This document shows, one piece after another, positions 1 to 64,000 of a stretch of 64,000 nt of DNA. The notes under the pieces are model-generated. The model had not been told where the DNA came from. It did not search any database and saw only the letters and a list, made by a program, of their open reading frames with translations. Position 1 is the stretch's first letter. The number at the start of each line of letters is the position of its first letter. The translations under genes and the position numbers were made by a program. This DNA is from Fischerella sp. JS2 (GTDB taxonomy: Bacteria > Cyanobacteriota > Cyanobacteriia > Cyanobacteriales > Nostocaceae). The stretch spans positions 2,294,001 through 2,358,000 of the forward strand of contig NZ_CP135918.1 in assembly GCF_032393985.1 (NCBI RefSeq), written 5' to 3'.

Positions 1-1
1 C

Positions 2-1819
2 ATAAACTCAGCATTGCTGCGTGACCCTCATTATGTCAAAGCTGATGCCCGTCTGTCAGACATTGAAATGTTTGACGCTGCTTTCTTCGATTTCTCGCCC
101 AGAGAAGCCGAAATTATGGATCCCCAACACCGGATTTTGCTGGAGTGTGCCTGGGAAGCGTTGGAAAATGCTGGTTATGACCCTGGTGCAGACCCAGGTT
201 TAACTGGTGTTTACGTGGGGACTAACCTGAGTATCTATATGCTGAATAAACTCAGTGCCAATCCCGAACTGAGTAAATCAATCGGTTCTTCGATTTTCTT
301 TAGTAATGTTCAAGATTTTGCAGCTACACGAATTTCATACAAATTAAACCTGAGAGGGCCAAGTATCAACATTAGCACCGCTTGTTCTACGTCATTGGTA
401 GCTGTTCACTCAGCCTGCCAAGGATTGATGAACTATGAGTGCGATATGGCTTTGGCAGGTGGTGTTTCAATCCAGTCTCTACAACAAGAAGGTTATTTCT
501 ATCAAGAAGGGGGAATGACTTCTCCCGATGGTCACTGTCGCGCCTTTGATGCTAAAGCACAGGGGACTGTTTTCGCCGACGGGGTAGGCATTGTTGTACT
601 CAAAAGACTAGAAGATGCTTTGGCAGATGGCGATCGCATTCACGCAGTCATCAAAGGTTCAGCTATTAATAACGATGGTGCTGCTAAGGTAGGTTACACC
701 GCTCCTAGTGTAGGTGGTCAAGCCTTAGCCATCGCTGATGCTGTTGCGATCGCTGGGTTTAATCCAGAGACAATTACTTACATCGAAACTCACGGAACCG
801 GTACAGCCTTAGGAGATCCGATCGAAATTAGTGCCCTCAAGAAGGTGTTTGCAGCCCGCACCAGTCAGAAGGGATTTTGTGCCATTGGTTCGGTAAAGAC
901 TAATGTGGGACATCTGAATATAGCTGCTGGTGTGACTAGTTTAATCAAAACAGTCATGGCACTCAAACACAAGATGATTCCACCCAGTTTACATTTTGAA
1001 CAACCAAATCCTGAAATAGACTTCGCTAACAGTCCCTTTTACGTCAATACTACGTTATCAGAATGGAAAACTGATGGGATTCCTCGCCGCGCTGGCGTCA
1101 GTTCTTTTGGTATTGGAGGGACTAATGCCCATGTGATTTTGGAAGAAGCACCAGTTGTAGAGACGTGCCATGGCACGTCTCTACACTCTCGTCCTTGGCA
1201 ATTGTTGGTGCTTTCAGCTAAAACCGAAACCGCTTTGCAAACTGCTACAGCTACTTTGGCTTCTCATCTCCAGCACCACCCTCAGTTGAATTTAGCTGAT
1301 GTGGCTTACACGCTGCAAGTGGGTCGGCGAAGTTTCGATTATCGCCGCATAGTAGTTTGCCACTCCCTTGAAGACGCACTCAAAGTCCTAACAGACCAAG
1401 ATCCGCAACGTGTTTTCACTCACCAGCATAAACCCGGTCAATGTCCAGTCGTGTTCATGTTCTCAGGTCAAGGAAGCCAATATGTAAATATGGGGCGCCA
1501 ACTTTACGAAGTAGAACCAACATTTCGCCAGCATGTAGATGATTGCAGTCAGATACTCAAACCCCACCTGGGAGTAGATATCCGCAATATACTTTATCCA
1601 ACTGCTCAACAGCGAACAAGCATCACAACAACTACAACAAACAGCAATCACACAGAGTGCATTATTTGTCATAGAATACGCCCTCGCCCAGTTGTGGATG
1701 TCTTGGGGTGTGCTACCTACGGCAATGATTGGTCACAGTATCGGGGAGTATGTAGCAGCAACAATTGCTGGGGTGTTCTCAACAGAAGATGCCTTGGCAG
1801 TAGTCGCAGCAAGGGGTAA
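2..1819 (+). CDS. Type I polyketide synthase, 5'-truncated: ketosynthase and start of acyltransferase
   Basis: The gene begins upstream of the window: the frame is open from base 2 and the first ~35 residues of a ketosynthase are missing. The KS shows its whole catalytic triad: Cys in TACSTS (about residue 124 counted from the Met at 14), His in ETHGTGT (about 260) and His in KTNVGH (about 300). KS therefore looks competent for decarboxylative condensation of an ACP-bound extender. A linker follows, then the AT N-terminus ([10 protein letters not shown]). From about base 1613 the annotated frame no longer encodes AT sequence; homology continues in another frame ([14 protein letters not shown]..., then GHSIGEY). 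The last ~69 residues of this ORF are therefore out of frame. A perfect 28-bp palindrome at 1157-1184 is read through in the KS-AT linker. The rest of the module is at 2141-4438. Confident on family, less so on whether the gene is functional. Confidence 0.9.
1157..1184. repeat. 28-bp perfect palindrome inside the PKS reading frame
   Basis: The left arm GTAGAGACGTGCCA is followed directly by its exact reverse complement. It sits in the KS-AT linker and is translated in frame, adding roughly ETCHGTSLH. Arms beginning GTAGAGACG are a known type of dispersed palindrome in cyanobacterial genomes (from memory), so this is probably a small mobile palindrome that landed in a tolerant linker. Confidence 0.75.
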
Positions 1820-2150
1820 ACTCATGCATGCAACAACTACCAACTGGCAGTATGCTAGCAATTGGGGTTGGGGAAAAACAAGTGCAGCCTCTGTTAGACG
1901 ACGGTCTATCATTAGCAGCAATTAACAGTCCCTGCTCTTGTGTAGTTTCAGGAACAACGGATGCTATCAGCGAACTACAAAAACAACTAGCTTCTCAAAA
2001 CATCGAATCTCGGGTTTTGCACACATCTCATGCATTTCATTCTCATTTGATGCAACCAATGTTGGGGAGTTTGTGCAGTTGCTGAGAAACGTCCAACTTC
2101 AGCCTCCCCAGATTCCTTTGATTTCCAACCTCACAGGCACTTGGATTATC
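1613..2150 (+). pseudogene. Acyltransferase domain broken by four indels
   Basis: Homology to a malonyl-type AT runs through this stretch but changes frame four times. (1) At about 1613 one extra base comes before GAACAAGCA. (2) At 1824-1831 ATGC is tandemly duplicated (ATGCATGC), so KLM|QQLPTG is split. (3) At 2064-2067 a G run is one base short (MLG|EFVQLL). (4) At about 2147 one base is missing (GTWI|PHEAT). The net change is +3, so the downstream frame is restored. Catalytic GHSIGEY and the malonyl-type HAFH motif are both present, but in different frames. As sequenced the module cannot yield a full AT. Either the domain is decaying or the assembly has local errors; raw reads would tell. 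Confidence 0.8.
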
Positions 2151-4438
2151 CTCATGAAGCGACAAATCCTGAGTATTGGGGTCAGCATCTGCGACAAACA
2201 GTGAGATTTTCTTCCGGTGTATCTCACCTATTACAGCAACATGACGGCATTTTCCTAGAAGTAGGACCAGGACGAACCCTCAGCACACTCACAACCCAAC
2301 ATCTTAACGGCAATCAAAAACAAAAACATTTGGTTTTAACTTCCCTACATCATCCCCAACAACAACAATCAGATGTTGCTTGGTTGTTACAGACATTAGG
2401 TCGGTTGTGGTTGTTTGGAGTCGAAATCGATTGGTCGGAATTTAATAGCCATCAGCAACGTCATCGCTTACCTTTACCCACCTACCCCTTTGAACGCCAA
2501 AGATACTGGATTGGTGCTAAATCGCCACTACCTTCTTCAACTGGCAACTCTGTAACATTAGAGACAAAACAAGATATTGCCGACTGGTTTTACATTCCTT
2601 CATGGAAACGTTCATTGTTACCTCAATCTTGTAGGAAATCAGGAAATGAGAAATGGCTTTTATTTATTGATGAATGTGGATTGGGCTGCGAGTTAGCTAA
2701 CAGATTAAAAAATCAAGGAAAAAATGTTACTACGGTGAAGGTGGGAGAAAAGTTCACCAAACTAAGCGAAGGTATTTATAAAATTAATCCCTACAAATAT
2801 CATGATTATGATACTCTGCTGACAGAACTAATAGCCCTAAATGAAACTCCACAGAATATTGCCTATTTATGGAGCATCAGTAGCTTGGATACTCCTAAAT
2901 TAGGTGAGTTTTTAGAATTCAAAAGTTTGCTCTTTTTAATACAAACCCTTGATAAACAAAAAATTACTGAGCGTTTGCAAATTTGGGTTGTATCCAACCA
3001 AATTCAAGAGGTTAATGGTAATGAAACTCTCGATCCAGAAAAAGCAACGGTGTTAGGGTTGTGTAAGGTTATTCCTCAAGAGTATCCTAATATTATCTGC
3101 CGGAATATAGATTTTGTTTTAACAGACAGTCGAGATTTTCACAGTAACATATTAGACCAAATCACAAGTGAATTCTCGGCTTTATCATCTGATACAGTTG
3201 TTGCTTATCGCCACAACTACCGTTGGGTACAAGTATTTGAACCAGTACACCTATCAGCAGTTGAAGAAAACACCTCACTGAAAAAAGACGGTGTTTACCT
3301 GTTTCCTGGTGGATTGGATAGTCTTGGAGTTGTGATAGCAAAATATCTAGCAAAAACTCTCCAAGCAAAACTCATATTTATCGAGGATTCTACTTTTCCA
3401 GAAAAGGATGAGTACTCACAATGGCTAGAAACTCACACTCAAGAAGATGAAGTCAGTGGCAAAATTAGGAAATTGCAAGCATTAGAGGAATTAGGTGCAA
3501 AAGTTTTAGTGATACGTGCAGATACAACTAATTCTCAACAAATGTACCACAGCCTTTCACCTGAGAATATTGGTGAAATTCAAGGGGTGATTTATTCAAC
3601 TGGAATAACGCGCGAAAATGTAAATTGCTCGATACCAGAAATTGGTAAAACCGAATTAGAACAGTTGCTTGATTATCAACTTCGTAAGTATGTTGTCTTA
3701 GAACAAGTTTTACAAAATAAAAATTTAGATTTTTGTATCATTCTTTCTTCTTTATCTTCCATTTTGGGAGGATTTGGGTTAGGTTTATATTCAGGAGTTA
3801 ATCAGTTAACTGATTCTTTTACCCAAAGACATAATCAAACAAATTCTTTTCCTTGGATTTCCATTAATTGGGATAAGTTACAACTGAATGCAATCCAAGA
3901 ACAAAAAACACTTGGACAGGCATCTGGGGTGGAATTAGCGATCAATGAGACTGAAAGCGTAGAAGTATTTAAACGGGTATTTTCTTTAGGAGAAGGAACT
4001 CAAGTTGTTGTTTCTACGATAGATTTAAAAGCCAGATGGGAACATACATTTAAACTGGACTTAGAACCAAAATCTTCTAGTCAAGGAGTGCCTTTCTCGC
4101 GCTATTCGCGACCTAATCTGAGTAATTCTTATATTGCTCCAACTAACGAGTTAGAAAAACAAATTACCGAAATTTGGCAAGAAGTTCTCGGGATTACACA
4201 AGTTGGGATTTACGACAATTTCTACGAGTTGGGAGGAGATTCTCTGATTGCTACTCAATTGGTTTCTCGATTGCGAGCAAAATTTCCAGTAGAGTTACCA
4301 TTGCGTGACCTTTTACTACAAGCAATGATACCTATCAAGCAGGCAGAAATGATTGAGCAGCTTTTGATGGAAAAAATTGAAGAGTTATCTGAGGAAGAGG
4401 TAGAAATTCTTTTGGCGAACCACGGGGGTGTTGATTGA
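2141..4438 (+). CDS. Type I polyketide synthase, 3' part: end of AT, KR-like and ACP domains
   Basis: This is the continuation of the module broken upstream; the apparent TTG start at 2141 is only where the frame reopens. In order it holds the AT C-terminus and post-AT linker (LPLPTYPFERQRYW, about residue 115), a ketoreductase region (about 380-630) and an acyl carrier protein with the phosphopantetheine site GGDSL (about 710). A short acidic tail resembles a C-terminal docking region. In the KR, the cofactor loop reads GGLDSLG where GGLGGIG is usual. The catalytic Ser (SSLSSILGG) and the Tyr/Asn pair (YSGVN) remain. Reduction is plausible but the weakened NADPH loop leaves doubt. The following methyltransferase and NRPS suggest the chain passes to the C domain at 5593. 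Confidence 0.88.
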   Translation: MDYPHEATNPEYWGQHLRQTVRFSSGVSHLLQQHDGIFLEVGPGRTLSTLTTQHLNGNQKQKHLVLTSLHHPQQQQSDVAWLLQTLGRLWLFGVEIDWSEFNSHQQRHRLPLPTYPFERQRYWIGAKSPLPSSTGNSVTLETKQDIADWFYIPSWKRSLLPQSCRKSGNEKWLLFIDECGLGCELANRLKNQGKNVTTVKVGEKFTKLSEGIYKINPYKYHDYDTLLTELIALNETPQNIAYLWSISSLDTPKLGEFLEFKSLLFLIQTLDKQKITERLQIWVVSNQIQEVNGNETLDPEKATVLGLCKVIPQEYPNIICRNIDFVLTDSRDFHSNILDQITSEFSALSSDTVVAYRHNYRWVQVFEPVHLSAVEENTSLKKDGVYLFPGGLDSLGVVIAKYLAKTLQAKLIFIEDSTFPEKDEYSQWLETHTQEDEVSGKIRKLQALEELGAKVLVIRADTTNSQQMYHSLSPENIGEIQGVIYSTGITRENVNCSIPEIGKTELEQLLDYQLRKYVVLEQVLQNKNLDFCIILSSLSSILGGFGLGLYSGVNQLTDSFTQRHNQTNSFPWISINWDKLQLNAIQEQKTLGQASGVELAINETESVEVFKRVFSLGEGTQVVVSTIDLKARWEHTFKLDLEPKSSSQGVPFSRYSRPNLSNSYIAPTNELEKQITEIWQEVLGITQVGIYDNFYELGGDSLIATQLVSRLRAKFPVELPLRDLLLQAMIPIKQAEMIEQLLMEKIEELSEEEVEILLANHGGVD

Positions 4439-4479
4439 GAATTGGCATCATTGGGGTAAAGGGTTGTGTAAAATGTATT

Positions 4480-4532
4480 TTTTTTTAAACGCAGAGGGGC
4501 GCGGAGTAAGCGCAGAGGAACGCGGAGTATTT
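4480..4532. repeat. Heptamer-type repeat AACGCAGAGG / AACGCGGAG
   Basis: Degenerate copies of a short unit (cgcagaggggcgcggag, cgcagaggaacgcggag) lie between the PKS and methyltransferase genes. Relatives occur at 5362-5395, 11497-11536, 13316-13362 and 18790-18825. This is the kind of short repeat scattered in Nostocales intergenic DNA; no gene is visible. Confidence 0.6.
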
Positions 4533-4576
4533 TGATGAATTTTTATTTTTGTAGTGAGAAATAGGAGATTCAGTTT

Positions 4577-5344
4577 ATGCTTTTGGTTACAAATCCTCCA
4601 AATTATGATTCTATTGCCCGGTTGCAAAATGAATTTAAGAGTCCAGATGAAGTTGTCGTAGAAGCTATTATTCCTGCTTTAGAGCAAATACTTTTACCAC
4701 ATATTCCTGAGGGAGGGCGTATTCTCGATCTTGGTTGTGGTAGCGCTCAGTTAGTACATCAGCTTCAGATCAGGGGATATGAAATGACTGGAATTGATGC
4801 TTCTGAGGCGCTGTTGCGTTATGCTCGAACAAACGCTCCTGAGAGTGAATTTATCCTTGGTGATATACGTGATTTTAAGTTACCACAAACCTTCGATGCG
4901 GTTTTTTCCAAAGATGTTTTACTCTTCATTTTAAGTATTGAAGAATTGACAACTGTTTTTCAAAATGTCTATGCTGCGCTGCGAGATGATGGTTTATTTG
5001 TATTCACGATACCAATAACAGATTGGTTGCATGAGATTGCTCAAGAAAAAAGTTTCAATCATGTCTATGTTAATGATGAATGTGCTTTTATTGAATTATT
5101 TGATTATAAACCGGCAGAAAGGATGTGGGAAATAAAGGTTACAGGTTTTGAGTTGGTAGAAGGTATTTGGAAGCGTTCTGATACGACTTGGTTAAGGAAG
5201 GATTACTTTTTAGCGGAAGTTCAATCTGCTTTAGAAAAGGTGGGATTTACAGAGTTAGCTCACTACAATATTAAAGATTTTGGGGGTAGTGAGGAAGCTG
5301 GAATGGCTTGTTTTGTTTGTCAGAAAAATTCTTTGACGCAATAA
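4577..5344 (+). CDS. Class I SAM-dependent methyltransferase
   Basis: The 255-residue protein has the Rossmann motif I DLGCGSA (residues 51-57) for S-adenosylmethionine binding. An acidic residue ends strand 2 (GIDAS, D74), as expected for holding the ribose. A motif like GDIRDF follows at about 95. No targeting signal is seen, so it is cytosolic. It lies between the PKS and NRPS genes on the same strand, so it probably methylates the assembly-line product or an intermediate (O-, N- or C-methylation cannot be told apart here). A purine-rich stretch (aggag) precedes the start. The length is typical of stand-alone tailoring methyltransferases. Confidence 0.88.
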   Translation: MLLVTNPPNYDSIARLQNEFKSPDEVVVEAIIPALEQILLPHIPEGGRILDLGCGSAQLVHQLQIRGYEMTGIDASEALLRYARTNAPESEFILGDIRDFKLPQTFDAVFSKDVLLFILSIEELTTVFQNVYAALRDDGLFVFTIPITDWLHEIAQEKSFNHVYVNDECAFIELFDYKPAERMWEIKVTGFELVEGIWKRSDTTWLRKDYFLAEVQSALEKVGFTELAHYNIKDFGGSEEAGMACFVCQKNSLTQ

Positions 5345-5489
5345 CGAGTCATGAAAGAATAAAACCGCAGAGGCACAGAGGACACAGAGGATAAGAGTTA
5401 GGGAGGTATTTTGCGTCAGTTCGGTAGTGATTATTTGGACTAGTTGAGGTTAATAGTCATTAATTGATATCGCTAATGTTCCCTTTGAA

Positions 5490-5530
5490 TATCTATCTGT
5501 GTTCATCTGTGTGCATCGGTGTTCATTTTT
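5490..5530. repeat. Heptamer-type repeat TGTTCATCTG / GTGCATCGG
   Basis: Tandem degenerate copies of TGTTCATCTGTG lie 60 bases before the NRPS start. The same family, in either orientation, is at 9838-9870, 17206-17370 and 31371-31438, so the repeat has spread through this locus. Confidence 0.6.
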
Positions 5531-5592
5531 TATCTATTTTGTAATGTATCGAATAAATTCAAAATAGCTATTAATAAATACTAACTATTAAC

Positions 5593-8500
5593 ATGAATAA
5601 AAAATCTTCTAATTTATCACCTGCCAAAAAAGCTCTTCTGGAAAAATGGAAGGGAGGCAAATTTCGGGCTGATACTATCCCTAAACGTAACAATTCTAAT
5701 AACATTCCTTTGTCTTTCTGCCAACAAAGGCTATGGTTTATTGACCAGCTTTATCACGGAAGTTCTTTCTATAATATTCCTAGTGCATTTCATTTAAAAG
5801 GACTACTTAATATTACGGCACTCCAGCAAAGTCTGAATGAAATTCTCAGGCGTCATGAAGTTTGGCGTACAAATTTTGTGCTTGTAAATGAACAGCCTGT
5901 TCAGCAAATTGCATCGGAATTAATTTGGGAGTTACCCATCATCAACCTGGAGCATTTGTCTGGTGAAAATTGGGAAGGAGAGATTAAAAAATTTGCAGCA
6001 CAGGAAGCAAAAAAACCTTTTAATTTAGCTAAGGGGCCTCTTGTCAGAGCAACTTTATTGCGTTTGGGTGAAGAAGAACACGTTTTCCTTTTGACTATGC
6101 ATCACATTATTACGGATGGATGGTCTGTTGGTGTGTTTATGCAAGAATTGGCAACTCTTTATGTAGCTTTCTCTACAAGCCAGCCTTCACCCTTAAGCGA
6201 ACTCCCCATCCAGTATGCAGACTTCGCTGTTTGGCAACGCGATCGCTTACAAGGTGAGTTGCTTCAAACTCAACTCAATTACTGGAAGCAACAACTGAGT
6301 GGTGAATTACCCGTACTACAGTTACCTACAGATCGTCCACGTCCTGCTGTTAGTACTTTTACTGGTGCTAAGCAGTACTTTACGTTATCCAAAACCCTGA
6401 CAGATGCACTGAATCAATTGAGCCAGCAAGAAGATGTGACTTTATTCATGACTCTGCTGGCAGCATTTAATACACTGCTCTACCATTACACAGACCAAGA
6501 GGACATTTTAGTTGGTTCTCCCATTGCCAACCGAAACCGAGCGGAACTAGAAGGGATGTTGGGTTTGTTTGTTAATACGTTGGTGTTGCGTAATAATCTC
6601 AGTGGCGATCCCAGCTTCCGCGAATTTCTCCATCGCGTGCGTGAGGTGACTCTCAATGCTTATACACATCAAGATTTACCTTTCGAGAAGTTGGTAGAGG
6701 AATTGCAACCGGAGCGAGATTTAAGCCGGAATCCACTGTATGAAGTCATGTTTGTCCTGCAAAATACGCCAATGTCGATCCAGGAAGTTTCTGGGTTAAC
6801 CTTGCGTAGTTTGGAGTTCGATAGCGGTACAGCACAGTTGGATATTTTTCTGTCGATGTCCGAATCTCAAGAGGTATTGACGGGATTTTTGGAGTACAAT
6901 ACAGACCTATTTGATTCAGCAACGATAACTCGATTCATCAACCATTTTCAAGCTTTATTAGAAAGTATTGTTGCCGACCAACAGCAGCGCATTTCACAAT
7001 TATCACTACTGACTGCCAAAGAGCGAGAGCAACTTTTATTTGAGTGGAATCAAACTAGTGCAGATTATCCCCGAGATAGGTCTCTCCATGAATTGTTTGA
7101 GCAGCAAGTTGAGCGATCGCCTAATGCCTTAGCCATAATTAATCAGTCAGAACAGCTTACCTATGAGCAACTCAATCAGCAGGTCAATCAGCTTGCTCAT
7201 TATTTACGCAAACAAGGTGTCACAAAAGAAACGCTCGTTGCCATTTGTCTAGATGACCTAGAAATGGTTGTGGGAATTTTAGCTATCCTCAAAGCTGGCG
7301 GTGCATACATTCCCCTTGATCCAAGTTATCCTATCGAGCGTTTGAGCTTTATGCTCTCTGATTCTCAAGCGTCATTGGTAATTAGTCATTCGTCATTGGC
7401 TAATGGCTTTAGACAAATGACTTTTGACCAAGAACAGGTGAGGCTCATCTACCTAGACAATGAATGGGAAATTATTAACCAAGAGAGTCAGGAGAACCCA
7501 GTTAGCATTTCTTCAGGTGATCATCTCGCCTATATTATCTACACTTCTGGCTCTACTGGAACTCCTAAAGGTGTGCTGGGAACTCATCGCGGTACAGTGA
7601 ATGGCTTGTACTGGTTATGGAAAACCTATCCTTTTACACAAGAGGAGGTTTGTTGTCAGAAAACAGCTATAAGCTTTGTAGACTCAGTGTGGGAGATTTT
7701 TGCTCCCTTACTCCGGGGAATTCCGACTGTAATTATCCCGGATGCAATTGTCAAAGACCCACAACTGTTTATAGAAACTCTGGCATACCATAAAGTTACG
7801 CGTATTGTACTTGTCCCTTCACTGCTACGCTTACTATTAGATACTTACAGCCATCTCACTAAGAATTTATCGCATCTCAAACTCTGGATCACAAGTGGAG
7901 AGGCGTTGTCTGTTAACTTAGCCGAAACTTTCCGAGAATTGCTGCCTGAAGCAAAACTGATCAACCTTTACGGCTCATCGGAAGTTTCTGCCAACGTCAC
8001 TTACTGTGATCTGAGTTTGTTACCAGATCAACTAACCACGATTCCCATCGGTCGTCCCATTGACAATACTCTCGTCTATGTGTTGAGTAGCCGTTTGCAA
8101 CCAACTCCTGTAGGAGTTGTGGGTGAACTCTATATTGGTGGTGATGGATTGGCAAAAGGCTATCTGCATTGTCCGGAGTTAACTCAAGAAAGATTTATTG
8201 ATAACCCCTTTGTCCCAGGAACCAAACTTTATAAAACTGGGGACTTGGTACGTTATCTCAACGATGGCAATCTTGAGTATTTTGGTCGTCGCGATCGCCA
8301 GGTAAAAATTCGAGGTTTCCGGGTTGAATTAGGAGAAATTGAAGCAGCGATCGCCAAACATCCATCTGTGCGGGAGTCTGTTGTCATCGCCCAGGATCAT
8401 AATCCAAAAGATCAGCGTTTCATAGCTTATGTAGTTACCAAGCAAGATATTGACATACCACAACTGAGCAACTATTTACAAGAAAAGTTGCCCAATTATA

Positions 8501-9702
8501 TGATTCCGTCTGCCTTTGTCATTTTGGATGCAATACCGTTAACACCGAATGGCAAAGTAGACAAGCTAGCCCTTCCTACAGACGATGTTATCCGACCTCA
8601 GGCGATCGCATCCTTTGTTGCTCCTCGGAATTTTACGGAATTGACTTTGGTGAAAATTTGGGAAAATCTCCTGAATACTAGTCCGATTGGAGCCACAGAT
8701 AACTTCTTTGATTTGGGTGGTCACTCATTTTTAGCTGTGCGACTAATGGCTCAAATTTATGATCAATTTGGTCACAATCTTCCCCTGTCTACTCTTTTTG
8801 AAAATCCCACAATTGAAAAACTAGCTGTAATTGTTAATCAGCCATTCTATGAGAACTCCGGTTCTCACTTAGTAGCAATCCAGTCTTCTGGTGACAAGAT
8901 TCCTTTCTTCTGTATGCATGGCGCTGGTGGAGGTATTCGTAACTACTTTAATTTGTCCAGAAGACTTGGTGAGGACTATCCATTTTATGCCTTGGAAGAT
9001 AACCCTGACCAAGACGAACCTGAAATTATTTCAGTAGAGGAGACAGCAACTCGCTACCTCGGAGAAATTCGTCAGGTACAACCCCATGGCCCTTATCTTT
9101 TAGGAGGCTTTTGTTACGGTGGTGTGCTTGCCTTTGAAATGGCACAACAATTGCAAAGGCAGGGTCAAACAGTAGGTTTGCTAGTTGTAATCGACGCTAT
9201 ATTACCAAAAACTGCGGTGAAACCTGGGGAGGATGACGATGCAAAATTCTTACTCCGCATGGCTGAATCGATCAAAACAAACAATAATATAGACTTTTCA
9301 GTTGCTTTTGAGGAACTTCGAGGTTTACCACTGAATGAGCAACTTCATTTAGTAAATAAAAAAGCAAACTTCATTTTTAGCGACACAGAGATTAAGGATT
9401 TCCTTGGCTATTACAAGCTTTTCAAATCTCATGTTCAAGCCATGCGAGATTATGTTCCGCAGGTTTATCCTCACTCGTTGACTTTATTTCGAGCTAACGA
9501 GGAAATTGTGCATGACTTTGAAAGTGCAGAATTTAATACTAATGATCCTTGGCTAGGTTGGGGTAAATATTCTCGCCAACCTATACAGGTGATTGAAGTT
9601 CCAGGGGATCATTTCTCGATGTTCGTTGAACCTCATATTCAGGAATTAGCCAAACAGTTAAGAATTTGCATTGATCATGCTTTGTCTAATATTACTCATT
9701 AA
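5593..9702 (+). CDS. Nonribosomal peptide synthetase, terminating module C-A-PCP-TE
   Basis: The 1369-residue protein holds one complete module. The condensation domain (about 30-450) has HHIITDG near 170. The adenylation domain (about 480-1000) has YTSGSTGTPKG near 650 and NGKVDK near the end. The carrier has LGGHS near 1042. The thioesterase (about 1095-1365) has the nucleophile elbow GFCYGG near 1172, so the nucleophile is Cys instead of Ser; Asp (VIDAI) and His (GDHFSM) complete a triad. Aligned by eye to GrsA, the A-domain pocket reads V-D-W-L-I-S-L-A-N-K. Loss of Asp at the first position, with Asp at the second, recalls codes for beta-alanine/beta-amino acids and argues against an ordinary alpha-amino acid. 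It probably takes the upstream polyketide chain, adds one residue and releases the product. MbtH at 16043 is the likely A-domain partner. Confidence 0.95.
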   Translation: MNKKSSNLSPAKKALLEKWKGGKFRADTIPKRNNSNNIPLSFCQQRLWFIDQLYHGSSFYNIPSAFHLKGLLNITALQQSLNEILRRHEVWRTNFVLVNEQPVQQIASELIWELPIINLEHLSGENWEGEIKKFAAQEAKKPFNLAKGPLVRATLLRLGEEEHVFLLTMHHIITDGWSVGVFMQELATLYVAFSTSQPSPLSELPIQYADFAVWQRDRLQGELLQTQLNYWKQQLSGELPVLQLPTDRPRPAVSTFTGAKQYFTLSKTLTDALNQLSQQEDVTLFMTLLAAFNTLLYHYTDQEDILVGSPIANRNRAELEGMLGLFVNTLVLRNNLSGDPSFREFLHRVREVTLNAYTHQDLPFEKLVEELQPERDLSRNPLYEVMFVLQNTPMSIQEVSGLTLRSLEFDSGTAQLDIFLSMSESQEVLTGFLEYNTDLFDSATITRFINHFQALLESIVADQQQRISQLSLLTAKEREQLLFEWNQTSADYPRDRSLHELFEQQVERSPNALAIINQSEQLTYEQLNQQVNQLAHYLRKQGVTKETLVAICLDDLEMVVGILAILKAGGAYIPLDPSYPIERLSFMLSDSQASLVISHSSLANGFRQMTFDQEQVRLIYLDNEWEIINQESQENPVSISSGDHLAYIIYTSGSTGTPKGVLGTHRGTVNGLYWLWKTYPFTQEEVCCQKTAISFVDSVWEIFAPLLRGIPTVIIPDAIVKDPQLFIETLAYHKVTRIVLVPSLLRLLLDTYSHLTKNLSHLKLWITSGEALSVNLAETFRELLPEAKLINLYGSSEVSANVTYCDLSLLPDQLTTIPIGRPIDNTLVYVLSSRLQPTPVGVVGELYIGGDGLAKGYLHCPELTQERFIDNPFVPGTKLYKTGDLVRYLNDGNLEYFGRRDRQVKIRGFRVELGEIEAAIAKHPSVRESVVIAQDHNPKDQRFIAYVVTKQDIDIPQLSNYLQEKLPNYMIPSAFVILDAIPLTPNGKVDKLALPTDDVIRPQAIASFVAPRNFTELTLVKIWENLLNTSPIGATDNFFDLGGHSFLAVRLMAQIYDQFGHNLPLSTLFENPTIEKLAVIVNQPFYENSGSHLVAIQSSGDKIPFFCMHGAGGGIRNYFNLSRRLGEDYPFYALEDNPDQDEPEIISVEETATRYLGEIRQVQPHGPYLLGGFCYGGVLAFEMAQQLQRQGQTVGLLVVIDAILPKTAVKPGEDDDAKFLLRMAESIKTNNNIDFSVAFEELRGLPLNEQLHLVNKKANFIFSDTEIKDFLGYYKLFKSHVQAMRDYVPQVYPHSLTLFRANEEIVHDFESAEFNTNDPWLGWGKYSRQPIQVIEVPGDHFSMFVEPHIQELAKQLRICIDHALSNITH

Positions 9703-10040
9703 CAATAAGACGTTCATGAAGGTTTGTAGACAACCAAATATGAAAATATGACTCCTCCTACACCCCTACACCCTCACACCCATTTTCAAGACAGATGCCT
9801 ACGGGCGATCGCGCCCACAATGAGGAGATGAATTCAACGAACACCGTGCAAGGCGATGAACACTGATAGATTATGAGTTTGTTGTTAGGTTGATCTCCAA
9901 TTTTTTTTCAAGCTATATGTCTATGGGCGTTAGCGTAGCTCCTCCGTAAGGAGGCTCGCCCACAACGAGAGCATGAAAATTTAACTCCTCCTACACCCCT
10001 ACACCCAAACCACCCCCACACCCATTTTCAAACTACACCG
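9703..10040. repeat. Intergenic DNA with duplicated C-rich block and palindromic repeat
   Basis: No gene is seen in these 338 bases. A block reading actcctcctacacccctac followed by cacccattttcaa occurs twice (about 9750-9790 and 9980-10035). Between them is a palindromic unit (GGCGTTAGCGTAGC, then AAGGAGGCTCGCC) at about 9924-9962, and GCGATCGC at 9805. The second copy abuts the P450 start. Confidence 0.6.
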
Positions 10041-11420
10041 ATGAAACTGCCCCCAGGACCAAAAACCCCCAGTTGGCTGCTGAATCTGCAATTCGAGGCT
10101 AACCCCTTTGGCTATATGGATGATATTTACAGACGCTATGGTGATATTGTCACGATCATGTCTGATTCTACACCAGTAGTCTATGTCAGTAATTCTTTAG
10201 GAATAAAGCAGATTTTCACTAACACCAAAGAGATCGCAGCTAGGGGTGTGTTGAATCAAGATTTTGCTTTAATGACAGGTCAGCAAGGAATACTTCAATT
10301 GGATGGCTTGCGCCACAAACATCGGCGCAAACTCTTAATGCCTGCTTTTCACGGTGCTAGGATGCAAGCCTACGGGCGACGTATCTGTGAACTGACAGAC
10401 AAAATCATGAATCAGCAGGCGATCGCGAAACCGTTTGTTGCCTACCGTACCATAGAAGATATTACTCTGCGGGTAGCCATAGAAGTTGTTTTAGGTTTAG
10501 AGGAGGGAGAGCTTTACAATAAGATAAAAAATTTATTTATTTCTATAGTCAGATATCCCCAATCTCCTTTATATGAGTTTTTCACAAAACTTCCCTTGGG
10601 GCGACGGGATTTAGGTCAGTGGAGTCCAAGGGGATACATGCTGCACCTGCGGCAAGAACTTTTTGATTTACTGGATGCAGAAGTTAAAAAGCGTCGTCAG
10701 CAAGCAGATCCTTCACGCACAAGCATTCTCAGTGATCTCATATTTGCCCGTGATGAAACAGGCGCAGCCATGAGCGATGAAGAAGTACGCGACTTGCTAC
10801 TGTCGCCCGTATTTGCTGCTCAGGATGCTTCTGCTACTGCGATCGCTTGGTCATTATACTGGATTCATCGACTGCCCCAAGTTTGCGATCAACTACTGCG
10901 GGAACTCGATAGCCTTGGTGAATCAAAAGATCCCATGAGCATTATTGAGCTACCCTACCTCAATGCTGTCTGCTACGAAGCTTTAAGAATTTACCCGACT
11001 CAATTATTTACATTTCCAAGATTGGTAGAGTCACCAGTTGAGGTGATGGGCTATGAGTTGAGTCCAGGTACAGTGCTAATTGGCAATATTTATTTAACCC
11101 ATCAACAAGAAAAATTATACCCATGCCCTAAGCAATTTCAACCAGAGCGTTTTCTAAACCAACAATTCTCTCCCTACGAATTTCTTCCCTTTGGCGGCGG
11201 TTCCCGTGTTTGTATCGGAGCAACTTTTGCCCTATTTGAAATGAAACTTGTCTTGGCAACGATTCTTTCACGCTATCAATTAGCACTGGTGAGTAAACAA
11301 CCAGAACGACCCAAGTATGGAAATTTGATTTGTTACCCTGCTAGTGGAGTCAAGATGGTCGTGCATGGTCGGCGTCAACACCAAGGACAATCAAAACCAT
11401 TTGTTGTTGGTTCAGTGTAG
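10041..11420 (+). CDS. Cytochrome P450, CYP110-like
   Basis: The 459-residue haem monooxygenase begins with the proline-rich MKLPPGPKTPS typical of cyanobacterial CYP110 proteins. ExxR is EALR (about 315). The haem loop is FGGGSRVCIG with Cys391 as thiolate ligand. The oxygen-activating I-helix segment, usually AGxETT, reads AAQDASAT: both canonical Thr positions are changed (Ala, Ser), which may alter proton delivery. No transmembrane anchor stands out, so it is probably soluble. It follows the NRPS on the same strand and is the likely hydroxylase or oxidative tailoring enzyme of the product. An IS1-family element is inserted 124 bases past its stop, separating it from the next gene. Confidence 0.93.
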   Translation: MKLPPGPKTPSWLLNLQFEANPFGYMDDIYRRYGDIVTIMSDSTPVVYVSNSLGIKQIFTNTKEIAARGVLNQDFALMTGQQGILQLDGLRHKHRRKLLMPAFHGARMQAYGRRICELTDKIMNQQAIAKPFVAYRTIEDITLRVAIEVVLGLEEGELYNKIKNLFISIVRYPQSPLYEFFTKLPLGRRDLGQWSPRGYMLHLRQELFDLLDAEVKKRRQQADPSRTSILSDLIFARDETGAAMSDEEVRDLLLSPVFAAQDASATAIAWSLYWIHRLPQVCDQLLRELDSLGESKDPMSIIELPYLNAVCYEALRIYPTQLFTFPRLVESPVEVMGYELSPGTVLIGNIYLTHQQEKLYPCPKQFQPERFLNQQFSPYEFLPFGGGSRVCIGATFALFEMKLVLATILSRYQLALVSKQPERPKYGNLICYPASGVKMVVHGRRQHQGQSKPFVVGSV

Positions 11421-11536
11421 CTCTAGAGTTGGTTTTTATTCAGTTGACATAGTTTTCGCTTACGTCGGAATTACTCAACATCTGAGTCCAAAAACTTTGC
11501 GCTCCTCCGCACTTACCTTTGCGTTACTCTGCGTTA

Positions 11537-11544
11537 AAAAATAT
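11537..11544. repeat. Target-site duplication AAAAATAT, left copy
   Basis: The eight bases AAAAATAT directly flank the element on this side and recur at 12301-12308 on the other side, as expected for IS1-family insertion. Confidence 0.8.
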
Positions 11545-11568
11545 GGCGTTGCTGAATAAAGGTATGTT

Positions 11569-11916
11569 TTAGGCAGGTAAGGGAACAGAACGATATTTGA
11601 GGTAGTGCAATAACAATCGAACAGAGTATCTCAGCATTTCCTCGGTTTTGGAATAACATAAAGTTTTACGATGAAGACGAGCCAAATAATGTCTAAGCCT
11701 TGTGTTTTCATTTTCGACTCGTGTCATGTAGGTCTTACTCACAATTTGGTCACCATCAGGAACAAAACAAGGGTAAACAGGGTATCCATCTGTGACGTAA
11801 AAATAACTCTGCCAACACTGGACAATGTTCCATAACTGTTGGAAAGTAGTCGAACTACGATCACCTAAAACCCAAGCAAGAATACCTTGAGTAAAGTGAT
11901 TTACCGCCGTCCACAA
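11569..11916 (-). CDS. IS1-family transposase catalytic part (InsB-like)
   Basis: The 115 residues visible here form the DDE half of an IS1 transposase (WTAVNHFTQGILAWVLGDRS near the start; YSKTEEMLRYSVRLLLHYL near the end). It has no good start of its own: the true product is a fusion with the upstream ORF, made by -1 slippage on a run of eight A, as in IS1. The protein is identical to the plus-strand copy at 30965-31312. Confidence 0.9.
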   Translation of the reverse strand: MWTAVNHFTQGILAWVLGDRSSTTFQQLWNIVQCWQSYFYVTDGYPVYPCFVPDGDQIVSKTYMTRVENENTRLRHYLARLHRKTLCYSKTEEMLRYSVRLLLHYLKYRSVPLPA

Positions 11917-12260
11917 CCAGATTTTATTTTTTTTGAACCAATAAATGTTTCTAATTCATCTAGTTCTCCCACCTGCGGAATTTCCTTTGAATTTGGTGTA
12001 TCCGCCAATTGTGTACCCACTCGTTTAACCCAATGAATAATGGTAGTATGATGAACGTTTTTCACCCTTTCAATTCCACGAAATCCCATACCATTGACGT
12101 ACATTTTTAGGCATTCTTGTTTGATTTCATCCGAGTAGCCCCTGGGTGGTTTATAGACATCAATGAATTGACGACCACAATCACAGCAAATGTGATTCTG
12201 TTTACCTCTTTTCTTTCCATTCTTACGGTTATGACAAGATCCACAGCGTGGACATTCCAT
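11901..12260 (-). CDS. IS1-family transposase DNA-binding part (InsA-like)
   Basis: The 119 residues have a zinc-finger-like N-terminus (CPRCGSCHNRKNGKK, then HICCDCGRQF) and a helix-turn-helix (GMGFRGIERVKNVHHTTIIHWVK), the standard layout of InsA. It overlaps the catalytic ORF by 16 bases in the -1 frame. Made alone, InsA is known in IS1 to bind the terminal repeats and repress transposition. Confidence 0.9.
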   Translation of the reverse strand: MECPRCGSCHNRKNGKKRGKQNHICCDCGRQFIDVYKPPRGYSDEIKQECLKMYVNGMGFRGIERVKNVHHTTIIHWVKRVGTQLADTPNSKEIPQVGELDELETFIGSKKIKSGCGRR

Positions 12261-12300
12261 GATTAATTGACCTCAATTCATACCGCTATTATGCAACGCC

Positions 12301-12308
12301 AAAAATAT
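12301..12308. repeat. Target-site duplication AAAAATAT, right copy
   Basis: It matches 11537-11544. The intact duplication shows this IS has not recombined with the second copy since insertion. Confidence 0.8.
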
Positions 12309-12404
12309 ATTATTCCGATGCCAACGGATTCGATATCCCAAATGTCATATTTCTAAATTTGTCCTTTCCAAGTTAAATATCCATTCATCATCAAGGTAAC
12401 GAAT

Positions 12405-13295
12405 ATGGTTCAAAGTAAAAAAGGCGCTGTAGTAATTACAGGAACATCCACAGGTCTCGGTCGAGCAACCGCACTCAAGCTTAGTGAACAAGGCTACCGC
12501 GTCTTCGCTGGAGTTCGTACAGAAAAAGATGCTGAATCGCTAAAACAAGCTGCATCTGGTGATTTAACACCAATCATCATGGATATCACAAAAGCAGATC
12601 AAATTAAATCCGCTTCACAATTTGTCTCACTGGCGGTTGGCGACGAAGGACTCATCGGACTAATTAATAACGCAGTTGCAGCAGTAGATGGGCCATTAGA
12701 ATGTGTAGCAATAGATGACGCAAGATGGCAATTTGAAGTCAATGTTATCGGTCAAATCGCAGTCACACAAGCATTCTTGCCCATGATCCGCAAAGCCAAA
12801 GGCCGAATCATCAACATCAGTGCGATTTGCGGCAGATTGGCTCTACCCTATAGAGGACTCTTATCTGCTTCCAAATTTGCACTGGAAGCTATCACAGATT
12901 CATTGCGAATGGAATTACGTTCTAGCGGCGTTGAGGTTCTTTCTATCTTACCAGGGGCAATAGTCACCCCAGAACAGGCTGACAAAGTAGAGGCAGGCTA
13001 TCAGAAAACATTAACAAATATGTCACCCGAAGCTAAAGCTATATATGGTAAAAATTACAGAATATATATGCAACGAGCAGTAGAGGGAAATCGCAACACA
13101 GGTTTATCAGTTGAAAAAGTGACAGATGTCATTTTAGAAGCCCTAGAAACTCCCAAACCGAAAAGACAATATTTCGTCGCAGAATCTCCTTGGCAACTCA
13201 AACTAAAAGCATCGTATAAAAGATTACTACCTTATCAATATTTTTACGATACCTTTTATTTTGATAATCTGCGAAAAGCATTGGGATTGGATTAA
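12405..13295 (+). CDS. Short-chain dehydrogenase/reductase fold protein lacking catalytic Ser and Tyr
   Basis: The 296-residue protein has the classical SDR cofactor loop TGTSTGLG (13-20) and conserved Asn113 (EVNVIG), and it aligns along its length with DHRS-type SDRs. The active site is not standard: the catalytic Ser is Ala140 (NISAICG), the Tyr of YxxxK is Leu153 (LSASK, Lys157 kept), and NNAG reads NNAV. It cannot act by normal SDR chemistry. It may bind NAD(P) without reducing a carbonyl, catalyse a non-redox step, or be a decaying enzyme. The frame is intact and codon use looks normal, which favours a retained role. It lies downstream of the P450, separated from it by the IS. Confidence 0.9.
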   Translation: MVQSKKGAVVITGTSTGLGRATALKLSEQGYRVFAGVRTEKDAESLKQAASGDLTPIIMDITKADQIKSASQFVSLAVGDEGLIGLINNAVAAVDGPLECVAIDDARWQFEVNVIGQIAVTQAFLPMIRKAKGRIINISAICGRLALPYRGLLSASKFALEAITDSLRMELRSSGVEVLSILPGAIVTPEQADKVEAGYQKTLTNMSPEAKAIYGKNYRIYMQRAVEGNRNTGLSVEKVTDVILEALETPKPKRQYFVAESPWQLKLKASYKRLLPYQYFYDTFYFDNLRKALGLD

Positions 13296-13491
13296 CGGCA
13301 TTTAGGGAGCGTTTATTTTTAAACGCAAAGGTTCGCAGAGGTTGACGCAAAGGAACGCAGAATGTAAATCAGAGTTACTTCGTTTTGTATTTATTGCCTC
13401 CTACCTTCTCCAATTACTCTCCCTACTAGAAAACTTTCTTGGCGTCATGGCGGTTCATTCCTCATCCCTACTTCGTGCAACCATAATAAAC

Positions 13492-14493
13492 ATGCAAACT
13501 CAACTCCTCACCACAGACTGTCGTTTTTGCTCACAAATTTCTAAAGCTAATGGAGAAGACCCAATTGGTACAGCAACTACTTGCGACCATTGGCTAATTA
13601 TGGAATTTCCCCAACCTTGGTCACAAAACCTTTTTCAGGAAGACCCAAGAATACAACCCTTAGTAGTTTTGTTCCAAGAGTTAATAGTCAAACATGGGGT
13701 TCAGGTCAAACCAATGTTGATTGCTTGCGAACGCGAGTACTCTCATCCTGGCTTCACCCGCGTGTTGTACTACTACCGCCCTGCTGAAATGTTTTCTCAG
13801 TTTGAGAAGCAAGAGTTTGTTGTCCCACAAGAGGAAGCAACTAATTTAGTAACGGCGATCCTCAAGCAGTTAATACAACAACCCAACGATGTATCAAAGT
13901 TTCACCAGTATCAGCAACAAACTGGTCACATTCGCGAACTTATGGTTTGCACCCATGCTCAAGTAGACCTTGCTTGCGGAAGATTTGGGACTCCCATATA
14001 TCGTCGATTACGCCAGGAATATGCACCTGCTTCCAATGGAAAGTTAAGGGTATGGCAAACGAATCACTTTGGTGGTCATCAGTTTGCCCCTACCCTAGTT
14101 GATTTACCCCAAGGGCATGTATGGGGACATTTAGAACCAGAAGTCCTGGATTTACTAGTAAAGCGAAATGATTCAGTTGCAAATTTACGTCAGTATTACC
14201 GAGGATGGACAGGTTTAACCAAACTTGGGCAAATAGCTGAACGCGAAATTTGGATGCAGTTAGGTTGGACTTGGCTGGATTACTTGAAAGCTGGCAAAGT
14301 GCTGGCGACAGGAGATGCTGATTGGGCAGAAGTACGTATTGATTACGCTGCTCCTGATGGTAGTGTATCAGGTGCTTATGAAGCCAGAGTAGAAGCTTGT
14401 GGTGAGGTCATGAGTGCATTCAACTCAGCCAAACAGATGCAGTTAGAAGCAGTGAAGCAATATCGTGTTAGCGGTTTAGTCAAGGTTGAGTAA
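13492..14493 (+). CDS. Sucrase/ferredoxin-like family protein, paralog 1
   Basis: About 333 residues from the Met at 13492. The frame is open further upstream (to 13342), but that part is encoded by a heptamer repeat and low-complexity DNA, and the paralog at 17383-18417 starts at the equivalent point, so the later start is preferred. Family markers are CRFCSQISKANGEDPIGTA near the N-terminus and a thioredoxin-like ferredoxin region CTHAQVDLACGRFG (about 155), followed by HFGGHQFAPTLVDLPQG. Family members are thought to bind a [2Fe-2S] cluster through Cys/His; the substrate is unknown. It ends nine bases before the MATE gene, so the two are co-transcribed. The pairing with siderophore genes suggests a role in iron or redox handling of the product. 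Confidence 0.85.
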   Translation: MQTQLLTTDCRFCSQISKANGEDPIGTATTCDHWLIMEFPQPWSQNLFQEDPRIQPLVVLFQELIVKHGVQVKPMLIACEREYSHPGFTRVLYYYRPAEMFSQFEKQEFVVPQEEATNLVTAILKQLIQQPNDVSKFHQYQQQTGHIRELMVCTHAQVDLACGRFGTPIYRRLRQEYAPASNGKLRVWQTNHFGGHQFAPTLVDLPQGHVWGHLEPEVLDLLVKRNDSVANLRQYYRGWTGLTKLGQIAEREIWMQLGWTWLDYLKAGKVLATGDADWAEVRIDYAAPDGSVSGAYEARVEACGEVMSAFNSAKQMQLEAVKQYRVSGLVKVE

Positions 14494-14502
14494 ACAGCAA
14501 AA

Positions 14503-15879
14503 ATGACTCTACAAAAACAATCTCAAGTCACAAACGAAATCCTCCAAGGCAATATATTTAAGCTGATGTTCAAGTTATCGATTCCTAGTGTTCTGGGAAT
14601 ATTGATGCTGAGCTTAAACACTTTTTTTGATGCTTTATTTGCAGGTCAATTTATTGGTACAAATGCCCTGGCAGGTATTTCACTAGCACTACCGCTCACA
14701 GGTATAGTAGATGGATTTGCTCTTTTAATTGGAGTAGGGTCTGCTTCTGTTCTCAGTCGAGCTATTGGTGCTGGAGATATCAAAACTCAATCCAAATTGT
14801 TTGGCAACTTGACGCTAATGGGTATTATTATCTCCTTTTTGATTACAATTATTGGGTATAGCTTTGGTAAAGAATTTATTGTATTCATGGGAGGAAGTGG
14901 TGAAGTTGCTGCTGCTGGCACAGAATATTTTAAAATTTATATACTAGGTTCAATCTTTTATATCCTAGCGTTATCTTCTAGCGAGATTATTAAAGCAGAA
15001 GGCAAAATTAGACTAGCGACTGGATTTGAGTTGATTTTTGTCCTGATTAACATCAGCTTAAATTCTATATTTATTACTGTCTTTCATTGGGGTATTGAAG
15101 GAATCGCGATCGCTACAGTTATGGCGATGGTTTTTTATAGTATTTTCAACTTCACTTATTTTCTTTCTGGTAAAAGTTCTACCCCGATTAATCTCAAAAA
15201 GTTAGCTATAGCAATAGATTTACTACCTGCAATATTTTCCGTAGGAATATCATCGCTACTTTTTCCAATCATGGGGTTTATTCAAAATTTTGTGGTTTAT
15301 CAATCAATTTCTCATTACGGAACAAATAACGATATTGCCTTTTTCGGAGCCACAGTCAGATTAACTTCATTTTTCCTCATTCCCTTGTACGGAATTGCAC
15401 AAGCCTTGCAACCGATAATTGGTATAAATTATGGAGCTAAAAATTATCATCGCCTCAAGAAAGCATACTTAACTTTTGCTGCAATGGGTGTTATTTTATT
15501 AATATTAATTTGGCTGCCTTTACAATTATCACCAAAAACATTTCTAGGGTTACTTTTGCCAGATGTGATTTTTACAAAAAATGATATATTCAATTTTAGA
15601 ATTCTCAGCCTATTAATACCAATTTGGCCTTTAGCAATTTTTGGTAACACTCTCTTTCAATCTATAGGTAAAGGTAAGATTGTCGTCACAGTAATTTTAT
15701 TAAGGAGTCTACTTTTATTTTTGCCATTTGTACTCATTCTGTCAAAAATATTAGGTTTAATTGGTATATACTATGGCATATTCTTGACAGAGTTTTTAGT
15801 TGGAATAATTGCTTTGATATTGATATGTTTAGAATTTAGAAGTTTCAGTCAAATAACAAACGAAAAATTAAGTTTATAA
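14503..15879 (+). CDS. MATE family multidrug/natural-product efflux protein
   Basis: The 458-residue polytopic membrane protein has about twelve hydrophobic segments arranged as two six-helix halves (GILMLSLNTFFDALFAGQFIG in the first; GIAQALQPIIGINYGA in the second). The motif VGSASVLSRAIGAGD is typical of MATE cation antiporters. It starts nine bases after the preceding gene. Set between tailoring genes and MbtH, it is the likely exporter or self-resistance pump for the cluster product, driven by Na+ or H+. Confidence 0.93.
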   Translation: MTLQKQSQVTNEILQGNIFKLMFKLSIPSVLGILMLSLNTFFDALFAGQFIGTNALAGISLALPLTGIVDGFALLIGVGSASVLSRAIGAGDIKTQSKLFGNLTLMGIIISFLITIIGYSFGKEFIVFMGGSGEVAAAGTEYFKIYILGSIFYILALSSSEIIKAEGKIRLATGFELIFVLINISLNSIFITVFHWGIEGIAIATVMAMVFYSIFNFTYFLSGKSSTPINLKKLAIAIDLLPAIFSVGISSLLFPIMGFIQNFVVYQSISHYGTNNDIAFFGATVRLTSFFLIPLYGIAQALQPIIGINYGAKNYHRLKKAYLTFAAMGVILLILIWLPLQLSPKTFLGLLLPDVIFTKNDIFNFRILSLLIPIWPLAIFGNTLFQSIGKGKIVVTVILLRSLLLFLPFVLILSKILGLIGIYYGIFLTEFLVGIIALILICLEFRSFSQITNEKLSL

Positions 15880-15882
15880 CTT

Positions 15883-15984
15883 TTGAATGGCAAGAGTTTG
15901 AACTACGTCAAAGTTCGATGCATTGCAGATATTGACCTAGCGACTTTAGAAGGTAAGGGATACTTGGAACCAGTAGAAGCGTGA
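15883..15984 (+). other. Short open frame after the MATE stop, possible gene remnant
   Basis: Directly after the MATE stop the same frame stays open from a TTG (15883) to a TGA at 15984. It encodes about 33 residues with an ordered look (NYVKVRCIADIDLATLEGKG). It has no ribosome-binding site of its own. It reads like the C-terminus of a larger protein that has lost its front, but I do not recognise the family. Confidence 0.25.
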
Positions 15985-16042
15985 AAGCTTGTACAGGTCT
16001 TAGGATTTGTAATTGCACTTTAGCGATAACAGGAGAAAAATT

Positions 16043-16267
16043 ATGTACCAAGACGACAAAGAAGACACGACAATTTATAAAGTTGTTGTCAATCACGAAG
16101 AACAGTATTCCATTTGGCCAAGTGATCGCGACAATCCCCTTGGTTGGACAAATGTTGGTAAAAGTGGTTCCAAACAAGAATGTCTGGATTACATCAAAGA
16201 AGTCTGGACTGACATGAGACCGCTCAGTCTCCGGCAAAAGATGGCGGAAAACGGACGTAACATTTAG
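16043..16267 (+). CDS. MbtH-like protein
   Basis: The 74-residue protein carries the family signature: [12 protein letters not shown], then [19 protein letters not shown]. MbtH proteins bind the A domain of NRPSs and are often needed for its folding or activity, so the likely partner is the module at 5593-9702. The start at 16043 is preferred over an upstream Met because AGGAG lies 8-12 bases before it. It follows the MATE gene by 163 bases and precedes an SDR on the same strand. Confidence 0.95.
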
Positions 16268-16312
16268 TACTTGGTCAATTTCAAGAAGCTTCTTAGAAAT
16301 GGAGATTTACTC

Positions 16313-17188
16313 ATGGTAGCCTCGTCTGTTTCTCAGGCACGGGTATGGTTTATCACTGGTAGCTCAAGGGGTTTGGGTCGAGCGTTAGCAGAAACATTGC
16401 TTGATCAAGGTGAAAGAGTGGTACTCACAGCACGGAACCCACAACAGGTAGAAGATTTAGCAGCAAAGTATCCAGGTTGTGCATTAGCAGTGCGACTTGA
16501 TGTAACGAAACCCGAACAGGTGCGAGAAGCCGTAACACAAGCAATTGCTAATTTTGGACGCATTGATGTACTCGTCAACAATGCTGGATCTTCAACTGTG
16601 GGGACAATAGAAGAAGTTAGCGATGAGGCGGTTCGCCATCTGTTTGAAGCAAACTTTTTTGGTGTTTTAGAAACGCTCCGAGCTGTACTACCTCAGATGC
16701 GACAGCAACGCAGTGGACACATCCTCAATATTTCATCAATGCTTTGTTTTGCAGCTAGTGCTACCAATGGATTTTACTCTAGTAGCAAACTTGCACTAGA
16801 AGGAATTTCTGGAGCATTAGCTAATGAAGTTGCACCCTTCGGTATCAAAGTCACAATAGTTGAACCTGGTGCATTCCGTACAGATTTTATCACGCGTTCT
16901 ATTGTCGTAACTGACACTCACATTGAGGACTATAAGGCATCAATTGGTGATATACGTCAGCAGTTGCAGAATGCCGATCGCGATAAACTTGGTGATCCGA
17001 AGAAAGCAGCACTGGCAATGATTCAAGTAGTTGATAGCGATAATCCACCAATAAGATTGGCATTGGGAGCAGATGCAGTCGATCTTATTGATGGCGCACT
17101 GGAGTTTATCAAAGCAGAACTAGATGCTTGGAGGGAAGTTGCTGTCAATACTGCGTTTGAAGAAGCTTTGACATCCTCGGTAAAGTAA
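16313..17188 (+). CDS. Short-chain dehydrogenase/reductase, catalytically intact
   Basis: The protein has 291 residues from the Met at 16313, which is preceded by GGAGA; an upstream in-frame Met at 16271 would add an unconserved leader. It has the cofactor loop TGSSRGLG, the NNAG motif (VNNAGSS), Ser in NISSM and the catalytic YSSSK. It is therefore a normal NAD(P)-dependent oxidoreductase, unlike the SDR at 12405. The ending EPGAFRTDF matches a large bacterial SDR subgroup acting on varied alcohols/ketones. It sits at the 3' end of the MbtH-containing run and probably tailors the cluster product. Confidence 0.9.
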   Translation: MVASSVSQARVWFITGSSRGLGRALAETLLDQGERVVLTARNPQQVEDLAAKYPGCALAVRLDVTKPEQVREAVTQAIANFGRIDVLVNNAGSSTVGTIEEVSDEAVRHLFEANFFGVLETLRAVLPQMRQQRSGHILNISSMLCFAASATNGFYSSSKLALEGISGALANEVAPFGIKVTIVEPGAFRTDFITRSIVVTDTHIEDYKASIGDIRQQLQNADRDKLGDPKKAALAMIQVVDSDNPPIRLALGADAVDLIDGALEFIKAELDAWREVAVNTAFEEALTSSVK

Positions 17189-17205
17189 AATCCTATCGAA
17201 AGAAC

Positions 17206-17370
17206 ACGGTTGCACATTGATGGATTTTCGTGAGCATGAAGATGATGTTTTATGGAACGAACACCGATGAACACGGATGAACACCGATGTAGACTGATGG
17301 ATTTTCGTGATCATAAAGATTATGTTTTATGGAACGAACACAGATGCACACCAATACACACAGATGGATC
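17206..17370. repeat. Tandem duplicated heptamer-type repeat block
   Basis: Two copies of a ~75-base unit (tgatggattttcgtgagcat and tgatggattttcgtgatcat, each followed by gttttatggaacgaacac) are separated by strings of GAACACCGATG/GAACACGGATG. The block lies between convergent genes. The unit resembles the repeats at 5490 and 31371. Confidence 0.7.
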
Positions 17371-17382
17371 GTGAGTTTGCTG

Positions 17383-18417
17383 TTAATTTAATCCTCGTTG
17401 ACGTAGCGTTTCGGCAGGAGAATCATTGATCGCTGCTACTTTTACTAAGCGACTAACACGATACTGCTTGACTTTCTCTAACGGTTCGTTATCTCCTGAA
17501 TCAAAAGCGGTCATAACATGACCGCTTAGTTCTATCATTGCTTCATAGGCGCTGCTTGTAGTTCTATCATTGGTTGTGAAATCAATACGAACTTTAGCCC
17601 ATTCCTGATTAACTTCATCCATTGCCAATACTTGCCCCATTTTATGGTAATTAATCCAGTCCCAACCTTCTTGCATCCATATCTCCCGCTCTGCAATTTG
17701 CTCAAACTGGGATAAGCCACCCCAACCCCGGTAAAAAGGGTATAGTTTTGTGAGGGAACCATTGCGCTGCACAAGGGTATCCAATATTTCTAGCTGCAAA
17801 TGACCCCAGTAGGTTCCTTGTGGCATGTCTATGAGGGTGGGAGCAAACTGATGACCTCCAAAATGGCTGCATCGCCAGACACGCAGTTTTCCACCAGAAG
17901 CGTTGGCATACTCGGAACGTAGCTTTTGATAAATGGGATAGCCAAATCTGGCACAAGCAACATCAATATTCGCATGGGTACAAATCAATAATTCCCGGAT
18001 GTGGTTAGTATGTTGCCGATACTCTTCAAAAGATGGCAGTCTGTCTGGGTGTTTCAGTAAAGCCAATATTAATGAGCTAAACAAAGAATGGGGTACGATA
18101 AACTCGTGCTTCTCAAACTCTGCAAATAGCTTTGCTGGTCGGCGATAGTACAGTACACGCGTGTAACTAGGATGAGAGTACTCACGGTCTGGAGCAATGG
18201 TAAGCGGTCGGCCACGTTCCCAAACAATATGCAAAGCATCGAGAACTTCTTGGGATATTGGTTCAGGTTGTAGCCATATTTTTGCTGACCAGGGTTGTGC
18301 TGTCTCTAGAATTAGATAGTGTTCAAATGTCCCCGCAGAACCTATGGGATCTTCACCGTTAGTCTGGGAAATCACGGAGCAGAAACGGCAATTGCTAAGG
18401 GTTTGGTCAATTGTCAT
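17383..18417 (-). CDS. Sucrase/ferredoxin-like family protein, paralog 2
   Basis: The 344-residue protein aligns end to end with the protein at 13492: CRFCSVISQTNGEDPIGSA at the N-terminus, CTHANIDVACARFG in the middle, then HFGGHQFAPTLIDMPQGTYWGH and AEREIWMQEGWDW. The conserved Cys and His in these motifs are the presumed [2Fe-2S] ligands. It is transcribed away from the ABC exporter at 18895 and shares a 477-base divergent promoter region with it, containing a TTATTAGCATT motif also found before the TonB receptor. Shared iron-responsive control is therefore plausible. The enzymatic function is unknown. Confidence 0.85.
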   Translation of the reverse strand: MTIDQTLSNCRFCSVISQTNGEDPIGSAGTFEHYLILETAQPWSAKIWLQPEPISQEVLDALHIVWERGRPLTIAPDREYSHPSYTRVLYYRRPAKLFAEFEKHEFIVPHSLFSSLILALLKHPDRLPSFEEYRQHTNHIRELLICTHANIDVACARFGYPIYQKLRSEYANASGGKLRVWRCSHFGGHQFAPTLIDMPQGTYWGHLQLEILDTLVQRNGSLTKLYPFYRGWGGLSQFEQIAEREIWMQEGWDWINYHKMGQVLAMDEVNQEWAKVRIDFTTNDRTTSSAYEAMIELSGHVMTAFDSGDNEPLEKVKQYRVSRLVKVAAINDSPAETLRQRGLN

Positions 18418-18894
18418 AATTTACCTGTCAACAAGCAGTTGAGTAATTAATAATACAAACACCTGCGGGATAGGGAACTGTGAACAGAAAGAAACTTTAG
18501 CTGTGGGTTTAAAGCTTGAAACAGGGAACGGAGAATGAGATAATTTAGGGGATTTTCCGCTGCCTATTCCCTGTTAAAGTTCTTTTCGATAAATTGATAA
18601 GTTGTTTTTAGTAAGATAAGAATTTATTGAGATTTATTAGCATTAATCAGAGTATAATAAACTATCTCATATGTCAATTATTTTAGTCATATCATTAACC
18701 GTTTCAAGGTGTATAAAAATGTTGGTCAAAAATGCCTTTTTACTCTTTTAACTTTGTGTTCTCTGTGCCTAGTGCGGTTAGATAAATTACTTTTGAACCA
18801 CAGAAATCGCAGAGATCACACCAAAGGAAAGCCAAGATTTTTCGAGTCACCATACTTACTTATCAGTTTTACGCAATCATAAACAACTGTAGCA
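18418..18894. promoter_or_regulatory. Divergent intergenic region with TTATTAGCATT motif
   Basis: This is the region between the minus-strand ferredoxin-like gene and the plus-strand exporter. TTTATTAGCATTAA at 18633-18646 matches motifs upstream of the TonB receptor (24636-24684). Heptamer-type repeats fill 18750-18825. No gene is seen. Confidence 0.45.
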
Positions 18895-20700
18895 ATGACA
18901 TCAAAATCTCGTCAGGTATCAAACAGGCGTAGAGATTCAAACCATCCTCTGCAACGCTTGCTAAACTATGGGCATAATTATCGCCAACAAATTTGGCAAG
19001 CAACAGCATTTTCTATTATCAATAAATTGTTAGACTTAGCACCACCAGTTTTAATTGGTATTGCGGTGGATGTAGTGGTCAAGCAGCAAGATTCTATCAT
19101 TTCATTATTGGGTGTCAAAGATATTTTTTGGCAATTTTTGCTGCTTTCATTGATCACTGTAATTGTTTGGATATTTGAATCAGTTTTTGAGTATGCTTAT
19201 GATAAGCGTTGGCGAAATTTAGCGCAAAATATTCAGCATGATTTGCGTATAGATGCTTACAATCATTTACAAGAATTAGAATTAGCTTATTTTGAAGAGC
19301 GTAGCACAGGTGGTTTGATGTCGATTCTCAGCGATGATATCAACCAACTCGAAGATTTTTTAAATGAGGTAGCAAATGAAATTATTCAACTGATCACCTC
19401 ATTCATAGTTTTGATTGGTGGTGCGTTTTTTATCTTACCTACCAATATAGCATTAGTGGCAATGTTACCCATGCCATTTATTCTTTGGGGTTCATTTGTC
19501 TATCAAAATCAGCTGACATCTCGCTATGCTGATGTGCGGGAAAAAGTCGGATTTCTCAACTCACGCTTGGCGAATAATATCAGTGGTATTACTACAATTA
19601 AAAGTTTTACTGCTGAGGATTATGAAAGTAAACGTTTAGCCGCAGAAAGTGAAGCCTACAGGCATAGTAACTCTAAAGCAATTCAACTTTCTGCTGCATT
19701 TATTCCTTTGATTAGAATACTCGTTTTAGTAGGGTTCACCTCCTTGTTGCTGTTGGGGGGAATGGCGGCATTTTCGGGAAAAATCTCTGTAGGTAATTAC
19801 AGTATTTTACTCGTTTTAGTTCAACACTTGTTGTGGCCATTAGTAACAATCGGAAGAATATTTGACGAATATCAAAGGGCAATGGCTTCTACAAATCGCG
19901 TGATGGATTTGTTGGATACTCCCATCAAAATTTCTACAGGTAATATACCGTTACCTATTCATAAAGTACGTGGGGAAATTGAGTACAAGGAAGTCACTTT
20001 TGCTTATCACGATAGACATCCAGTAATTCAAAATCTATCCTTACACATTCCAGCCGGAAAAACTATTGCGATTGTTGGTTCTACAGGTTCTGGTAAAAGC
20101 ACTTTAGTAAAACTACTGCTGCGATTTTATGAAGTTTCTGCCGGAACAATTACTGTTGATGGCATTGATATCCAAAAGTTGGATTTACGCGATTTGCGCC
20201 GCAGTATCGGCTTGGTAAGTCAGGATGTATTTTTATTTCATGGCACAGTTGCAGAGAATATTGCCTACGGTACTTTTGATGCCACAGATGAATCAATAAT
20301 TATGGCAGCTAAAGTTGCTGAAGCCCATGAATTTATTATGCGACTGCCCCAAGGTTATGAGACGATTGTTGGGGAACGAGGGCAAAAATTATCTGGGGGA
20401 CAACGCCAGCGAATTGCGATCGCGAGGGCAATTGTCAAAGATCCCCCGATTTTACTTTTAGATGAAGCCACATCAGCAGTCGATAATGAAACTGAAGCCG
20501 CAATTCAGCGTTCCTTAGACCATATTACTATTAATCGAACGACGATCGCGATCGCTCATCGTCTTTCCACTATCCGCAATGCCGATTGCATCTATGTCAT
20601 GGAATACGGACAATTAGTAGAATCAGGAACCCATGAACAATTGCTAGAGAAAAACGGTATTTATGCTAGTCTCTGGCGCGTGCAGTCAGGGTTAAGATGA
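18895..20700 (+). CDS. ABC exporter, fused membrane and ATPase domains
   Basis: The 601-residue half-transporter has six hydrophobic segments in residues ~35-330 and an ATPase domain with Walker A GSTGSGKST (about 398), signature [15 protein letters not shown] and Walker B ILLLDEATSAVDNETE, then the switch His in IAHRLST. It would act as a homodimer in the inner membrane. With a FepB-type lipoprotein, TonB receptor and FecCD genes next door, it is the natural candidate for siderophore export. The start ATG at 18895 has no strong ribosome-binding site. It converges with the minus-strand lipoprotein gene across a hairpin. Confidence 0.92.
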   Translation: MTSKSRQVSNRRRDSNHPLQRLLNYGHNYRQQIWQATAFSIINKLLDLAPPVLIGIAVDVVVKQQDSIISLLGVKDIFWQFLLLSLITVIVWIFESVFEYAYDKRWRNLAQNIQHDLRIDAYNHLQELELAYFEERSTGGLMSILSDDINQLEDFLNEVANEIIQLITSFIVLIGGAFFILPTNIALVAMLPMPFILWGSFVYQNQLTSRYADVREKVGFLNSRLANNISGITTIKSFTAEDYESKRLAAESEAYRHSNSKAIQLSAAFIPLIRILVLVGFTSLLLLGGMAAFSGKISVGNYSILLVLVQHLLWPLVTIGRIFDEYQRAMASTNRVMDLLDTPIKISTGNIPLPIHKVRGEIEYKEVTFAYHDRHPVIQNLSLHIPAGKTIAIVGSTGSGKSTLVKLLLRFYEVSAGTITVDGIDIQKLDLRDLRRSIGLVSQDVFLFHGTVAENIAYGTFDATDESIIMAAKVAEAHEFIMRLPQGYETIVGERGQKLSGGQRQRIAIARAIVKDPPILLLDEATSAVDNETEAAIQRSLDHITINRTTIAIAHRLSTIRNADCIYVMEYGQLVESGTHEQLLEKNGIYASLWRVQSGLR

Positions 20701-20798
20701 GCGAAGAAAGGCAGAGGGCAGATGGCAGAGGGCAGATGGGGTAATAATTTTCATCTTTGGTTGTGTAACAACGTTCATGAATAGCTGTCTTGAAAGTA

Positions 20799-20856
20799 AC
20801 CTCACCCCGGCTACGCTACCCTCTCCTTACTAAGGAGAGGGGGAAGGGGGTGAGGT
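20799..20856. terminator. Nested inverted repeat between convergent genes
   Basis: The outer arms CCTCACCCC/GGGGTGAGG enclose the inner arms CCCTCTCCTT/AAGGAGAGGG, followed by TTTTT. It lies between the convergent exporter and lipoprotein genes and can serve as terminator for both. A related unit occurs at 52263-52325, so it is also a dispersed repeat. Confidence 0.6.
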
Positions 20857-20859
20857 TTT

Positions 20860-21849
20860 TCATGATCCTCCCAGTAGATATCTGTATAAGTCATCAAGAA
20901 TAGCATTCGCTGCTAGAATATTGCCTCCATACCAATAACCAGAATCAACTGTGTACACCTGATTGTTTTTGGCTACTTTGAGTAATTGCCACAGCTGGCT
21001 TTTCTGATATTTTTTGAAGTTTTCTTCAGCACCAGGATCTAACATTGCAAATAAAACATCTGCATCCAATAAGTCTACACGTTCTAAGCTGATCAATACA
21101 GAATATGTTTCTGGACTGGTGGTAGCCTGAAGTTGATGCCTGGGTGCAGAAAGCCCCACCTCCTTTAAAATCCATCCGGAAAATGAGAATATAGTATCAA
21201 ACTGTGGATTATGCAAGCCTGCATAAAATCGGCTTGCCGAAACCTCCATTGTTCCCAGTTTTTCTTTTATCAGTTTTTGGAGTTGTCTCACCCGTTGTTG
21301 GTACTGTGCAAGCGCATCATCAGCCTGTTCAGTTTTGCCTAGTATTTCGCCGACTTCCCGCAAAGAATCTTTCCAACCATCTTTGAGGTATTTTGCTTCC
21401 AGTTTCACTGTGGGAGCTATTTGGGAAAATAGCTTGTAGTTGTCAGCAGTCAAGTAAAATCCCAGAATCAAATCTGGATGCAACTGTACCATCCTTTCTA
21501 TATTCACCTGGGCTGACTTGCCGATAGAAATTATCTCTTCTATCTTCTTCCCTGCAAACTGCTGTCCTCTACTACCTGCAAGATTTGATTCTGCTGCTGC
21601 TATTGGCTGCAAACCTAGTCCTAGCACTGCATCTAAGGCTCCTTCATCTGTAACAATCACACGCTGGGGTTGAAGAGGAACGCAAGTTTCTCCTAGTTCA
21701 TGCTGAATGACTCGGCACTCAGAAATACCTAACTGTGCCTTGGAGATATCAGTTTTTTGCATAATCTGAGTGTCGCAAGCTGTAACCCAGAGAAAGAACA
21801 GAGCGATGAGGAACAATGGTTGAATACAAAGATGCAGTTGATTTTTCAT
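20860..21849 (-). CDS. Iron-siderophore ABC transporter substrate-binding lipoprotein (FecB/FepB type)
   Basis: About 329 residues from the Met at 21849; a Met seven codons upstream is possible. A hydrophobic signal peptide ends in the lipobox VTAC, so the mature protein is lipid-anchored in the periplasm. The body is the periplasmic-binding fold of the FecB/BtuF family (RVIVTDEGALDAVLGLGLQPIAA near the front; PDLILGFYLT; YTVDSGYWYGGN near the end). It would bind ferric siderophore delivered by the TonB receptor whose stop is ten or more bases upstream on the same strand, and hand it to the FecCD permeases at 28455-30523. The two minus-strand genes form an operon. Confidence 0.92.
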   Translation of the reverse strand: MKNQLHLCIQPLFLIALFFLWVTACDTQIMQKTDISKAQLGISECRVIQHELGETCVPLQPQRVIVTDEGALDAVLGLGLQPIAAAESNLAGSRGQQFAGKKIEEIISIGKSAQVNIERMVQLHPDLILGFYLTADNYKLFSQIAPTVKLEAKYLKDGWKDSLREVGEILGKTEQADDALAQYQQRVRQLQKLIKEKLGTMEVSASRFYAGLHNPQFDTIFSFSGWILKEVGLSAPRHQLQATTSPETYSVLISLERVDLLDADVLFAMLDPGAEENFKKYQKSQLWQLLKVAKNNQVYTVDSGYWYGGNILAANAILDDLYRYLLGGS

Positions 21850-21879
21850 TATGGCCAAAGCAGCATTCAACAGACAGTG

Positions 21880-24579
21880 CTAAAATCTCCAGGAGACAGA
21901 ACCAACCACAGTTAATGGATCGCCTGGAAATACTTCTAGGTCATTGCGGGCACTTTCAAAATACTCAATGTTAAACAGGTTCTTGATATTAATAGAAGCA
22001 CGGAAGTTGTCTTCCTGATAAAAAATAGCGGCATCCGTCCTTACATAGCTTGGCAAGGAAAATGTGTTAGCTATATCCCCCTCACGTTCTCCAACATAAA
22101 ACAGCCCAAAACCAAATCCCAATCCCTGCAAATCTCCCCTCTGAATTTCATAAGTAGTCCACAAGCTAGCACCAAATTCCGGGACGTTATTGAGTTTATT
22201 ACCTGAAAAATCGGCATCTTCTGTAACCTTGGCATCAGTATATGCTGCGGAGGCAATAATTTTCCATCCAGGAAGTATTTCTCCAGCAATATCCAATTCC
22301 ACACCTTGACTGTTTTGTTCACCTGTTTGCACGGAAAAACCAGGATTATCTGGATCATCAGCTAGAACATTAGAACGAGTGATATTGTAGTATGCTAGGG
22401 TTGCAGAAAGCCTATCAGTTAAATCCGTTTTCACACCCACTTCCCACTGAGTGCCACGCTCTGGCTTAAATAATCTTCGATCAAAAGTTGTTCCCACAAC
22501 TTGTTGAAATGAGCGAGTATAACTTGCATAGAGTGAAATTTCGGGAATGGGTTGATACACGATCCCAAATCTAGGGCTAAAGGCTTCATCTTGTTGGAAA
22601 GAAGGAAATGAATCACCAAAACTATCTACAAACTCGCTCCTTTGATTGATCAGATCGAAACGTCCACCCAACAAAATTTTCAGGTTATCTAATAGAGTAA
22701 TTTGGTCTTGAATATAGATGCCTAAAGCTTGATTGGTTTCTTCAAAAGAAGAAGCCGTGTCAGGAATTCTCGCACCCACTTGATCACGACCGTATACAGG
22801 GTTGAAGATGTCGATTGGTGTAATTTCTAAATCTACCCCAGAAGAGTTATAGGTATCTCGGTATAGATCAACACCAAATAATAGCTTATGGGCAATACTT
22901 CCTGTCTTAAAATTACCAACGACATTGGTGTCTAGAATGTAACTAGTGCCGTCTTGTTCATCTAACTGGTTTTGTAAACGTTCCAGAGTGCGACCATCCT
23001 CTTGCAGTTCTAGAGGAAGAAAAGTGTTTTGAGGCTGACGGTAAAACGTGGCTCGAAATGAGTTGCGAAGTTGCCAGTTATCATTAAAATTATGCTCAAA
23101 CTGATAACCAATCCGCCCGATGTTTTGCCCAACAAAATCGACAGAAGGCTCACCAAGAAAGCGCTCAATTGGAATATCACCGTTGGGATTGGGTAGGACA
23201 GTTCCTCTGGCTGGTAAACCGCGATCGTTTTTCTGCTCAACAACGGAATAGCTTCCTTCTACCGTTAAGTTAGTATTCTCGCTCAAACGAAAGGACAAAG
23301 CAGGAGCAAAAGAATAGCGCGTGATATCAAAGAAATCAACAAAGGTTTCCGAACTAAACCCGTAGGCATTAAAGCGGTAGAGAATATTTTTGTTTTCATC
23401 AAGAGGGCCTGTTAAATCAATACTGCCAATGTATGTATTGAAATTTCCCAAGCCTAACTCTACATTATAGGCAGGAGTACTCAGAGGTCTTTTCGTAGTA
23501 ACGTTAATCGTTCCTCCTGGTGTACCCTGACCAAACAAAGCTCCTGCTGGTCCTTTGAGGACTTCTACTTGCTCAACGTTACCAAGGCTTGTACCACCAC
23601 TGCTATACCTGTCACGCAAACCGTCAATAATGATGTTGTTAGTACCAAAACCACCAAAACCACGTATTGTGTAGTAATCAAAGGGAGAGCGAGTAGATAC
23701 ACCTTGTGTCACACCTGAAATATTCCTGAGAGCTTCATTGAGTCGCTGCACTTGTTGATCTTCAAGTACTTCCTGAGGAACAACTTGAATTGAAAAGGGA
23801 GTGTCTCGGATCGGAGTATCAGTTCTAGTCCCAGTAGTGGCACTCGGAACGTTGTATCCGTCTTGCTCACCCGTCACCACCAGTTCAATCGGTTCATCAG
23901 TTTCTGCTGATGGTTGCTCTGGTTGTGTTTGACTTTCTGGCTGTGTTGGTGGAGGAGTTGGTGGCGTTTGCGGTTGCTGCTGTGGTTGTGGCGCGGAAGG
24001 TGCAGGCGTAACCGCAGGCGCAGCAACTTCAAAAATCAAACCATTATCACTATCAAACAACTCGATTGTTGGCGCACCCGTTTCACCCCTGACTGTAACC
24101 CGAATAGTATTCGCATCCTGATTAGTCACAGTTACCTCAGCAATTCCGGCAAGAGGTTTTTCTTGACGAAATGTGTTGCCATCAGGTAAGCGTAGTTGTG
24201 CGTTTGGTATGTCAGCAATATAGGCGTTGCCCTCATTCCTTCCCGATACTTGTAGTTGCTCTCCTTTGGAAGTCTGGAGAATTACATCCAGACCTTTTTC
24301 CGTGGTATTAACTTGAACTCCCCTCACTTCGATGACTTCTGTTACAGGTGACTGCACTAGCCTTTGGATAGTCTTAGGCACAAAGTCTATTTCACTTAGG
24401 TGGGGTATCTTTTTGATTAGCGCATTGGATGCTTGAAGATTCGCTTTTTTGTCAGATTGGGTATCCTCTGTCTTGACATCTAGAACTTGTACTTCCTTGC
24501 TGAAAACAGGAGTTATTAACAATAAAGCAAAGGAGGAACCTGTAATTAATAGACTTTGAATCAATAGCTGTAGCTTCAT
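21880..24579 (-). CDS. TonB-dependent siderophore receptor with N-terminal AMIN domain
   Basis: The 899-residue outer-membrane receptor has, in order: a signal peptide (1-27), an AMIN-type beta domain (about 75-190, VTEVIEVRGVQVN to GLIFEVA), a Pro/Gln-rich linker (about 192-225), a plug (about 240-370, TPFSIQVVPQEVLEDQQ... LKGPAGALFGQGTPGG), and a beta barrel ending in VSWRF with the terminal Phe needed for barrel assembly. Cyanobacterial siderophore receptors often carry this AMIN/proline-rich front, which may contact peptidoglycan. It is followed by the substrate-binding lipoprotein. Three TTATTAGCATT-like sites lie 57-105 bases before its start and probably mediate iron control. The ligand cannot be read from sequence. 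Confidence 0.95.
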   Translation of the reverse strand: MKLQLLIQSLLITGSSFALLLITPVFSKEVQVLDVKTEDTQSDKKANLQASNALIKKIPHLSEIDFVPKTIQRLVQSPVTEVIEVRGVQVNTTEKGLDVILQTSKGEQLQVSGRNEGNAYIADIPNAQLRLPDGNTFRQEKPLAGIAEVTVTNQDANTIRVTVRGETGAPTIELFDSDNGLIFEVAAPAVTPAPSAPQPQQQPQTPPTPPPTQPESQTQPEQPSAETDEPIELVVTGEQDGYNVPSATTGTRTDTPIRDTPFSIQVVPQEVLEDQQVQRLNEALRNISGVTQGVSTRSPFDYYTIRGFGGFGTNNIIIDGLRDRYSSGGTSLGNVEQVEVLKGPAGALFGQGTPGGTINVTTKRPLSTPAYNVELGLGNFNTYIGSIDLTGPLDENKNILYRFNAYGFSSETFVDFFDITRYSFAPALSFRLSENTNLTVEGSYSVVEQKNDRGLPARGTVLPNPNGDIPIERFLGEPSVDFVGQNIGRIGYQFEHNFNDNWQLRNSFRATFYRQPQNTFLPLELQEDGRTLERLQNQLDEQDGTSYILDTNVVGNFKTGSIAHKLLFGVDLYRDTYNSSGVDLEITPIDIFNPVYGRDQVGARIPDTASSFEETNQALGIYIQDQITLLDNLKILLGGRFDLINQRSEFVDSFGDSFPSFQQDEAFSPRFGIVYQPIPEISLYASYTRSFQQVVGTTFDRRLFKPERGTQWEVGVKTDLTDRLSATLAYYNITRSNVLADDPDNPGFSVQTGEQNSQGVELDIAGEILPGWKIIASAAYTDAKVTEDADFSGNKLNNVPEFGASLWTTYEIQRGDLQGLGFGFGLFYVGEREGDIANTFSLPSYVRTDAAIFYQEDNFRASINIKNLFNIEYFESARNDLEVFPGDPLTVVGSVSWRF

Positions 24580-24635
24580 TTATTCCTCACACCTAGCTAA
24601 AACACTGAAAAAACTCAATTTGCAATTGTGGTCTA

Positions 24636-24684
24636 AATGCTAATAAATACTAATAATTTACTTATTAGCATTTATTAGCATTAG
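24636..24684 (-). promoter_or_regulatory. Cluster of TTATTAGCATT motifs upstream of the TonB receptor
   Basis: Read on the plus strand there is AATGCTAATAAA (24636), then CTTATTAGCATT (24661) and TTTATTAGCATT (24671), giving one inverted and two direct copies. One more copy is at 18633 before the exporter. Such clustering ahead of siderophore genes fits a Fur or AraC/PchR-type operator; which regulator binds is unknown. Confidence 0.5.
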
Positions 24685-25240
24685 CGATATTTAAGAATAA
24701 ACCGTATATATTAACAATTTTTGGTTATGGAAGATACATTATTTCTCAACTAAAAGCTTATTTGCCTCTAAGGAGGAAGAATGAGTATTAAATATTACAA
24801 TTAAATACCATACAAGAGGAATTAGTTGTAAAGCGCCTTAATTTAATTAACTTTAAGGTCATTTAGATATATTTGTACAAACTTTATACTGCCATTACTG
24901 GGCTGCAAAAGCAATCTTCAGTTACCTTCACTACTAGCATCTATCTTAAGGCTGATTTTATATAGCTAATATACTGACTTTATAAACGTAAGATTTTTGA
25001 GAAACATTTATGAAAATAAAAATAATTTTAAAGATAAAAGTTTGCATTATTGTGGTAAGAGTATATTGAAACTAAATTGCAATAATTATCCTCCGTGAAC
25101 TGTGTACACCAGGGTGAACAAAAATTTTGATGAGAAAACTGTTGGGCGATCGCACCCAAATCTCGTACAAACTGGGTGAACAGAAGATTTTGTAACTTAC
25201 CCCCTCATTCCGAAAAATACCTCAATGTTTATTAGTCCCA
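24685..25240. other. Long AT-rich intergenic region
   Basis: About 550 bases without a recognised gene between the receptor promoter and the ACP-fusion gene. It holds a seven-codon micro-ORF (24781-24804) behind a perfect AAGGAGGA, and GGCGATCGC at 25145. Otherwise it is AT-rich and unremarkable; regulatory RNA cannot be excluded. Confidence 0.4.
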
Positions 25241-25789
25241 ATGCTCATCAGTTATCCTATTGTTGGGGAAAATTTGGTTCAAACAGTCCGCTACACATCC
25301 CCAGAGCAAAGCGCAAATAAAGGGTTTGTGTGGATCAACCAAACACAATACTTTGAAGACGTACCGCCTCAAATCTGGAACTTTCATCTAGGAGGTTATC
25401 AGATTTGTCAAAAATGGCTTCAAGAACGTATCGGTTGCTCTCTTTCTAACAATGAAATTCAGCAATATCAGCGTCTTGTTCTGATATTAAAAGAAATAAT
25501 CGAACTAATGATAGCAATTGAAGCAGCAATTCACCACAGCCAACTTAACAATTGCAAAATTTTTGAAAACTTACAAATAATTATTGCAGAGCAGCTAGGC
25601 ATAGAACCTAAACAAATCAGCCTAGCATCAAAATTTATTGATAATTTAGGTGCAGATTCTCTAGATATGATAGAAATGTTTATTTTTCTAGAAAAAGCTT
25701 TCAATATTCAAATTAATCATGAAGTTGCTCAAGAAATTTCAACTGTAGAAAAACTTGTAAATTATATTTGTCAAAACTTAGCTTCTTAA
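25241..25789 (+). CDS. Fusion of a type ISP restriction-modification-like C-terminal domain to an acyl carrier protein
   Basis: The 182-residue protein has two parts. Residues ~1-95 (GFVWINQTQYFEDVPPQIW, then LGGYQICQKWL, QYQRLVLILKE) resemble the C-terminal segment of type ISP restriction-modification or similar helicase/methylase proteins, here without any catalytic domain. Residues ~105-182 are an acyl carrier protein with GADSLDMIE and the phosphopantetheine Ser140. I know no such pairing as a standard enzyme. The ACP suggests a role in acyl transfer for siderophore or lipid synthesis; the N-terminal part may be a protein- or nucleic-acid-binding module. It converges with the acylase gene across a hairpin. 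Confidence 0.75.
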   Translation: MLISYPIVGENLVQTVRYTSPEQSANKGFVWINQTQYFEDVPPQIWNFHLGGYQICQKWLQERIGCSLSNNEIQQYQRLVLILKEIIELMIAIEAAIHHSQLNNCKIFENLQIIIAEQLGIEPKQISLASKFIDNLGADSLDMIEMFIFLEKAFNIQINHEVAQEISTVEKLVNYICQNLAS

Positions 25790-25791
25790 AC

Positions 25792-25845
25792 TCTTAGTGT
25801 CTTGGTGGTGAAAAAGATAGTATTTTCATCACTAAGACACCAAGA
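25792..25845. terminator. Inverted repeat between convergent genes, likely bidirectional terminator
   Basis: TCTTAGTGTCTTGGTGGTGA at the left pairs with TCATCACTAAGACACCAAGA at the right (two mismatched positions), with A/T runs on the loop side. It stands four bases after the ACP-fusion stop and before the acylase stop. The same wording is common in cyanobacterial repeats. Confidence 0.6.
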
Positions 25846-25883
25846 AAAACTCATTTCAACACTAACACCTCAACAAGAGTAGT

Positions 25884-27989
25884 TTAGAAGACCTGCCGCT
25901 CCTGCAAATGAGCTAATATTTCCCGACGCTGACGCCAAACTGGATGCAATTGTTTTTTAGCAAACATCTGTAATTGCTTACCCACATGAGATGAACTTGG
26001 TTGCGATGCATTGCCGTAACTAGTGAGTGCCATTGCTCGTACAGGATTAGAAAATTCAATAGCAGCAACATAGGAATCACCTGCAACAGCTTGGAACCGA
26101 CCGTTTTCACTAGGAGCAAAGTTGAGTACACGGAAAATTCCCAAATCACCATCTCCACCATTGGCAGGTAAATCGACATCACCCACCCTTACCCGAAAAA
26201 CATCCCCCCAAGGTACATCCAGCGCCCCATAAGTCTTTTCTACCTGTGCTGCTACTGCTTCGAGTGTTGCAACTGCACTTTTCGGATTAGCTAAGCCATC
26301 AGGGGTGGTGCGTGGGGAGTTTTCACTCCAAGGTTTACTAAATACCTGCTCCCAGTCCATCTTTTCTACCCAAAGAGCAAATAATACCGCTCCCCGACTA
26401 TCTGTATTGGCTTGCCGATCCCAGGCTTCTAGAACACTAGCTGCTTGCCGTCCTATGTCCTGACCATATTTGCGGGCAGCTGGGATTAAATCATCCAAAA
26501 GCCGATCAGCCAGTTCCATGCGGGTAGAATGCTTGTATGCAATCATTTCATCAAAAGAGATTTTGTCATCCTCATCCAACATTCTTACAGAACGCTGGGA
26601 GCGAAAATCCATGAAACGAGGCGCCATGTAAGGTGGGTAATTATCTGCTTTGATGGCGGTTGGAAATGTGGTTGTCCAAGGTGGGTCATTGGTATTTTGT
26701 AACCAACCGCTCTTGGGGTCAACTATGCGCGGTAAATCCTGATATGGATGTATTTTTGTCCACAAGGTTTTAGATGTATTGCCTGGAATAATGCCTTCCC
26801 AGTAGTCAAAATCACCACTTGATCGCATTGGAACTTGACCGTTGAATAGGTGCATAATATGCCCTTTTCTATCGGCGTAGATTACCGTAAACATTGGTAA
26901 TTGCAATCGCTTGAGTACCTTTTCAAACTCGTTGAGGTTTTGGGAACGTGCCATGTCCCACCACTGCTGGAGGACTCCTGGTTGGTCAAGACCAACAACT
27001 CTCAGGGCAAAGGCTTTATTATCTTTCTCAAGGACGACGGGCCCGTGGACAGAAGTTTTCACTACTAATGGTTGTTCTTGCAAAGAACCATTTTTCTGCT
27101 TCACCTTCAAGGAGAGGGTTTTGGAAAGGAAGTTGCGAACTTTGCCATCAAAGCGATAACCGTTACCTGCCAATGTCAGTTGATAAACATCCCAGCCATC
27201 GTGGGTGTTAACGGTGTGAGTCCAACCTAAGTTGTCGTTAAATGCGATCGCCAATACAGGAACACCCACAAGTGTTGCTCCGTAAGCATCGATTCCAGGT
27301 GCGGTGATTTGAGCTTCATACCACAGGAATAAATCTGACCAGGGTAGGTGTGGGTTGGCTAAGAGCATTGCGTTCCCACTAGCAGAATGACTTGCTGTGA
27401 TCGCCCAACCATTAGACCCTGCTTGTAATTTTTGTTTGCTTAGGCCTATTACTTGTTCTGGATTGACTACAAAAGTGAAATGGAGTACCCGATGCAGGTG
27501 AGCCATGACATCTTCTGGTCTGACTGGTAGCACCACCTCAACTTCATCATTAATCAAGTTACCGTGTTGGGAAGCATAGGTATTGATCCCAGCAGCAAAA
27601 GCATCAAGATAACTACGAAAAGTAGGATTCTGTGCCCTGTACCAATTACGAGCGCGTTCTGGTATTCCTGTAGTCAACACCCATCGGTCTGAGTCTAGAT
27701 ATTCCTCTCCCCAGTATTCGGCTGCACGTCCCCGTGCTTGACCGTAGAGACGTAAAAGCAGGTCTCCATGACTTTGCATTTGTGCCCAACCGAAGGCGTA
27801 AAAAGCACTCCGGTCATCTTTACCGTAGATGTGCGGTACACCATAGGTATCCCATAATATTTCTGTAGATTTGACTGGTACAGCAGTAGTCTGGCTGCCT
27901 ACAAACAAAATAAGTATCAAACCGAGTATCAAGGGTAAAACGCGTCTTGATACTCTTGTGTAAACCCTGGATAAAAACTCAATCCTCAT
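25884..27989 (-). CDS. Penicillin-acylase family Ntn hydrolase (PvdQ/AHL-acylase-like)
   Basis: About 701 residues from the Met at 27989, chosen because it starts a clear signal peptide (MRIEFLSRVYTRVSRRVLPLILGL...); the frame is open 45 codons further upstream without a recognisable leader. Markers are DTYGVPHIYG near the front, then GSNGWAI, where Ser192 becomes the N-terminal nucleophile after self-cleavage, and LANPHLPW. Family members hydrolyse amides: beta-lactams, acyl-homoserine lactones, or the acyl chain of the pyoverdine precursor (PvdQ). It is exported to the periplasm. Lying inside a siderophore block it may deacylate a precursor, although quorum-signal hydrolysis is the usual label for cyanobacterial relatives. 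Confidence 0.88.
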   Translation of the reverse strand: MRIEFLSRVYTRVSRRVLPLILGLILILFVGSQTTAVPVKSTEILWDTYGVPHIYGKDDRSAFYAFGWAQMQSHGDLLLRLYGQARGRAAEYWGEEYLDSDRWVLTTGIPERARNWYRAQNPTFRSYLDAFAAGINTYASQHGNLINDEVEVVLPVRPEDVMAHLHRVLHFTFVVNPEQVIGLSKQKLQAGSNGWAITASHSASGNAMLLANPHLPWSDLFLWYEAQITAPGIDAYGATLVGVPVLAIAFNDNLGWTHTVNTHDGWDVYQLTLAGNGYRFDGKVRNFLSKTLSLKVKQKNGSLQEQPLVVKTSVHGPVVLEKDNKAFALRVVGLDQPGVLQQWWDMARSQNLNEFEKVLKRLQLPMFTVIYADRKGHIMHLFNGQVPMRSSGDFDYWEGIIPGNTSKTLWTKIHPYQDLPRIVDPKSGWLQNTNDPPWTTTFPTAIKADNYPPYMAPRFMDFRSQRSVRMLDEDDKISFDEMIAYKHSTRMELADRLLDDLIPAARKYGQDIGRQAASVLEAWDRQANTDSRGAVLFALWVEKMDWEQVFSKPWSENSPRTTPDGLANPKSAVATLEAVAAQVEKTYGALDVPWGDVFRVRVGDVDLPANGGDGDLGIFRVLNFAPSENGRFQAVAGDSYVAAIEFSNPVRAMALTSYGNASQPSSSHVGKQLQMFAKKQLHPVWRQRREILAHLQERQVF

Positions 27990-28454
27990 TACCACCACCA
28001 TGTGCAGGTGTAACGCCTGGTGACTGAAACTGCTAAGTAAATTGTGCGTATAACTTTTAGACCTCCTGCAAAAGATAATTTTGCAAGAGTTGGGGTGCAT
28101 GTTAAAGGGGAAAGGATATTTCAATCCCTTTAACCCTTTCCCCTGACTTCTGCAAGAAGTGTATTATTTCTATGACTGTCATTTGACCAATGACCAAGCA
28201 GATTTTCGTTGAGCTAACACAACGCCACTTGTTGAGAAATTATATCAGGATTTGCAGGAAACTGGAATAGTATCCTTTGTTCCTGGAAAATTAGAAAGGA
28301 AATGGCTACATAATCTACATAATAATGTAATGTATATATAAATTTATCAAGAAAGATTATCAAATTAGTACTTTAAAAACTGTTAAATATTGAGAGTGAA
28401 AATTACAAAACAAATAGCCCAGAGAATGTAAAGTTTTCAAGTAACAGCAAGATA
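27990..28454. other. Divergent intergenic region, acylase and FecCD operon
   Basis: Divergent promoter region for the acylase (minus) and permease operon (plus). It is AT-rich near 28310-28430. No clear Fur-type palindrome, RNA gene or repeat was seen. Confidence 0.4.
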
Positions 28455-29486
28455 ATGACTAAAGCGACCATAGTGTCACCAAGAGGATTGAAAAAGCCAC
28501 AAATGCCAGCCTTACTTGGTCTGGTTCTGGGACTGTGTATCCTGCTAATTTGCTTGGCTTACAGTGTCACGCTAGGTGCAGCAGACATTCCTCTGGACAA
28601 GATTTTGGCATCTTTTATCGCCTTTGATGGTTCCTATGAACACTTAGTCATCCAGACAGTGAGATTACCGCGAGTGATCATCGCTATCCTTGTAGGTTCA
28701 GCCTTGGCAGTATCGGGAGGATTAATGCAAGGTTTGACACGCAACCCTTTAGCTGATCCAGGGATTTTAGGTATAGAGTCAGGAGCAGCACTGGCTGTAG
28801 TGGCAACAATTTTTGTTTTTGGCAGTTCCAGCTTGAGTGTTTTAACGATTGTGGCCTTTTTGGGTGCAGGAGTCACAGCAACGTTAGTCTACTTTCTGGG
28901 TTCTCTGGGACGGGGAGGAGCTACCCCACTGAATCTCACAGTCGCAGGTGCAGCACTCACGGCTCTAATTTCTTCTCTCACTACTTCGGTTCTGATCGTC
29001 AGTCAACGAACTTTACAAGAAATTAGATTTTGGTTAGCTGGTTCACTGGCTGGACGCGATACCAATATACTCTTGCAAGCACTACCTTTTGTCATGGTTG
29101 GATTAGTAGTTGCTTTTGCCCTTGGTAGGCAAATTACTACTATGAGTCTGGGTGAAGATGTAGCTAAAGGCTTAGGTCAAAAGACAGCTTGGGTCAAAAT
29201 GATTACTGCCATTAGCGTAGTTTTACTAGCAGGCAGTTCCGTTGCTCTTGCCGGGCCCATCGGTTTTGTTGGCTTAGTTGTTCCCCACATAGTGAAATTT
29301 TACATTAAAGCCGATTATCGTTGGATTTTACCTTATTGTGCCGTTTTAGGTGCGATTTTACTCTTGGTTGCAGACATTGCTGCGCGCCTGTTGCTCAAAC
29401 CCCAGGAGTTACCTGTAGGTGTAATGACAGCACTGATTGGCGCTCCCTTTTTTGTGTATCTGGCTAAGTCTAAGGTGAAAAAATGA
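28455..29486 (+). CDS. FecCD-family siderophore ABC transporter permease 1
   Basis: The 343-residue inner-membrane protein has about ten hydrophobic segments. Family markers are RLPRVIIAILVGSALAVSGG, GLTRNPLADPGILGIESGA, and near the end LAGPIGFVGLVVPHIVK, the cytoplasmic loop that meets the ATPase. It overlaps the second permease by four bases (ATGA), so translation is coupled. Together they form the channel that takes ferric siderophore from the lipoprotein at 20860. The ATPase gene lies beyond an IS element at 31464. Confidence 0.94.
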   Translation: MTKATIVSPRGLKKPQMPALLGLVLGLCILLICLAYSVTLGAADIPLDKILASFIAFDGSYEHLVIQTVRLPRVIIAILVGSALAVSGGLMQGLTRNPLADPGILGIESGAALAVVATIFVFGSSSLSVLTIVAFLGAGVTATLVYFLGSLGRGGATPLNLTVAGAALTALISSLTTSVLIVSQRTLQEIRFWLAGSLAGRDTNILLQALPFVMVGLVVAFALGRQITTMSLGEDVAKGLGQKTAWVKMITAISVVLLAGSSVALAGPIGFVGLVVPHIVKFYIKADYRWILPYCAVLGAILLLVADIAARLLLKPQELPVGVMTALIGAPFFVYLAKSKVKK

Positions 29487-30523
29487 AGGTTGATTGGCTA
29501 GTTATCCGTTCCCAGGCGATATCCTTCCGTATCGACCGACGCGTACCACTGGTGCTGCTATTTCTGGGATTAATCACTACAGTGGCGACGGTGATGAATT
29601 TGAGCAGGGGTGAATATCCAATCTCACCCTTGGATATCATCAAAACTTTATTGGGTATAGATACGGGAAATCCAGACTATGCCTTCGTGATTTATAACCT
29701 GCGTCTATTCCGTACTCTTGTGGCTTTGATGGTGGGAGTGGCACTGGCCATCTCTGGCACTATTTTCCAAGGTTTAACACGTAATCCTCTGGCAGATCCT
29801 GCTATTATTGGCGTCAATGCCGGAGCGAGTCTCGCGGCTGTTACAGTAATTGTACTGTTTGATGTAGCGCCAATTTATACTTTACCATTGGCAGCCTTGA
29901 TAGGTGCTTTATTGATGAGTGTTTTAATTTACTCGCTAGCTTGGAACAAAGGCAGTTCCCCGATTCTATTAATTTTGATGGGTATTGGCTTGTCTGCGAT
30001 CGCAAATGCTTTTATTAGCTTGTTGATTACCTTTGGGGATATTCATAACGTCAGTGATGCTTTGGTATGGTTAGCTGGCAGTGTCTACGGACGTACCTGG
30101 GAACAAGTATTTTCCTTCTTACCTTGGTTAATTGTTTTCCTTCCAATGGCGTTGATCCTAGCAAGGCATTTGAACGCTTTGAACTTGGGAGATGAGGTCG
30201 CCAAAGGTCTAGGTACTCGCGTGGAATGGGAACGTGGTTTACTAGTGCTAGTAGGTGCAGCCTTAGCAGGTGCAGCAGTTGCTACCGCTGGAAATATTGG
30301 TTTTGTTGGTTTAATCGCACCCCATATAGGAAGACAGTTGGTGGGTGCAAACCATCAAGGTTTGATTCCTACCTCAGCGCTGTTAGGAGGAATGATTGTT
30401 GTGATAGCAGACTTCCTGGGACGAACACTGTTTGCACCCATCGAAATACCTTGTGGGGTGGTGACTGCTGCGGTTGGCGCTCCTTATTTTCTGTATTTGT
30501 TAATTCGTAATCGTAAAAAATAA
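29483..30523 (+). CDS. FecCD-family siderophore ABC transporter permease 2
   Basis: The 346-residue partner of the preceding permease has the same markers: NLRLFRTLVALMVGVALAISG, GLTRNPLADPAIIGVNAGA and GNIGFVGLIAPHIGR. About ten transmembrane segments are predicted by eye. It begins inside the stop of the first permease gene. The IS1-family copy is inserted 57 bases after its stop, so transcription towards the ATPase may be weakened or may now come from the IS or a new promoter. Confidence 0.94.
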   Translation: MKVDWLVIRSQAISFRIDRRVPLVLLFLGLITTVATVMNLSRGEYPISPLDIIKTLLGIDTGNPDYAFVIYNLRLFRTLVALMVGVALAISGTIFQGLTRNPLADPAIIGVNAGASLAAVTVIVLFDVAPIYTLPLAALIGALLMSVLIYSLAWNKGSSPILLILMGIGLSAIANAFISLLITFGDIHNVSDALVWLAGSVYGRTWEQVFSFLPWLIVFLPMALILARHLNALNLGDEVAKGLGTRVEWERGLLVLVGAALAGAAVATAGNIGFVGLIAPHIGRQLVGANHQGLIPTSALLGGMIVVIADFLGRTLFAPIEIPCGVVTAAVGAPYFLYLLIRNRKK

Positions 30524-30572
30524 GGGACTAAGGAGAAATTAATTCATAATTCATAATTCACGCCTGATGTGA

Positions 30573-30580
30573 ATTAAAAC
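30573..30580. repeat. Target-site duplication ATTAAAAC, left copy
   Basis: It is identical to 31337-31344 and flanks IS copy 2. It differs from the duplication at copy 1, showing independent insertions. Confidence 0.8.
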
Positions 30581-30620
30581 GGCGTTGCATAATAGCGGTA
30601 TGAATTGAGGTCAATTAATC

Positions 30621-30980
30621 ATGGAATGTCCACGCTGTGGATCTTGTCATAACCGTAAGAATGGAAAGAAAAGAGGTAAACAGAATCACATTTGCTGTGA
30701 TTGTGGTCGTCAATTCATTGATGTCTATAAACCACCCAGGGGCTACTCGGATGAAATCAAACAAGAATGCCTAAAAATGTACGTCAATGGTATGGGATTT
30801 CGTGGAATTGAAAGGGTGAAAAACGTTCATCATACTACCATTATTCATTGGGTTAAACGAGTGGGTACACAATTGGCGGATACACCAAATTCAAAGGAAA
30901 TTCCGCAGGTGGGAGAACTAGATGAATTAGAAACATTTATTGGTTCAAAAAAAATAAAATCTGGTTGTGGACGGCGGTAA
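30621..30980 (+). CDS. IS1-family transposase DNA-binding part (InsA-like), copy 2
   Basis: 119 residues identical to the product of 11901-12260: Cys-rich N-terminus (CPRCGSCHNRKNGKK) and HTH (GFRGIERVKNVHHTTI). It starts 40 bases inside the element. The run of eight A at 30947-30954 is the slip site for making the fused transposase. Confidence 0.9.
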   Translation: MECPRCGSCHNRKNGKKRGKQNHICCDCGRQFIDVYKPPRGYSDEIKQECLKMYVNGMGFRGIERVKNVHHTTIIHWVKRVGTQLADTPNSKEIPQVGELDELETFIGSKKIKSGCGRR

Positions 30981-31312
30981 ATCACTTTACTCAAGGTATT
31001 CTTGCTTGGGTTTTAGGTGATCGTAGTTCGACTACTTTCCAACAGTTATGGAACATTGTCCAGTGTTGGCAGAGTTATTTTTACGTCACAGATGGATACC
31101 CTGTTTACCCTTGTTTTGTTCCTGATGGTGACCAAATTGTGAGTAAGACCTACATGACACGAGTCGAAAATGAAAACACAAGGCTTAGACATTATTTGGC
31201 TCGTCTTCATCGTAAAACTTTATGTTATTCCAAAACCGAGGAAATGCTGAGATACTCTGTTCGATTGTTATTGCACTACCTCAAATATCGTTCTGTTCCC
31301 TTACCTGCCTAA
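30965..31312 (+). CDS. IS1-family transposase catalytic part (InsB-like), copy 2
   Basis: 115 residues identical to those of 11569-11916. Reading the A8 run with a -1 slip joins the two ORFs as ...GSKKNKIWLWTAVNHF..., which is the normal IS1 sequence across this junction. The element is therefore probably still active. Confidence 0.9.
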   Translation: MWTAVNHFTQGILAWVLGDRSSTTFQQLWNIVQCWQSYFYVTDGYPVYPCFVPDGDQIVSKTYMTRVENENTRLRHYLARLHRKTLCYSKTEEMLRYSVRLLLHYLKYRSVPLPA

Positions 31313-31336
31313 AACATACCTTTATTCAGCAACGCC

Positions 31337-31344
31337 ATTAAAAC
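31337..31344. repeat. Target-site duplication ATTAAAAC, right copy
   Basis: It matches 30573-30580 exactly. Confidence 0.8.
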
Positions 31345-31370
31345 TATGGCAACAATCCTGTTTTTAAAAT

Positions 31371-31438
31371 CGAACACCGATGAACACAGATGAACACGGA
31401 TAACTTATCTGTGTTTATCGGTGTGCATCTGTGTTCGC
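31371..31438. repeat. Long hairpin built from heptamer-type repeats
   Basis: GAACACCGATGAACACAG continues into GATGAACACGGATAA and is followed by its inverted form (TTATCTGTGTTTATCGG, then CATCTGTGTTCG). The transcript would fold into a long stem just before the ATPase gene. The unit is the same family as 17206-17370. Confidence 0.65.
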
Positions 31439-31463
31439 TGATCAAATCAATTCATAATTCATA

Positions 31464-32288
31464 ATGGTTTCACTTATGAAAGGACTATCAACCAAAAGCC
31501 TGTCTTTAGCTTACGATGGTGTGCCGATTATCCGTGATTTGAATTTGGTAATTCCAAGTGGACAAATTACTGCTTTAGTTGGTGCGAATGGTTGTGGTAA
31601 ATCAACTTTGTTAAGAGGTTTAGCCAGACTCCTCAAACCCCGTGGCGGCACAGTATATCTTGATGGAGAGTCTGTTTTTAAGCTTTCCACAAAGGAAGTA
31701 GCGCAGCAGTTAGGTATTTTACCCCAAGGGCCAGTTGCACCAGAAGGGTTAACAGTAAGAAATTTGGTAGCACAAGGGCGTTATCCTTATCAAAGTTGGT
31801 TGCAGCAGTGGTCAGCAAAAGATGAAAAGATTGTACAACAGGCGCTAGAGATTACAAATTTACTAGATTTGGCAGATCGCGAACTGGACACTTTGTCTGG
31901 TGGACAAAGACAACGAGCTTGGATTGCGATGGCATTAGCCCAAGATACAGATATTTTACTTTTAGATGAACCGACTACTTTTCTAGATTTGGCGCACCAA
32001 ATAGAAGTATTGGATTTGTTATATGAGTTGCACCAAACTCAAGGACGGACTATTGTTATGGTGCTGCACGATTTAAATCATGCGTGTCGTTATGCTGATT
32101 ATTTGGTTGCTGTCAAAGATGGTCGGATTTTTACGGCTGGGGAACCAAAACTGGTAATGACTGAGGAGATGATATTAGAAGTTTTTGGGTTAGAGTGTCG
32201 TGTTGTTAATGATCCAGTGGTGGGAACACCGATGTGTGTGCCGATAGGACGTAAGGGAGCAAGGAAATTACAATCAAAATCTTCTTGA
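31464..32288 (+). CDS. Siderophore ABC transporter ATP-binding protein (FecE/FhuC type)
   Basis: The 274-residue ATPase has Walker [10 protein letters not shown], signature [17 protein letters not shown], Walker [13 protein letters not shown] and the switch His in VLHDLNHA. This is the pattern of ATPases paired with FecCD permeases, so it energises import through 28455-30523. The start could also be the Met at 31476. It is now separated from the permeases by 940 bases containing an IS and a long hairpin; before the insertion the gap would have been about 180 bases. Confidence 0.93.
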
Positions 32289-32338
32289 AAAATCTCCCAC
32301 CACAGCTTGGTGGGGGAATATCAAACAAATTTCACAGG

Positions 32339-35227
32339 CTAATCTATCTTTGCATAGCTAATTCTCTCAAATTCCCTGAGATTTAAAATATCACTGCTAT
32401 CACTTTCCTGGCTACGACGGGCATAATGCCTGTTAAGACAAGCTTGATTATAGTCATAAATTTGCACAGCTCCCACAGATAAATTATCTTCTTCTGGTCT
32501 AGGATTTTCTTTAAAAGCATTTTCTAAATCTGGAAGCAGATTCGGAATTTTCTCTTCAATATCTGTCGGTAATTCTGCCAGATAAAGAAATGCTACAGCC
32601 CGTAATAATGCTGGCATTTTCCGGTCTATGGCACTATTCAATAATATTTTGGAAAGTTCTATATCTTTACCACCATTTTCTTCTTCATAATAATTCTTTA
32701 CTTCCTTAAAGAAATTTTTTAGGTATTTGACTGTGTCACTTGTGTAGACTTTTACTTTTTGTTCTGCCAACTCTTGGGCGACTTGATTTACCAATTTGAT
32801 AGGTGTGAGAGTCAAAGTTCTCTTATTCAATGCTAATTCCAATTCCCTGATTTTTTTTAATGAGGAAATTGAGCTATCTATGATATCGCTAAATAAGTCT
32901 CTCAGTTTACTTATTAATTTTGCGTCTAAATGTTCTTCTTCTTTAACTTTATCTAGAACATCACAGGCTCGACCAACGACACCTACCTCATACTTATCTT
33001 TATTTTCCAAAATATTGATTAGTGTCGAGATTGTTTGCATACTCAAATGATGCTTAGGCAATTTCTGAGAGGAATGTAATTGCAGAAGTAAAAATGCAAA
33101 AATTGTTCTCCGTTTATATACCTCATATTGTTTCCATTCTTCATTTTTATTTTTTAAGCTTGCACTCTCTCTTTCTAAAGTTTCTAGTAATTGCAACAGC
33201 TTACGTTCAGTTTCTTCACCGGAACACTCTCCAATGGCATACTGCAATGCGTAGGCTCGCCAGGTTTTATCATGGCTAAATTCCCCTTGGGGAGATTCCG
33301 TCAATTCCTTACATACATCTTTCAGTAATTTTCGATTCAGTTTTTCTTCTCCACTTTCTCCACCATCATCTTCAAATGGTGTCTGAAAAAATTGAAAAAT
33401 TCGGAAAAAGAATTTGGCTGTTTCATCGTAATCGGTTCTCATGAATATATCCATTAAAAACCGATAAAATTCTTTACGCGTTTCCCAGTCTAAAACCCCC
33501 GGTCTTCTAAGCAAATCTTTGATAATTAAACTCATAGATTCGGCGGTATCAAACATTCTATCCAGTTCATCTGGTGAATATTCTTCGACAAAATCTTTTA
33601 AGTCTTGATTTACTAATTCTGGTTGACGATGGATAATCGAAGTAATCAGAATTGCTCTTTTCCAAACTTCTACTCTTTTCCAAACTTTATAGTTACTACC
33701 ATTAAAAAGCCAGTATGCTAAGGAAGAACGGTTACGCAGTTCTGTTAATCTGTGAGCAGATAAATGAGTGAGATGGGGTTCATTAATAGTAAACTTATCC
33801 TTGCCATCTAATCGCATAATAAAAGGTAAGCGTTCTAACATTAAACTCGTAATACGTTTAGCACGCATTTCAGAAGTTTCACCTTCGGGTTCTACAGGCA
33901 TATTGAGTACCCATGCCTCAATTTCTGCTGTGTCGATTGGTCGCTCTTTTTCAATTATTTCTAAAGCCCATTTACTCAATTTTGACCAAATTTGATTTTT
34001 AGAAATATCAGTACCTGGGAAATAAACGGAATTTTGTAAAGATTGTCCGATACTTCTAGCCTCGGGCCATCTAATTATGTTGAGTTCTAGGCTTTGATGC
34101 TCAAGGTGGACATCAGTTGTACCCGGCATGTATCCTTCTAGAATTAGTAAGGCAGCAAGTACAAGATGTAAGGGATTACGTAAAAAATCTCCCTTTTTTA
34201 ATTCTTGATGATGAAAATTTTCAATAAATCGAATACATTGCTTGATATTAGCTTCCAAAGATTTTTGTTCTGTTTCTGTGCCTTTTTTGTCTGCTTCTGT
34301 TCCTTGTGCTAGGGAAAGATATAATCTTTGAACTAGCTCTTTTTGTTCATCACGAGTAAGAGGACTAAGTTGACAAACTATTTTATTTTTAATTTGCTTG
34401 AGTAATGAATCTTTGGGATTACGATATTTGTCTGGACGACTTGTGAGGATAAAGGCGCACTGTTCGTATTGGAGTATGAGAGTTTCTATATCTCTGAGTG
34501 CTTGGTCGCGACGTACTTCATTAGGAATTTCATCTAATGCATCTAACAAAAAAAGTACTTCACCTCTTTTACAAGCTTCTAGAAACAGTTCATCATTTAA
34601 GCCTGTACCAAAGTAGTTATGGTAATCTGCTATGGCCGCTAAAACTGGATGTCCGAAGCGCTTAACTGTTTCTTTGGCTGGTGGTTCGTTATATTGAATC
34701 AGTGGAAATATAATTGGGATTTTTGTGCCAAGTTGATATGTCTCGTCACGTTCTGCATTAAATCCTTGAGCATCAACAATCCATCTAATTAAAAAGGTTT
34801 TGCCACTACCAGCAACTCCTAATAAAACGATAGGGCCTTTTTGGGCTAACTGTGGTAAGTCTGCTAGCTTGACATTATCTATACTTAATGAGTTAGTATC
34901 ACTCAAAATTTTTACTCCCCGATCCACAAAAGCGTCTTTTGCTGATATGGATGTGGTGGCTATATGAGGCAATAATAACCAAGGAGATATACTTCCGCGA
35001 CTAATTCTTTGGAGTTGTAGAAAGAGCTTAGCCTCTTTTGTGTAAATTAATGCTTTTCCTCTTTCTGATAAATTCAAAAGCTTTTGTTGAGCAACCTCTG
35101 GAATTCTCTTTGTTTCTCCTTTTTCCCATCGACTTACTGTTTTCATTGCAACACCAAGTTGATCGGCGAGTTGCTGTTGGGTGAGTCCCAGTTGCTCGCG
35201 AATTTTAAGAATGTCACTACCTTTCAT
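32339..35227 (-). CDS. XRE-type helix-turn-helix plus NACHT NTPase (STAND protein)
   Basis: The 962-residue protein has three parts. Residues ~4-57 are an XRE HTH (IREQLGLTQQQLADQLGVAMKTVSRWEKGE). Residues ~130-400 are a NACHT NTPase with Walker A GVAGSGKT (137-144), Walker B LFLLDALDE (225-233) and sensor-like ILTSRPDKY. The remainder is Leu- and Glu-rich alpha-helical sequence, probably a repeat-type sensor. STAND NTPases with NACHT modules include bacterial antiphage NLR-like proteins and developmental regulators. Here the effector position is taken by a DNA-binding domain, so it may switch transcription on sensing a ligand. It is a single gene facing away from its neighbours, with an abrupt change of theme from the siderophore block. 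Confidence 0.85.
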   Translation of the reverse strand: MKGSDILKIREQLGLTQQQLADQLGVAMKTVSRWEKGETKRIPEVAQQKLLNLSERGKALIYTKEAKLFLQLQRISRGSISPWLLLPHIATTSISAKDAFVDRGVKILSDTNSLSIDNVKLADLPQLAQKGPIVLLGVAGSGKTFLIRWIVDAQGFNAERDETYQLGTKIPIIFPLIQYNEPPAKETVKRFGHPVLAAIADYHNYFGTGLNDELFLEACKRGEVLFLLDALDEIPNEVRRDQALRDIETLILQYEQCAFILTSRPDKYRNPKDSLLKQIKNKIVCQLSPLTRDEQKELVQRLYLSLAQGTEADKKGTETEQKSLEANIKQCIRFIENFHHQELKKGDFLRNPLHLVLAALLILEGYMPGTTDVHLEHQSLELNIIRWPEARSIGQSLQNSVYFPGTDISKNQIWSKLSKWALEIIEKERPIDTAEIEAWVLNMPVEPEGETSEMRAKRITSLMLERLPFIMRLDGKDKFTINEPHLTHLSAHRLTELRNRSSLAYWLFNGSNYKVWKRVEVWKRAILITSIIHRQPELVNQDLKDFVEEYSPDELDRMFDTAESMSLIIKDLLRRPGVLDWETRKEFYRFLMDIFMRTDYDETAKFFFRIFQFFQTPFEDDGGESGEEKLNRKLLKDVCKELTESPQGEFSHDKTWRAYALQYAIGECSGEETERKLLQLLETLERESASLKNKNEEWKQYEVYKRRTIFAFLLLQLHSSQKLPKHHLSMQTISTLINILENKDKYEVGVVGRACDVLDKVKEEEHLDAKLISKLRDLFSDIIDSSISSLKKIRELELALNKRTLTLTPIKLVNQVAQELAEQKVKVYTSDTVKYLKNFFKEVKNYYEEENGGKDIELSKILLNSAIDRKMPALLRAVAFLYLAELPTDIEEKIPNLLPDLENAFKENPRPEEDNLSVGAVQIYDYNQACLNRHYARRSQESDSSDILNLREFERISYAKID

Positions 35228-35331
35228 AATTCAAAATTGGGTAGATACAAGTTCCTTTTAGGTAACTTTCTTTTATGTTAGTTATCCTTAAGGTTGTTTT
35301 ATTTTAATAAGAAAAAATCAAATGGATGTTA

Positions 35332-36432
35332 TTAGTAACTTATGCATGGACAAGCGATCGCACTGCTCCGGACCATTTCTTGTTTATGATTGGTGGTATC
35401 CCCGAAATTACCTCCAATTAGGAATTCGCCAGTATGACTAAGAACTTGGGAATTGGGACAGATAATATCTAGGTGATATCTTGTACAGGTTGTTAACCCA
35501 AATCCCCAATGAATAACTCCATACTCAGCGCCGTACACTTCGTTCATTGCATTGTTACCTGGCCACAATTTCAGTGCGGTGTTAATCCCAAATCCCACCT
35601 CCCAAATAAATTGATAGTGAGGATCTATAGTAAATAGATGTTCTAGTGCTGATTTGGCTGCTTCTACTGATGGATGAGTAGCCTGTAATTTGGCGATCGC
35701 ACCATTCTCAACTGTGGCGATTACAGCATGTTCTTTCAGGGTTGATAGCTGTTCGTAAATGTAAGCTTGTTCTGTTCGCCTAGAAAAGTCTTTACCAGAA
35801 TGCAGAATTGGATAACCCCAAAATGCCAACTCCCCATTAATTTCTAGTCTGCATTCAGGACTAAATTTGCCATGAGTTAATGGTAAAACACTCAGTTCCC
35901 CGGATGGAACTATTTGCTGTTGACCCCAATCTAAAAATCCACCTTGCTCAAACCACTCGTATTCATCAGCCAAGTGGAAAAATTTAGCTGAAGTTTGATA
36001 GCGTTCATCGATAATATGCAAATACTCTGCTTGCTCAACAGTATCAAAAAAATGGTTGGCAAATGCCCCTTGAGCTTCTGAGTCAGTTGCTTCTATGACA
36101 CTGAGAAAATGTGCGATCGCTGCCCAAGAAGTAGGGGTAGAATTAACTGCCATAATTGCCAGTTTACGCAAACCAAGTTGCTCTGACTCTACTGCACAAA
36201 TGTAGTGTTCTGGACAAATAACTAAAATATGGGCAGGTTCTTGCGTTTGCTGAATGACCTCTGTTAAACTACCGCCAGCGTAAGTGAGAATTTGATAAGA
36301 TTTATAAGAATTCTCCTGTTCAATAGCAAAGGCATTAACCAAATCAACTTCAGTTACAAGGTAAAAGTTGCATTCTTGAGTAGAACCAAACTGAAGATAC
36401 TTGTGTGGGCGAATCGCTATTTTCTCTTCCAT
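35332..36432 (-). CDS. M29 aminopeptidase/NicX-like metalloprotein
   Basis: The 366-residue protein has no signal peptide. Its second half has the layout of M29 leucyl aminopeptidases and the related dioxygenase NicX: GQQQIVPSGELSVLP, WEVGFGINTALKLWPG, NEVYGAEYGVIHWGFG and the metal-binding style H-x-D in RYHLDII. The N-terminal half is less conserved. The reaction cannot be assigned: peptidase, ring-cleaving oxygenase or other metal enzyme. It stands alone between the NACHT gene and a 900-base gap. Confidence 0.5.
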   Translation of the reverse strand: MEEKIAIRPHKYLQFGSTQECNFYLVTEVDLVNAFAIEQENSYKSYQILTYAGGSLTEVIQQTQEPAHILVICPEHYICAVESEQLGLRKLAIMAVNSTPTSWAAIAHFLSVIEATDSEAQGAFANHFFDTVEQAEYLHIIDERYQTSAKFFHLADEYEWFEQGGFLDWGQQQIVPSGELSVLPLTHGKFSPECRLEINGELAFWGYPILHSGKDFSRRTEQAYIYEQLSTLKEHAVIATVENGAIAKLQATHPSVEAAKSALEHLFTIDPHYQFIWEVGFGINTALKLWPGNNAMNEVYGAEYGVIHWGFGLTTCTRYHLDIICPNSQVLSHTGEFLIGGNFGDTTNHKQEMVRSSAIACPCISY

Positions 36433-37340
36433 ATTGCAGCGCTCCAGTTGGTAAGACAGTTAATTATAATCACCAAAAACTAGCAACCACAGGAATTAGG
36501 CTGCAAAATAAAGCTTTTATTGGTTTTCTCTCTTGATAAGTAGAGTTATTTCAAAAGTCCAGACCTTGCACTTAGCGCTTTTATTACCACGGCCATATAA
36601 TCTCAACTTTCCTGTGTGAGTGCGAATTATATTAACTCTGAACTGAGTGCAAAATTTTGAGATGAGAAATAACCCTTGCTTGCTCAAGAGAGAAAAAAGG
36701 TTTGTGAGTGCAAGCAGACCTCGTTGGACTGGTCGTGATTTTCATTACTAAGTATTTTTCCTCAGATGGAATATACTCAGATATTTAAATCACAGTTTAG
36801 CCAAGAAGTGAGCCTGTATACTGTCCATTTGTGTTTCTTTTGATACGTTTTTTCATCTGATTTTTCCGTGCGATAAAGACAGTTTATTGTAATTGAAAGC
36901 TTATATTTATGCGGGCTTTTCAATTACTTGTCCAATATTATCCAATTAGTGTTGGACACACAATACATTGTATTAAGATTTCATCAACATAGATAAATAC
37001 TTAGGTGAAAATACTTTAATTTTCTTTGTCCGAACAAAAGTGGACATTTTTTAGACATAAAATCTTAAATGTCCAATTTTGGTTATAGCATAAGAATGCA
37101 GAAACAGAACTTTGCTGTTTATATTTCTTTGAGAGCAGCGTCTTGCAATAGCAGAAAGTGTGATTTTAAGGGGTATACAATTTCATCTACATTCTGTATA
37201 CTCCTAAACAGATTTGTACGCTAAAGCTAAAAAACCAACTATAGTTTTTGAGAAACTTTGCTTAACGTACATTTTTGTTTCTTTGCTAAAAGCACTCCTA
37301 CGCTGTTTTGCAGGCAGTAAAAGTCCAATTGAAGAAATCA
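36433..37340. other. 900-base intergenic region with GTCCAA/TTGGAC repeats
   Basis: No convincing gene. Around 36930-37085 there are inverted GTCCAA...TTGGACA elements (36931-36960), and a stretch combining TGGACATTTTTTAGACAT with TCTTAAATGTCCAA (37041-37076). These resemble the AAGACA/TGTCC words before the operon at 41372 and may bind the same regulator. Confidence 0.35.
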
Positions 37341-38015
37341 TTAACGCAACTTCTCTTGTCTCCATGCATTACCGTCAAAGCGCAAAGCGTATGACCAAAT
37401 TGTTGAAGTGAAAATAGAATGTGTAACCAGTATTACTGATGTGCCTGATGCGATAATATTTTCGATTATTCCTATTACCTTATGAGCGGTTTCAGGATCT
37501 AAATTGGCAGTGATTTCATCTAAAAGAAGAAGTTGAGGAGAATGTACTAAAGCACGGGCAAGTGCAACTCTTTGTCTTTGCCCTCCTGATAATTGGTTTG
37601 GGTAATCATACGCTTTGTTGTCAATTCCAAGTTGAGCTAACTGGTCTTTGGCAACTTCATCTGCAAGTCTTCTATTTTTACCATTACGAAGCCACAGAGG
37701 CAATGAAACATTTTCCAGTACAGTCATGTGAGACCAGAGATATAACTGCTGGAATACCATGCTGATTTCCAATCGGTTAGTACTACGATCAACATATCCA
37801 GGCTTAGAAACAACCTTTTCATCGAAAATGATTCGTCCTCTGTCAATTTCCTCAAGCAAAGCAATGCAACGTAAAAGTGTTGTTTTTCCACAGCCACTCT
37901 TTCCCTGAATGATTAAACTCTCTCCTCTTTCAAGGGAGAAGTTGACCTCATCTAAAATGACAGTGTGATTAAATCTCTTTTCTAAATTCTCAATACTCAA
38001 AAATAAGCTGAACAT
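37341..38015 (-). CDS. Polar amino acid-type ABC transporter ATP-binding protein
   Basis: The 224-residue ATPase has Walker A GKSGCGKTT, signature [15 protein letters not shown] and Walker B LLLLDEITANLDPETA (Ile where Pro-Thr is usual: DEIT for DEPT), plus the switch His in VTHS. Length and order match GlnQ/HisP partners. It is the last gene of a five-gene minus-strand operon, 15 bases after the permease. It would drive uptake of the small solute bound by the lipoprotein at 38712. Confidence 0.92.
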   Translation of the reverse strand: MFSLFLSIENLEKRFNHTVILDEVNFSLERGESLIIQGKSGCGKTTLLRCIALLEEIDRGRIIFDEKVVSKPGYVDRSTNRLEISMVFQQLYLWSHMTVLENVSLPLWLRNGKNRRLADEVAKDQLAQLGIDNKAYDYPNQLSGGQRQRVALARALVHSPQLLLLDEITANLDPETAHKVIGIIENIIASGTSVILVTHSIFTSTIWSYALRFDGNAWRQEKLR

Positions 38016-38030
38016 TATACTAACTAGAAT

Positions 38031-38705
38031 TTATATTTTTTCTATTCCACCTAATTCTTTTATCCGTTGTACTCTTCTCAAAAAAATATTTAAAGGAATA
38101 ATAGTAACAATAAACATCATTGCTACTACAGAATAAATTTCTAGAGGGCGATAAGTTTGCGCAATAATTGAATTTGCAGTGTGTAAGATTTCAGGAACAG
38201 CAATAACTGATGCCAAAGTAGAGAATTTATAAGTTGTGATGTACTGTCCCATCAGAGGTAACCAAGACCTGCGGAGAACTTGAGGAATCAGAATATAGCG
38301 AATTGCTTGAAAACGTGTCATTCCTGTACAGTAAGCTACTTCAATCTCTCCAGCAGGAACTGAATTTATCCCTCCCCGAATGATTTCCGCCACGAAAGCT
38401 GAGAGGCTTAATCCCAATCCTATAACAGCACAAGTTTGTCCCTCTATGACTAAGCCAGGAATTATTGATGGTAGGCTGTAATACAGCCATACAAGCAGCA
38501 CAAGAACTGGTAGTGCAAGAAAAAGCTCAATAAATATTTTGGCTATCCATGCGATGAAAGGAACAGATGTAATGGAGAGAACCCCTACTAATATGCCTAT
38601 TAAAGTTCCCAATGCAATGCTGGCAATACTAAGCCAAATTGTTGTTAGTAATGCAAAGCAAAGGGGTAATAAATTATTCCAGACTATAGAGAGGTTCCAA
38701 TCCAT
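38031..38705 (-). CDS. Polar amino acid-type ABC transporter permease
   Basis: The 224-residue membrane protein has about five transmembrane segments and the His/Glu/Gln/Arg permease pattern (LALPVLVLLVWLYYSLP, AFVAEIIRGGINSVPAGEIEVAYCTGMTRFQAIRYILIPQVLRR, the EAA loop meeting the ATPase). It lies six bases after the substrate-binding gene and probably acts as a homodimer. Confidence 0.93.
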   Translation of the reverse strand: MDWNLSIVWNNLLPLCFALLTTIWLSIASIALGTLIGILVGVLSITSVPFIAWIAKIFIELFLALPVLVLLVWLYYSLPSIIPGLVIEGQTCAVIGLGLSLSAFVAEIIRGGINSVPAGEIEVAYCTGMTRFQAIRYILIPQVLRRSWLPLMGQYITTYKFSTLASVIAVPEILHTANSIIAQTYRPLEIYSVVAMMFIVTIIPLNIFLRRVQRIKELGGIEKI

Positions 38706-38711
38706 TGTGTG

Positions 38712-39584
38712 TTACTCTTTGGTAAATTCCCAAATCTTCTTGAGATGGAGCCAGTTTGCACCTGCTTTTTGTTCCCATTCACGAAGACGACCTTGATAGT
38801 CAAAAGCTTCCAAACTGCTGTTTAAAAAGTTTAAAAGCTGATCTTCTCCTCGACGGACAGCCCATGAAACTGGAGTTAGGTTATAGGGAGATGCAGCGAA
38901 TAAATCTTTGACTTGCTTGGAATTTGCCTGTGCAAACTGGGATGTTGCATAAGCATCACCAAGAGCAATATCAGCACGTCCAGCAATCACTGCTTGAAAT
39001 GCAAGGGATTGATCCCCTCCAGAAAATCTGGTAATTTTCGCTTTCTTAAAATTTGCCTTTGCATACTCATCACCAGCTTCACCTTGAGTAACTGCAACAG
39101 TAACCCCAGGTTGGTCGATGCTTTCCAGGCTTGTGAAGCGAGTTTCATTAATACGGGCGATCGCACTGTTTCCTGCATAGAAAAGGGGCTTTGTAAAGTA
39201 AACTGATAATGCTCTGGGAACAGTAACAAAAGTCGGTACTATCGAAACATCAAAACGACGAGAGTCCAGCCCTACAGCAAAGTTTGCCCAGTCTGTTTCC
39301 ACAAATTCGATCTTCCAATTATTGAGGCGGGCAATTTCATTAATTGTGTCAACATGATGGCCAGCTAACTCACCAGTTGATTGATTCTTTGTGATTGCTG
39401 GTGGAAAAACAAGATAACCGACCTTGAGTTTACTGTTAGCAATAATTTGTCCTAGTGTTCCTGCATTGTTTGCAACATTTTGTGATGCAGAGTTTTTTGT
39501 ACACGAAGACAGATTAAATAAGAGTACTAGCATCAGCATAGTACTGAGCAAAAGTAACTGAATCTTGCCTCTTTTAGTGCCCAT
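38712..39584 (-). CDS. Family 3 substrate-binding lipoprotein of an amino acid-type ABC transporter
   Basis: The 290-residue protein has a signal peptide ending in the lipobox LSSC and is thus anchored on the periplasmic face. The mature part has the family 3 fold: LKVGYLVFPPAI, HHVDTINEIARLNNWKIEFVETDWANFAVGLDSRRFDVSIVPTFVT, then the second lobe LESIDQPGVTVAVTQGEAGDEYAK and AGRADIALGDAYAT. The usual Arg/Asp pair that clamps amino-acid groups is not obvious (GDAYATSQF), so the ligand may be unusual. The cytosolic regulator at 40323 has a domain of the same general fold. Confidence 0.9.
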   Translation of the reverse strand: MGTKRGKIQLLLLSTMLMLVLLFNLSSCTKNSASQNVANNAGTLGQIIANSKLKVGYLVFPPAITKNQSTGELAGHHVDTINEIARLNNWKIEFVETDWANFAVGLDSRRFDVSIVPTFVTVPRALSVYFTKPLFYAGNSAIARINETRFTSLESIDQPGVTVAVTQGEAGDEYAKANFKKAKITRFSGGDQSLAFQAVIAGRADIALGDAYATSQFAQANSKQVKDLFAASPYNLTPVSWAVRRGEDQLLNFLNSSLEAFDYQGRLREWEQKAGANWLHLKKIWEFTKE

Positions 39585-39617
39585 TTCACTCCTTCACAGA
39601 AATACTAGAGAATTTTT

Positions 39618-40316
39618 CTAAACAGGGCAAGTTAGGCATTGCTTTTCCAAGCATTCCATTAGTCCGTTCCACATTTTCCTTTGAGTTTGGACAACAAAAT
39701 CTTTTCCTTTAGCAAATGCTTCTTTACCTCCCTCTTGCTCCTGCAACCAAGCCACAACATCTTCAAACATTTCAAAATGTTCTGCGGCGGCGTGAACCCG
39801 AAAGAAACGAAGACCATACTCTGGTACACCAGCTTCTTGCATAACCCGCAAGAAGAGTTGATAGTCGGGTTGATCAAAAATCTCGTAAACTGCAATAGCA
39901 CAAAGAGCTTCTTCTAAAGATGCTGTTCTACAAAAATTTTCCCAGTTAGCATTGAACTGTTGTGCAAATAGAGGCTCTTTGAGTAATTCTTCGCTTTTTG
40001 TTCCTACAGATGATAGGAAATCTCGATATAGTTGATTATGACTTGGACCATTTTTTCCACCCAACTCCTCTATTAAATTTTTTGCTAGTCCTGCCCATAA
40101 GAACTCATTTGTCCCACACCGTTCACCTACAACAAAGTTAAGCCGAGGAAAGTCATATCGGATGAAGTAAAATACTTCAGCAAACTGTTTCAATCCCTCA
40201 GCATTAGCTGTTGCTTTACAAAGCCGAAGCTCTACATCTAGCTGATCAAGAATTGCTTCCTCTTCGGCGATAATTACTTTGACTAATTCAGTTAATTTGT
40301 TCGTTGTTTCAATCAT
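39618..40316 (-). CDS. Heme-oxygenase-fold iron-containing enzyme (CADD/HDO-like)
   Basis: The 232-residue all-helical protein resembles the TenA/PqqC/CADD superfamily of heme-oxygenase-like di-metal oxidases. Candidate ligands are E83/E84 (NLIEELGG), H93 (GPSHNQLYRDFL), E145 (AVYEIFD) and the last helix FFRVHAAAEHFEMFED (H175, E179, H180, E182). The usual spacing H-x3-D-x2-H would put His at 182; here 182 is Glu and His is at 180, so the metal site may differ. Known members oxidise amino acids or fatty acids, or make p-aminobenzoate. Flanked by a regulator (six bases) and an amino-acid-type importer (33 bases), it probably acts on the imported solute. Confidence 0.75.
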   Translation of the reverse strand: MIETTNKLTELVKVIIAEEEAILDQLDVELRLCKATANAEGLKQFAEVFYFIRYDFPRLNFVVGERCGTNEFLWAGLAKNLIEELGGKNGPSHNQLYRDFLSSVGTKSEELLKEPLFAQQFNANWENFCRTASLEEALCAIAVYEIFDQPDYQLFLRVMQEAGVPEYGLRFFRVHAAAEHFEMFEDVVAWLQEQEGGKEAFAKGKDFVVQTQRKMWNGLMECLEKQCLTCPV

Positions 40317-40322
40317 TCTTCG

Positions 40323-41372
40323 TCATTTCTCTGCTACGCTTTTGATAATTCGAGGAGTCAGCTTAATAGCAGAGTTTACTGCTGTTATTAACTTCTCTTC
40401 GTCAGGGTGAAAGGCGAAAGCTGAATAGGTTTCCAAATCTATGGTTTCAACATTCATTATCTTGAGCTTGTTTTCACTAGCCAGAAAATGACCAGTGACA
40501 CTGTCAACCAAAAATACAGGAATTATATCCTTATCTTGCTTTGCAGTTGCTAGTAAATAGCTAATTGCTTGTTTGTCATCTTCAAATGACTTTTTCTCAT
40601 AGGAATCTAAGACAGCAACCCCCCACTCAGCAAGTTCTCCTTCGAGGTAAAGGAGTTGGATAGATTTAGAAGGCAAGTCTTCAAGGCAAGTTGCACTCCC
40701 AGCATGATCAGGAGAAATGAGCGCAGCAAGCCTAAAACTATCTTCGCTACACCGCTCGGAGAAACGAAAACTAAAAAAACGCCCTGGAAGAACCAGTATA
40801 AATGGTGCGATGCCGTCAACCTGGCGCTCTTGAATTGCAAGAGGCATTTGATCATAGTCTAGATATTTCCAATTGGTATGAATTCCCAACAACCGCCCAA
40901 TACGCTCTGCATATTCAATGACTAAACCAGTAGGTTTAGCTCCATCTTTGTTTGGAGGTTCCGACCATTTGGGAACACTAGTATATCCAAGTGTCCAGGC
41001 TTCCTTTTTTGCGATTTCGTACCAACTAGAGTCCGCTCCTTTGCCTCTAACAAAAGCTCTGTAGCCAGCAGCTTCCAAAAGCTCATTCAATATCCCATCA
41101 ATTTCATCAGAAGCTGGAAAGGGGTCGTGGGGTAGCTGTTGGCGAATTTCATCAAGCCGACGCGCTAAAATCACAGCAATACGGCTGACGATCGCTTTTT
41201 TCGGAACGTTATCGCCTCGGGCCCATCGGTAGAATTGAGTTTCCCCAACTTTTATTTCTGCCATCAACTGCTGCTTTGTCCAGCCCGCCTCAACAAGATA
41301 TTTTTCAACAACCTTTACAAATATAGATTGAGACGAAGTGTCCTCGGAGCGACTGCGTTTTGAACGTGCCAC
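40323..41372 (-). CDS. XRE regulator fused to a periplasmic-binding-protein-like sensor
   Basis: The 349-residue protein is cytosolic (no signal). Residues ~18-75 form a helix-turn-helix (GWTKQQLMAEIKVGETQFYRWARGDNVPKKA). Residues ~115-345 look like the family 3 solute-binding fold: SWYEIAKKEAWTLGYTSVP, TGLVIEYAERIGRLLGIHTNWKYLDYDQMPLAIQERQVDGIAPF, then DLPSKSIQLLYLEGELAEWGVAVLD. It would sense in the cytosol the ligand that the lipoprotein at 38712 binds outside. It is the first gene of the operon, so autoregulation is likely; direct repeats TTTAAGACAGT lie 100-140 bases before its start. Confidence 0.8.
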   Translation of the reverse strand: MARSKRSRSEDTSSQSIFVKVVEKYLVEAGWTKQQLMAEIKVGETQFYRWARGDNVPKKAIVSRIAVILARRLDEIRQQLPHDPFPASDEIDGILNELLEAAGYRAFVRGKGADSSWYEIAKKEAWTLGYTSVPKWSEPPNKDGAKPTGLVIEYAERIGRLLGIHTNWKYLDYDQMPLAIQERQVDGIAPFILVLPGRFFSFRFSERCSEDSFRLAALISPDHAGSATCLEDLPSKSIQLLYLEGELAEWGVAVLDSYEKKSFEDDKQAISYLLATAKQDKDIIPVFLVDSVTGHFLASENKLKIMNVETIDLETYSAFAFHPDEEKLITAVNSAIKLTPRIIKSVAEK

Positions 41373-41399
41373 AGAATTTATTCACTCCCTTGATATCAT

Positions 41400-41525
41400 C
41401 GAGTAATAACGACATTATGTCCTAAAAATTTTACACTTTATGACCAATATACGATCATATTCTTATAGTACCAAATGTCGTTTTAAGACAGTATAATTAA
41501 AACCATTTAAGACAGTCTTATATTG
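41400..41525 (-). promoter_or_regulatory. Promoter region with repeated AAGACAGT/GACATTATGTCC words
   Basis: GACATTATGTCC at 41410-41421 is near-palindromic. TTTTAAGACAGTATAA (about 41481) and ATTTAAGACAGTCTTA (about 41505) are direct repeats one to two helical turns apart. They precede the regulator-led operon on the minus strand. Related words are at 37041-37076 and 43050-43090. Confidence 0.45.
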
Positions 41526-41992
41526 ACAAAGTATAGTTGACATATAAAACAAAATAAGAAATAATAAACACAAATTAAATAAAAATATTTCTGTCTATTT
41601 GTGAAACTCTCAACAAGTAAATTTTTCGTTCCTACAAGCTTACATGTTCTGCCATACTGCTGTGTAGCTAGTTCCAGAACCTGATTGTAGAAAGATGTTT
41701 TGGATAAGCAGATGATAATTGCTTCTCCTATAAGTGAGATACTTGTCATCTTTGCATCCTCGCATCTTGCACCTGGGCTGAAAGCTGGGTTAATTGCAAA
41801 TAACTTTACTTGCAATCTTTATTTTTGCGTTTAGAAACTCGGTTTTTTAGAGCTGATTGAGAATGGTGCAAAATATGAGCGGACAAAGGGCTTTACTCCA
41901 TTCAAAGCTTTTGACTCTTTCGAGTTTGGGAGTTTTCATAACAACGGAACAAGAAACAACGAGAAGAGTTATTCATCCTTGACGGAGCGCAT
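41526..41992. other. Intergenic region upstream of a small unknown gene
   Basis: AT-rich. A weak minus-strand ORF (41507-41815, 102 codons) has no ribosome-binding site and no recognisable domain, and I do not treat it as a gene. No RNA gene was recognised. Confidence 0.35.
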
Positions 41993-42259
41993 ATGCCATT
42001 CTCATCGTCGTCAGAACCACCCCAACCTGAGATATTTATCTCAGATTTGGCTACTCGATTAACGACCATTAGGCACAATGGTCGTTATGGAACCATCGAA
42101 CTTTGTGTTGAATTGGCAAGACCAAACAAGAATGGTGAACGACTAGCCCTTATATTAAAGGGTGGTTTAGATAAACGTTATACATTGAGTTTGGCAGAAT
42201 TCGATGATTTGATTCATCGGATGAAGAATTTATTCGATAGGGAAGAAAAAAGTTCCTGA
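41993..42259 (+). CDS. Small hypothetical protein, 88 residues
   Basis: The start at 41993 is supported by GGAG five bases upstream. The protein is soluble, with an ordered beta-like middle (RYGTIELCVELARPNKNGERLALILKG) and an amphipathic tail (SLAEFDDLIHRMKNLFDREEK). I do not recognise the family. It is a lone gene; the following genes are separated by more than 350 bases. Confidence 0.55.
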   Translation: MPFSSSSEPPQPEIFISDLATRLTTIRHNGRYGTIELCVELARPNKNGERLALILKGGLDKRYTLSLAEFDDLIHRMKNLFDREEKSS

Positions 42260-42623
42260 TTTTCTGATTTAGATCTGGACACAACTACTCGGTTGGAAGA
42301 TACCGGAGTACCAGAAAATAACAAAACAGCACAATTCAAAGTCAGATAGCTGATTAATCGCACTGACTGAAACTGTGGTTAGCCATAGCTTCAGCCAGTG
42401 CTTTTTCATTTAACCCATAAACTTTGTGAAGAAATATCTATGAAATACAGTAGAAAACTCAAATTTTTTATTCTTGACAAAAGATTTTGGGAATTGACCA
42501 GATGCAATTTTAGTGGAGATTCTTTAGTACGAGCTAGCTACTGTAGGAGCAACCGTTATTCAGGATGTTCTGTAAGTGCGGAATTTTTGCGAATTGTTGC
42601 AATACTTCAAAAAGGGCAAAACC
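42260..42623. other. Intergenic region without a convincing gene
   Basis: An 81-codon frame (42398-42643) overlaps the next gene but has no support beyond being open. Nothing else is seen. Confidence 0.35.
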
Positions 42624-42863
42624 ATGAAAACCAATTTAACTGATGAGCATAATTTCCTGTTTAAGTGGGCTTGTAAGGGTCTGAAGTTTTTTCTGCTAAC
42701 TCTGCTTGGTTTTGCGATCGCATATGTCATATCTAAAGTTTTTGGAGTTTCCACAATTGTCCAGATGCTTTTACACCCAAGTGTGTGGGAATTTTTTTTC
42801 CGCATTGCAGTTTTTATCTTCTGTTTGTTTGCGATCGCTATTATCTATGAGTCTGCTCGTTAA
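42624..42863 (+). CDS. Small membrane protein, two transmembrane helices
   Basis: 79 residues from the Met at 42624, chosen over an upstream in-frame Met because AAAAGGG lies just before it. It has a short polar N-terminus, then two hydrophobic helices (FFLLTLLGFAIAYVI, residues ~20-38, and FFFRIAVFIFCLFAIAIIY, ~55-75). Two GCGATCGC sites fall inside it. The function is unknown. Confidence 0.5.
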   Translation: MKTNLTDEHNFLFKWACKGLKFFLLTLLGFAIAYVISKVFGVSTIVQMLLHPSVWEFFFRIAVFIFCLFAIAIIYESAR

Positions 42864-43244
42864 TTATCTACGCAGATTTTGTTCTCCATGCAGTGTGTCT
42901 GCCTAGATAACAGCAAAATGGAACTGTATTATGCAGACTGATAAAACCCTTGATTCAGTAATGCCAACTCCACAAAGTGATTGCTAAGCCCACCCTTTGT
43001 CTAGCAGTAGTTTCAAGCTTAAAGCAATTTGGATGTCCAGTCTAAATAGGACATACTTAAGACATAATTACTTGACTGTCTTCATAGATTGTTGTAGCAT
43101 GATGTACATATAGGAAAATTCTTTGGTTGTGAGAGTGACTGTGGAGTTATGTTTTAGTGATGTGACAGGTTGAGATACTTGTCAGCTATCACATCATGTC
43201 TCTGCTACAAGTCAGTAGCAATATTAAGCCTGTCGGAGACCCAT
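42864..43244. other. Intergenic region with TTAAGACA words
   Basis: CTTAAGACATAATTACTTGACTG lies at about 43058-43080 and resembles the repeats before the regulator gene at 41372. No gene is called here. Confidence 0.35.
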
Positions 43245-43637
43245 ATGATATTTCCCTCAAACTCTCATGAATTTTTCAATAGTTCAAATATTCTCAGAAC
43301 AAATTTGTGTATTGAAAATATAGCTATTGAAGATTCGCCTTTTTTCGCAAGACCACAGCCAGTCAGACAAGACAGTTTTCTCACACAATACTGCTATGAC
43401 TTACCTCCAGTTTTTTCCCATATCAACTTACGTGTAATCGAAATGCTTTGTGAAACCCAACATGGGGAGTTCACAATTAGCTGCAAAAAAGGCAACTATG
43501 AAATCATCGTAGAGACGAGTGGACATATCCGACAGCGCTATTACTTGAAAAAAACAGAAATAGAAAATCTTCAAAAAATTTACTACCAATCCAGAGAAGT
43601 TTGGATTGCTTGGTGGTGGTCTCGTCATAATTCCTAA
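43245..43637 (+). CDS. Hypothetical protein, about 130 residues
   Basis: The Met at 43245 has GGAG seven bases upstream and is preferred over the longer frame from 43170. The C-terminal two thirds look like a compact domain (LRVIEMLCETQHGEFTISC, then YEIIVETSGHIRQRYYLKKTEIENLQKIY) ending in a Trp-rich tail (WIAWWWSRHNS). There is no signal peptide or known motif. It is unrecognised. Confidence 0.5.
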   Translation: MIFPSNSHEFFNSSNILRTNLCIENIAIEDSPFFARPQPVRQDSFLTQYCYDLPPVFSHINLRVIEMLCETQHGEFTISCKKGNYEIIVETSGHIRQRYYLKKTEIENLQKIYYQSREVWIAWWWSRHNS

Positions 43638-43829
43638 ATAGTTGCATTTAAAATATGAAAATAACTCTGCAATTTGAGAGGAAAGATACTTAAGCAGGGT
43701 TACTCAATTGAATATCTATAAATATAAATATATAAGGCTTTTGGATAAACGAGAAGTTTAGCAAGCTGGAGAGGTGTAAAAATACTTCCCGGCTTTTTTG
43801 GTTTAAATACATTCCATCAGGATATTGTC

Positions 43830-44474
43830 ATGAAAAATAACAATCCATTCGCCATAATGTTGTTAGCGATCGCCATCATATTTACTATTAGTAAACACAT
43901 CGAATTCAACAGCAATTCCTATCAAACCACAGTGTTTGCTAATCAACAGCATTCACTCAGCTACCAACCCAAAATTTACATTGCCTTGCAAACGAATTCC
44001 CCGGAAATGACAGACCTTGTTCAAAGTTTTCTAGATTTGGCGGCGCGACAAACAAATAATCAATTAACATCAATTGATATTTTCGCTGGAGATAAAGTCG
44101 AAAACCTTTATTCTCAAACAGCTAGTCGTCGTCAATTGCAAGAATTAATTGAGTATTTAAATACTCAACCATCATCTGATCAAGCTTTGATTCAAGCTAT
44201 GCAACGCTTCAAAGATGAAGTGGAGCAAAATCCAACGCGACCAATTTATGGGTATATCGTGACCCAGGGAACAGCTGATCCTGCTTCTTTAGCAGCTATT
44301 CGTCAGATTTGCGAAAAACTAACTCAAACAGACTCTAACAAAGCTCATCTTTTTATCATCGGACTGGCAAAAGAAAACCGTCTACCAATGTCCAAAGCTT
44401 TTGCACCCATCAGAAAAAATGTGCAATTTGCAGGTACAAACCAGCAAGAGTGGGAAGAACTGATGCAGTTTTAG
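43830..44474 (+). CDS. Membrane-anchored protein with degenerate vWA-like fold
   Basis: The 214-residue protein has an N-terminal signal anchor (residues 8-22) followed by an alternating beta/alpha domain laid out like a von Willebrand A domain: KIYIALQTNSPEM where DxSxS is expected, IYGYIVTQGTADP where a TDG turn is expected, and HLFIIGLAKE. The metal-binding residues are absent, so any vWA role would be structural. It leads a tightly packed four-gene operon (ten bases to the next start). Fold assignment is by eye and moderate. Confidence 0.55.
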   Translation: MKNNNPFAIMLLAIAIIFTISKHIEFNSNSYQTTVFANQQHSLSYQPKIYIALQTNSPEMTDLVQSFLDLAARQTNNQLTSIDIFAGDKVENLYSQTASRRQLQELIEYLNTQPSSDQALIQAMQRFKDEVEQNPTRPIYGYIVTQGTADPASLAAIRQICEKLTQTDSNKAHLFIIGLAKENRLPMSKAFAPIRKNVQFAGTNQQEWEELMQF

Positions 44475-44484
44475 GAGTTAAAAA

Positions 44485-45630
44485 ATGGGATTTTGGAATT
44501 GTTTGTTTGACTGGATGTATTTCGACACTCCCCAAATTCCTTGGCGTTGGGGAATGTGGGAGGTAGAGAGTTTATTTGAAAATCGTCATACTCTCCCCTT
44601 AGCAAAATTTCTAGAAACCAAAGAACCGCAACTGTTGGCGCAGTGGTTTGCGAGTGTGGCTCCCGCAGCAGCACAAGCACGTCAAGCAGAGATTACTCTT
44701 GATAATTTACGTTTACAGAGAAATCAACTAGCAGCCAAACTAGCGGAACTCCAAGTTTTGGATACTGAAGAAGCAGATTTTAGCCAACGCGATCGCACAC
44801 TCCAAGTTAATTATTGGGAATGGCTACTCACGATTGGTTTGTCTTTGATGCTGTTTGTAGGCATTGCAGAAATATTACTCCAACTGGACTTGAGTAAATT
44901 ATCTTCTAAAAAAATGCCCTTATTTTACTTGGCTTTGCTGGGGGCAATTTGCCTAACCGCAGGTGCAAAGTTAATGGTAATTCGTTGGGTAAAAGCTACC
45001 CGTAGCTATGAACCAAAACGCAATTTTTTCGACGATCCCAACCACGCTAATCCCATTCCCTTTTGGTCACGTCTAACCTCAGGCGATAGTGCAGTCTGGC
45101 TGAGTTTAGCGATCGTGGTGTTGGAAGTAGCATTTGCTGCACCAGGATTTATCGAGATGCTACCGCACAAATTACAAAAACAATTACTCATCCAGATGAC
45201 AGCGTTTTTAGGTACAGGAATTGCAGCCATGATCAATATTGGTTTGGCTTGGGGAACAGCCTTGAACGAAATTCGCCTTGAACAAGAACTCACCAACGTC
45301 AGAACTCGACAGTTAGAATTAACCTGGCAACAAGCCAAACAAGGAAAAATTGATTCTCAACGCCAAACAGAAGTTGTCAAAGTGTTGTTAAAAGCACTTA
45401 CCCAAGACTTAAAAGAACAACAACGCATAGCCAAAGACCTCAGAAAACGCGCGCGACTAGAACACGAACGCTGGGAAGTAACTGTTAAGAGGCGTTTTCG
45501 CAAATGGCTCAATAGCCATCCCAAAAAATGGGAAAGTTTCAAGGAATTCTCCAGCCAGGAAAACACACCTAACGGCAATCAGACATTTTCTAGAAACATT
45601 AGGGAGGTAGATAGCGATGAACAACAATGA
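44485..45630 (+). CDS. Polytopic membrane protein with coiled coils, unknown function
   Basis: The 381-residue protein has an N-terminal soluble part with a coiled-coil stretch (EITLDNLRLQRNQLAAKLAELQV, ~75-100) and four hydrophobic segments (about 112-132, 143-162, 192-212, 230-250). A second long charged coiled coil (RLEQELTNVRTRQLELTWQQ onward, ~258-335) is followed by a basic, polar tail. The layout suggests a membrane scaffold with cytoplasmic coiled-coil arms. It overlaps the next gene by 14 bases. No known family is recognised. Confidence 0.6.
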   Translation: MGFWNCLFDWMYFDTPQIPWRWGMWEVESLFENRHTLPLAKFLETKEPQLLAQWFASVAPAAAQARQAEITLDNLRLQRNQLAAKLAELQVLDTEEADFSQRDRTLQVNYWEWLLTIGLSLMLFVGIAEILLQLDLSKLSSKKMPLFYLALLGAICLTAGAKLMVIRWVKATRSYEPKRNFFDDPNHANPIPFWSRLTSGDSAVWLSLAIVVLEVAFAAPGFIEMLPHKLQKQLLIQMTAFLGTGIAAMINIGLAWGTALNEIRLEQELTNVRTRQLELTWQQAKQGKIDSQRQTEVVKVLLKALTQDLKEQQRIAKDLRKRARLEHERWEVTVKRRFRKWLNSHPKKWESFKEFSSQENTPNGNQTFSRNIREVDSDEQQ

Positions 45631-46027
45631 TAAACAACTGCCAAATCCGAATAAACCACAAGTAAATGTGGAATTGCCAACAGAATTTGGAGGCAGAAAA
45701 ATTCAGCAATTAGATATTCAAGGTCATACAACTCATCCACACGCTGATTTTCACTGGCATCTCCTCAATCAAATTGGTGTTCCTGCTAGAGTACCCGATG
45801 TTTTAGCCGATTTAATTTTGTGGCTAGCTGCAAGTACCTTCATTGGTTCAGTAGGTAAGCTATTAATTCAGTTTCCAGGTGTCATCGTCATCATAGGTGT
45901 TGTCTTAATTATTTTGTTTTTCCTCAGTATCTACGTACTCAACACAGCATCACAAGCTAGTATTCGTTGGTCTTTAGTATACCGTTGGATTTTGATTTTT
46001 ATTGGAATTGGTTTAGGAGTTCGCTAA
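45617..46027 (+). CDS. Small membrane protein, unknown, third gene of the operon
   Basis: The 136-residue protein has a polar N-terminus with a His-rich stretch (HTTHPHADFHWH, ~38-49) and two or three hydrophobic helices (about 68-86, 90-112, 120-134). Its stop overlaps the next start by one base (TAATG), indicating translational coupling. The N-terminal His cluster could bind metal; that is speculation. Confidence 0.55.
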   Translation: MNNNDKQLPNPNKPQVNVELPTEFGGRKIQQLDIQGHTTHPHADFHWHLLNQIGVPARVPDVLADLILWLAASTFIGSVGKLLIQFPGVIVIIGVVLIILFFLSIYVLNTASQASIRWSLVYRWILIFIGIGLGVR

Positions 46028-46386
46028 TGTCTCAAATTTATCTTGCTCAACAACAAAAATGGCTGGATGACTATCACCACTCCGCCAGAGCAGCCATAGC
46101 TGGATTAATTGTAGGCTGTGGTATCTATATTCTAGGTGTATACAACAATCAACCTTTGGTTAGGTCTGCTTGTTCACTTCTGGGTGTAATTTCTGCCTAT
46201 TCAGTAATACAAGTTCGATGGGTGGCAAGAAACAATTACGCCATCCTCGAAGCAAGTAGAGATATTTCCGCCCAGGCTACTCTAGATAATTTATTTTTGG
46301 GTGTACGTCCAGAGATGATTTCCCAATCTGCCGAAACTGTCCAAGGCGTTACCATGTTACCGTTTTCTTCACCTAGAGAAGATTAA
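46027..46386 (+). CDS. Small membrane protein, unknown, fourth gene of the operon
   Basis: 119 residues from the ATG sharing a base with the previous stop. It has two hydrophobic helices (AAIAGLIVGCGIYILGVY and VRSACSLLGVISAYSVIQV) followed by a polar domain (NNYAILEASRDISAQATLDNLFLG). An upstream Met in the same frame lies inside the previous gene and is rejected. The operon ends here; the next gene is 92 bases on. Confidence 0.55.
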   Translation: MSQIYLAQQQKWLDDYHHSARAAIAGLIVGCGIYILGVYNNQPLVRSACSLLGVISAYSVIQVRWVARNNYAILEASRDISAQATLDNLFLGVRPEMISQSAETVQGVTMLPFSSPRED

Positions 46387-46478
46387 TTACTTCTACCGGA
46401 GGTAGTAGAATTTAAAACTTCATGTTGCTCTAATGAAAAAAGCTACTTTATCCTGCTGTTTTTCCAGGTGGGCAAGTT

Positions 46479-46991
46479 ATGAAAACATGGCGCTTCATCA
46501 CCCTTATCCTCACCGCACTCAGCATGGGAATGGCATTCTGCCACACATTGGAGTTGCCAGCTAAGATGAGTTACGATGGATCGCTCTACGTAACGATCCA
46601 GAATTCTCTATATCGACTGTTTGGCCCCCCCGGGCCTGGTGCATTTATCGAACCAGGGGCAGTCCTTGCACTAATGGTACTGTCGTTCCTCGTTCGTAAG
46701 CGCCGACCAGCCTTCCAGTTAACACTAGCGGCAACAATCTTTTGGCTGTTAGCCTTTCCTGTGGTCTTCTTTGTGTTCACCGAACCTGTAAATGTTGTTT
46801 TTCGTAGTTCAACGCCTGAGTCTTTCCCAGCTAATTGGATGCAGCTACGCTACCAATGGGAATACTCACACGCAACCCGTTTCATTCTTCAACTACTCGG
46901 ATTCAGTGCGCTACTACTGTCTGTACTTCTTGAAACTCCGACAAAGCCTTCTCGAGAGAACTCTCAATTTCATCAAGCTGAGTTGGGCTAA
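46479..46991 (+). CDS. DUF1772-like four-helix membrane protein
   Basis: The 170-residue protein has four hydrophobic helices. The opening ILTALSMGMAFCHTLELPAKM is typical of DUF1772/anthrone-oxygenase-like proteins. A conserved-looking NWMQLRYQWEYSHATRFILQL precedes the last helix. Function in bacteria is unknown. It converges with the MOSC gene (stops one base apart). Confidence 0.6.
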   Translation: MKTWRFITLILTALSMGMAFCHTLELPAKMSYDGSLYVTIQNSLYRLFGPPGPGAFIEPGAVLALMVLSFLVRKRRPAFQLTLAATIFWLLAFPVVFFVFTEPVNVVFRSSTPESFPANWMQLRYQWEYSHATRFILQLLGFSALLLSVLLETPTKPSRENSQFHQAELG

Positions 46992-47798
46992 TTACGACTG
47001 ACTATCAAAAATCAACTCCTCGCCTATTGCCACACTACCACTACTAATTACCTGCGCTAAAACACCAGTCTGGGTATGCTGAAATTGCTCTTGTAAAAGA
47101 GACAGTAATCTAATATCTCGTTCTCCAGTTTCAGGATGAACATCTATATTTAAGCAGCGATTTATTCTGGCTGTCACAACAATTCGGGCTGTTCCCAGTT
47201 GTATTTCTTGCCCCACCCAGTCAAATTCTGCCCAAGCAGGGACACCTTCTACAACAAGATTCGGGCGGAAGCGCCGTACGTCTATTGGTTGTCCGGCTAA
47301 TTGACTTAAATGGTTAATGGTTGCTTGACTGACAAGGGAAATATGTACCGCTTCCCGGTCGGGATAGCGAGTTTTGTCAAATTCTCCAACTAGCTGTAGA
47401 GGTGCGCGCTTAGGGTGTCTGGCTGCTTGACTAGGGTAAATTCCTGCTAGGTAGCCAGTAAAAAAAGCTGATATTAAATCCCTTCCTTTGCCAGTTGTAG
47501 TATTAGCAACTAATAACTCTACACCTTTGCGCTTGACTGTGAAAATGCTAGTTTCTGGATTATAGAAACAATTCAAAGCTGCAAGTCCTGGCCAGTCATT
47601 TTGCATGATGAAGTTTTGCTTCTTCATCCAAGGTACTATTGTTGAGTTTCTATCTATAGCGTCTTGCTTATACATCAAAGCAAAAGCGCGATCACCTGGA
47701 ATACCATGTCCAACTTTGAGACAGACGCGATCGCACTTGTAACTACTTAATCCTTTGACAGGATAAATCAATAATTGCTGAATGGATATTTTAGTCAT
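46992..47798 (-). CDS. MOSC domain-containing protein
   Basis: 268 residues from the Met at 47798. The frame stays open upstream but reads through a repetitive hairpin (GATCCCCGATCCC-type), so the later start is preferred. The N-terminal MOSC beta-barrel opens ISIQQLLIYPVKGLSSYKCDRV; the MOSC core has FRPNLVVEGVPAWAEFDWVGQEIQLG and the candidate Cys in ARINRCLNIDVHPETGERD. MOSC proteins carry sulfur or molybdenum cofactor for oxidoreductases such as YcbX/mARC-type enzymes. Confidence 0.88.
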   Translation of the reverse strand: MTKISIQQLLIYPVKGLSSYKCDRVCLKVGHGIPGDRAFALMYKQDAIDRNSTIVPWMKKQNFIMQNDWPGLAALNCFYNPETSIFTVKRKGVELLVANTTTGKGRDLISAFFTGYLAGIYPSQAARHPKRAPLQLVGEFDKTRYPDREAVHISLVSQATINHLSQLAGQPIDVRRFRPNLVVEGVPAWAEFDWVGQEIQLGTARIVVTARINRCLNIDVHPETGERDIRLLSLLQEQFQHTQTGVLAQVISSGSVAIGEELIFDSQS

Positions 47799-47799
47799 T

Positions 47800-47922
47800 G
47801 GAGATCGGGGATCAGGGATCAGGGACTGGGGATAGGGAGGACAAGGAAGAATTTCTCCCTTGTCTTCCCCTTCTCCCTTGTCTTTATTCTTATACCCGAT
47901 CCCCGATCCCCGATCCCTATTC
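47800..47922. repeat. Inverted repeat made of GGGGATCAGGGATC units
   Basis: GATCGGGGATCAGGGATCAG (47803 on) faces ACCCGATCCCCGATCCCCGA (47894 on) across a purine/pyrimidine-rich loop. It lies between the MOSC and FTR1 genes and overlaps the very end of the FTR1 frame. It is a dispersed repeat, possibly attenuating read-through. Confidence 0.6.
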
Positions 47923-48885
47923 CTTAGCAGAACTAATCGGTTTTTGTCCTGCTGAAATATTTTTGCGATCTTGAGCAGAACCGCCCATGATACTACGGAA
48001 ATATAAACCACCAACAGTCAATAAAAATACAACATACCCTACTGCCTGCACCACATAAAGATGTTCTCTGTATCCAAATAAGGCCTTAAATACAATACCG
48101 GGGAATTTTTCTTCAGGTAATATATTGGCTGTATTCCAAACCATAGGCCCTAGTATACAAGAATGAATTTTGGTAAACCTTTCGTAGTAAAAACAAAGGC
48201 TTTCAGAAGCACGATTACTGAGGGCATAATTAGCGGCAGCTTCGTCAAAATTATGTAATGCAGAAATTACTAATCCACCAACAATTAATACCAATAAAAC
48301 ACCCATGACCTGGAAAAATTGGCGGATATTGATTTTAACTCCCCATTTAAATAAAAGCACACCAATTGCTGCTGCAACTGCAATCCCGCCAATAGCCCCA
48401 AGGGCAGGAATTAATCCCTGTTGAAAATTAGCTGCGATGAAGAGAACTGTTTCAAACCCTTCGCGGACAACGGCAATCAAAATTAAACTAAAAACACCCC
48501 AGCCAGCATTAGTATTATCTTTTAAAGCATCTGTCACCGCTCCTTCTACTTGAGCTTTCATAAATTTAGCTTGTTTGGTCATCCAGATCAGCATCCAGCT
48601 GAGCATGAAAATGGCCAGTACACTAAATACAGCTTCCATCAATGGTTCAACTACAGATGTGTACTGGGGATTAATTGCTCCCAGTACTTGTATTACCCAA
48701 CTAAACAGCACACCAATCAGCGCACTTAAGGCAATACCAACACCGACGCCAGCATATACCCAAGGATTAAGCCGGGATTGTTTAGCTTTTTTTAATAAAG
48801 CCAAGACAATACCAACTACTAAGGCTGCTTCTACTCCTTCTCGGAGTGTAATTACAAAAGTAGGTAAAGCAGTACTAAAGTTCAT
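47917..48885 (-). CDS. FTR1-family high-affinity iron permease
   Basis: The 322-residue protein has seven or so transmembrane helices and two REG-E iron-path motifs: LREGVEAALVVG near residue 14 and VVREGFETVLFIA in the middle. This is the EfeU/FTR1 inner-membrane permease, which takes iron oxidised or presented by a periplasmic partner. The EfeO-like lipoprotein (49622) and multicopper oxidase (51083) on the same strand are natural partners, and the ferritin-like gene at 48980 would store the iron. Confidence 0.92.
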   Translation of the reverse strand: MNFSTALPTFVITLREGVEAALVVGIVLALLKKAKQSRLNPWVYAGVGVGIALSALIGVLFSWVIQVLGAINPQYTSVVEPLMEAVFSVLAIFMLSWMLIWMTKQAKFMKAQVEGAVTDALKDNTNAGWGVFSLILIAVVREGFETVLFIAANFQQGLIPALGAIGGIAVAAAIGVLLFKWGVKINIRQFFQVMGVLLVLIVGGLVISALHNFDEAAANYALSNRASESLCFYYERFTKIHSCILGPMVWNTANILPEEKFPGIVFKALFGYREHLYVVQAVGYVVFLLTVGGLYFRSIMGGSAQDRKNISAGQKPISSAKE

Positions 48886-48979
48886 CAGTTGTCCTTTGTC
48901 AATTTGTTATTTGTCATTAGTCATTAGTCATTAGTTATTAGCTATTGACTAATGACTAATGACCAATGACTTGTGACTA
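48886..48979. repeat. Inverted repeat of GTCATTAGTCATTAG units
   Basis: GTCATTAGTCATTAGTCATT is followed after a short loop by GACTAATGACTAATGACC. It forms a hairpin between the ferritin-like gene and FTR1; the unit is common in cyanobacterial intergenic DNA. Confidence 0.6.
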
Positions 48980-49414
48980 CTAACTAAAATCGCGTAACAT
49001 TTTCTTCAGTTCAAGATTATGCATCTCTTCCTGACCGATCATAGTTCGGGCAAATTCTTCAAGATAAATACTGGCATCGCTGACAACACCAAGCAAAGTT
49101 TTATACAAATCTAGTGCTTTTTTTTCGTGTGCCAAGCTTTCTTCCAAAATATGTTTAACAGAATGCTTGTAACTTTCTTCAATTGGTGCAATTTTCAGGC
49201 TAGGATGTCCATCTAAACCTGTAAGAATTTCTCCTACTTGTTGAGCGTGAAGTAAAGATTCGCTTGCCTGGGCCTTAAAAAAAGTTACAATCGGAATGCG
49301 ATTAGGGCCAGTTACCATCAAAGAGTAGTGAGTGTAACGCACAACTCCTGCCAATTCAAACTCCATAATGCTGTTGAGCAGGTCAATTGTCTTTTTTTGG
49401 TCAAGTTCTTGCAT
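48980..49414 (-). CDS. Ferritin-like (bacterioferritin/Dps-related) protein
   Basis: The 144-residue four-helix protein has carboxylate/His ligands at the expected places: EFELAGVVRYTHYS (helix 1), ASESLLHAQQVGE (helix 2), EESLAHEKKALDLY (helix 3) and IGQEEMHNLELKKML (helix 4). It probably oxidises and stores ferrous iron in the cytoplasm. It is placed directly upstream of FTR1 on the same strand. Confidence 0.88.
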   Translation of the reverse strand: MQELDQKKTIDLLNSIMEFELAGVVRYTHYSLMVTGPNRIPIVTFFKAQASESLLHAQQVGEILTGLDGHPSLKIAPIEESYKHSVKHILEESLAHEKKALDLYKTLLGVVSDASIYLEEFARTMIGQEEMHNLELKKMLRDFS

Positions 49415-49621
49415 TAGTTGTTAGTTTTTGCTATTAGCCAGAAGTTTTCAGTGATGAGCTATAAGTTAGAAAGTATCTAACTTTTGATTCATTTCTCACT
49501 AAATTTTAAACTCCTACTTTGGAACAAAAAGTCAAGGGTAATCTAACCCTATGTATGATTGTGTTTATAGTCAGGGCTTTAGTCCTTGTTGAGCGAAGAC
49601 AGCGCTGACTACAAGCTTAAA

Positions 49622-50665
49622 TTATCGCTGGGCTTGAGTTTTGGAAGTGTCAATCACTTTTTGAGATTCTAATTCTATCGCTTTGACTTGTTTGGTGACT
49701 TCCTCAGGAGTATTGACTGGCTTGGCTGGTGGAATCACTGTTGGCCAAGTTTTTTTCAGTTGCGCCATACTCGCCCGAATTGCTTTGTCTGCTTCCGGAT
49801 AATTTTTAGCCATCTGGCTGGATATACCTTGATACAACTCGTCAGCGTAGAGTACAAAGCCACGGGAATCCTGGTATTCAATGGCTGCGGTGATTTTACC
49901 GTCGGCGACAGCTGCACCATATTCTGAGTTAGCAGCATCCAACAGGCCGTTAATTACCTGGAGGACAAATGATGGTTGGGTACGCTGGCTTTCTGGTAAG
50001 GCTGCGATCGCTTCATCCACCGACTGCATAGAAGTAGTAAAGTTAGTCTTGACTTTGCCGTCTTTGGGGTTAGATTTCACCAAATCTTGCAAACTTACCA
50101 AAGTTGTCTTAAATTCTTTGACTTTGCGCTCATTTAATTGGTCTTCCACATCAACATAAATTTCTTCTACTGGATGACCAATATGAGGTTCTGCCTGTTT
50201 CGGTTGATTCTGGTCTAATAGTTCTTGCGCTACAATCAGATGTCCTTTCATCAATCCTAACTTGGTCATATAATCGACATCTTTGGCTTCCCCAGTCAAA
50301 ACCACTTCTTGAACAGTTACTTGATCCTTGATTTTGTCAAACTGTTCTTGGGTAATTACCTTCTTACTGACTAATTCCTCAGGACTAGCATAGGGACGAT
50401 TTGCCTGAATTTTATTCGATAATGCTGGTACACCTAGCTGCGCTTCAAATTTATCTAATTCAGACAAAATAGCTGTATTGATGTTAATTTGTTTTTTGCT
50501 ACCATGACCGCTATGGCTTACTGCCTCAGTTGTTTGTGCAACAGAGTTGGGACTACTAGCTGCGGGTGAATTTTCCGTGGTTGAAGTGCCACTATCATTA
50601 CAAGAACTCAAAGTCACAATCGCACAAGCAGCGACAGCCAAACACAAATAACGGAATTTTTTCAT
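49622..50665 (-). CDS. Periplasmic lipoprotein: helix-hairpin-helix plus EfeO/imelysin-like domain
   Basis: The 347-residue protein has a signal peptide with the lipobox LSSC. A low-complexity linker ends in HSGHGSKK. Residues ~60-120 form a ComEA-type helix-hairpin-helix (ININTAILSELDKFEAQLGVPALSNKIQANRPYASPEEL). The C-terminal helical domain (GLMKGHLIVAQELL, HIGHPVEEIYVDVEDQL) resembles the peptidase-M75/imelysin part of EfeO. It therefore probably binds iron in the periplasm for the FTR1 permease. The fusion with HhH, normally a DNA- or protein-binding motif, is unusual. Confidence 0.7.
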   Translation of the reverse strand: MKKFRYLCLAVAACAIVTLSSCNDSGTSTTENSPAASSPNSVAQTTEAVSHSGHGSKKQININTAILSELDKFEAQLGVPALSNKIQANRPYASPEELVSKKVITQEQFDKIKDQVTVQEVVLTGEAKDVDYMTKLGLMKGHLIVAQELLDQNQPKQAEPHIGHPVEEIYVDVEDQLNERKVKEFKTTLVSLQDLVKSNPKDGKVKTNFTTSMQSVDEAIAALPESQRTQPSFVLQVINGLLDAANSEYGAAVADGKITAAIEYQDSRGFVLYADELYQGISSQMAKNYPEADKAIRASMAQLKKTWPTVIPPAKPVNTPEEVTKQVKAIELESQKVIDTSKTQAQR

Positions 50666-51082
50666 CTTTGCTCCTGGGGATTTTTATACAGTTATCAGTC
50701 ATCAGTGATCAGTTATCAGCTTTATTACTGGGTATAAGTCCCCCACCATATGCCTAATAACTGGGGCTGGTAATGTTCACTGATTTAAAAGCAAGTACCT
50801 CAAAGAGTTTTAAGCTATATCAGCAGTGGGTAATAGCAAATTGTCACGGTTATATTTGACATCTTGTCTTAGATTTTGCTAAGTTATTCTTGCATCTAGT
50901 GATAGTATTTATCAACTACTTCATCATTAGCTCAATGGAAATTTAATAATTAGTTTCAATTTAACTGCTATAGAATTAGGACTTATTATCAATAGCTATT
51001 AGTTAACAGCTAAAGATGTTGTTAATTTAGCTGCTAGGCATGTCAGCTTATATTTGTTGATTACTGAGTAAATACTGTAAAT
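50666..51082. other. Intergenic region with CAGTGATCAGTTATCAG repeat
   Basis: A short degenerate repeat (cagttatcagtcatcagtga) lies at 50690-50720, just upstream of the lipoprotein gene. The rest is AT-rich with no gene seen. Confidence 0.4.
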
Positions 51083-52108
51083 CTAAGTTTTTTTCGTTGG
51101 ATTTTGCGAGTCTTTGTTAGCGACGACTTCAAATAATCCCATACACCCGTTTTCTGCGATCGCATCTTGGTGCGGGTGAAACATATACTTACCTGGGTAG
51201 CGAAAAGCAAATTCTAAGATATGCCTTTCTGCTATACCCATTGTGATGACATCGCTTTTTTGGCTAGGAGTGAGAGTCATTCCAGTCGGATAAACATCAA
51301 AAAAGTTAGCGTGCAAGTGAAACGTTACTGCGGGGTCAAACTCAATAATGTTGAGGACGTACAATCGAATCAACTGATTTTGATAAATGCGGATAGGGTT
51401 ATCCATGTAGTAATGGGGTAAACCATTAAAGGCATAATATTCGTTGTGGTTATCGTCATTGACGTCATACCCTGCCATTACTAATACAATCTCATCCGCA
51501 GCTGGGCGAGGCTGGGGTGGATCGATGATAAACATGCCATATAAACCTTTGGCAATATGTCGGGTCACAGGTTCAATATGACAGTGATAGAGATGAACAC
51601 CAAAAGGTTCAGCGTCAAACTCGTAAATTGTGGCGCTACCGTTACTGACTGGGCGAACGCCGTCCATTTCTGCTGGGTGGATACCATGAAAATGTAAAGA
51701 GTGGGAATGTCCAGCTTTATTCAAGAACAATATCCGCACGCGATCGCCTTGTTTTGCTCTCAGTGTCGGCCCAGGAATGCCACCATTTAAGTCCCAAATG
51801 TTGTAAGATACAGCACTATTAAGTTGAATCACGGAAGTCCCAGCAGTTAGACGAAATTCCCGAATTGTCCGTCCATTTTCTCGTTTTAATGTTCCATAAT
51901 CAAAGTTTCGCAATACTTGTATCGGGTTGACAGTACTGTTAGTGTTTTCCTTTGTCTCCAACGGTGGCACTCTTACCAACTGCTTTTGTGCTGCTAATTT
52001 ATCCCATACCACAGCTGCTCCTGCGATGCCTGCACTGGCTAATCCTAGTTTCAACAGTTGGCGACGATTCAACAATTTCTCTTGATTGAGAGCAAAGTAG
52101 TTAGGCAT
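51083..52108 (-). CDS. Multicopper oxidase, two-domain type
   Basis: About 341 residues from the Met at 52108. A twin-arginine-like signal (NRRQLLKLGLASAGIAGAA) suggests folded export to the periplasm. Copper motifs are LHFHGIHP, LYHCHIEPVTRHIAKGLYG (with Cys), HLHANFFDVYP, and at the C-terminus MFHPHQDAIAENGCMG, where Pro stands in the usual HCH Cys place. So the type 1 site is probably in the first domain, as in two-domain oxidases and nitrite reductases. Beside FTR1 it may be a ferroxidase, but laccase or nitrite reductase roles are not excluded. Confidence 0.88.
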   Translation of the reverse strand: MPNYFALNQEKLLNRRQLLKLGLASAGIAGAAVVWDKLAAQKQLVRVPPLETKENTNSTVNPIQVLRNFDYGTLKRENGRTIREFRLTAGTSVIQLNSAVSYNIWDLNGGIPGPTLRAKQGDRVRILFLNKAGHSHSLHFHGIHPAEMDGVRPVSNGSATIYEFDAEPFGVHLYHCHIEPVTRHIAKGLYGMFIIDPPQPRPAADEIVLVMAGYDVNDDNHNEYYAFNGLPHYYMDNPIRIYQNQLIRLYVLNIIEFDPAVTFHLHANFFDVYPTGMTLTPSQKSDVITMGIAERHILEFAFRYPGKYMFHPHQDAIAENGCMGLFEVVANKDSQNPTKKT

Positions 52109-52262
52109 GATACTATCACGAATCATTTGCAGCAAAAAATAAACTGCAAATTTTTTGCAATTACCTTCTATTAATATAGGAAATAAAAATTATTGTCAAT
52201 AATCTTTGAGTGGCTTTCAAATCGCAAGTATAGCGATTTTCAACTGGATACAATACACTTTT

Positions 52263-52325
52263 ACCTCACCCCGCCTATCGGGCACCCCTCTCCTTGCTAA
52301 GGAGAGGGGCTGTTCTTGTGAGGTT
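52263..52325. repeat. Nested inverted repeat, relative of 20799-20856
   Basis: CCTCACCCC begins the unit; the inner arms CCCCTCTCCTT/AAGGAGAGGGG close a strong stem at 52285-52309, and GTGAGGTTT ends it. It sits downstream of nothing obvious, in the divergent gap before cbiM. Confidence 0.6.
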
Positions 52326-52423
52326 TGTAGTAAATGTTTAAGTTTTTATTTATTTATAAATGCATCTGCCATAGGTAAGATTGTATAAAACGCAATCTGT
52401 TTTTTATTTTTTAATTTAAGAGA

Positions 52424-52437
52424 ATGATAATCATTAT
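52424..52437 (+). promoter_or_regulatory. Fur/Zur-type operator upstream of cbiM
   Basis: ATGATAATCATTAT is a perfect 14-base palindrome identical to the core of the classical Fur box and close to cyanobacterial Zur boxes (TGATAATnATTATCA). It lies 58 bases before the cbiM start and would let Fur or Zur repress the metal importer. Confidence 0.6.
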
Positions 52438-52494
52438 ATAATTAGCTTGAAGATTAAAAACTGCCAATATAAACTAAGTCGTTATACATAATTT

Positions 52495-53271
52495 ATGGAA
52501 TGGCTGATTTTGAGAATAATTCTTAAACTGAAACGTATATTACCCATTTTGCTGGGGATTTTTAGCTTTTATATAGTCGTAAGTGCAGCTGCACCAGCCT
52601 ATGCCATGCACATCATGGAAGGTTTTTTACCTGTAAAATGGGCTGTTTTTTGGTGGATAGTAGCTTTGCCATTTTTTGTGTTGGGGGTACGGCGAATATC
52701 ACACATTACTCAAGCAAACCCGCAATTAAAATTACTTTTAGCATTGGCGGGAGCATTTACATTTGTGTTATCAGCTTTAAAAATGCCATCAGTGACAGGT
52801 AGTTGTTCTCATCCCACAGGTACAGGATTAGGAGCAATATTATTCGGGCCTTTAGCGATGTCTGTGCTAGGTAGTCTAGTACTACTGTTTCAAGCATTGC
52901 TCTTGGCTCACGGTGGTATAACTACATTGGGGGCGAATGCATTTTCAATGGCGATCACAGGGCCGTTTGTTGCCTACTGGATTTATCGCTTGGTGATACC
53001 AACAGGTAAACAAAGGTTAGCGATCTTTCTCGCCGCCGCGATCGCAGATTTAGTGACTTATATTGTCACCTCTATCCAATTAGCTTTGGCATTTCCCGCA
53101 CCCGTAGGCGGGTTCATGGCTTCCTTGATCAAATTTGCAAGCATCTTTGCCATTACACAAGTTCCTTTAGCAATTAGTGAAGGATTATTAACAGTACTAG
53201 TGTGGAACTGGCTGGCTAACTATGGTCGTCAAGAACTAGAAATGTTGCAGCTAATTAAGCAAGATGAGTAA
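52495..53271 (+). CDS. cbiM: CbiM, metal-binding component of an ECF-type cobalt/nickel transporter
   Basis: The 258-residue membrane protein has a cleavable leader ending AYA, which exposes the mature N-terminus MHIMEGFLP; His2 is the conserved metal ligand of CbiM/NikM. Later motifs are [35 protein letters not shown] and ISEGLLT. It forms the substrate unit with CbiN, CbiQ and CbiO at 54532-56465. A CDF exporter gene sits between cbiM and cbiN. The Fur/Zur-type box upstream raises the question whether the metal is Co, Ni or Zn. Confidence 0.94.
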
Positions 53272-53479
53272 TACCAATTTTGGATTTTAGATTTTGGATT
53301 AAAACCATTGATTACTTGGCTATTCCAAAATCTGGAAACAAGACTCCCGCGTGCCAATTTGTTGTAACTCAACTACTTGTAATCCACCACAACGATGGGT
53401 TAGGATGCCAACAAAATACATGAACAACTGTTCATATATTTTTAGCTAATCTAGAAGTTTTTTACCGCCATAGCTAGCT

Positions 53480-54388
53480 ATGTCCATCCATCACCATCAC
53501 GGTCATCACCATCAACCTAATTACAACCGTGCCTTTGTCATCGGCATTATCCTGAATACGGGATTTGTGATTGTTGAAGCAGTATTTGGTTTTCTGACCA
53601 ACTCCTTAGCTTTAACTGCTGATGCTGGTCACAATCTCAGCGATGTACTAGGTTTAGTACTTGCTTGGGGCGCTAGTTGGTTGGCTCGTCGTCGCCCAAC
53701 GAAGCGCTACACTTATGGATTACGTCGTTCTTCGATATTGGCTGCTTTTCTCAACGCTTGTTTGTTATTAGTCGCTATGGGAGCGATCGCCTTAGAAGCA
53801 ATTCAACGTTTGAGCAACCCCACGCCAGTAACTGGAAGCACAATCATTACTGTAGCCCTTGTCGGAATTGTAATTAATGGCATTACAGCTTGGATGTTTA
53901 TTTCTGGAAAAGAGCAAGATTTAAACATTAAAGCAGCATTTCTGCACATGGTAGCTGATGCCTTAGTATCTTTAGGTGTGGTTTTAGCTGGTGTCGCCAT
54001 TATAGTAACTAACTGGCTATGGTTCGATCCTGTGATCAGCTTAATTATTGTTGTGGTCATTTTAGTTAGCACTTGGAAGTTGTTGATTCAGTCACTAGAT
54101 TTAGTACTTGATGCTGTTCCTCAAGGAATAGATTTGTTAGCAGTGCGTACTTACTTAGCAGAACTTCCTGGCGTGGTTGCTGTCCATGATTTACATATTT
54201 GGGCTATGAGTACCACCGAGTCCGCACTGACAGCACACTTAGTTATGCTTACTGGTAATCCTGGTGATGCTTTTTTATCTCGAATCGCAATGGATTTACA
54301 CGACAAGTTTGGTATTGAACACACTACAATTCAGATTGAAACTGGTAATTTTCTCTTACCCTGCGCTCAGAAGAATTGTTGTGATTAG
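53480..54388 (+). CDS. Cation diffusion facilitator (CzcD-like) metal exporter
   Basis: The 302-residue protein has a His-rich start (MSIHHHHGHHHQP), six transmembrane helices and the metal-site signatures ALTADAGHNLSDVLGL (helix 2: H/D) and HMVADALVSLG (helix 5: H/D). The cytoplasmic C-terminal domain has AVHDLHIWAMS and ends ALPC-like LLPCAQKNCCD with Cys that may bind metal. It exports Zn2+/Co2+-type ions in exchange for protons. Placed between cbiM and cbiN it is presumably co-regulated with the importer. Confidence 0.94.
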   Translation: MSIHHHHGHHHQPNYNRAFVIGIILNTGFVIVEAVFGFLTNSLALTADAGHNLSDVLGLVLAWGASWLARRRPTKRYTYGLRRSSILAAFLNACLLLVAMGAIALEAIQRLSNPTPVTGSTIITVALVGIVINGITAWMFISGKEQDLNIKAAFLHMVADALVSLGVVLAGVAIIVTNWLWFDPVISLIIVVVILVSTWKLLIQSLDLVLDAVPQGIDLLAVRTYLAELPGVVAVHDLHIWAMSTTESALTAHLVMLTGNPGDAFLSRIAMDLHDKFGIEHTTIQIETGNFLLPCAQKNCCD

Positions 54389-54531
54389 TACTAGTACTTT
54401 GTAAAGCTAATAATGAGTTCGTAGTGAGTGATTTATCACTCTATTAAGTACTAAATTGCTTACTACAAACTAAGTAAAATTGATTTGCTGGACTACTAGA
54501 CACTTACACGTAAAGTATTGACTATTAACTG

Positions 54532-54861
54532 ATGAATAATCCAAAGTCAAAAATCCAAAAACCTAAATGGAATAATTGGTTATTACTATTAGCAGTAGTA
54601 GCATTATCAGCAACACCATTGATGGTACTTAAAGATGCAGAGTTTGGTGGAGCGGATGGCAAAGCTCAAGAAGCAATTAAAGAAATACAACCTAAATATG
54701 AACCTTGGTTTAATTCACTAATTCAAATATCCAGTTCTGAAGTGCAAAGCCTCTTATTTGCAGTACAAGCGGCTGCGGGTGCTGGCGTAATTGGTTATGT
54801 AATTGGACTTTATAAAGGACGCTCAGAACAGCAAAATCATCGTAATGAAAATTCAGATTGA
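54532..54861 (+). CDS. cbiN: CbiN, small accessory subunit of the ECF cobalt transporter
   Basis: The 109-residue protein has two transmembrane helices flanking a periplasmic loop with the family sequence EFGGADGKAQEAIKEIQPKYEPWF. CbiN loads metal onto CbiM. Its stop overlaps the CbiQ start by 17 bases. Confidence 0.92.
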   Translation: MNNPKSKIQKPKWNNWLLLLAVVALSATPLMVLKDAEFGGADGKAQEAIKEIQPKYEPWFNSLIQISSSEVQSLLFAVQAAAGAGVIGYVIGLYKGRSEQQNHRNENSD

Positions 54862-55657
54862 CACCTTGGCTTATACTAATCGTTTGTGTTGGTTGCCACC
54901 AGAACAAAAACTGCTATTTGCTAGTATCCTACTAATCATTGCTGCCTTTGGTCATCCGTTTATACAAATTATGATCGCTCTTTGGATGAGTATTTGGACA
55001 GTAATTTATGCAGGTATTCCTGGTAAAACATATTTGAAATTGATTTACGTCGCCACTTTTTTTTGGTTGACTAGTTTGCCAGCCTTAGTTATCAATGGTA
55101 TTGAGGTATCTCATTTAAATTTAGTAGAACATGACTCAATTGTAGGATTTCTTTTTGGAAATTATTACTTATACGTTAGCCATCACGGTGCTGTACAGAG
55201 TTTGACAATTTTAACACGAGCTTTAGCTTCTCTTTGTTGTTTGTATTTCATCATTCTGACTATTCCTTTTACTGCACTCTTGCAAACTTTAAGACGTATT
55301 GGCTGTCCAGTAATAATTACTGAAATTTTATTACTGATGTATCGCTTTATTTTTGTACTGTTAGACACAGCTTCTGAATTATGGGTTGCTCAGCAAGCTA
55401 GGGGAGGATACCGGACTTTTGCTACTGGGATGAAAAGTCTAGCACTACTAATTGGACAACTACTCAAACGTACAATAGACAACTATCGTCAAGTTTCCTT
55501 GAGTTTAGAATCAAGGGGTTTTAATGGAGAATTGCGGGTTTGGCATCCCCATCGCTATCATCAATCAAAGCGATATATAATAGAGGCTATTTTTGGCTGT
55601 GCTTTATTAATAGCATTAGAATGGGGGCAAAATGCAGGAATGGTTACTAGAATTTGA
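54845..55657 (+). CDS. cbiQ: CbiQ, transmembrane coupling protein of the ECF cobalt transporter
   Basis: About 270 residues from the Met at 54845; the frame is open upstream but would lie wholly within cbiN. It has five or six helices and the two Ala-Arg-Gly-type coupling motifs (AQQARGGYRTF, SLESRGFNG) that contact the ATPase. It overlaps cbiO by 26 bases, so the pair is translationally coupled. Confidence 0.93.
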   Translation: MKIQIDTLAYTNRLCWLPPEQKLLFASILLIIAAFGHPFIQIMIALWMSIWTVIYAGIPGKTYLKLIYVATFFWLTSLPALVINGIEVSHLNLVEHDSIVGFLFGNYYLYVSHHGAVQSLTILTRALASLCCLYFIILTIPFTALLQTLRRIGCPVIITEILLLMYRFIFVLLDTASELWVAQQARGGYRTFATGMKSLALLIGQLLKRTIDNYRQVSLSLESRGFNGELRVWHPHRYHQSKRYIIEAIFGCALLIALEWGQNAGMVTRI

Positions 55658-56465
55658 ACAATTACATTACACCTATTCAGGAGCTAAACAAGCGGCTATT
55701 AATAATCTCAGTTTAAAAATTCCTGCTCAAAAAAAGTGTGCATTAATTGGTCAAAATGGTTGTGGAAAAACTACACTGTTTTTATTAGCGAATGGTTTAT
55801 ACAAACCAGATCAAGGAAGAATTATCTGGCAAAGTAAATCACTACAATATGACCGTAAATCTTTAGTACAATTGCGCCAAAAAGTTGGCGTGGTTTTCCA
55901 AGATCCAGAACAACAACTAGTGGCTTCTACGGTGGAAGAAGATATTTCTTATGGATTGTGTAATTTAGGTTTACCAGAGATTGAAATTCAACAGCGAGTC
56001 GAGCAAGCATTAATTGAATTTGATTTAATAGAACTTGCTCAAAGACCTGTACATCATTTAAGTTTGGGTCAAAAAAAGCGAGTGTCTATCGCAGATGTGA
56101 TGGTGTTAAAACCAAAATTGTTATTATTAGATGAACCAACAGCTTATCTAGATAGACTGCATACTCGTAAGTTGATGACGACTTTACAAAATATCCATAC
56201 GTCTGGCACAACAATAGTCATGGCAACCCATGACCTTGATTTAGTTTATCGTTGGGCAGATTGGATATTTGTGATGGATAGGGGACAGTTGGTGCTGGAA
56301 GGAAAACCCAAGGATGTATTTACTCAACGTGACATTCTTGAGGAATTACAGCTAGGAGTACCCTTAATTTGTGAAATGTTACGTGCTGTTGATGAAGTTA
56401 CTAAAGATAAAACTATTTTAGAGCAATTACAACAGCGAGTATTAAATAAATTTCTTTATTTTTAG
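55632..56465 (+). CDS. cbiO: CbiO, ATP-binding subunit of the ECF cobalt transporter
   Basis: The 277-residue ATPase has Walker A GQNGCGKTT, the Q-loop VVFQDPEQQLVAST typical of ECF ATPases, signature LSLGQKKRVSIADVMVLKP and Walker B LLLLDEPTAYLD. It acts as a homodimer under CbiQ. It is followed by a strong hairpin. Since the CbiMN/CbiQ pair at 56917 has no ATPase nearby, this one may serve both. Confidence 0.93.
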   Translation: MQEWLLEFEQLHYTYSGAKQAAINNLSLKIPAQKKCALIGQNGCGKTTLFLLANGLYKPDQGRIIWQSKSLQYDRKSLVQLRQKVGVVFQDPEQQLVASTVEEDISYGLCNLGLPEIEIQQRVEQALIEFDLIELAQRPVHHLSLGQKKRVSIADVMVLKPKLLLLDEPTAYLDRLHTRKLMTTLQNIHTSGTTIVMATHDLDLVYRWADWIFVMDRGQLVLEGKPKDVFTQRDILEELQLGVPLICEMLRAVDEVTKDKTILEQLQQRVLNKFLYF

Positions 56466-56480
56466 AAATATCTGAAAAAA

Positions 56481-56511
56481 GATCCTCGATTTCTTAAAGA
56501 AGTCGAGGATC
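56481..56511 (+). terminator. Rho-independent-type hairpin after cbiO
   Basis: The arms GATCCTCGATTTC and GAAGTCGAGGATC pair around TTAAA, 15 bases after the cbiO stop, followed by a T-containing stretch (ttttgttttc). Confidence 0.7.
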
Positions 56512-56916
56512 TGGAAGATTTTGTTTTCTCAATTTCACAACTTGTTTAGGATTGCTATGTATTTTATTATTGATATTTAAAGTGAAAAGTTATTTATTTT
56601 AATTTTTTGTTTTTTTAAATTTCTTAACTTTATTATACTTATTAAAATATAAAAATTGATATGTGTTAAACAACAAATCGTAACGCAACAAAATTTATTT
56701 ATTTTGTATGTTGTTCACTTACAAGTTTTAACAATCAAAAGTCTAAGTAAATCATTTTATACAAACTTCGGTGTCAATAACCCTGAAGTCAGAATATGAA
56801 ATCCCCCGTGAGGGCATTGCACAAGAGGAATAAATTTTGTTTTTTTATGAATTAGTTTCATGTCGTAGTTATAAAAATTACTCTGTGCAAATAAAAACAC
56901 AAACGGGAGATACCTA
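56512..56916. promoter_or_regulatory. Leader region of the second ECF operon
   Basis: About 400 bases, very AT-rich up to 56760. A structured GC-richer part follows (acttcggtgtcaataaccct with gaagt; CCCCCGTGAGGGC at 56803-56815) just before the CbiMN start. It could be a metal- or cobalamin-responsive leader; I could not fit it to a known riboswitch. Confidence 0.35.
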
Positions 56917-57840
56917 ATGCATATTCCTGATGGTTTTATTTCTCCACCAGTAGCTGCTGCTACTGGTGTGGTGAGTGTGGCTGCACTAGGTATTGCATTG
57001 ACGCGATCGCGAGATGCTTTTGGGATTAAACATGCACCTATTTTGGGTTTAACTACCGCCTTTATTTTTGCTGCCCAAATGATTAATTTTCCAGTTGCAG
57101 GCGGTACAAGTGGTCACTTATTAGGGGGAACTTTAGCAGCAATCATTCTGGGTAATCCTTGGGCTGGTACGATATGCATCGCTACGGTTTTAATTATTCA
57201 AGCTGTGTTGTTTGCTGATGGAGGAATCACAGCCTTAGGAGCGAATATTTTTAACATGGCAGTAGTAGGAGTCTGGGTAGGCTGGAGTTTAACCCAAACC
57301 CTACAGCGATTGTTTGGAGGTTACAGAAGTCGCTTACCATTAGCCGCTGGAATCGCTGCTGCTGTGAGTGTAGTTGTGGCTGCGATCACCTGTGCGATTG
57401 AGTTAGCTATTTCGGGAACAGCACCTCTGGGAATAGTTTTACCAGCCATGACTGGTGTACATATTTTGATTGGCATTGGCGAGGGTTTGATTACTGGAGG
57501 TGTGTTAGCTTACCTAGCCACAGTTCGACCAGATTTGTTACCCGGAGAACAACGTCAGTTACAAGGGTGGGTAGTACCAGTAGTGAGTATTCTTTTGATT
57601 TCTGGTTTACTTTCCTTAGTAGCCTCTGCATGGCCAGATGGTTTGGAAAGAGTTGCGGAAAACTTAGGCTTTATTAACCTCGCTGAACAGGTCAGAGTAG
57701 CAGTACCAACACCTTTAGCCGACTATAGCATAGAAGGATTGGGCCCCATCGGTACAAGTATCGCCGGAATTGTTGGTTCGATTGTTTGCTTTGCTGTTGC
57801 CTTTGGCATTGCACAAGTAGTGAAACCAAAGAATGCTTAA
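56917..57840 (+). CDS. CbiM-CbiN-type fused component of a second ECF metal transporter
   Basis: The 307-residue protein begins directly with MHIPDGFISPPVAA, so it has no leader and the metal ligand His2 is at the real N-terminus. Motifs are FPVAGGTSGHLLGG, FADGGITALGANIFNMAVVG and GIGEGLITGGVLAYL. The C-terminal extension (GWVVPVVSILLISGLLSLVASAWPDGLERVAENLGF to the last helix) is the CbiN-like PDGLE part seen in fused CbiMN/NikMN proteins. It overlaps the following cbiQ-like gene by eight bases. Metal: Co or Ni, undecided. Confidence 0.92.
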   Translation: MHIPDGFISPPVAAATGVVSVAALGIALTRSRDAFGIKHAPILGLTTAFIFAAQMINFPVAGGTSGHLLGGTLAAIILGNPWAGTICIATVLIIQAVLFADGGITALGANIFNMAVVGVWVGWSLTQTLQRLFGGYRSRLPLAAGIAAAVSVVVAAITCAIELAISGTAPLGIVLPAMTGVHILIGIGEGLITGGVLAYLATVRPDLLPGEQRQLQGWVVPVVSILLISGLLSLVASAWPDGLERVAENLGFINLAEQVRVAVPTPLADYSIEGLGPIGTSIAGIVGSIVCFAVAFGIAQVVKPKNA

Positions 57841-58483
57841 ACTATCATTACCCTTACGCTTACAGCTATCTCTGGTAGTTGTGATCGGGGCAGCTTTTTT
57901 AAAGTATGAAGCTTGGTACTGGCTAGCTGCATATGCTGCAATTGCCTTGATTTGGACTGTCTTGTTACGCGTACCTCTGCCTCAGCTGACAGGCTTGTTA
58001 GGTACAGAATTAATATTTCTGTCCTTGGTGGCTTTACCTTTGGGATGGGAACGAGCCAGTTTTCTGTTGGTTCGTTCTCTTGTTTGCTTACTCACCATGA
58101 ATAGTTTTTTGTTAACCTTACCACCACACAGTTTTGGTATTGCTCTTAAGGCTTTGCCTGTTCCGGGTGGTTTGAAGCAAAGTTTACTATTGGCTGGACA
58201 ATACCTAGAAATATTATTGGCAGAAGTACACAGAATGCAGCGTGCTGCTCAATTACGGGGTATTAATGGCCCTGGCGGATGGTTACGTTACGCTAGTGCA
58301 GCGATGATTGGGAGTTTGTATCTCCGCAGTTTAGAAAGAGCAGAACGAGTTTATGCAGCAATGGTAGTTCGTGGTTATACAGGAGAACTACCTGTAGATT
58401 CAACATTAACAACAAAAGAGCGAATGATTGTATTAGCTGCTTGTGCGATCGCTATTAGTTTAACCGTAGCTTCTTATTTGTAA
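57833..58483 (+). CDS. CbiQ-type coupling protein of the second ECF metal transporter
   Basis: The 216-residue membrane protein has about five helices and the coupling motifs AAQLRGINGP and AMVVRGYTGEL that dock on an ECF ATPase. It is shorter than the CbiQ at 54845. No ATPase gene follows; the next 630 bases hold only gene remnants, so the ATPase must come from 55632 or elsewhere. Confidence 0.9.
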   Translation: MLKLSLPLRLQLSLVVVIGAAFLKYEAWYWLAAYAAIALIWTVLLRVPLPQLTGLLGTELIFLSLVALPLGWERASFLLVRSLVCLLTMNSFLLTLPPHSFGIALKALPVPGGLKQSLLLAGQYLEILLAEVHRMQRAAQLRGINGPGGWLRYASAAMIGSLYLRSLERAERVYAAMVVRGYTGELPVDSTLTTKERMIVLAACAIAISLTVASYL

Positions 58484-58596
58484 AGGGAACAGGGAACGGG
58501 GAACAGTTAAGTAGTAACGCACCCATTTATCTCGGTGCGTTGCGCTTCGTCATAACGCACCCTACTGGACTGTTTTATCTTTAGTTATTCTCAAAC
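58484..58596. other. Gap with GTGCGTTGCGCTTCG-type repeat
   Basis: It holds the words aacgcacccatttatctcgg and gcgttgcgcttcgtcataac plus acgcaccctac, a common dispersed cyanobacterial palindromic repeat. It may terminate the second ECF operon. Confidence 0.45.
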
Positions 58597-58752
58597 CTAC
58601 TCATAATCTGTCCACATCCGGATAACTTTAACTGTTTTCTTAGATTCAACAACTTCATACACCAAGCTGTGCTGAATATTTATCCGTCGCGAGTAAGCAC
58701 CCGATAAATCACCAACTAATACCAATTCAATTAATGATTGCAACACATCCTT
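58597..58752 (-). pseudogene. Txe/YoeB-type toxin remnant, C-terminal half
   Basis: On the minus strand an open frame ends at 58597 and encodes about 50 residues with the YoeB C-terminal pattern: GDLSGAYSRRINIQHSLVYEV, then VIRMWTDYE. The N-terminal half is missing: immediately upstream are two tandem copies of a palindromic 25-base repeat (58753-58802). The gene was probably broken when that repeat or other DNA entered. No antitoxin partner is recognisable. Confidence 0.7.
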
Positions 58753-58802
58753 AGTTCAAGACGCGATAAATCGCGTCAGTTCAAGACGCGATAAATCGCG
58801 TC
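58753..58802. repeat. Tandem pair of 25-base units with palindromic GACGCGATAAATCGCGTC
   Basis: Two head-to-tail identical copies, each with a perfect 18-base palindrome. They abut the broken toxin frame. Such GCGATAAATCGC palindromes are dispersed in many cyanobacterial genomes. Confidence 0.75.
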
Positions 58803-59118
58803 TCTACAATATGGTCTATTTGTCATATTCTTTTTTCAAATTGGTATAACTTTTCATATGGTGGAGGATTTTGAAAAGGGTTTTCTTGCAATATTTATAG
58901 AGATTCGACAACTTGCTCGATGAGTTGCTGTAGCTGATGTTGAGCCTCACTAACAGGAAGATTAGGCACTATAATTCTCTTTGCCAAATTAACACGGTTA
59001 TTCTAGTTTAGATTAATTGCCTCAAATCCATCAGGATAAAAATTCAAAAGTGCGATCGCACCACTTCACCCAACAGCATATTCCGTGGGCGATCGCATCC
59101 AAGCTGAATGAAGGTTTG
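58803..59118. other. Intergenic region with a second possible remnant
   Basis: On the minus strand a short open frame ending at 58895 encodes KRIIVPNLPVSEAQHQLQQL and a few more residues, without a proper start. It looks like the tail of a lost gene but I cannot name it. GCGATCGC sites occur at 59052 and nearby. Nothing else is seen. Confidence 0.3.
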
Positions 59119-59346
59119 CTACTCCTGATGATCCTCTTCGTCGATATAAAACATATCGCCTAGCGACACATTAAATAACTTGCAAATCTTAATTACCGTT
59201 TGATTATCCAAGCGACTGAAGCGATTATGGTATAACCTACCGATAATTGTTGGACTCAACCCAGTTCGTGCTGCAACTTCTTGCTGAGTTAAATCCTGAT
59301 TATCCATATAATCTCGTAACTTACATTTTACATCCATAATTTTCAC
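59119..59346 (-). CDS. Small XRE-family (Cro/CI-type) transcriptional regulator
   Basis: The 75-residue protein is almost entirely a helix-turn-helix (LRDYMDNQDLTQQEVAARTGLSPTIIGRLYHNRF), followed by ICKLFNVSLGDMFYIDEE. This is the single-domain XRE type often found with toxin-antitoxin or phage genes. A nearby toxin remnant (58597) may be its former partner, but YoeB antitoxins are usually of another fold, so the link is weak. Confidence 0.85.
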   Translation of the reverse strand: MKIMDVKCKLRDYMDNQDLTQQEVAARTGLSPTIIGRLYHNRFSRLDNQTVIKICKLFNVSLGDMFYIDEEDHQE

Positions 59347-59519
59347 TCTACTCTACACCATATTATTTTTATAACTAGCTACCAATAATTATATAGAATA
59401 TAGTTGACAGCTAGCTAGAAAGCTGTTTATTATAAACATAGAGAAAGCGGTTCCACACTCGAAAGTCAAACCGCTTCTCTACCCACAATATTTATGACAA
59501 TATTCTGGAGACTTAGATC

Positions 59520-59741
59520 ATGCCACAAAACCTACTCCTTTGCCAAACATCAACTAGAGGCTGGTTAAATTTAGCATACGCTCGTCAAATTCATGTTCGC
59601 CCAGTTTATCAAAACATCTCCAACGAACAACCTGCCTGTTTCATTACTTGGAGTAACGGCGACAAAGAAACTTTTGTTGGTAAAGATGCCAAAGCAATAG
59701 CCCAAACCTGGCACAATTATCTAAATTCTACAAAAACCTGA
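59520..59741 (+). CDS. Small hypothetical protein, 73 residues
   Basis: The start at 59520 follows GGAG at 59507-59510. The compact soluble sequence (GWLNLAYARQIHVRP, CFITWSNGDKETFVGKDAKAIAQTWHNYL) suggests a short beta-rich fold. I recall similar small proteins in cyanobacteria but no function. It is a lone gene. Confidence 0.55.
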   Translation: MPQNLLLCQTSTRGWLNLAYARQIHVRPVYQNISNEQPACFITWSNGDKETFVGKDAKAIAQTWHNYLNSTKT

Positions 59742-59804
59742 TTCCTATTAAATTTATTCAAAGGGCGTACAAACGTACACCCTTTCCGATTTACTTATAT
59801 CAAA

Positions 59805-60923
59805 TCAATCAGCCACAGGGGGATATAAGCGATCGCCCGTAGCAGTATCAAACACAAATAACTTACTCAAATCAATATCTAACATCAAGCGATCGCCTGG
59901 ACGAGGATGCACATCTGCACCCGCCTGCACATTCACCAGCACCCCCGAACCAGGTAAAACAGCACGAATCAAAGTTTCCCTTCCCAGAGGTTCCACCACC
60001 TTCACCTCCACTACCAACTCTGCCAACTCTTCTTCGCGTCCTTCGCGTCTTCGCGGTTCATTAATACTAATACTCTCCGGTCTCACACCCAAATCAAACC
60101 CCTGTCCTTCCCGCAGATGCAACTTCCCCTGCATTTCCCTACTCACAGGTAACACCTGCCCATCTACATCAAAACCCCCAGCCACATACTTAGTAGGTAA
60201 AATATTCATCGGTGGACTACCCACAAAAGTTGCCACCATCCGATTAGCAGGTTTGGCATAAATTTCTTGCGGTTCACCAATTTGCTGAATTCTGCCCCGA
60301 TTCAGCACCACAATCTGATCAGCTAAAGTCATCGCCTCAACTTGATCGTGAGTCACATAGACCGTAGTAATACCCAAATTTTGATGTAACTGTTTTAACT
60401 CCGCCCGCGTATCATCTCGTAATTGGGCATCTAAATTTGATAAAGGTTCATCTAATAAAAATACCTGTGGTTGACGGGCGATCGCTCTTCCTAATGCTAC
60501 CCGTTGCTGCTGTCCCCCGGAAAGTTGTTTGGGTTTACGTTCCAACAAGTGTTCCAACGCCAGCGATCGCGCCACCGTCATCACTCTTTCTTGCACAATC
60601 TTCGGATCAACTTTGCGCATCCGTAACCCAAAGGCAATATTTTCTGCCACCGTCATGTGCGGGTACAAGGCATAATTCTGGAACACCATCGCCACATCTC
60701 GTTGTCTGGCAGGGACATTGTTCATCAGCTTATCCCCAATGTAAAGTTTGCCAGACGTGGCAGTTTCCAAACCAGCAATCGTTCGTAAAATCGTAGACTT
60801 ACCACAACCCGAAGGTCCTACCAAAACCCAAAATTCCCCATCGGGGATATTAAAGGTAATATCTTCTATGGCAGTGACATTATTAAATTTACGCTTAATG
60901 CTTTCGAGACTAACGCTAGCCAT
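59805..60923 (-). CDS. ABC transporter ATP-binding protein, MalK/UgpC type
   Basis: The 372-residue ATPase has Walker A GPSGCGKST, Q-loop VFQNYALYPHMTV, signature LSGGQQQRVALGRAI, Walker B VFLLDEPLSNLDAQLR and switch His in VTHDQVEAM. The C-terminal regulatory TOBE domain covers residues ~240-370 (DLGVRPESISI, LGRETLIRAVLPGSG). This is the shared ATPase type of sugar, glycerol-phosphate and polyol importers, often encoded away from the permeases, as here. The codons for EPRRREGREEELA come from a small GCGAAG-type repeat. Confidence 0.92.
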   Translation of the reverse strand: MASVSLESIKRKFNNVTAIEDITFNIPDGEFWVLVGPSGCGKSTILRTIAGLETATSGKLYIGDKLMNNVPARQRDVAMVFQNYALYPHMTVAENIAFGLRMRKVDPKIVQERVMTVARSLALEHLLERKPKQLSGGQQQRVALGRAIARQPQVFLLDEPLSNLDAQLRDDTRAELKQLHQNLGITTVYVTHDQVEAMTLADQIVVLNRGRIQQIGEPQEIYAKPANRMVATFVGSPPMNILPTKYVAGGFDVDGQVLPVSREMQGKLHLREGQGFDLGVRPESISINEPRRREGREEELAELVVEVKVVEPLGRETLIRAVLPGSGVLVNVQAGADVHPRPGDRLMLDIDLSKLFVFDTATGDRLYPPVAD

Positions 60924-61009
60924 TGTTCGGTTGTGGAATTGAATTCTTAAATGAATCTGGCGAGGTGCGATCGCATTTTAACGTGAAAAACCAAAAACTT
61001 TGCGATCGC

Positions 61010-61654
61010 CTATTGTCTTGAATCAGCAATTAGCTGTTTGACCCAGGTACGGAAAGCCTTAGTAGTAGCATTTTCTCCGTCTTTCCTAGTTTTTTGCAGA
61101 AACTGGGGAATTTCTTTGACGGGTATGGGAGCAAATGTGGGGCTATATTGAACTTCTGAGTACTGACCCTCATTGAGTATGTAAACTCGCAACACACTGC
61201 CGTTGAACCGCCAAAACTCGGGTACACCAATAGCCGCGTAAATTTTTGTTTTGTCTACTTTTGGTTTAGAGTATTCAACTTCTAGCACTAAGTCTGGTGA
61301 TGGATCAATTGCTAAGTCTATGTTTTCTTTGTCTCTAACTAAAAACTCGTGTTGGATGTAGTAGCTGCTATCAGGTTCTCCTCCTCGTTCTACATCATCC
61401 CGTGTCAAGGTCAATGAACCAACACTTTTTACTTCTAAACCTAATTCCTCACACAACACAATCACAAATCTTTCTATGAGGCGGTTTGAGTTTTCGTGTG
61501 GCATCAATGGAGTCATGATTTCTAATATTCTATTGTCATAAGCTAGCCTGGTATTTCGTTCGTCGCCCATGTCGGCTAGTATGGCTTTAAATGTTTGCCA
61601 GCTGATATTTTCTAGTAAAGTTCTGGTTTCTGCCAGTGGTGCTGTTGTTACCAT
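61010..61654 (-). CDS. Uma2 family (DUF820) putative endonuclease
   Basis: The 214-residue protein has the PD-(D/E)XK-like layout of Uma2 proteins: EIMTPLMPHENSNRLIERFV, then PDSSYYI, DLAIDPSPDLVLEVEYSKPKVDKTKIYAAIGVPEFWRF. The acid-and-Lys set (D...EVE...K) is intact. The family is greatly expanded in cyanobacteria and of unproven function. It is followed by GCGATCGC-containing spacer and the ABC ATPase gene. Confidence 0.92.
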   Translation of the reverse strand: MVTTAPLAETRTLLENISWQTFKAILADMGDERNTRLAYDNRILEIMTPLMPHENSNRLIERFVIVLCEELGLEVKSVGSLTLTRDDVERGGEPDSSYYIQHEFLVRDKENIDLAIDPSPDLVLEVEYSKPKVDKTKIYAAIGVPEFWRFNGSVLRVYILNEGQYSEVQYSPTFAPIPVKEIPQFLQKTRKDGENATTKAFRTWVKQLIADSRQ

Positions 61655-61684
61655 GACAAGTGTCCTCCTATTGCGAGAGTCAAT

Positions 61685-62398
61685 CTAACTCCAAGCCGGA
61701 TGAGCAAATATAGATGCAATCACTCGCACTCCTCGCAGTTGATTAGAAAGGGGTAAATGACCTTTAGGGGCGCTTAAATCCCAAGTAAATTCTTGAGGAT
61801 AACGTGTCCAGTTATTACCTTTTTTCCAACCAATTTTTACCCAAAGATTATCCCAATTTTTCCCCAAACCCAACCAAATTTCTCGCTGTACCGAATAACC
61901 AAATTTCCCTTCGGAGTGGACTAACCACAACTTGTTAATTGTTTGTAAATCTGTAACTGGAAAATTTTCTACTTCGGTAAAATAAAGCCACTTCCGTTTA
62001 ATCGCCTCTGCACCCGCAATTTCACACAATTTTTGCAGAGTCATGCGGTCAGCAGCCTGGAAATCTTGGGTTGCCAACAGATGTTGTAAGGAACTGTAAT
62101 CAATGCCGCAGTCTGATTTTAAAGGTACAATTCCCTGAGGAAAATGGGTTTGGAGAAATTCTTTAATTTGAGGCGAATCAGAGTTATACAGCACTTGATA
62201 AGCTTTACCATCAACCCAAGTTGCGGGAGTGTCACGACGTTCCATTAAAAATTCCATCAGGACATCAAATCCGTTGTTACCCAGGTTAGCTAGCTGCGGG
62301 ATCGTTTGTTGTTGGACTTGCAAAGACCCAGCAATTAACTGGCCCCGTAAGGATTCAATGTCAGAAGATGTGCCTGATACAATCATTGGGTCTGTCAT
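61685..62398 (-). CDS. GUN4 domain-containing protein
   Basis: The 237-residue protein has an N-terminal helical bundle (residues ~10-85, LRGQLIAGSLQVQQQTIPQLANLG) and the GUN4 core (~95-225): YSSLQHLLATQDFQAADRMTLQKLCE, FPVTDLQTINKLWLVHSEGKFGYSVQREIW, then GVRVIASIFAHPAW. GUN4 binds porphyrins and stimulates Mg-chelatase. This two-part layout matches the chlorophyll-pathway type, though cyanobacteria also have several GUN4 paralogs with kinase or other fusions. Confidence 0.92.
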   Translation of the reverse strand: MTDPMIVSGTSSDIESLRGQLIAGSLQVQQQTIPQLANLGNNGFDVLMEFLMERRDTPATWVDGKAYQVLYNSDSPQIKEFLQTHFPQGIVPLKSDCGIDYSSLQHLLATQDFQAADRMTLQKLCEIAGAEAIKRKWLYFTEVENFPVTDLQTINKLWLVHSEGKFGYSVQREIWLGLGKNWDNLWVKIGWKKGNNWTRYPQEFTWDLSAPKGHLPLSNQLRGVRVIASIFAHPAWS

Positions 62399-62831
62399 GC
62401 CATTACTCAGAAAATGCGATTGGTGGACAAGTGTTAGCTATAAAATTTTGTGGATGGGAAAGCATTAGTAGCGTAGAGTAGTTTACAGGAAATTGCTCCC
62501 AAAGCCTACTCATTATATATCTGTATTATCATTCGATATGTTAGTCGCTGTATTACCTAACGATTTGATCAGCTCTGTGCAAAATATTTCGTTTTGGTTC
62601 TGCCTACAGCTTGACCGTGGAATTTTAACTCTTTCTGCGAGAAGTCCCCAGGTTCCGTAAACTACACCTGGGGATGAAAGCAGGGTAACGACGAAACCAC
62701 CTCCAAACTATATCAACCTGTGGTTGATTTGTGAGTGGGGTGGTTGAGGAGTTGCCAAATATTTTATCTTCATGCTTTACTGAGAAATATATTTTGTAGT
62801 AAAATTAGCAAATCAAGTAGGTTCGATTTGA
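62399..62831. other. Intergenic region and probable left end of the TnpB element
   Basis: The hairpin CCCCAGG...CCTGGGG at 62646-62673 lies 160 bases before tnpB and may be the left-end structure of an IS200/IS605-type element. No TnpA gene is present. The rest is AT-rich. Confidence 0.4.
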
Positions 62832-64000
62832 GTGCTACACAAAGTCGTTCAAGTTCGTTTATATCCATCGAAAGAGCAACAAATACTATTAGCACAGACA
62901 TTTGGGTGTTCTCGCTGGTGGTGGAATTATGCTCTCAATAAGTCAATTGAGACTTACAAAGAAACAGGAAAAGGACTTGGACAAGTAGCTCTCAACGCAC
63001 TTCTACCAAAGCTCAAAAAAGAAAAAGATACAGAATGGTTAGCTGATTGTTATAGCCAAGTTTTGCAAGCTACAACACTCAACTTAACTACTGCCTATAA
63101 AAGCTTTTTTGAGAAACGTGCAGGGTTTCCTAAATTCAAATCTAAGCATGGCAAACAGTCAATTCAATATCCTCAAAACGTCAAAATTGTAGATGGTAGT
63201 ATTAAACTTCCGGGCAATATTGGATTAGTAAAAGCCAAAATACATAGACCAATTGAGGGGAAGATAAAGACTGTTACTATTAGCAAAACTCCGTCAGGTA
63301 AATACTTGGCATCTATTTTGACTGAAACACAAGGGGAACACTCTACTGAAACAGAAGGAAAGATTTATGGTGTTGACTTAGGGTTGAAACACTTTGCTGT
63401 CGTCACTGATGGTGAGAAGGTTTCTAAATACGACAACCCTAAACATCTTGCCAAACATGAGAAGAATTTGAAACGCAAACAACAGAAGTTAGCGCGTAAA
63501 CAAAAAGGGAGTAATTCAAGGAATAAATATAGAAAACTAGTTGCCAAAGTGTACGAACGGGTTAGTAATTCTAGGCAAGATTTTTTGCATAAACTTAGTT
63601 ATAAGTTAGTCAGCGATAGCCAAGCTGTCATAGTAGAAAATCTTAATGTCAAGGCCATGGTTCGTAACCATAATTTGGCGAAAGCAGTATCTGATGTTGG
63701 GTGGGGAACATTCACCAACTTTTTAGCCTATAAACTAGAACGCAAAGGTGGAAAGTTGGTAGAGATTGATAGATGGTTCCCTAGTTCCAAACTTTGTTCT
63801 AATTGTTTCTATCAGGTCAGCGAAATGCCATTGGACGTAAGGGAGTGGATTTGTCCTCACTGTGGCACTCATCACGATAGGGATGGAAACGCAGCGATAA
63901 ACATTAGAGCAGAGGGTATCAGAATGCTAAAGGCGGAAGGTTCAGCCGTCTCTGCTGTAGGAGGGGAGGTAAGACCAAAATTAGGGCGAAAGTCCAAGTT
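62832..64000 (+). CDS. tnpB: IS200/IS605-family TnpB (RuvC-like RNA-guided nuclease), runs past window end
   Basis: The GTG start at 62832 directly follows an in-frame TGA, fixing the N-terminus (VLHKVVQVRLYPSKEQQILL). At least 389 residues are open to the window edge. RuvC acids are visible: Asp in YGVDLGLKH, Glu in IVENLNVKAM, Asp in HDRDGNAAINI. The zinc ribbon CSNC...CPHC lies between the last two. All catalytic residues are present, so it is probably active as an omega-RNA-guided nuclease. TnpA is not encoded upstream. The 3' end, where the guide RNA would lie, is outside the window. Confidence 0.93.
   Translation, partial: MLHKVVQVRLYPSKEQQILLAQTFGCSRWWWNYALNKSIETYKETGKGLGQVALNALLPKLKKEKDTEWLADCYSQVLQATTLNLTTAYKSFFEKRAGFPKFKSKHGKQSIQYPQNVKIVDGSIKLPGNIGLVKAKIHRPIEGKIKTVTISKTPSGKYLASILTETQGEHSTETEGKIYGVDLGLKHFAVVTDGEKVSKYDNPKHLAKHEKNLKRKQQKLARKQKGSNSRNKYRKLVAKVYERVSNSRQDFLHKLSYKLVSDSQAVIVENLNVKAMVRNHNLAKAVSDVGWGTFTNFLAYKLERKGGKLVEIDRWFPSSKLCSNCFYQVSEMPLDVREWICPHCGTHHDRDGNAAINIRAEGIRMLKAEGSAVSAVGGEVRPKLGRKSK
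62832..64000 (+). mobile_element. IS605-type element (tnpB only), right end outside the window
   Basis: TnpB without TnpA, with a hairpin 160 bases upstream as a possible left end. This is the IS1341-like organisation common in cyanobacteria. The boundaries cannot be fixed because the right end is missing. Confidence 0.6.

Follow-up and report, generated by a model that had tools for sequence, protein, structure and literature searches.

LysR-type regulators have an effector domain of the PBP2 fold. Among enzymes of the heme-oxygenase fold, the HDO superfamily (PF14518) includes BesC, CADD, UndA, SznF and AetD. For most characterised HDOs the substrates are fatty acids or amino acids, and metal-independent members of the fold exist as well (PMC13108848). 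In FlcD, a mononuclear-iron HDO, the iron ligands are E181, H191 and H274, with E244 named too (PMC11363339). The spacing of ligands along helix α3 can vary, as illustrated by H172, D176 and H181 of MboA (PMC13185094). The locus considered here combines a protein of this family with an importer and a regulator that carries a solute-binding domain.

Gene order and distribution

The window is a stretch of 64,000 nucleotides from Fischerella sp. JS2. Five open reading frames lie on its minus strand at 37341-41372, separated by 6, 33, 6 and 15 bases:

40323..41372, minus strand: REG, a putative regulator of 349 aa with a predicted N-terminal HTH and a C-terminal SBP_bac_3-like domain
39618..40316, minus strand: HDO, a 232-aa heme-oxygenase-like protein (PF14518)
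38712..39584, minus strand: SBP, an amino-acid-type (family 3) solute-binding lipoprotein with a signal sequence and an invariant Cys28
38031..38705, minus strand: PERM, a polar-amino-acid-type ABC permease (GlnP/EhuC-like, HEQRo_perm_3TM)
37341..38015, minus strand: ATP, a GlnQ-like ABC ATPase

A preliminary description had reported this five-gene cluster with the same gaps, and all of it was found in place. REG occurs in six of the 388 genomes of the order and is followed by HDO and SBP in every carrier, the full five-gene order being present in five; in Zarconia, the contig runs on for another 499 bases, in which no permease is present. Adjacent genes of the operon overlap or are at most 33 bases apart, and in genome G432 REG and HDO form a single open frame of 597 codons. 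This conserved order indicates that the cluster is not a chance arrangement, and it bears out the conserved synteny for which the preliminary description had proposed a search.

Relatives of HDO are also present apart from the operon: HDO was matched at E <= 1e-5 in ten genomes of the class, eight of which have no REG match, and tblastn searches (E <= 1e-4) around those eight genes detected no relative of REG, SBP or the permease in the stretches fetched. Neither REG nor HDO had a match at E <= 1e-3 in 72,556 plasmid records, and, with respect to anti-phage defence, PADLOC gave no match to either at E <= 0.01. A scan of genome contigs with two short, strict peptide patterns drawn from two sequences returned two loci, a number that does not bound the distribution, since the orthologues of G445, G432 and G521 were missed. 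The five-gene REG-HDO-importer cluster appears to be rare and to occur in some filamentous cyanobacteria. No description in print of an XRE regulator with an SBP domain was found in a search that covered few subscription journals.

The regulator and the importer

The C-terminal domain of REG, which spans about 114-339, matches the SBP_bac_3 profile of Pfam just above the cut-off (27.5 versus 26.4 bits), and the orthologues of G445 and G432 score 32.1 and 31.8 bits. A six-row REG profile matches amino-acid SBPs of the PDB with an E-value of 2.1e-7, and HHalign of REG against the SBP of the operon yielded a p-value of 0.0012 over 216 columns, albeit at a probability as low as 19.7, which makes it a weak match; in it, R198 of REG falls one column off R124 of SBP, and D290 is aligned with D210. 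The kinship of this domain with solute-binding proteins, as claimed earlier, is upheld by these sequence comparisons. At the other end of the protein, HTH_31 is matched weakly in the window's REG (18.1 bits, under the cut-off of 27), and HTH models are above cut-off in two orthologues, with 24.2 versus 22 bits for HTH_26 (G445) and 25.2 versus 23 for HTH_3 (G432). The putative XRE/Cro-type HTH is predicted to form four helices at about 17-78, the one region of the AlphaFold2 model in which ten-residue pLDDT means reach 70 or more (up to 83), while the SBP domain lies nearly entirely below 50 and the whole protein averages 42.6. The models of REG and HDO were computed from alignments of three sequences each (window, L022 and L023), that of HDO having a mean pLDDT of 43.5, and at such low confidence structural statements are limited to the HTH helices.

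As judged by signal sequence, REG is cytosolic whereas SBP is exported. A hydrophobic N-terminus is absent from all six REG proteins (19-residue Kyte-Doolittle maximum of at most 0.35 in the first 60 residues) and present in all six SBPs (maximum of at least 2.05), whose invariant Cys28 is at a lipobox-like site. R198 and D290 are invariant in the six REG sequences; in alignments, R198 falls on the Arg within the AncCDT stretch 'TPER', and D290, in a weak match (E 0.0023), on the Asp within the 4ohn stretch 'LID'. We take these to be the positions of the Arg and Asp that contact the carboxylate and the amino group of the amino acid, as in LAO/GlnBP-type proteins. By alignment, the two contact positions of family-3 SBPs are thus kept in both binding domains, as R198 and D290 in REG and as R124 and D210 in SBP. 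The kept residues, together with the lack of a signal peptide, make a cytosolic amino-acid sensor the most likely role of REG. Hexamers within 250 bases upstream of REG were compared in five upstream regions, G521 being set aside because it is nearly identical to G123, and gave no significant candidate for a shared operator. AAGACA/TGTCTT, present in all five, was rejected as evidence: the observed number of shared hexamers is reached in 14% of 200 rounds of first-order Markov shuffling.

The remaining genes encode a polar-amino-acid ABC importer, as indicated by the combination of a family-3 SBP (PF00497, 64.9 bits), a HEQRo-type permease (PF00528, 46.5 bits; HEQRo_perm_3TM, 75 versus a cut-off of 42.2 bits) and a GlnQ-like ATPase (PF00005, 117.9 bits), for which GlnQ was the best model, below cut-off, among the 25 best of 205. 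None of the equivalog models listed for the subunits reached its cut-off (for the ATPase, among the best 25 of 205 models), and the ligand of the importer therefore cannot be named.

The putative metal site of HDO

HDO matches PF14518 with 62.4 bits (cut-off 28.9), against 13.3 bits for TENA_THI-4, and its orthologues in G445 and G432 score 54.5 and 56.3 bits with PF14518; its best sequence match in the PDB is BesC (7twa). Residues E84, H93, E145 and H175 are kept in all 15 aligned homologues and correspond, in a weak alignment (E 0.048), to E181, H191, E244 and H274 of FlcD. Beyond H175, the six orthologues have E, N, N, E, H and H at +4, a carboxylate in two of them, and E, E, E, G, A and E at +7, with no His. 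They depart from the usual dimetal α3 motif, H-x3-[DE]-...-H, and have a non-canonical H-x4-H-[FY] with an invariant His at +5 (H175-x4-H180-F in the window protein). The FlcD-type motif E-H-X-H-V-R is not found either, no orthologue of the six having its V (position +4) or its R (position +7). Since the last two canonical ligands are not kept, the site of HDO is possibly mononuclear, as in FlcD, or rearranged, and the variable spacing in MboA leaves room for a rearranged dimetal site. The preliminary description had presented HDO as a di-metal heme-oxygenase-fold enzyme; its family stands, and the di-metal part is unsupported in that form.

Proposed function and comparison with known systems

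An accessory operon for amino-acid uptake and oxidation is, on balance, probably the best explanation of the locus. The SBP lipoprotein, permease and ATPase would import one particular, probably non-protein, α-amino acid, which HDO, as an iron-dependent heme-oxygenase-fold enzyme, would oxidise; oxidation of a specific small molecule is what its family suggests. REG would be a one-component regulator in which an XRE-type head for DNA binding is joined to a re-used domain for amino-acid binding; it would bind the imported compound or its oxidation product in the cytosol and then raise or lower transcription of the operon. We infer that REG binds an amino acid and regulates its own operon, and that HDO works as an iron oxidase on the same compound. 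The operon might serve to assimilate or detoxify this compound or to convert it into a product.

Alternatively, this might be an ordinary amino-acid importer operon with HDO and REG as passengers, the binding domain of REG having decayed into a module for dimerisation without any sensing role. REG does diverge faster than SBP (44-56% versus 68-78% identity to the window protein), and its occurrence is patchy, but the constant company of REG, HDO and SBP in the six carriers, the fusion in G432 and the invariance of R198 and D290, contrary to a decayed pocket, make such passengers improbable. It is also very unlikely that HDO is a metal-poor or metal-free protein of the TenA/PqqC kind, which would process or bind the imported compound and would be no oxidase. 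The unconserved +4 and +7 positions and the metal-independent members of the fold (PMC13108848) would agree with such a protein, whereas the four residues kept in 15 of 15 homologues, their alignment with the iron ligands and E244 of FlcD (PMC11363339) and the low TENA_THI-4 score argue against it.

Another possibility stems from a cluster for a serine acetyltransferase (SAT), a JAMM protein, a cysteine-synthase-like protein and AlaX, which lies divergently upstream of REG in three of the six genomes. HDO might be the tailoring enzyme for the amino acid of this cluster, with the importer recapturing the product, REG controlling both arms, and cluster-less genomes scavenging or keeping a remnant. 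The AlaX of the cluster is found in five of the 388 genomes, three of which carry REG, a co-occurrence with a hypergeometric probability of 2.0e-5 by genomes and 1.6e-3 by genera, uncorrected for kinship. Genome G661, which has no REG match, harbours SAT, cysteine-synthase-like and AlaX genes beside an MFS transporter, as expected of a stand-alone producer or exporter unit. On the other hand, the cluster is missing from the surroundings of REG in three genomes, the window included, and two of the three linked genomes belong to one genus. The window's genome has no AlaX match at E <= 1e-20 and no JAMM match at E <= 0.01, in a search run without a positive control, and its best cysteine synthases are 38-39% identical. 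On the whole, a tailoring role is rather unlikely. The window's genome was rejected as a producer by way of this cluster, with no close AlaX or JAMM and with SAT checked in the window alone.

The adjoining SAT, cysteine-synthase-like and AlaX genes in three of the six genomes are a pointer to amino-acid chemistry, and the neighbouring cluster hints at a β-substituted alanine as the compound. Cysteine-synthase-like hypotheses are discussed in the context of BMAA in a review (PMC9414260), from which BMAA was considered as the ligand; it was set aside, as nothing in the present data singles it out. In a quite unlikely, more specific form of the proposal, the locus would be a self-contained module of signalling and catalysis, its two parts being covalently joined in one genome; the cytosolic XRE regulator would sense an unrecognised β-substituted alanine with its amino-acid-SBP domain, HDO would oxidise it at a rearranged or mononuclear iron site, genomes with SAT, JAMM and cysteine-synthase-like proteins would produce it from O-acetylserine, and genomes like that of the window would be consumers; the AlaX tRNA-editing protein of the producers would then reflect mischarging of this amino acid onto tRNA. 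No description of the four-gene cluster in print was found, the search having covered few subscription journals.

If the locus is indeed an operon for uptake and oxidation, it would be a natural example of how a binding domain for amino acids, of the periplasmic type, can be taken over for transcriptional sensing in the cytosol, in a protein that adjoins, and is once fused with, the enzyme handling the same molecule. It would also suggest a subgroup of HDOs whose iron site is unusual. As SBP and REG represent two independent substrate handles within the operon, the orphan oxidase should be unusually easy to deorphanise, and the link with cysteine-synthase-like and AlaX genes could lead to a new non-protein amino acid of cyanobacteria.

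With respect to known systems, HDO shares its Pfam family and the kept E-H-E-H positions with the HDO superfamily, but has H-x4-H-[FY] where α3 canonically bears a carboxylate (+4) and a His (+7), and is linked to importer genes and to a regulator of the SBP type. It resembles FlcD in the weakly aligned ligand equivalents and in the loss of the last two usual ligands; however, in place of V278 and R281 (PMC11363339), it has E, N or H at +4 and E, G or A at +7, as well as the extra His at +5, and the additional N-terminal domain of FlcD does not fit in 232 residues. The SBP, permease and ATPase are all of the type found in polar-amino-acid ABC importers with a family-3 SBP and GlnP/GlnQ-type subunits. 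Like LysR-type regulators, REG would place an effector domain resembling type-2 periplasmic binding proteins behind a DNA-binding head in the cytosol, but its head is a putative XRE/Cro-type HTH and its effector domain belongs to the SBP_bac_3 family; no LysR family is among the four Pfam families matched at E <= 1. Finally, REG has in common with XRE-cupin and other XRE one-component regulators the predicted pairing of an XRE head with a small-molecule domain, and differs from them in that the ligand domain is that of an amino-acid SBP.

Layout and occurrence of the operon

The closely spaced genes on which the preliminary description had focused were recovered as five open reading frames at 37341-41372 on the minus strand, with intergenic gaps of 6, 33, 6 and 15 bases, in a genome of 7.02 Mb assembled as one contig.

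Genes of the operon, in order of transcription
40323-41372, minus strand: REG, regulator with HTH and SBP_bac_3 domains, transcribed first
39618-40316, minus strand: HDO, heme-oxygenase-fold protein (PF14518), second gene
38712-39584, minus strand: SBP, family-3 solute-binding lipoprotein, third gene
38031-38705, minus strand: permease of the polar-amino-acid type, fourth gene
37341-38015, minus strand: GlnQ-like ATPase, fifth gene

Every one of these products is a member of a known family; a description of the gene combination, or of an XRE-SBP_bac_3 regulator, was not found in the literature searched, whose coverage is incomplete. As we infer the ligand, regulation and reaction of the operon, the ABC system would import a compound that REG would sense in the cytosol and that HDO would oxidise. 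Promoter analysis of the operon gave nothing significant.

Searches for REG gave 2 carriers among 388 genomes of the class, 6 among 388 of the order, 2 among 61 of the family of G123 (an Oscillatoriales metagenome-assembled genome, contig RDYN01000035.1) and 2 among 11 of the family of G445, these panels overlapping one another. The six carriers are the window's genome, G123, G521, G445, G432 and G558 (Zarconia navalis LEGE 11467). HDO and SBP lie downstream of REG in all six, which bears out the synteny of the REG-HDO pair anticipated in the preliminary description, and in G432 a single reading frame of 597 codons, uninterrupted by stops, spans REG and HDO. In G521, G445 and Zarconia, provided that the listed start codons are correct, HDO begins 20-38 bases before REG ends. 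Permease and ATPase genes follow in order in five of the six carriers; in Zarconia, no permease was seen in the 499 bases between SBP and the contig end. Horizontal transfer of the operon is suggested by its patchy occurrence in distant genera and by a genome of the order panel, G676, that lacks REG and belongs to the same genus as a carrier.

Around the operon, the window holds several other gene groups. PKS and NRPS genes (KS, KR, C-A-T-TE) are found at 14-24579 and 25884-32288 together with a P450, MATE and ABC exporters, a TonB-dependent receptor with an AMIN domain, a penicillin-amidase-like protein, two FecCD permeases and an ABC ATPase; together they resemble a gene cluster for a siderophore or related natural product. 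A 962-aa HTH_3 and NACHT protein, a STAND-type NTPase with an XRE-like head, is encoded at 32339-35227 (minus strand); its PADLOC matches are very weak only and mostly concern its HTH. A 366-aa protein with no Pfam match above cut-off is encoded at 35332-36432 (minus strand), on the same strand as the operon and some 0.9 kb beyond its downstream end. A metal-handling stretch at 46992-54388 comprises MOSC, FTR1 iron permease, multicopper oxidase and cation-efflux genes. In G445, a second, partial relative of the operon's ATPase (L029, 14168-14647; 57% identical over 162 residues) is found some 2.5 kb past the downstream end of the operon.

The putative ligand domain of REG

With 27.5 bits against a cut-off of 26.4, the REG of the window barely passes as SBP_bac_3, and its HTH falls under the profile cut-off; in G445 and G432 the orthologues exceed the cut-off for both domains. 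The N-terminus is not hydrophobic in any of the six REGs and is hydrophobic in all six SBPs. A profile of the six REGs matched amino-acid SBPs and SBP-derived proteins in the PDB with E-values down to 2.1e-7, R198 aligning with the Arg of 'TPER' in AncCDT, and a weak phmmer match (E 0.0023) aligned D290 with the Asp of 'LID' in 4ohn. Both residues are invariant across the six REGs, and the operon SBP has R124 and D210 at the matching positions, which we take to be those of the alpha-carboxylate and alpha-amino contacts in LAO/GlnBP-type proteins. HHalign of REG with the operon SBP covered 216 columns (p 0.0012, with a reported probability of only 19.7), pairing D290 with D210 and placing R198 one column off R124. 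The predicted REG structure was informative for the HTH only. On this sequence evidence, the kinship of REG to SBPs is well supported, and REG would bind an amino-acid ligand.

A divergent cluster beside REG

In G521, G445 and G432, a four-gene cluster is divergent from REG. Profile scores refer to the G445 genes, to which those of G521 and G432 were matched by tblastn.

Genes of the G445 cluster, divergent from REG
Serine-acetyltransferase-like protein: cysE 141.4 bits, under the cut-off of 210.65
JAMM-type protein: Prok-JAB 52.6 vs 25
Cysteine-synthase-like enzyme: cysKM 283.4, under the cut-off of 344.15
AlaX-like editing protein: AlaXM 136, under the cut-off of 300

At E <= 1e-20, AlaX of the cluster type is present in 5 of the 388 order genomes, three of which carry REG (hypergeometric 2.0e-5 counting genomes and 1.6e-3 counting genera, kinship ignored). 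In G661, where REG gave no match, serine-acetyltransferase and AlaX genes stand together with an MFS transporter and a cysteine-synthase-like gene whose product shares 33% identity with its G445 counterpart; in G467, AlaX was seen only as a partial frame. The cluster hints, short of proof, at a beta-substituted alanine as the compound and at a role of AlaX in preventing its mischarging. What speaks against a link with the operon is that no such cluster lies in the stretches flanking REG of G123, Zarconia or the window. The window's genome has no AlaX match at E <= 1e-20 and no JAMM match at E <= 0.01 in a search without positive control, and its best cysteine synthases are 38-39% identical.

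HDO relatives and the candidate metal site

The HDO protein matched 10 of 388 class genomes at E <= 1e-5, the only close matches among them being those of the window's genome and G123, and a six-row HDO profile matched 7 of 195 order genomes, five of which are operon carriers. The wider HDO group has other settings besides the operon: in the stretches around the eight remaining class HDOs, tblastn detected no relative of REG, SBP or the permease, and only ABC ATPases in three of these stretches. For the relatives that follow, the neighbours and the C-terminal extension were named by eye. In two genomes (L014, 3196-8374; L015, 8866-13884) an H-x4-H-[FY]-E HDO adjoins a Rieske-type oxygenase-like protein and a permease-histidine-kinase-like fusion. 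In L053 (4599-9650), an H-x4-H-F-E HDO at 5683-6399 stands beside a SET-domain-like protein and a PhyH-like dioxygenase, the group being flanked by transposase-like frames. L006 and L008 encode proteins of 385 and 429 aa, in which canonical-motif HDO domains have a cupin-like C-terminal extension.

E84, H93, E145 and H175 of HDO are kept in all 15 homologues and align with the FlcD chain residues that correspond to E181, H191, E244 and H274 of PMC11363339, given what we infer to be a numbering offset of 23. The homologues split cleanly into five with H-x3-D-x2-H (G122, G189, G177, G010 and G197) and ten with H-x4-H-[FY], namely the six operon HDOs and those of G477, G077, G322 and G331. At +4, the operon HDOs have E, N, N, E, H and H and the other four K, Q, E and D; the +7 residue is Glu in eight of the ten, Gly in G521 and Ala in G445. 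Since the operon HDOs carry H-x4-H-[FY], not H-x3-D-x2-H, the HDO is, on its motif, a member of a subgroup with a non-canonical third helix.

The operon HDO may bind one iron, two or none; MboA is an example of varying third-helix spacing (PMC13185094). The substrates of characterised HDOs are mostly fatty or amino acids (PMC13108848). E-H-X-H-[DE]-H is reported for about 85% of the HDO groups analysed, and FlcD, which binds one iron, has V and R at the last two places (both from PMC11363339). The operon HDOs are like FlcD at the E-H-E-H positions, but in place of V and R they have E, N or H at +4 and Glu, Gly or Ala at +7.
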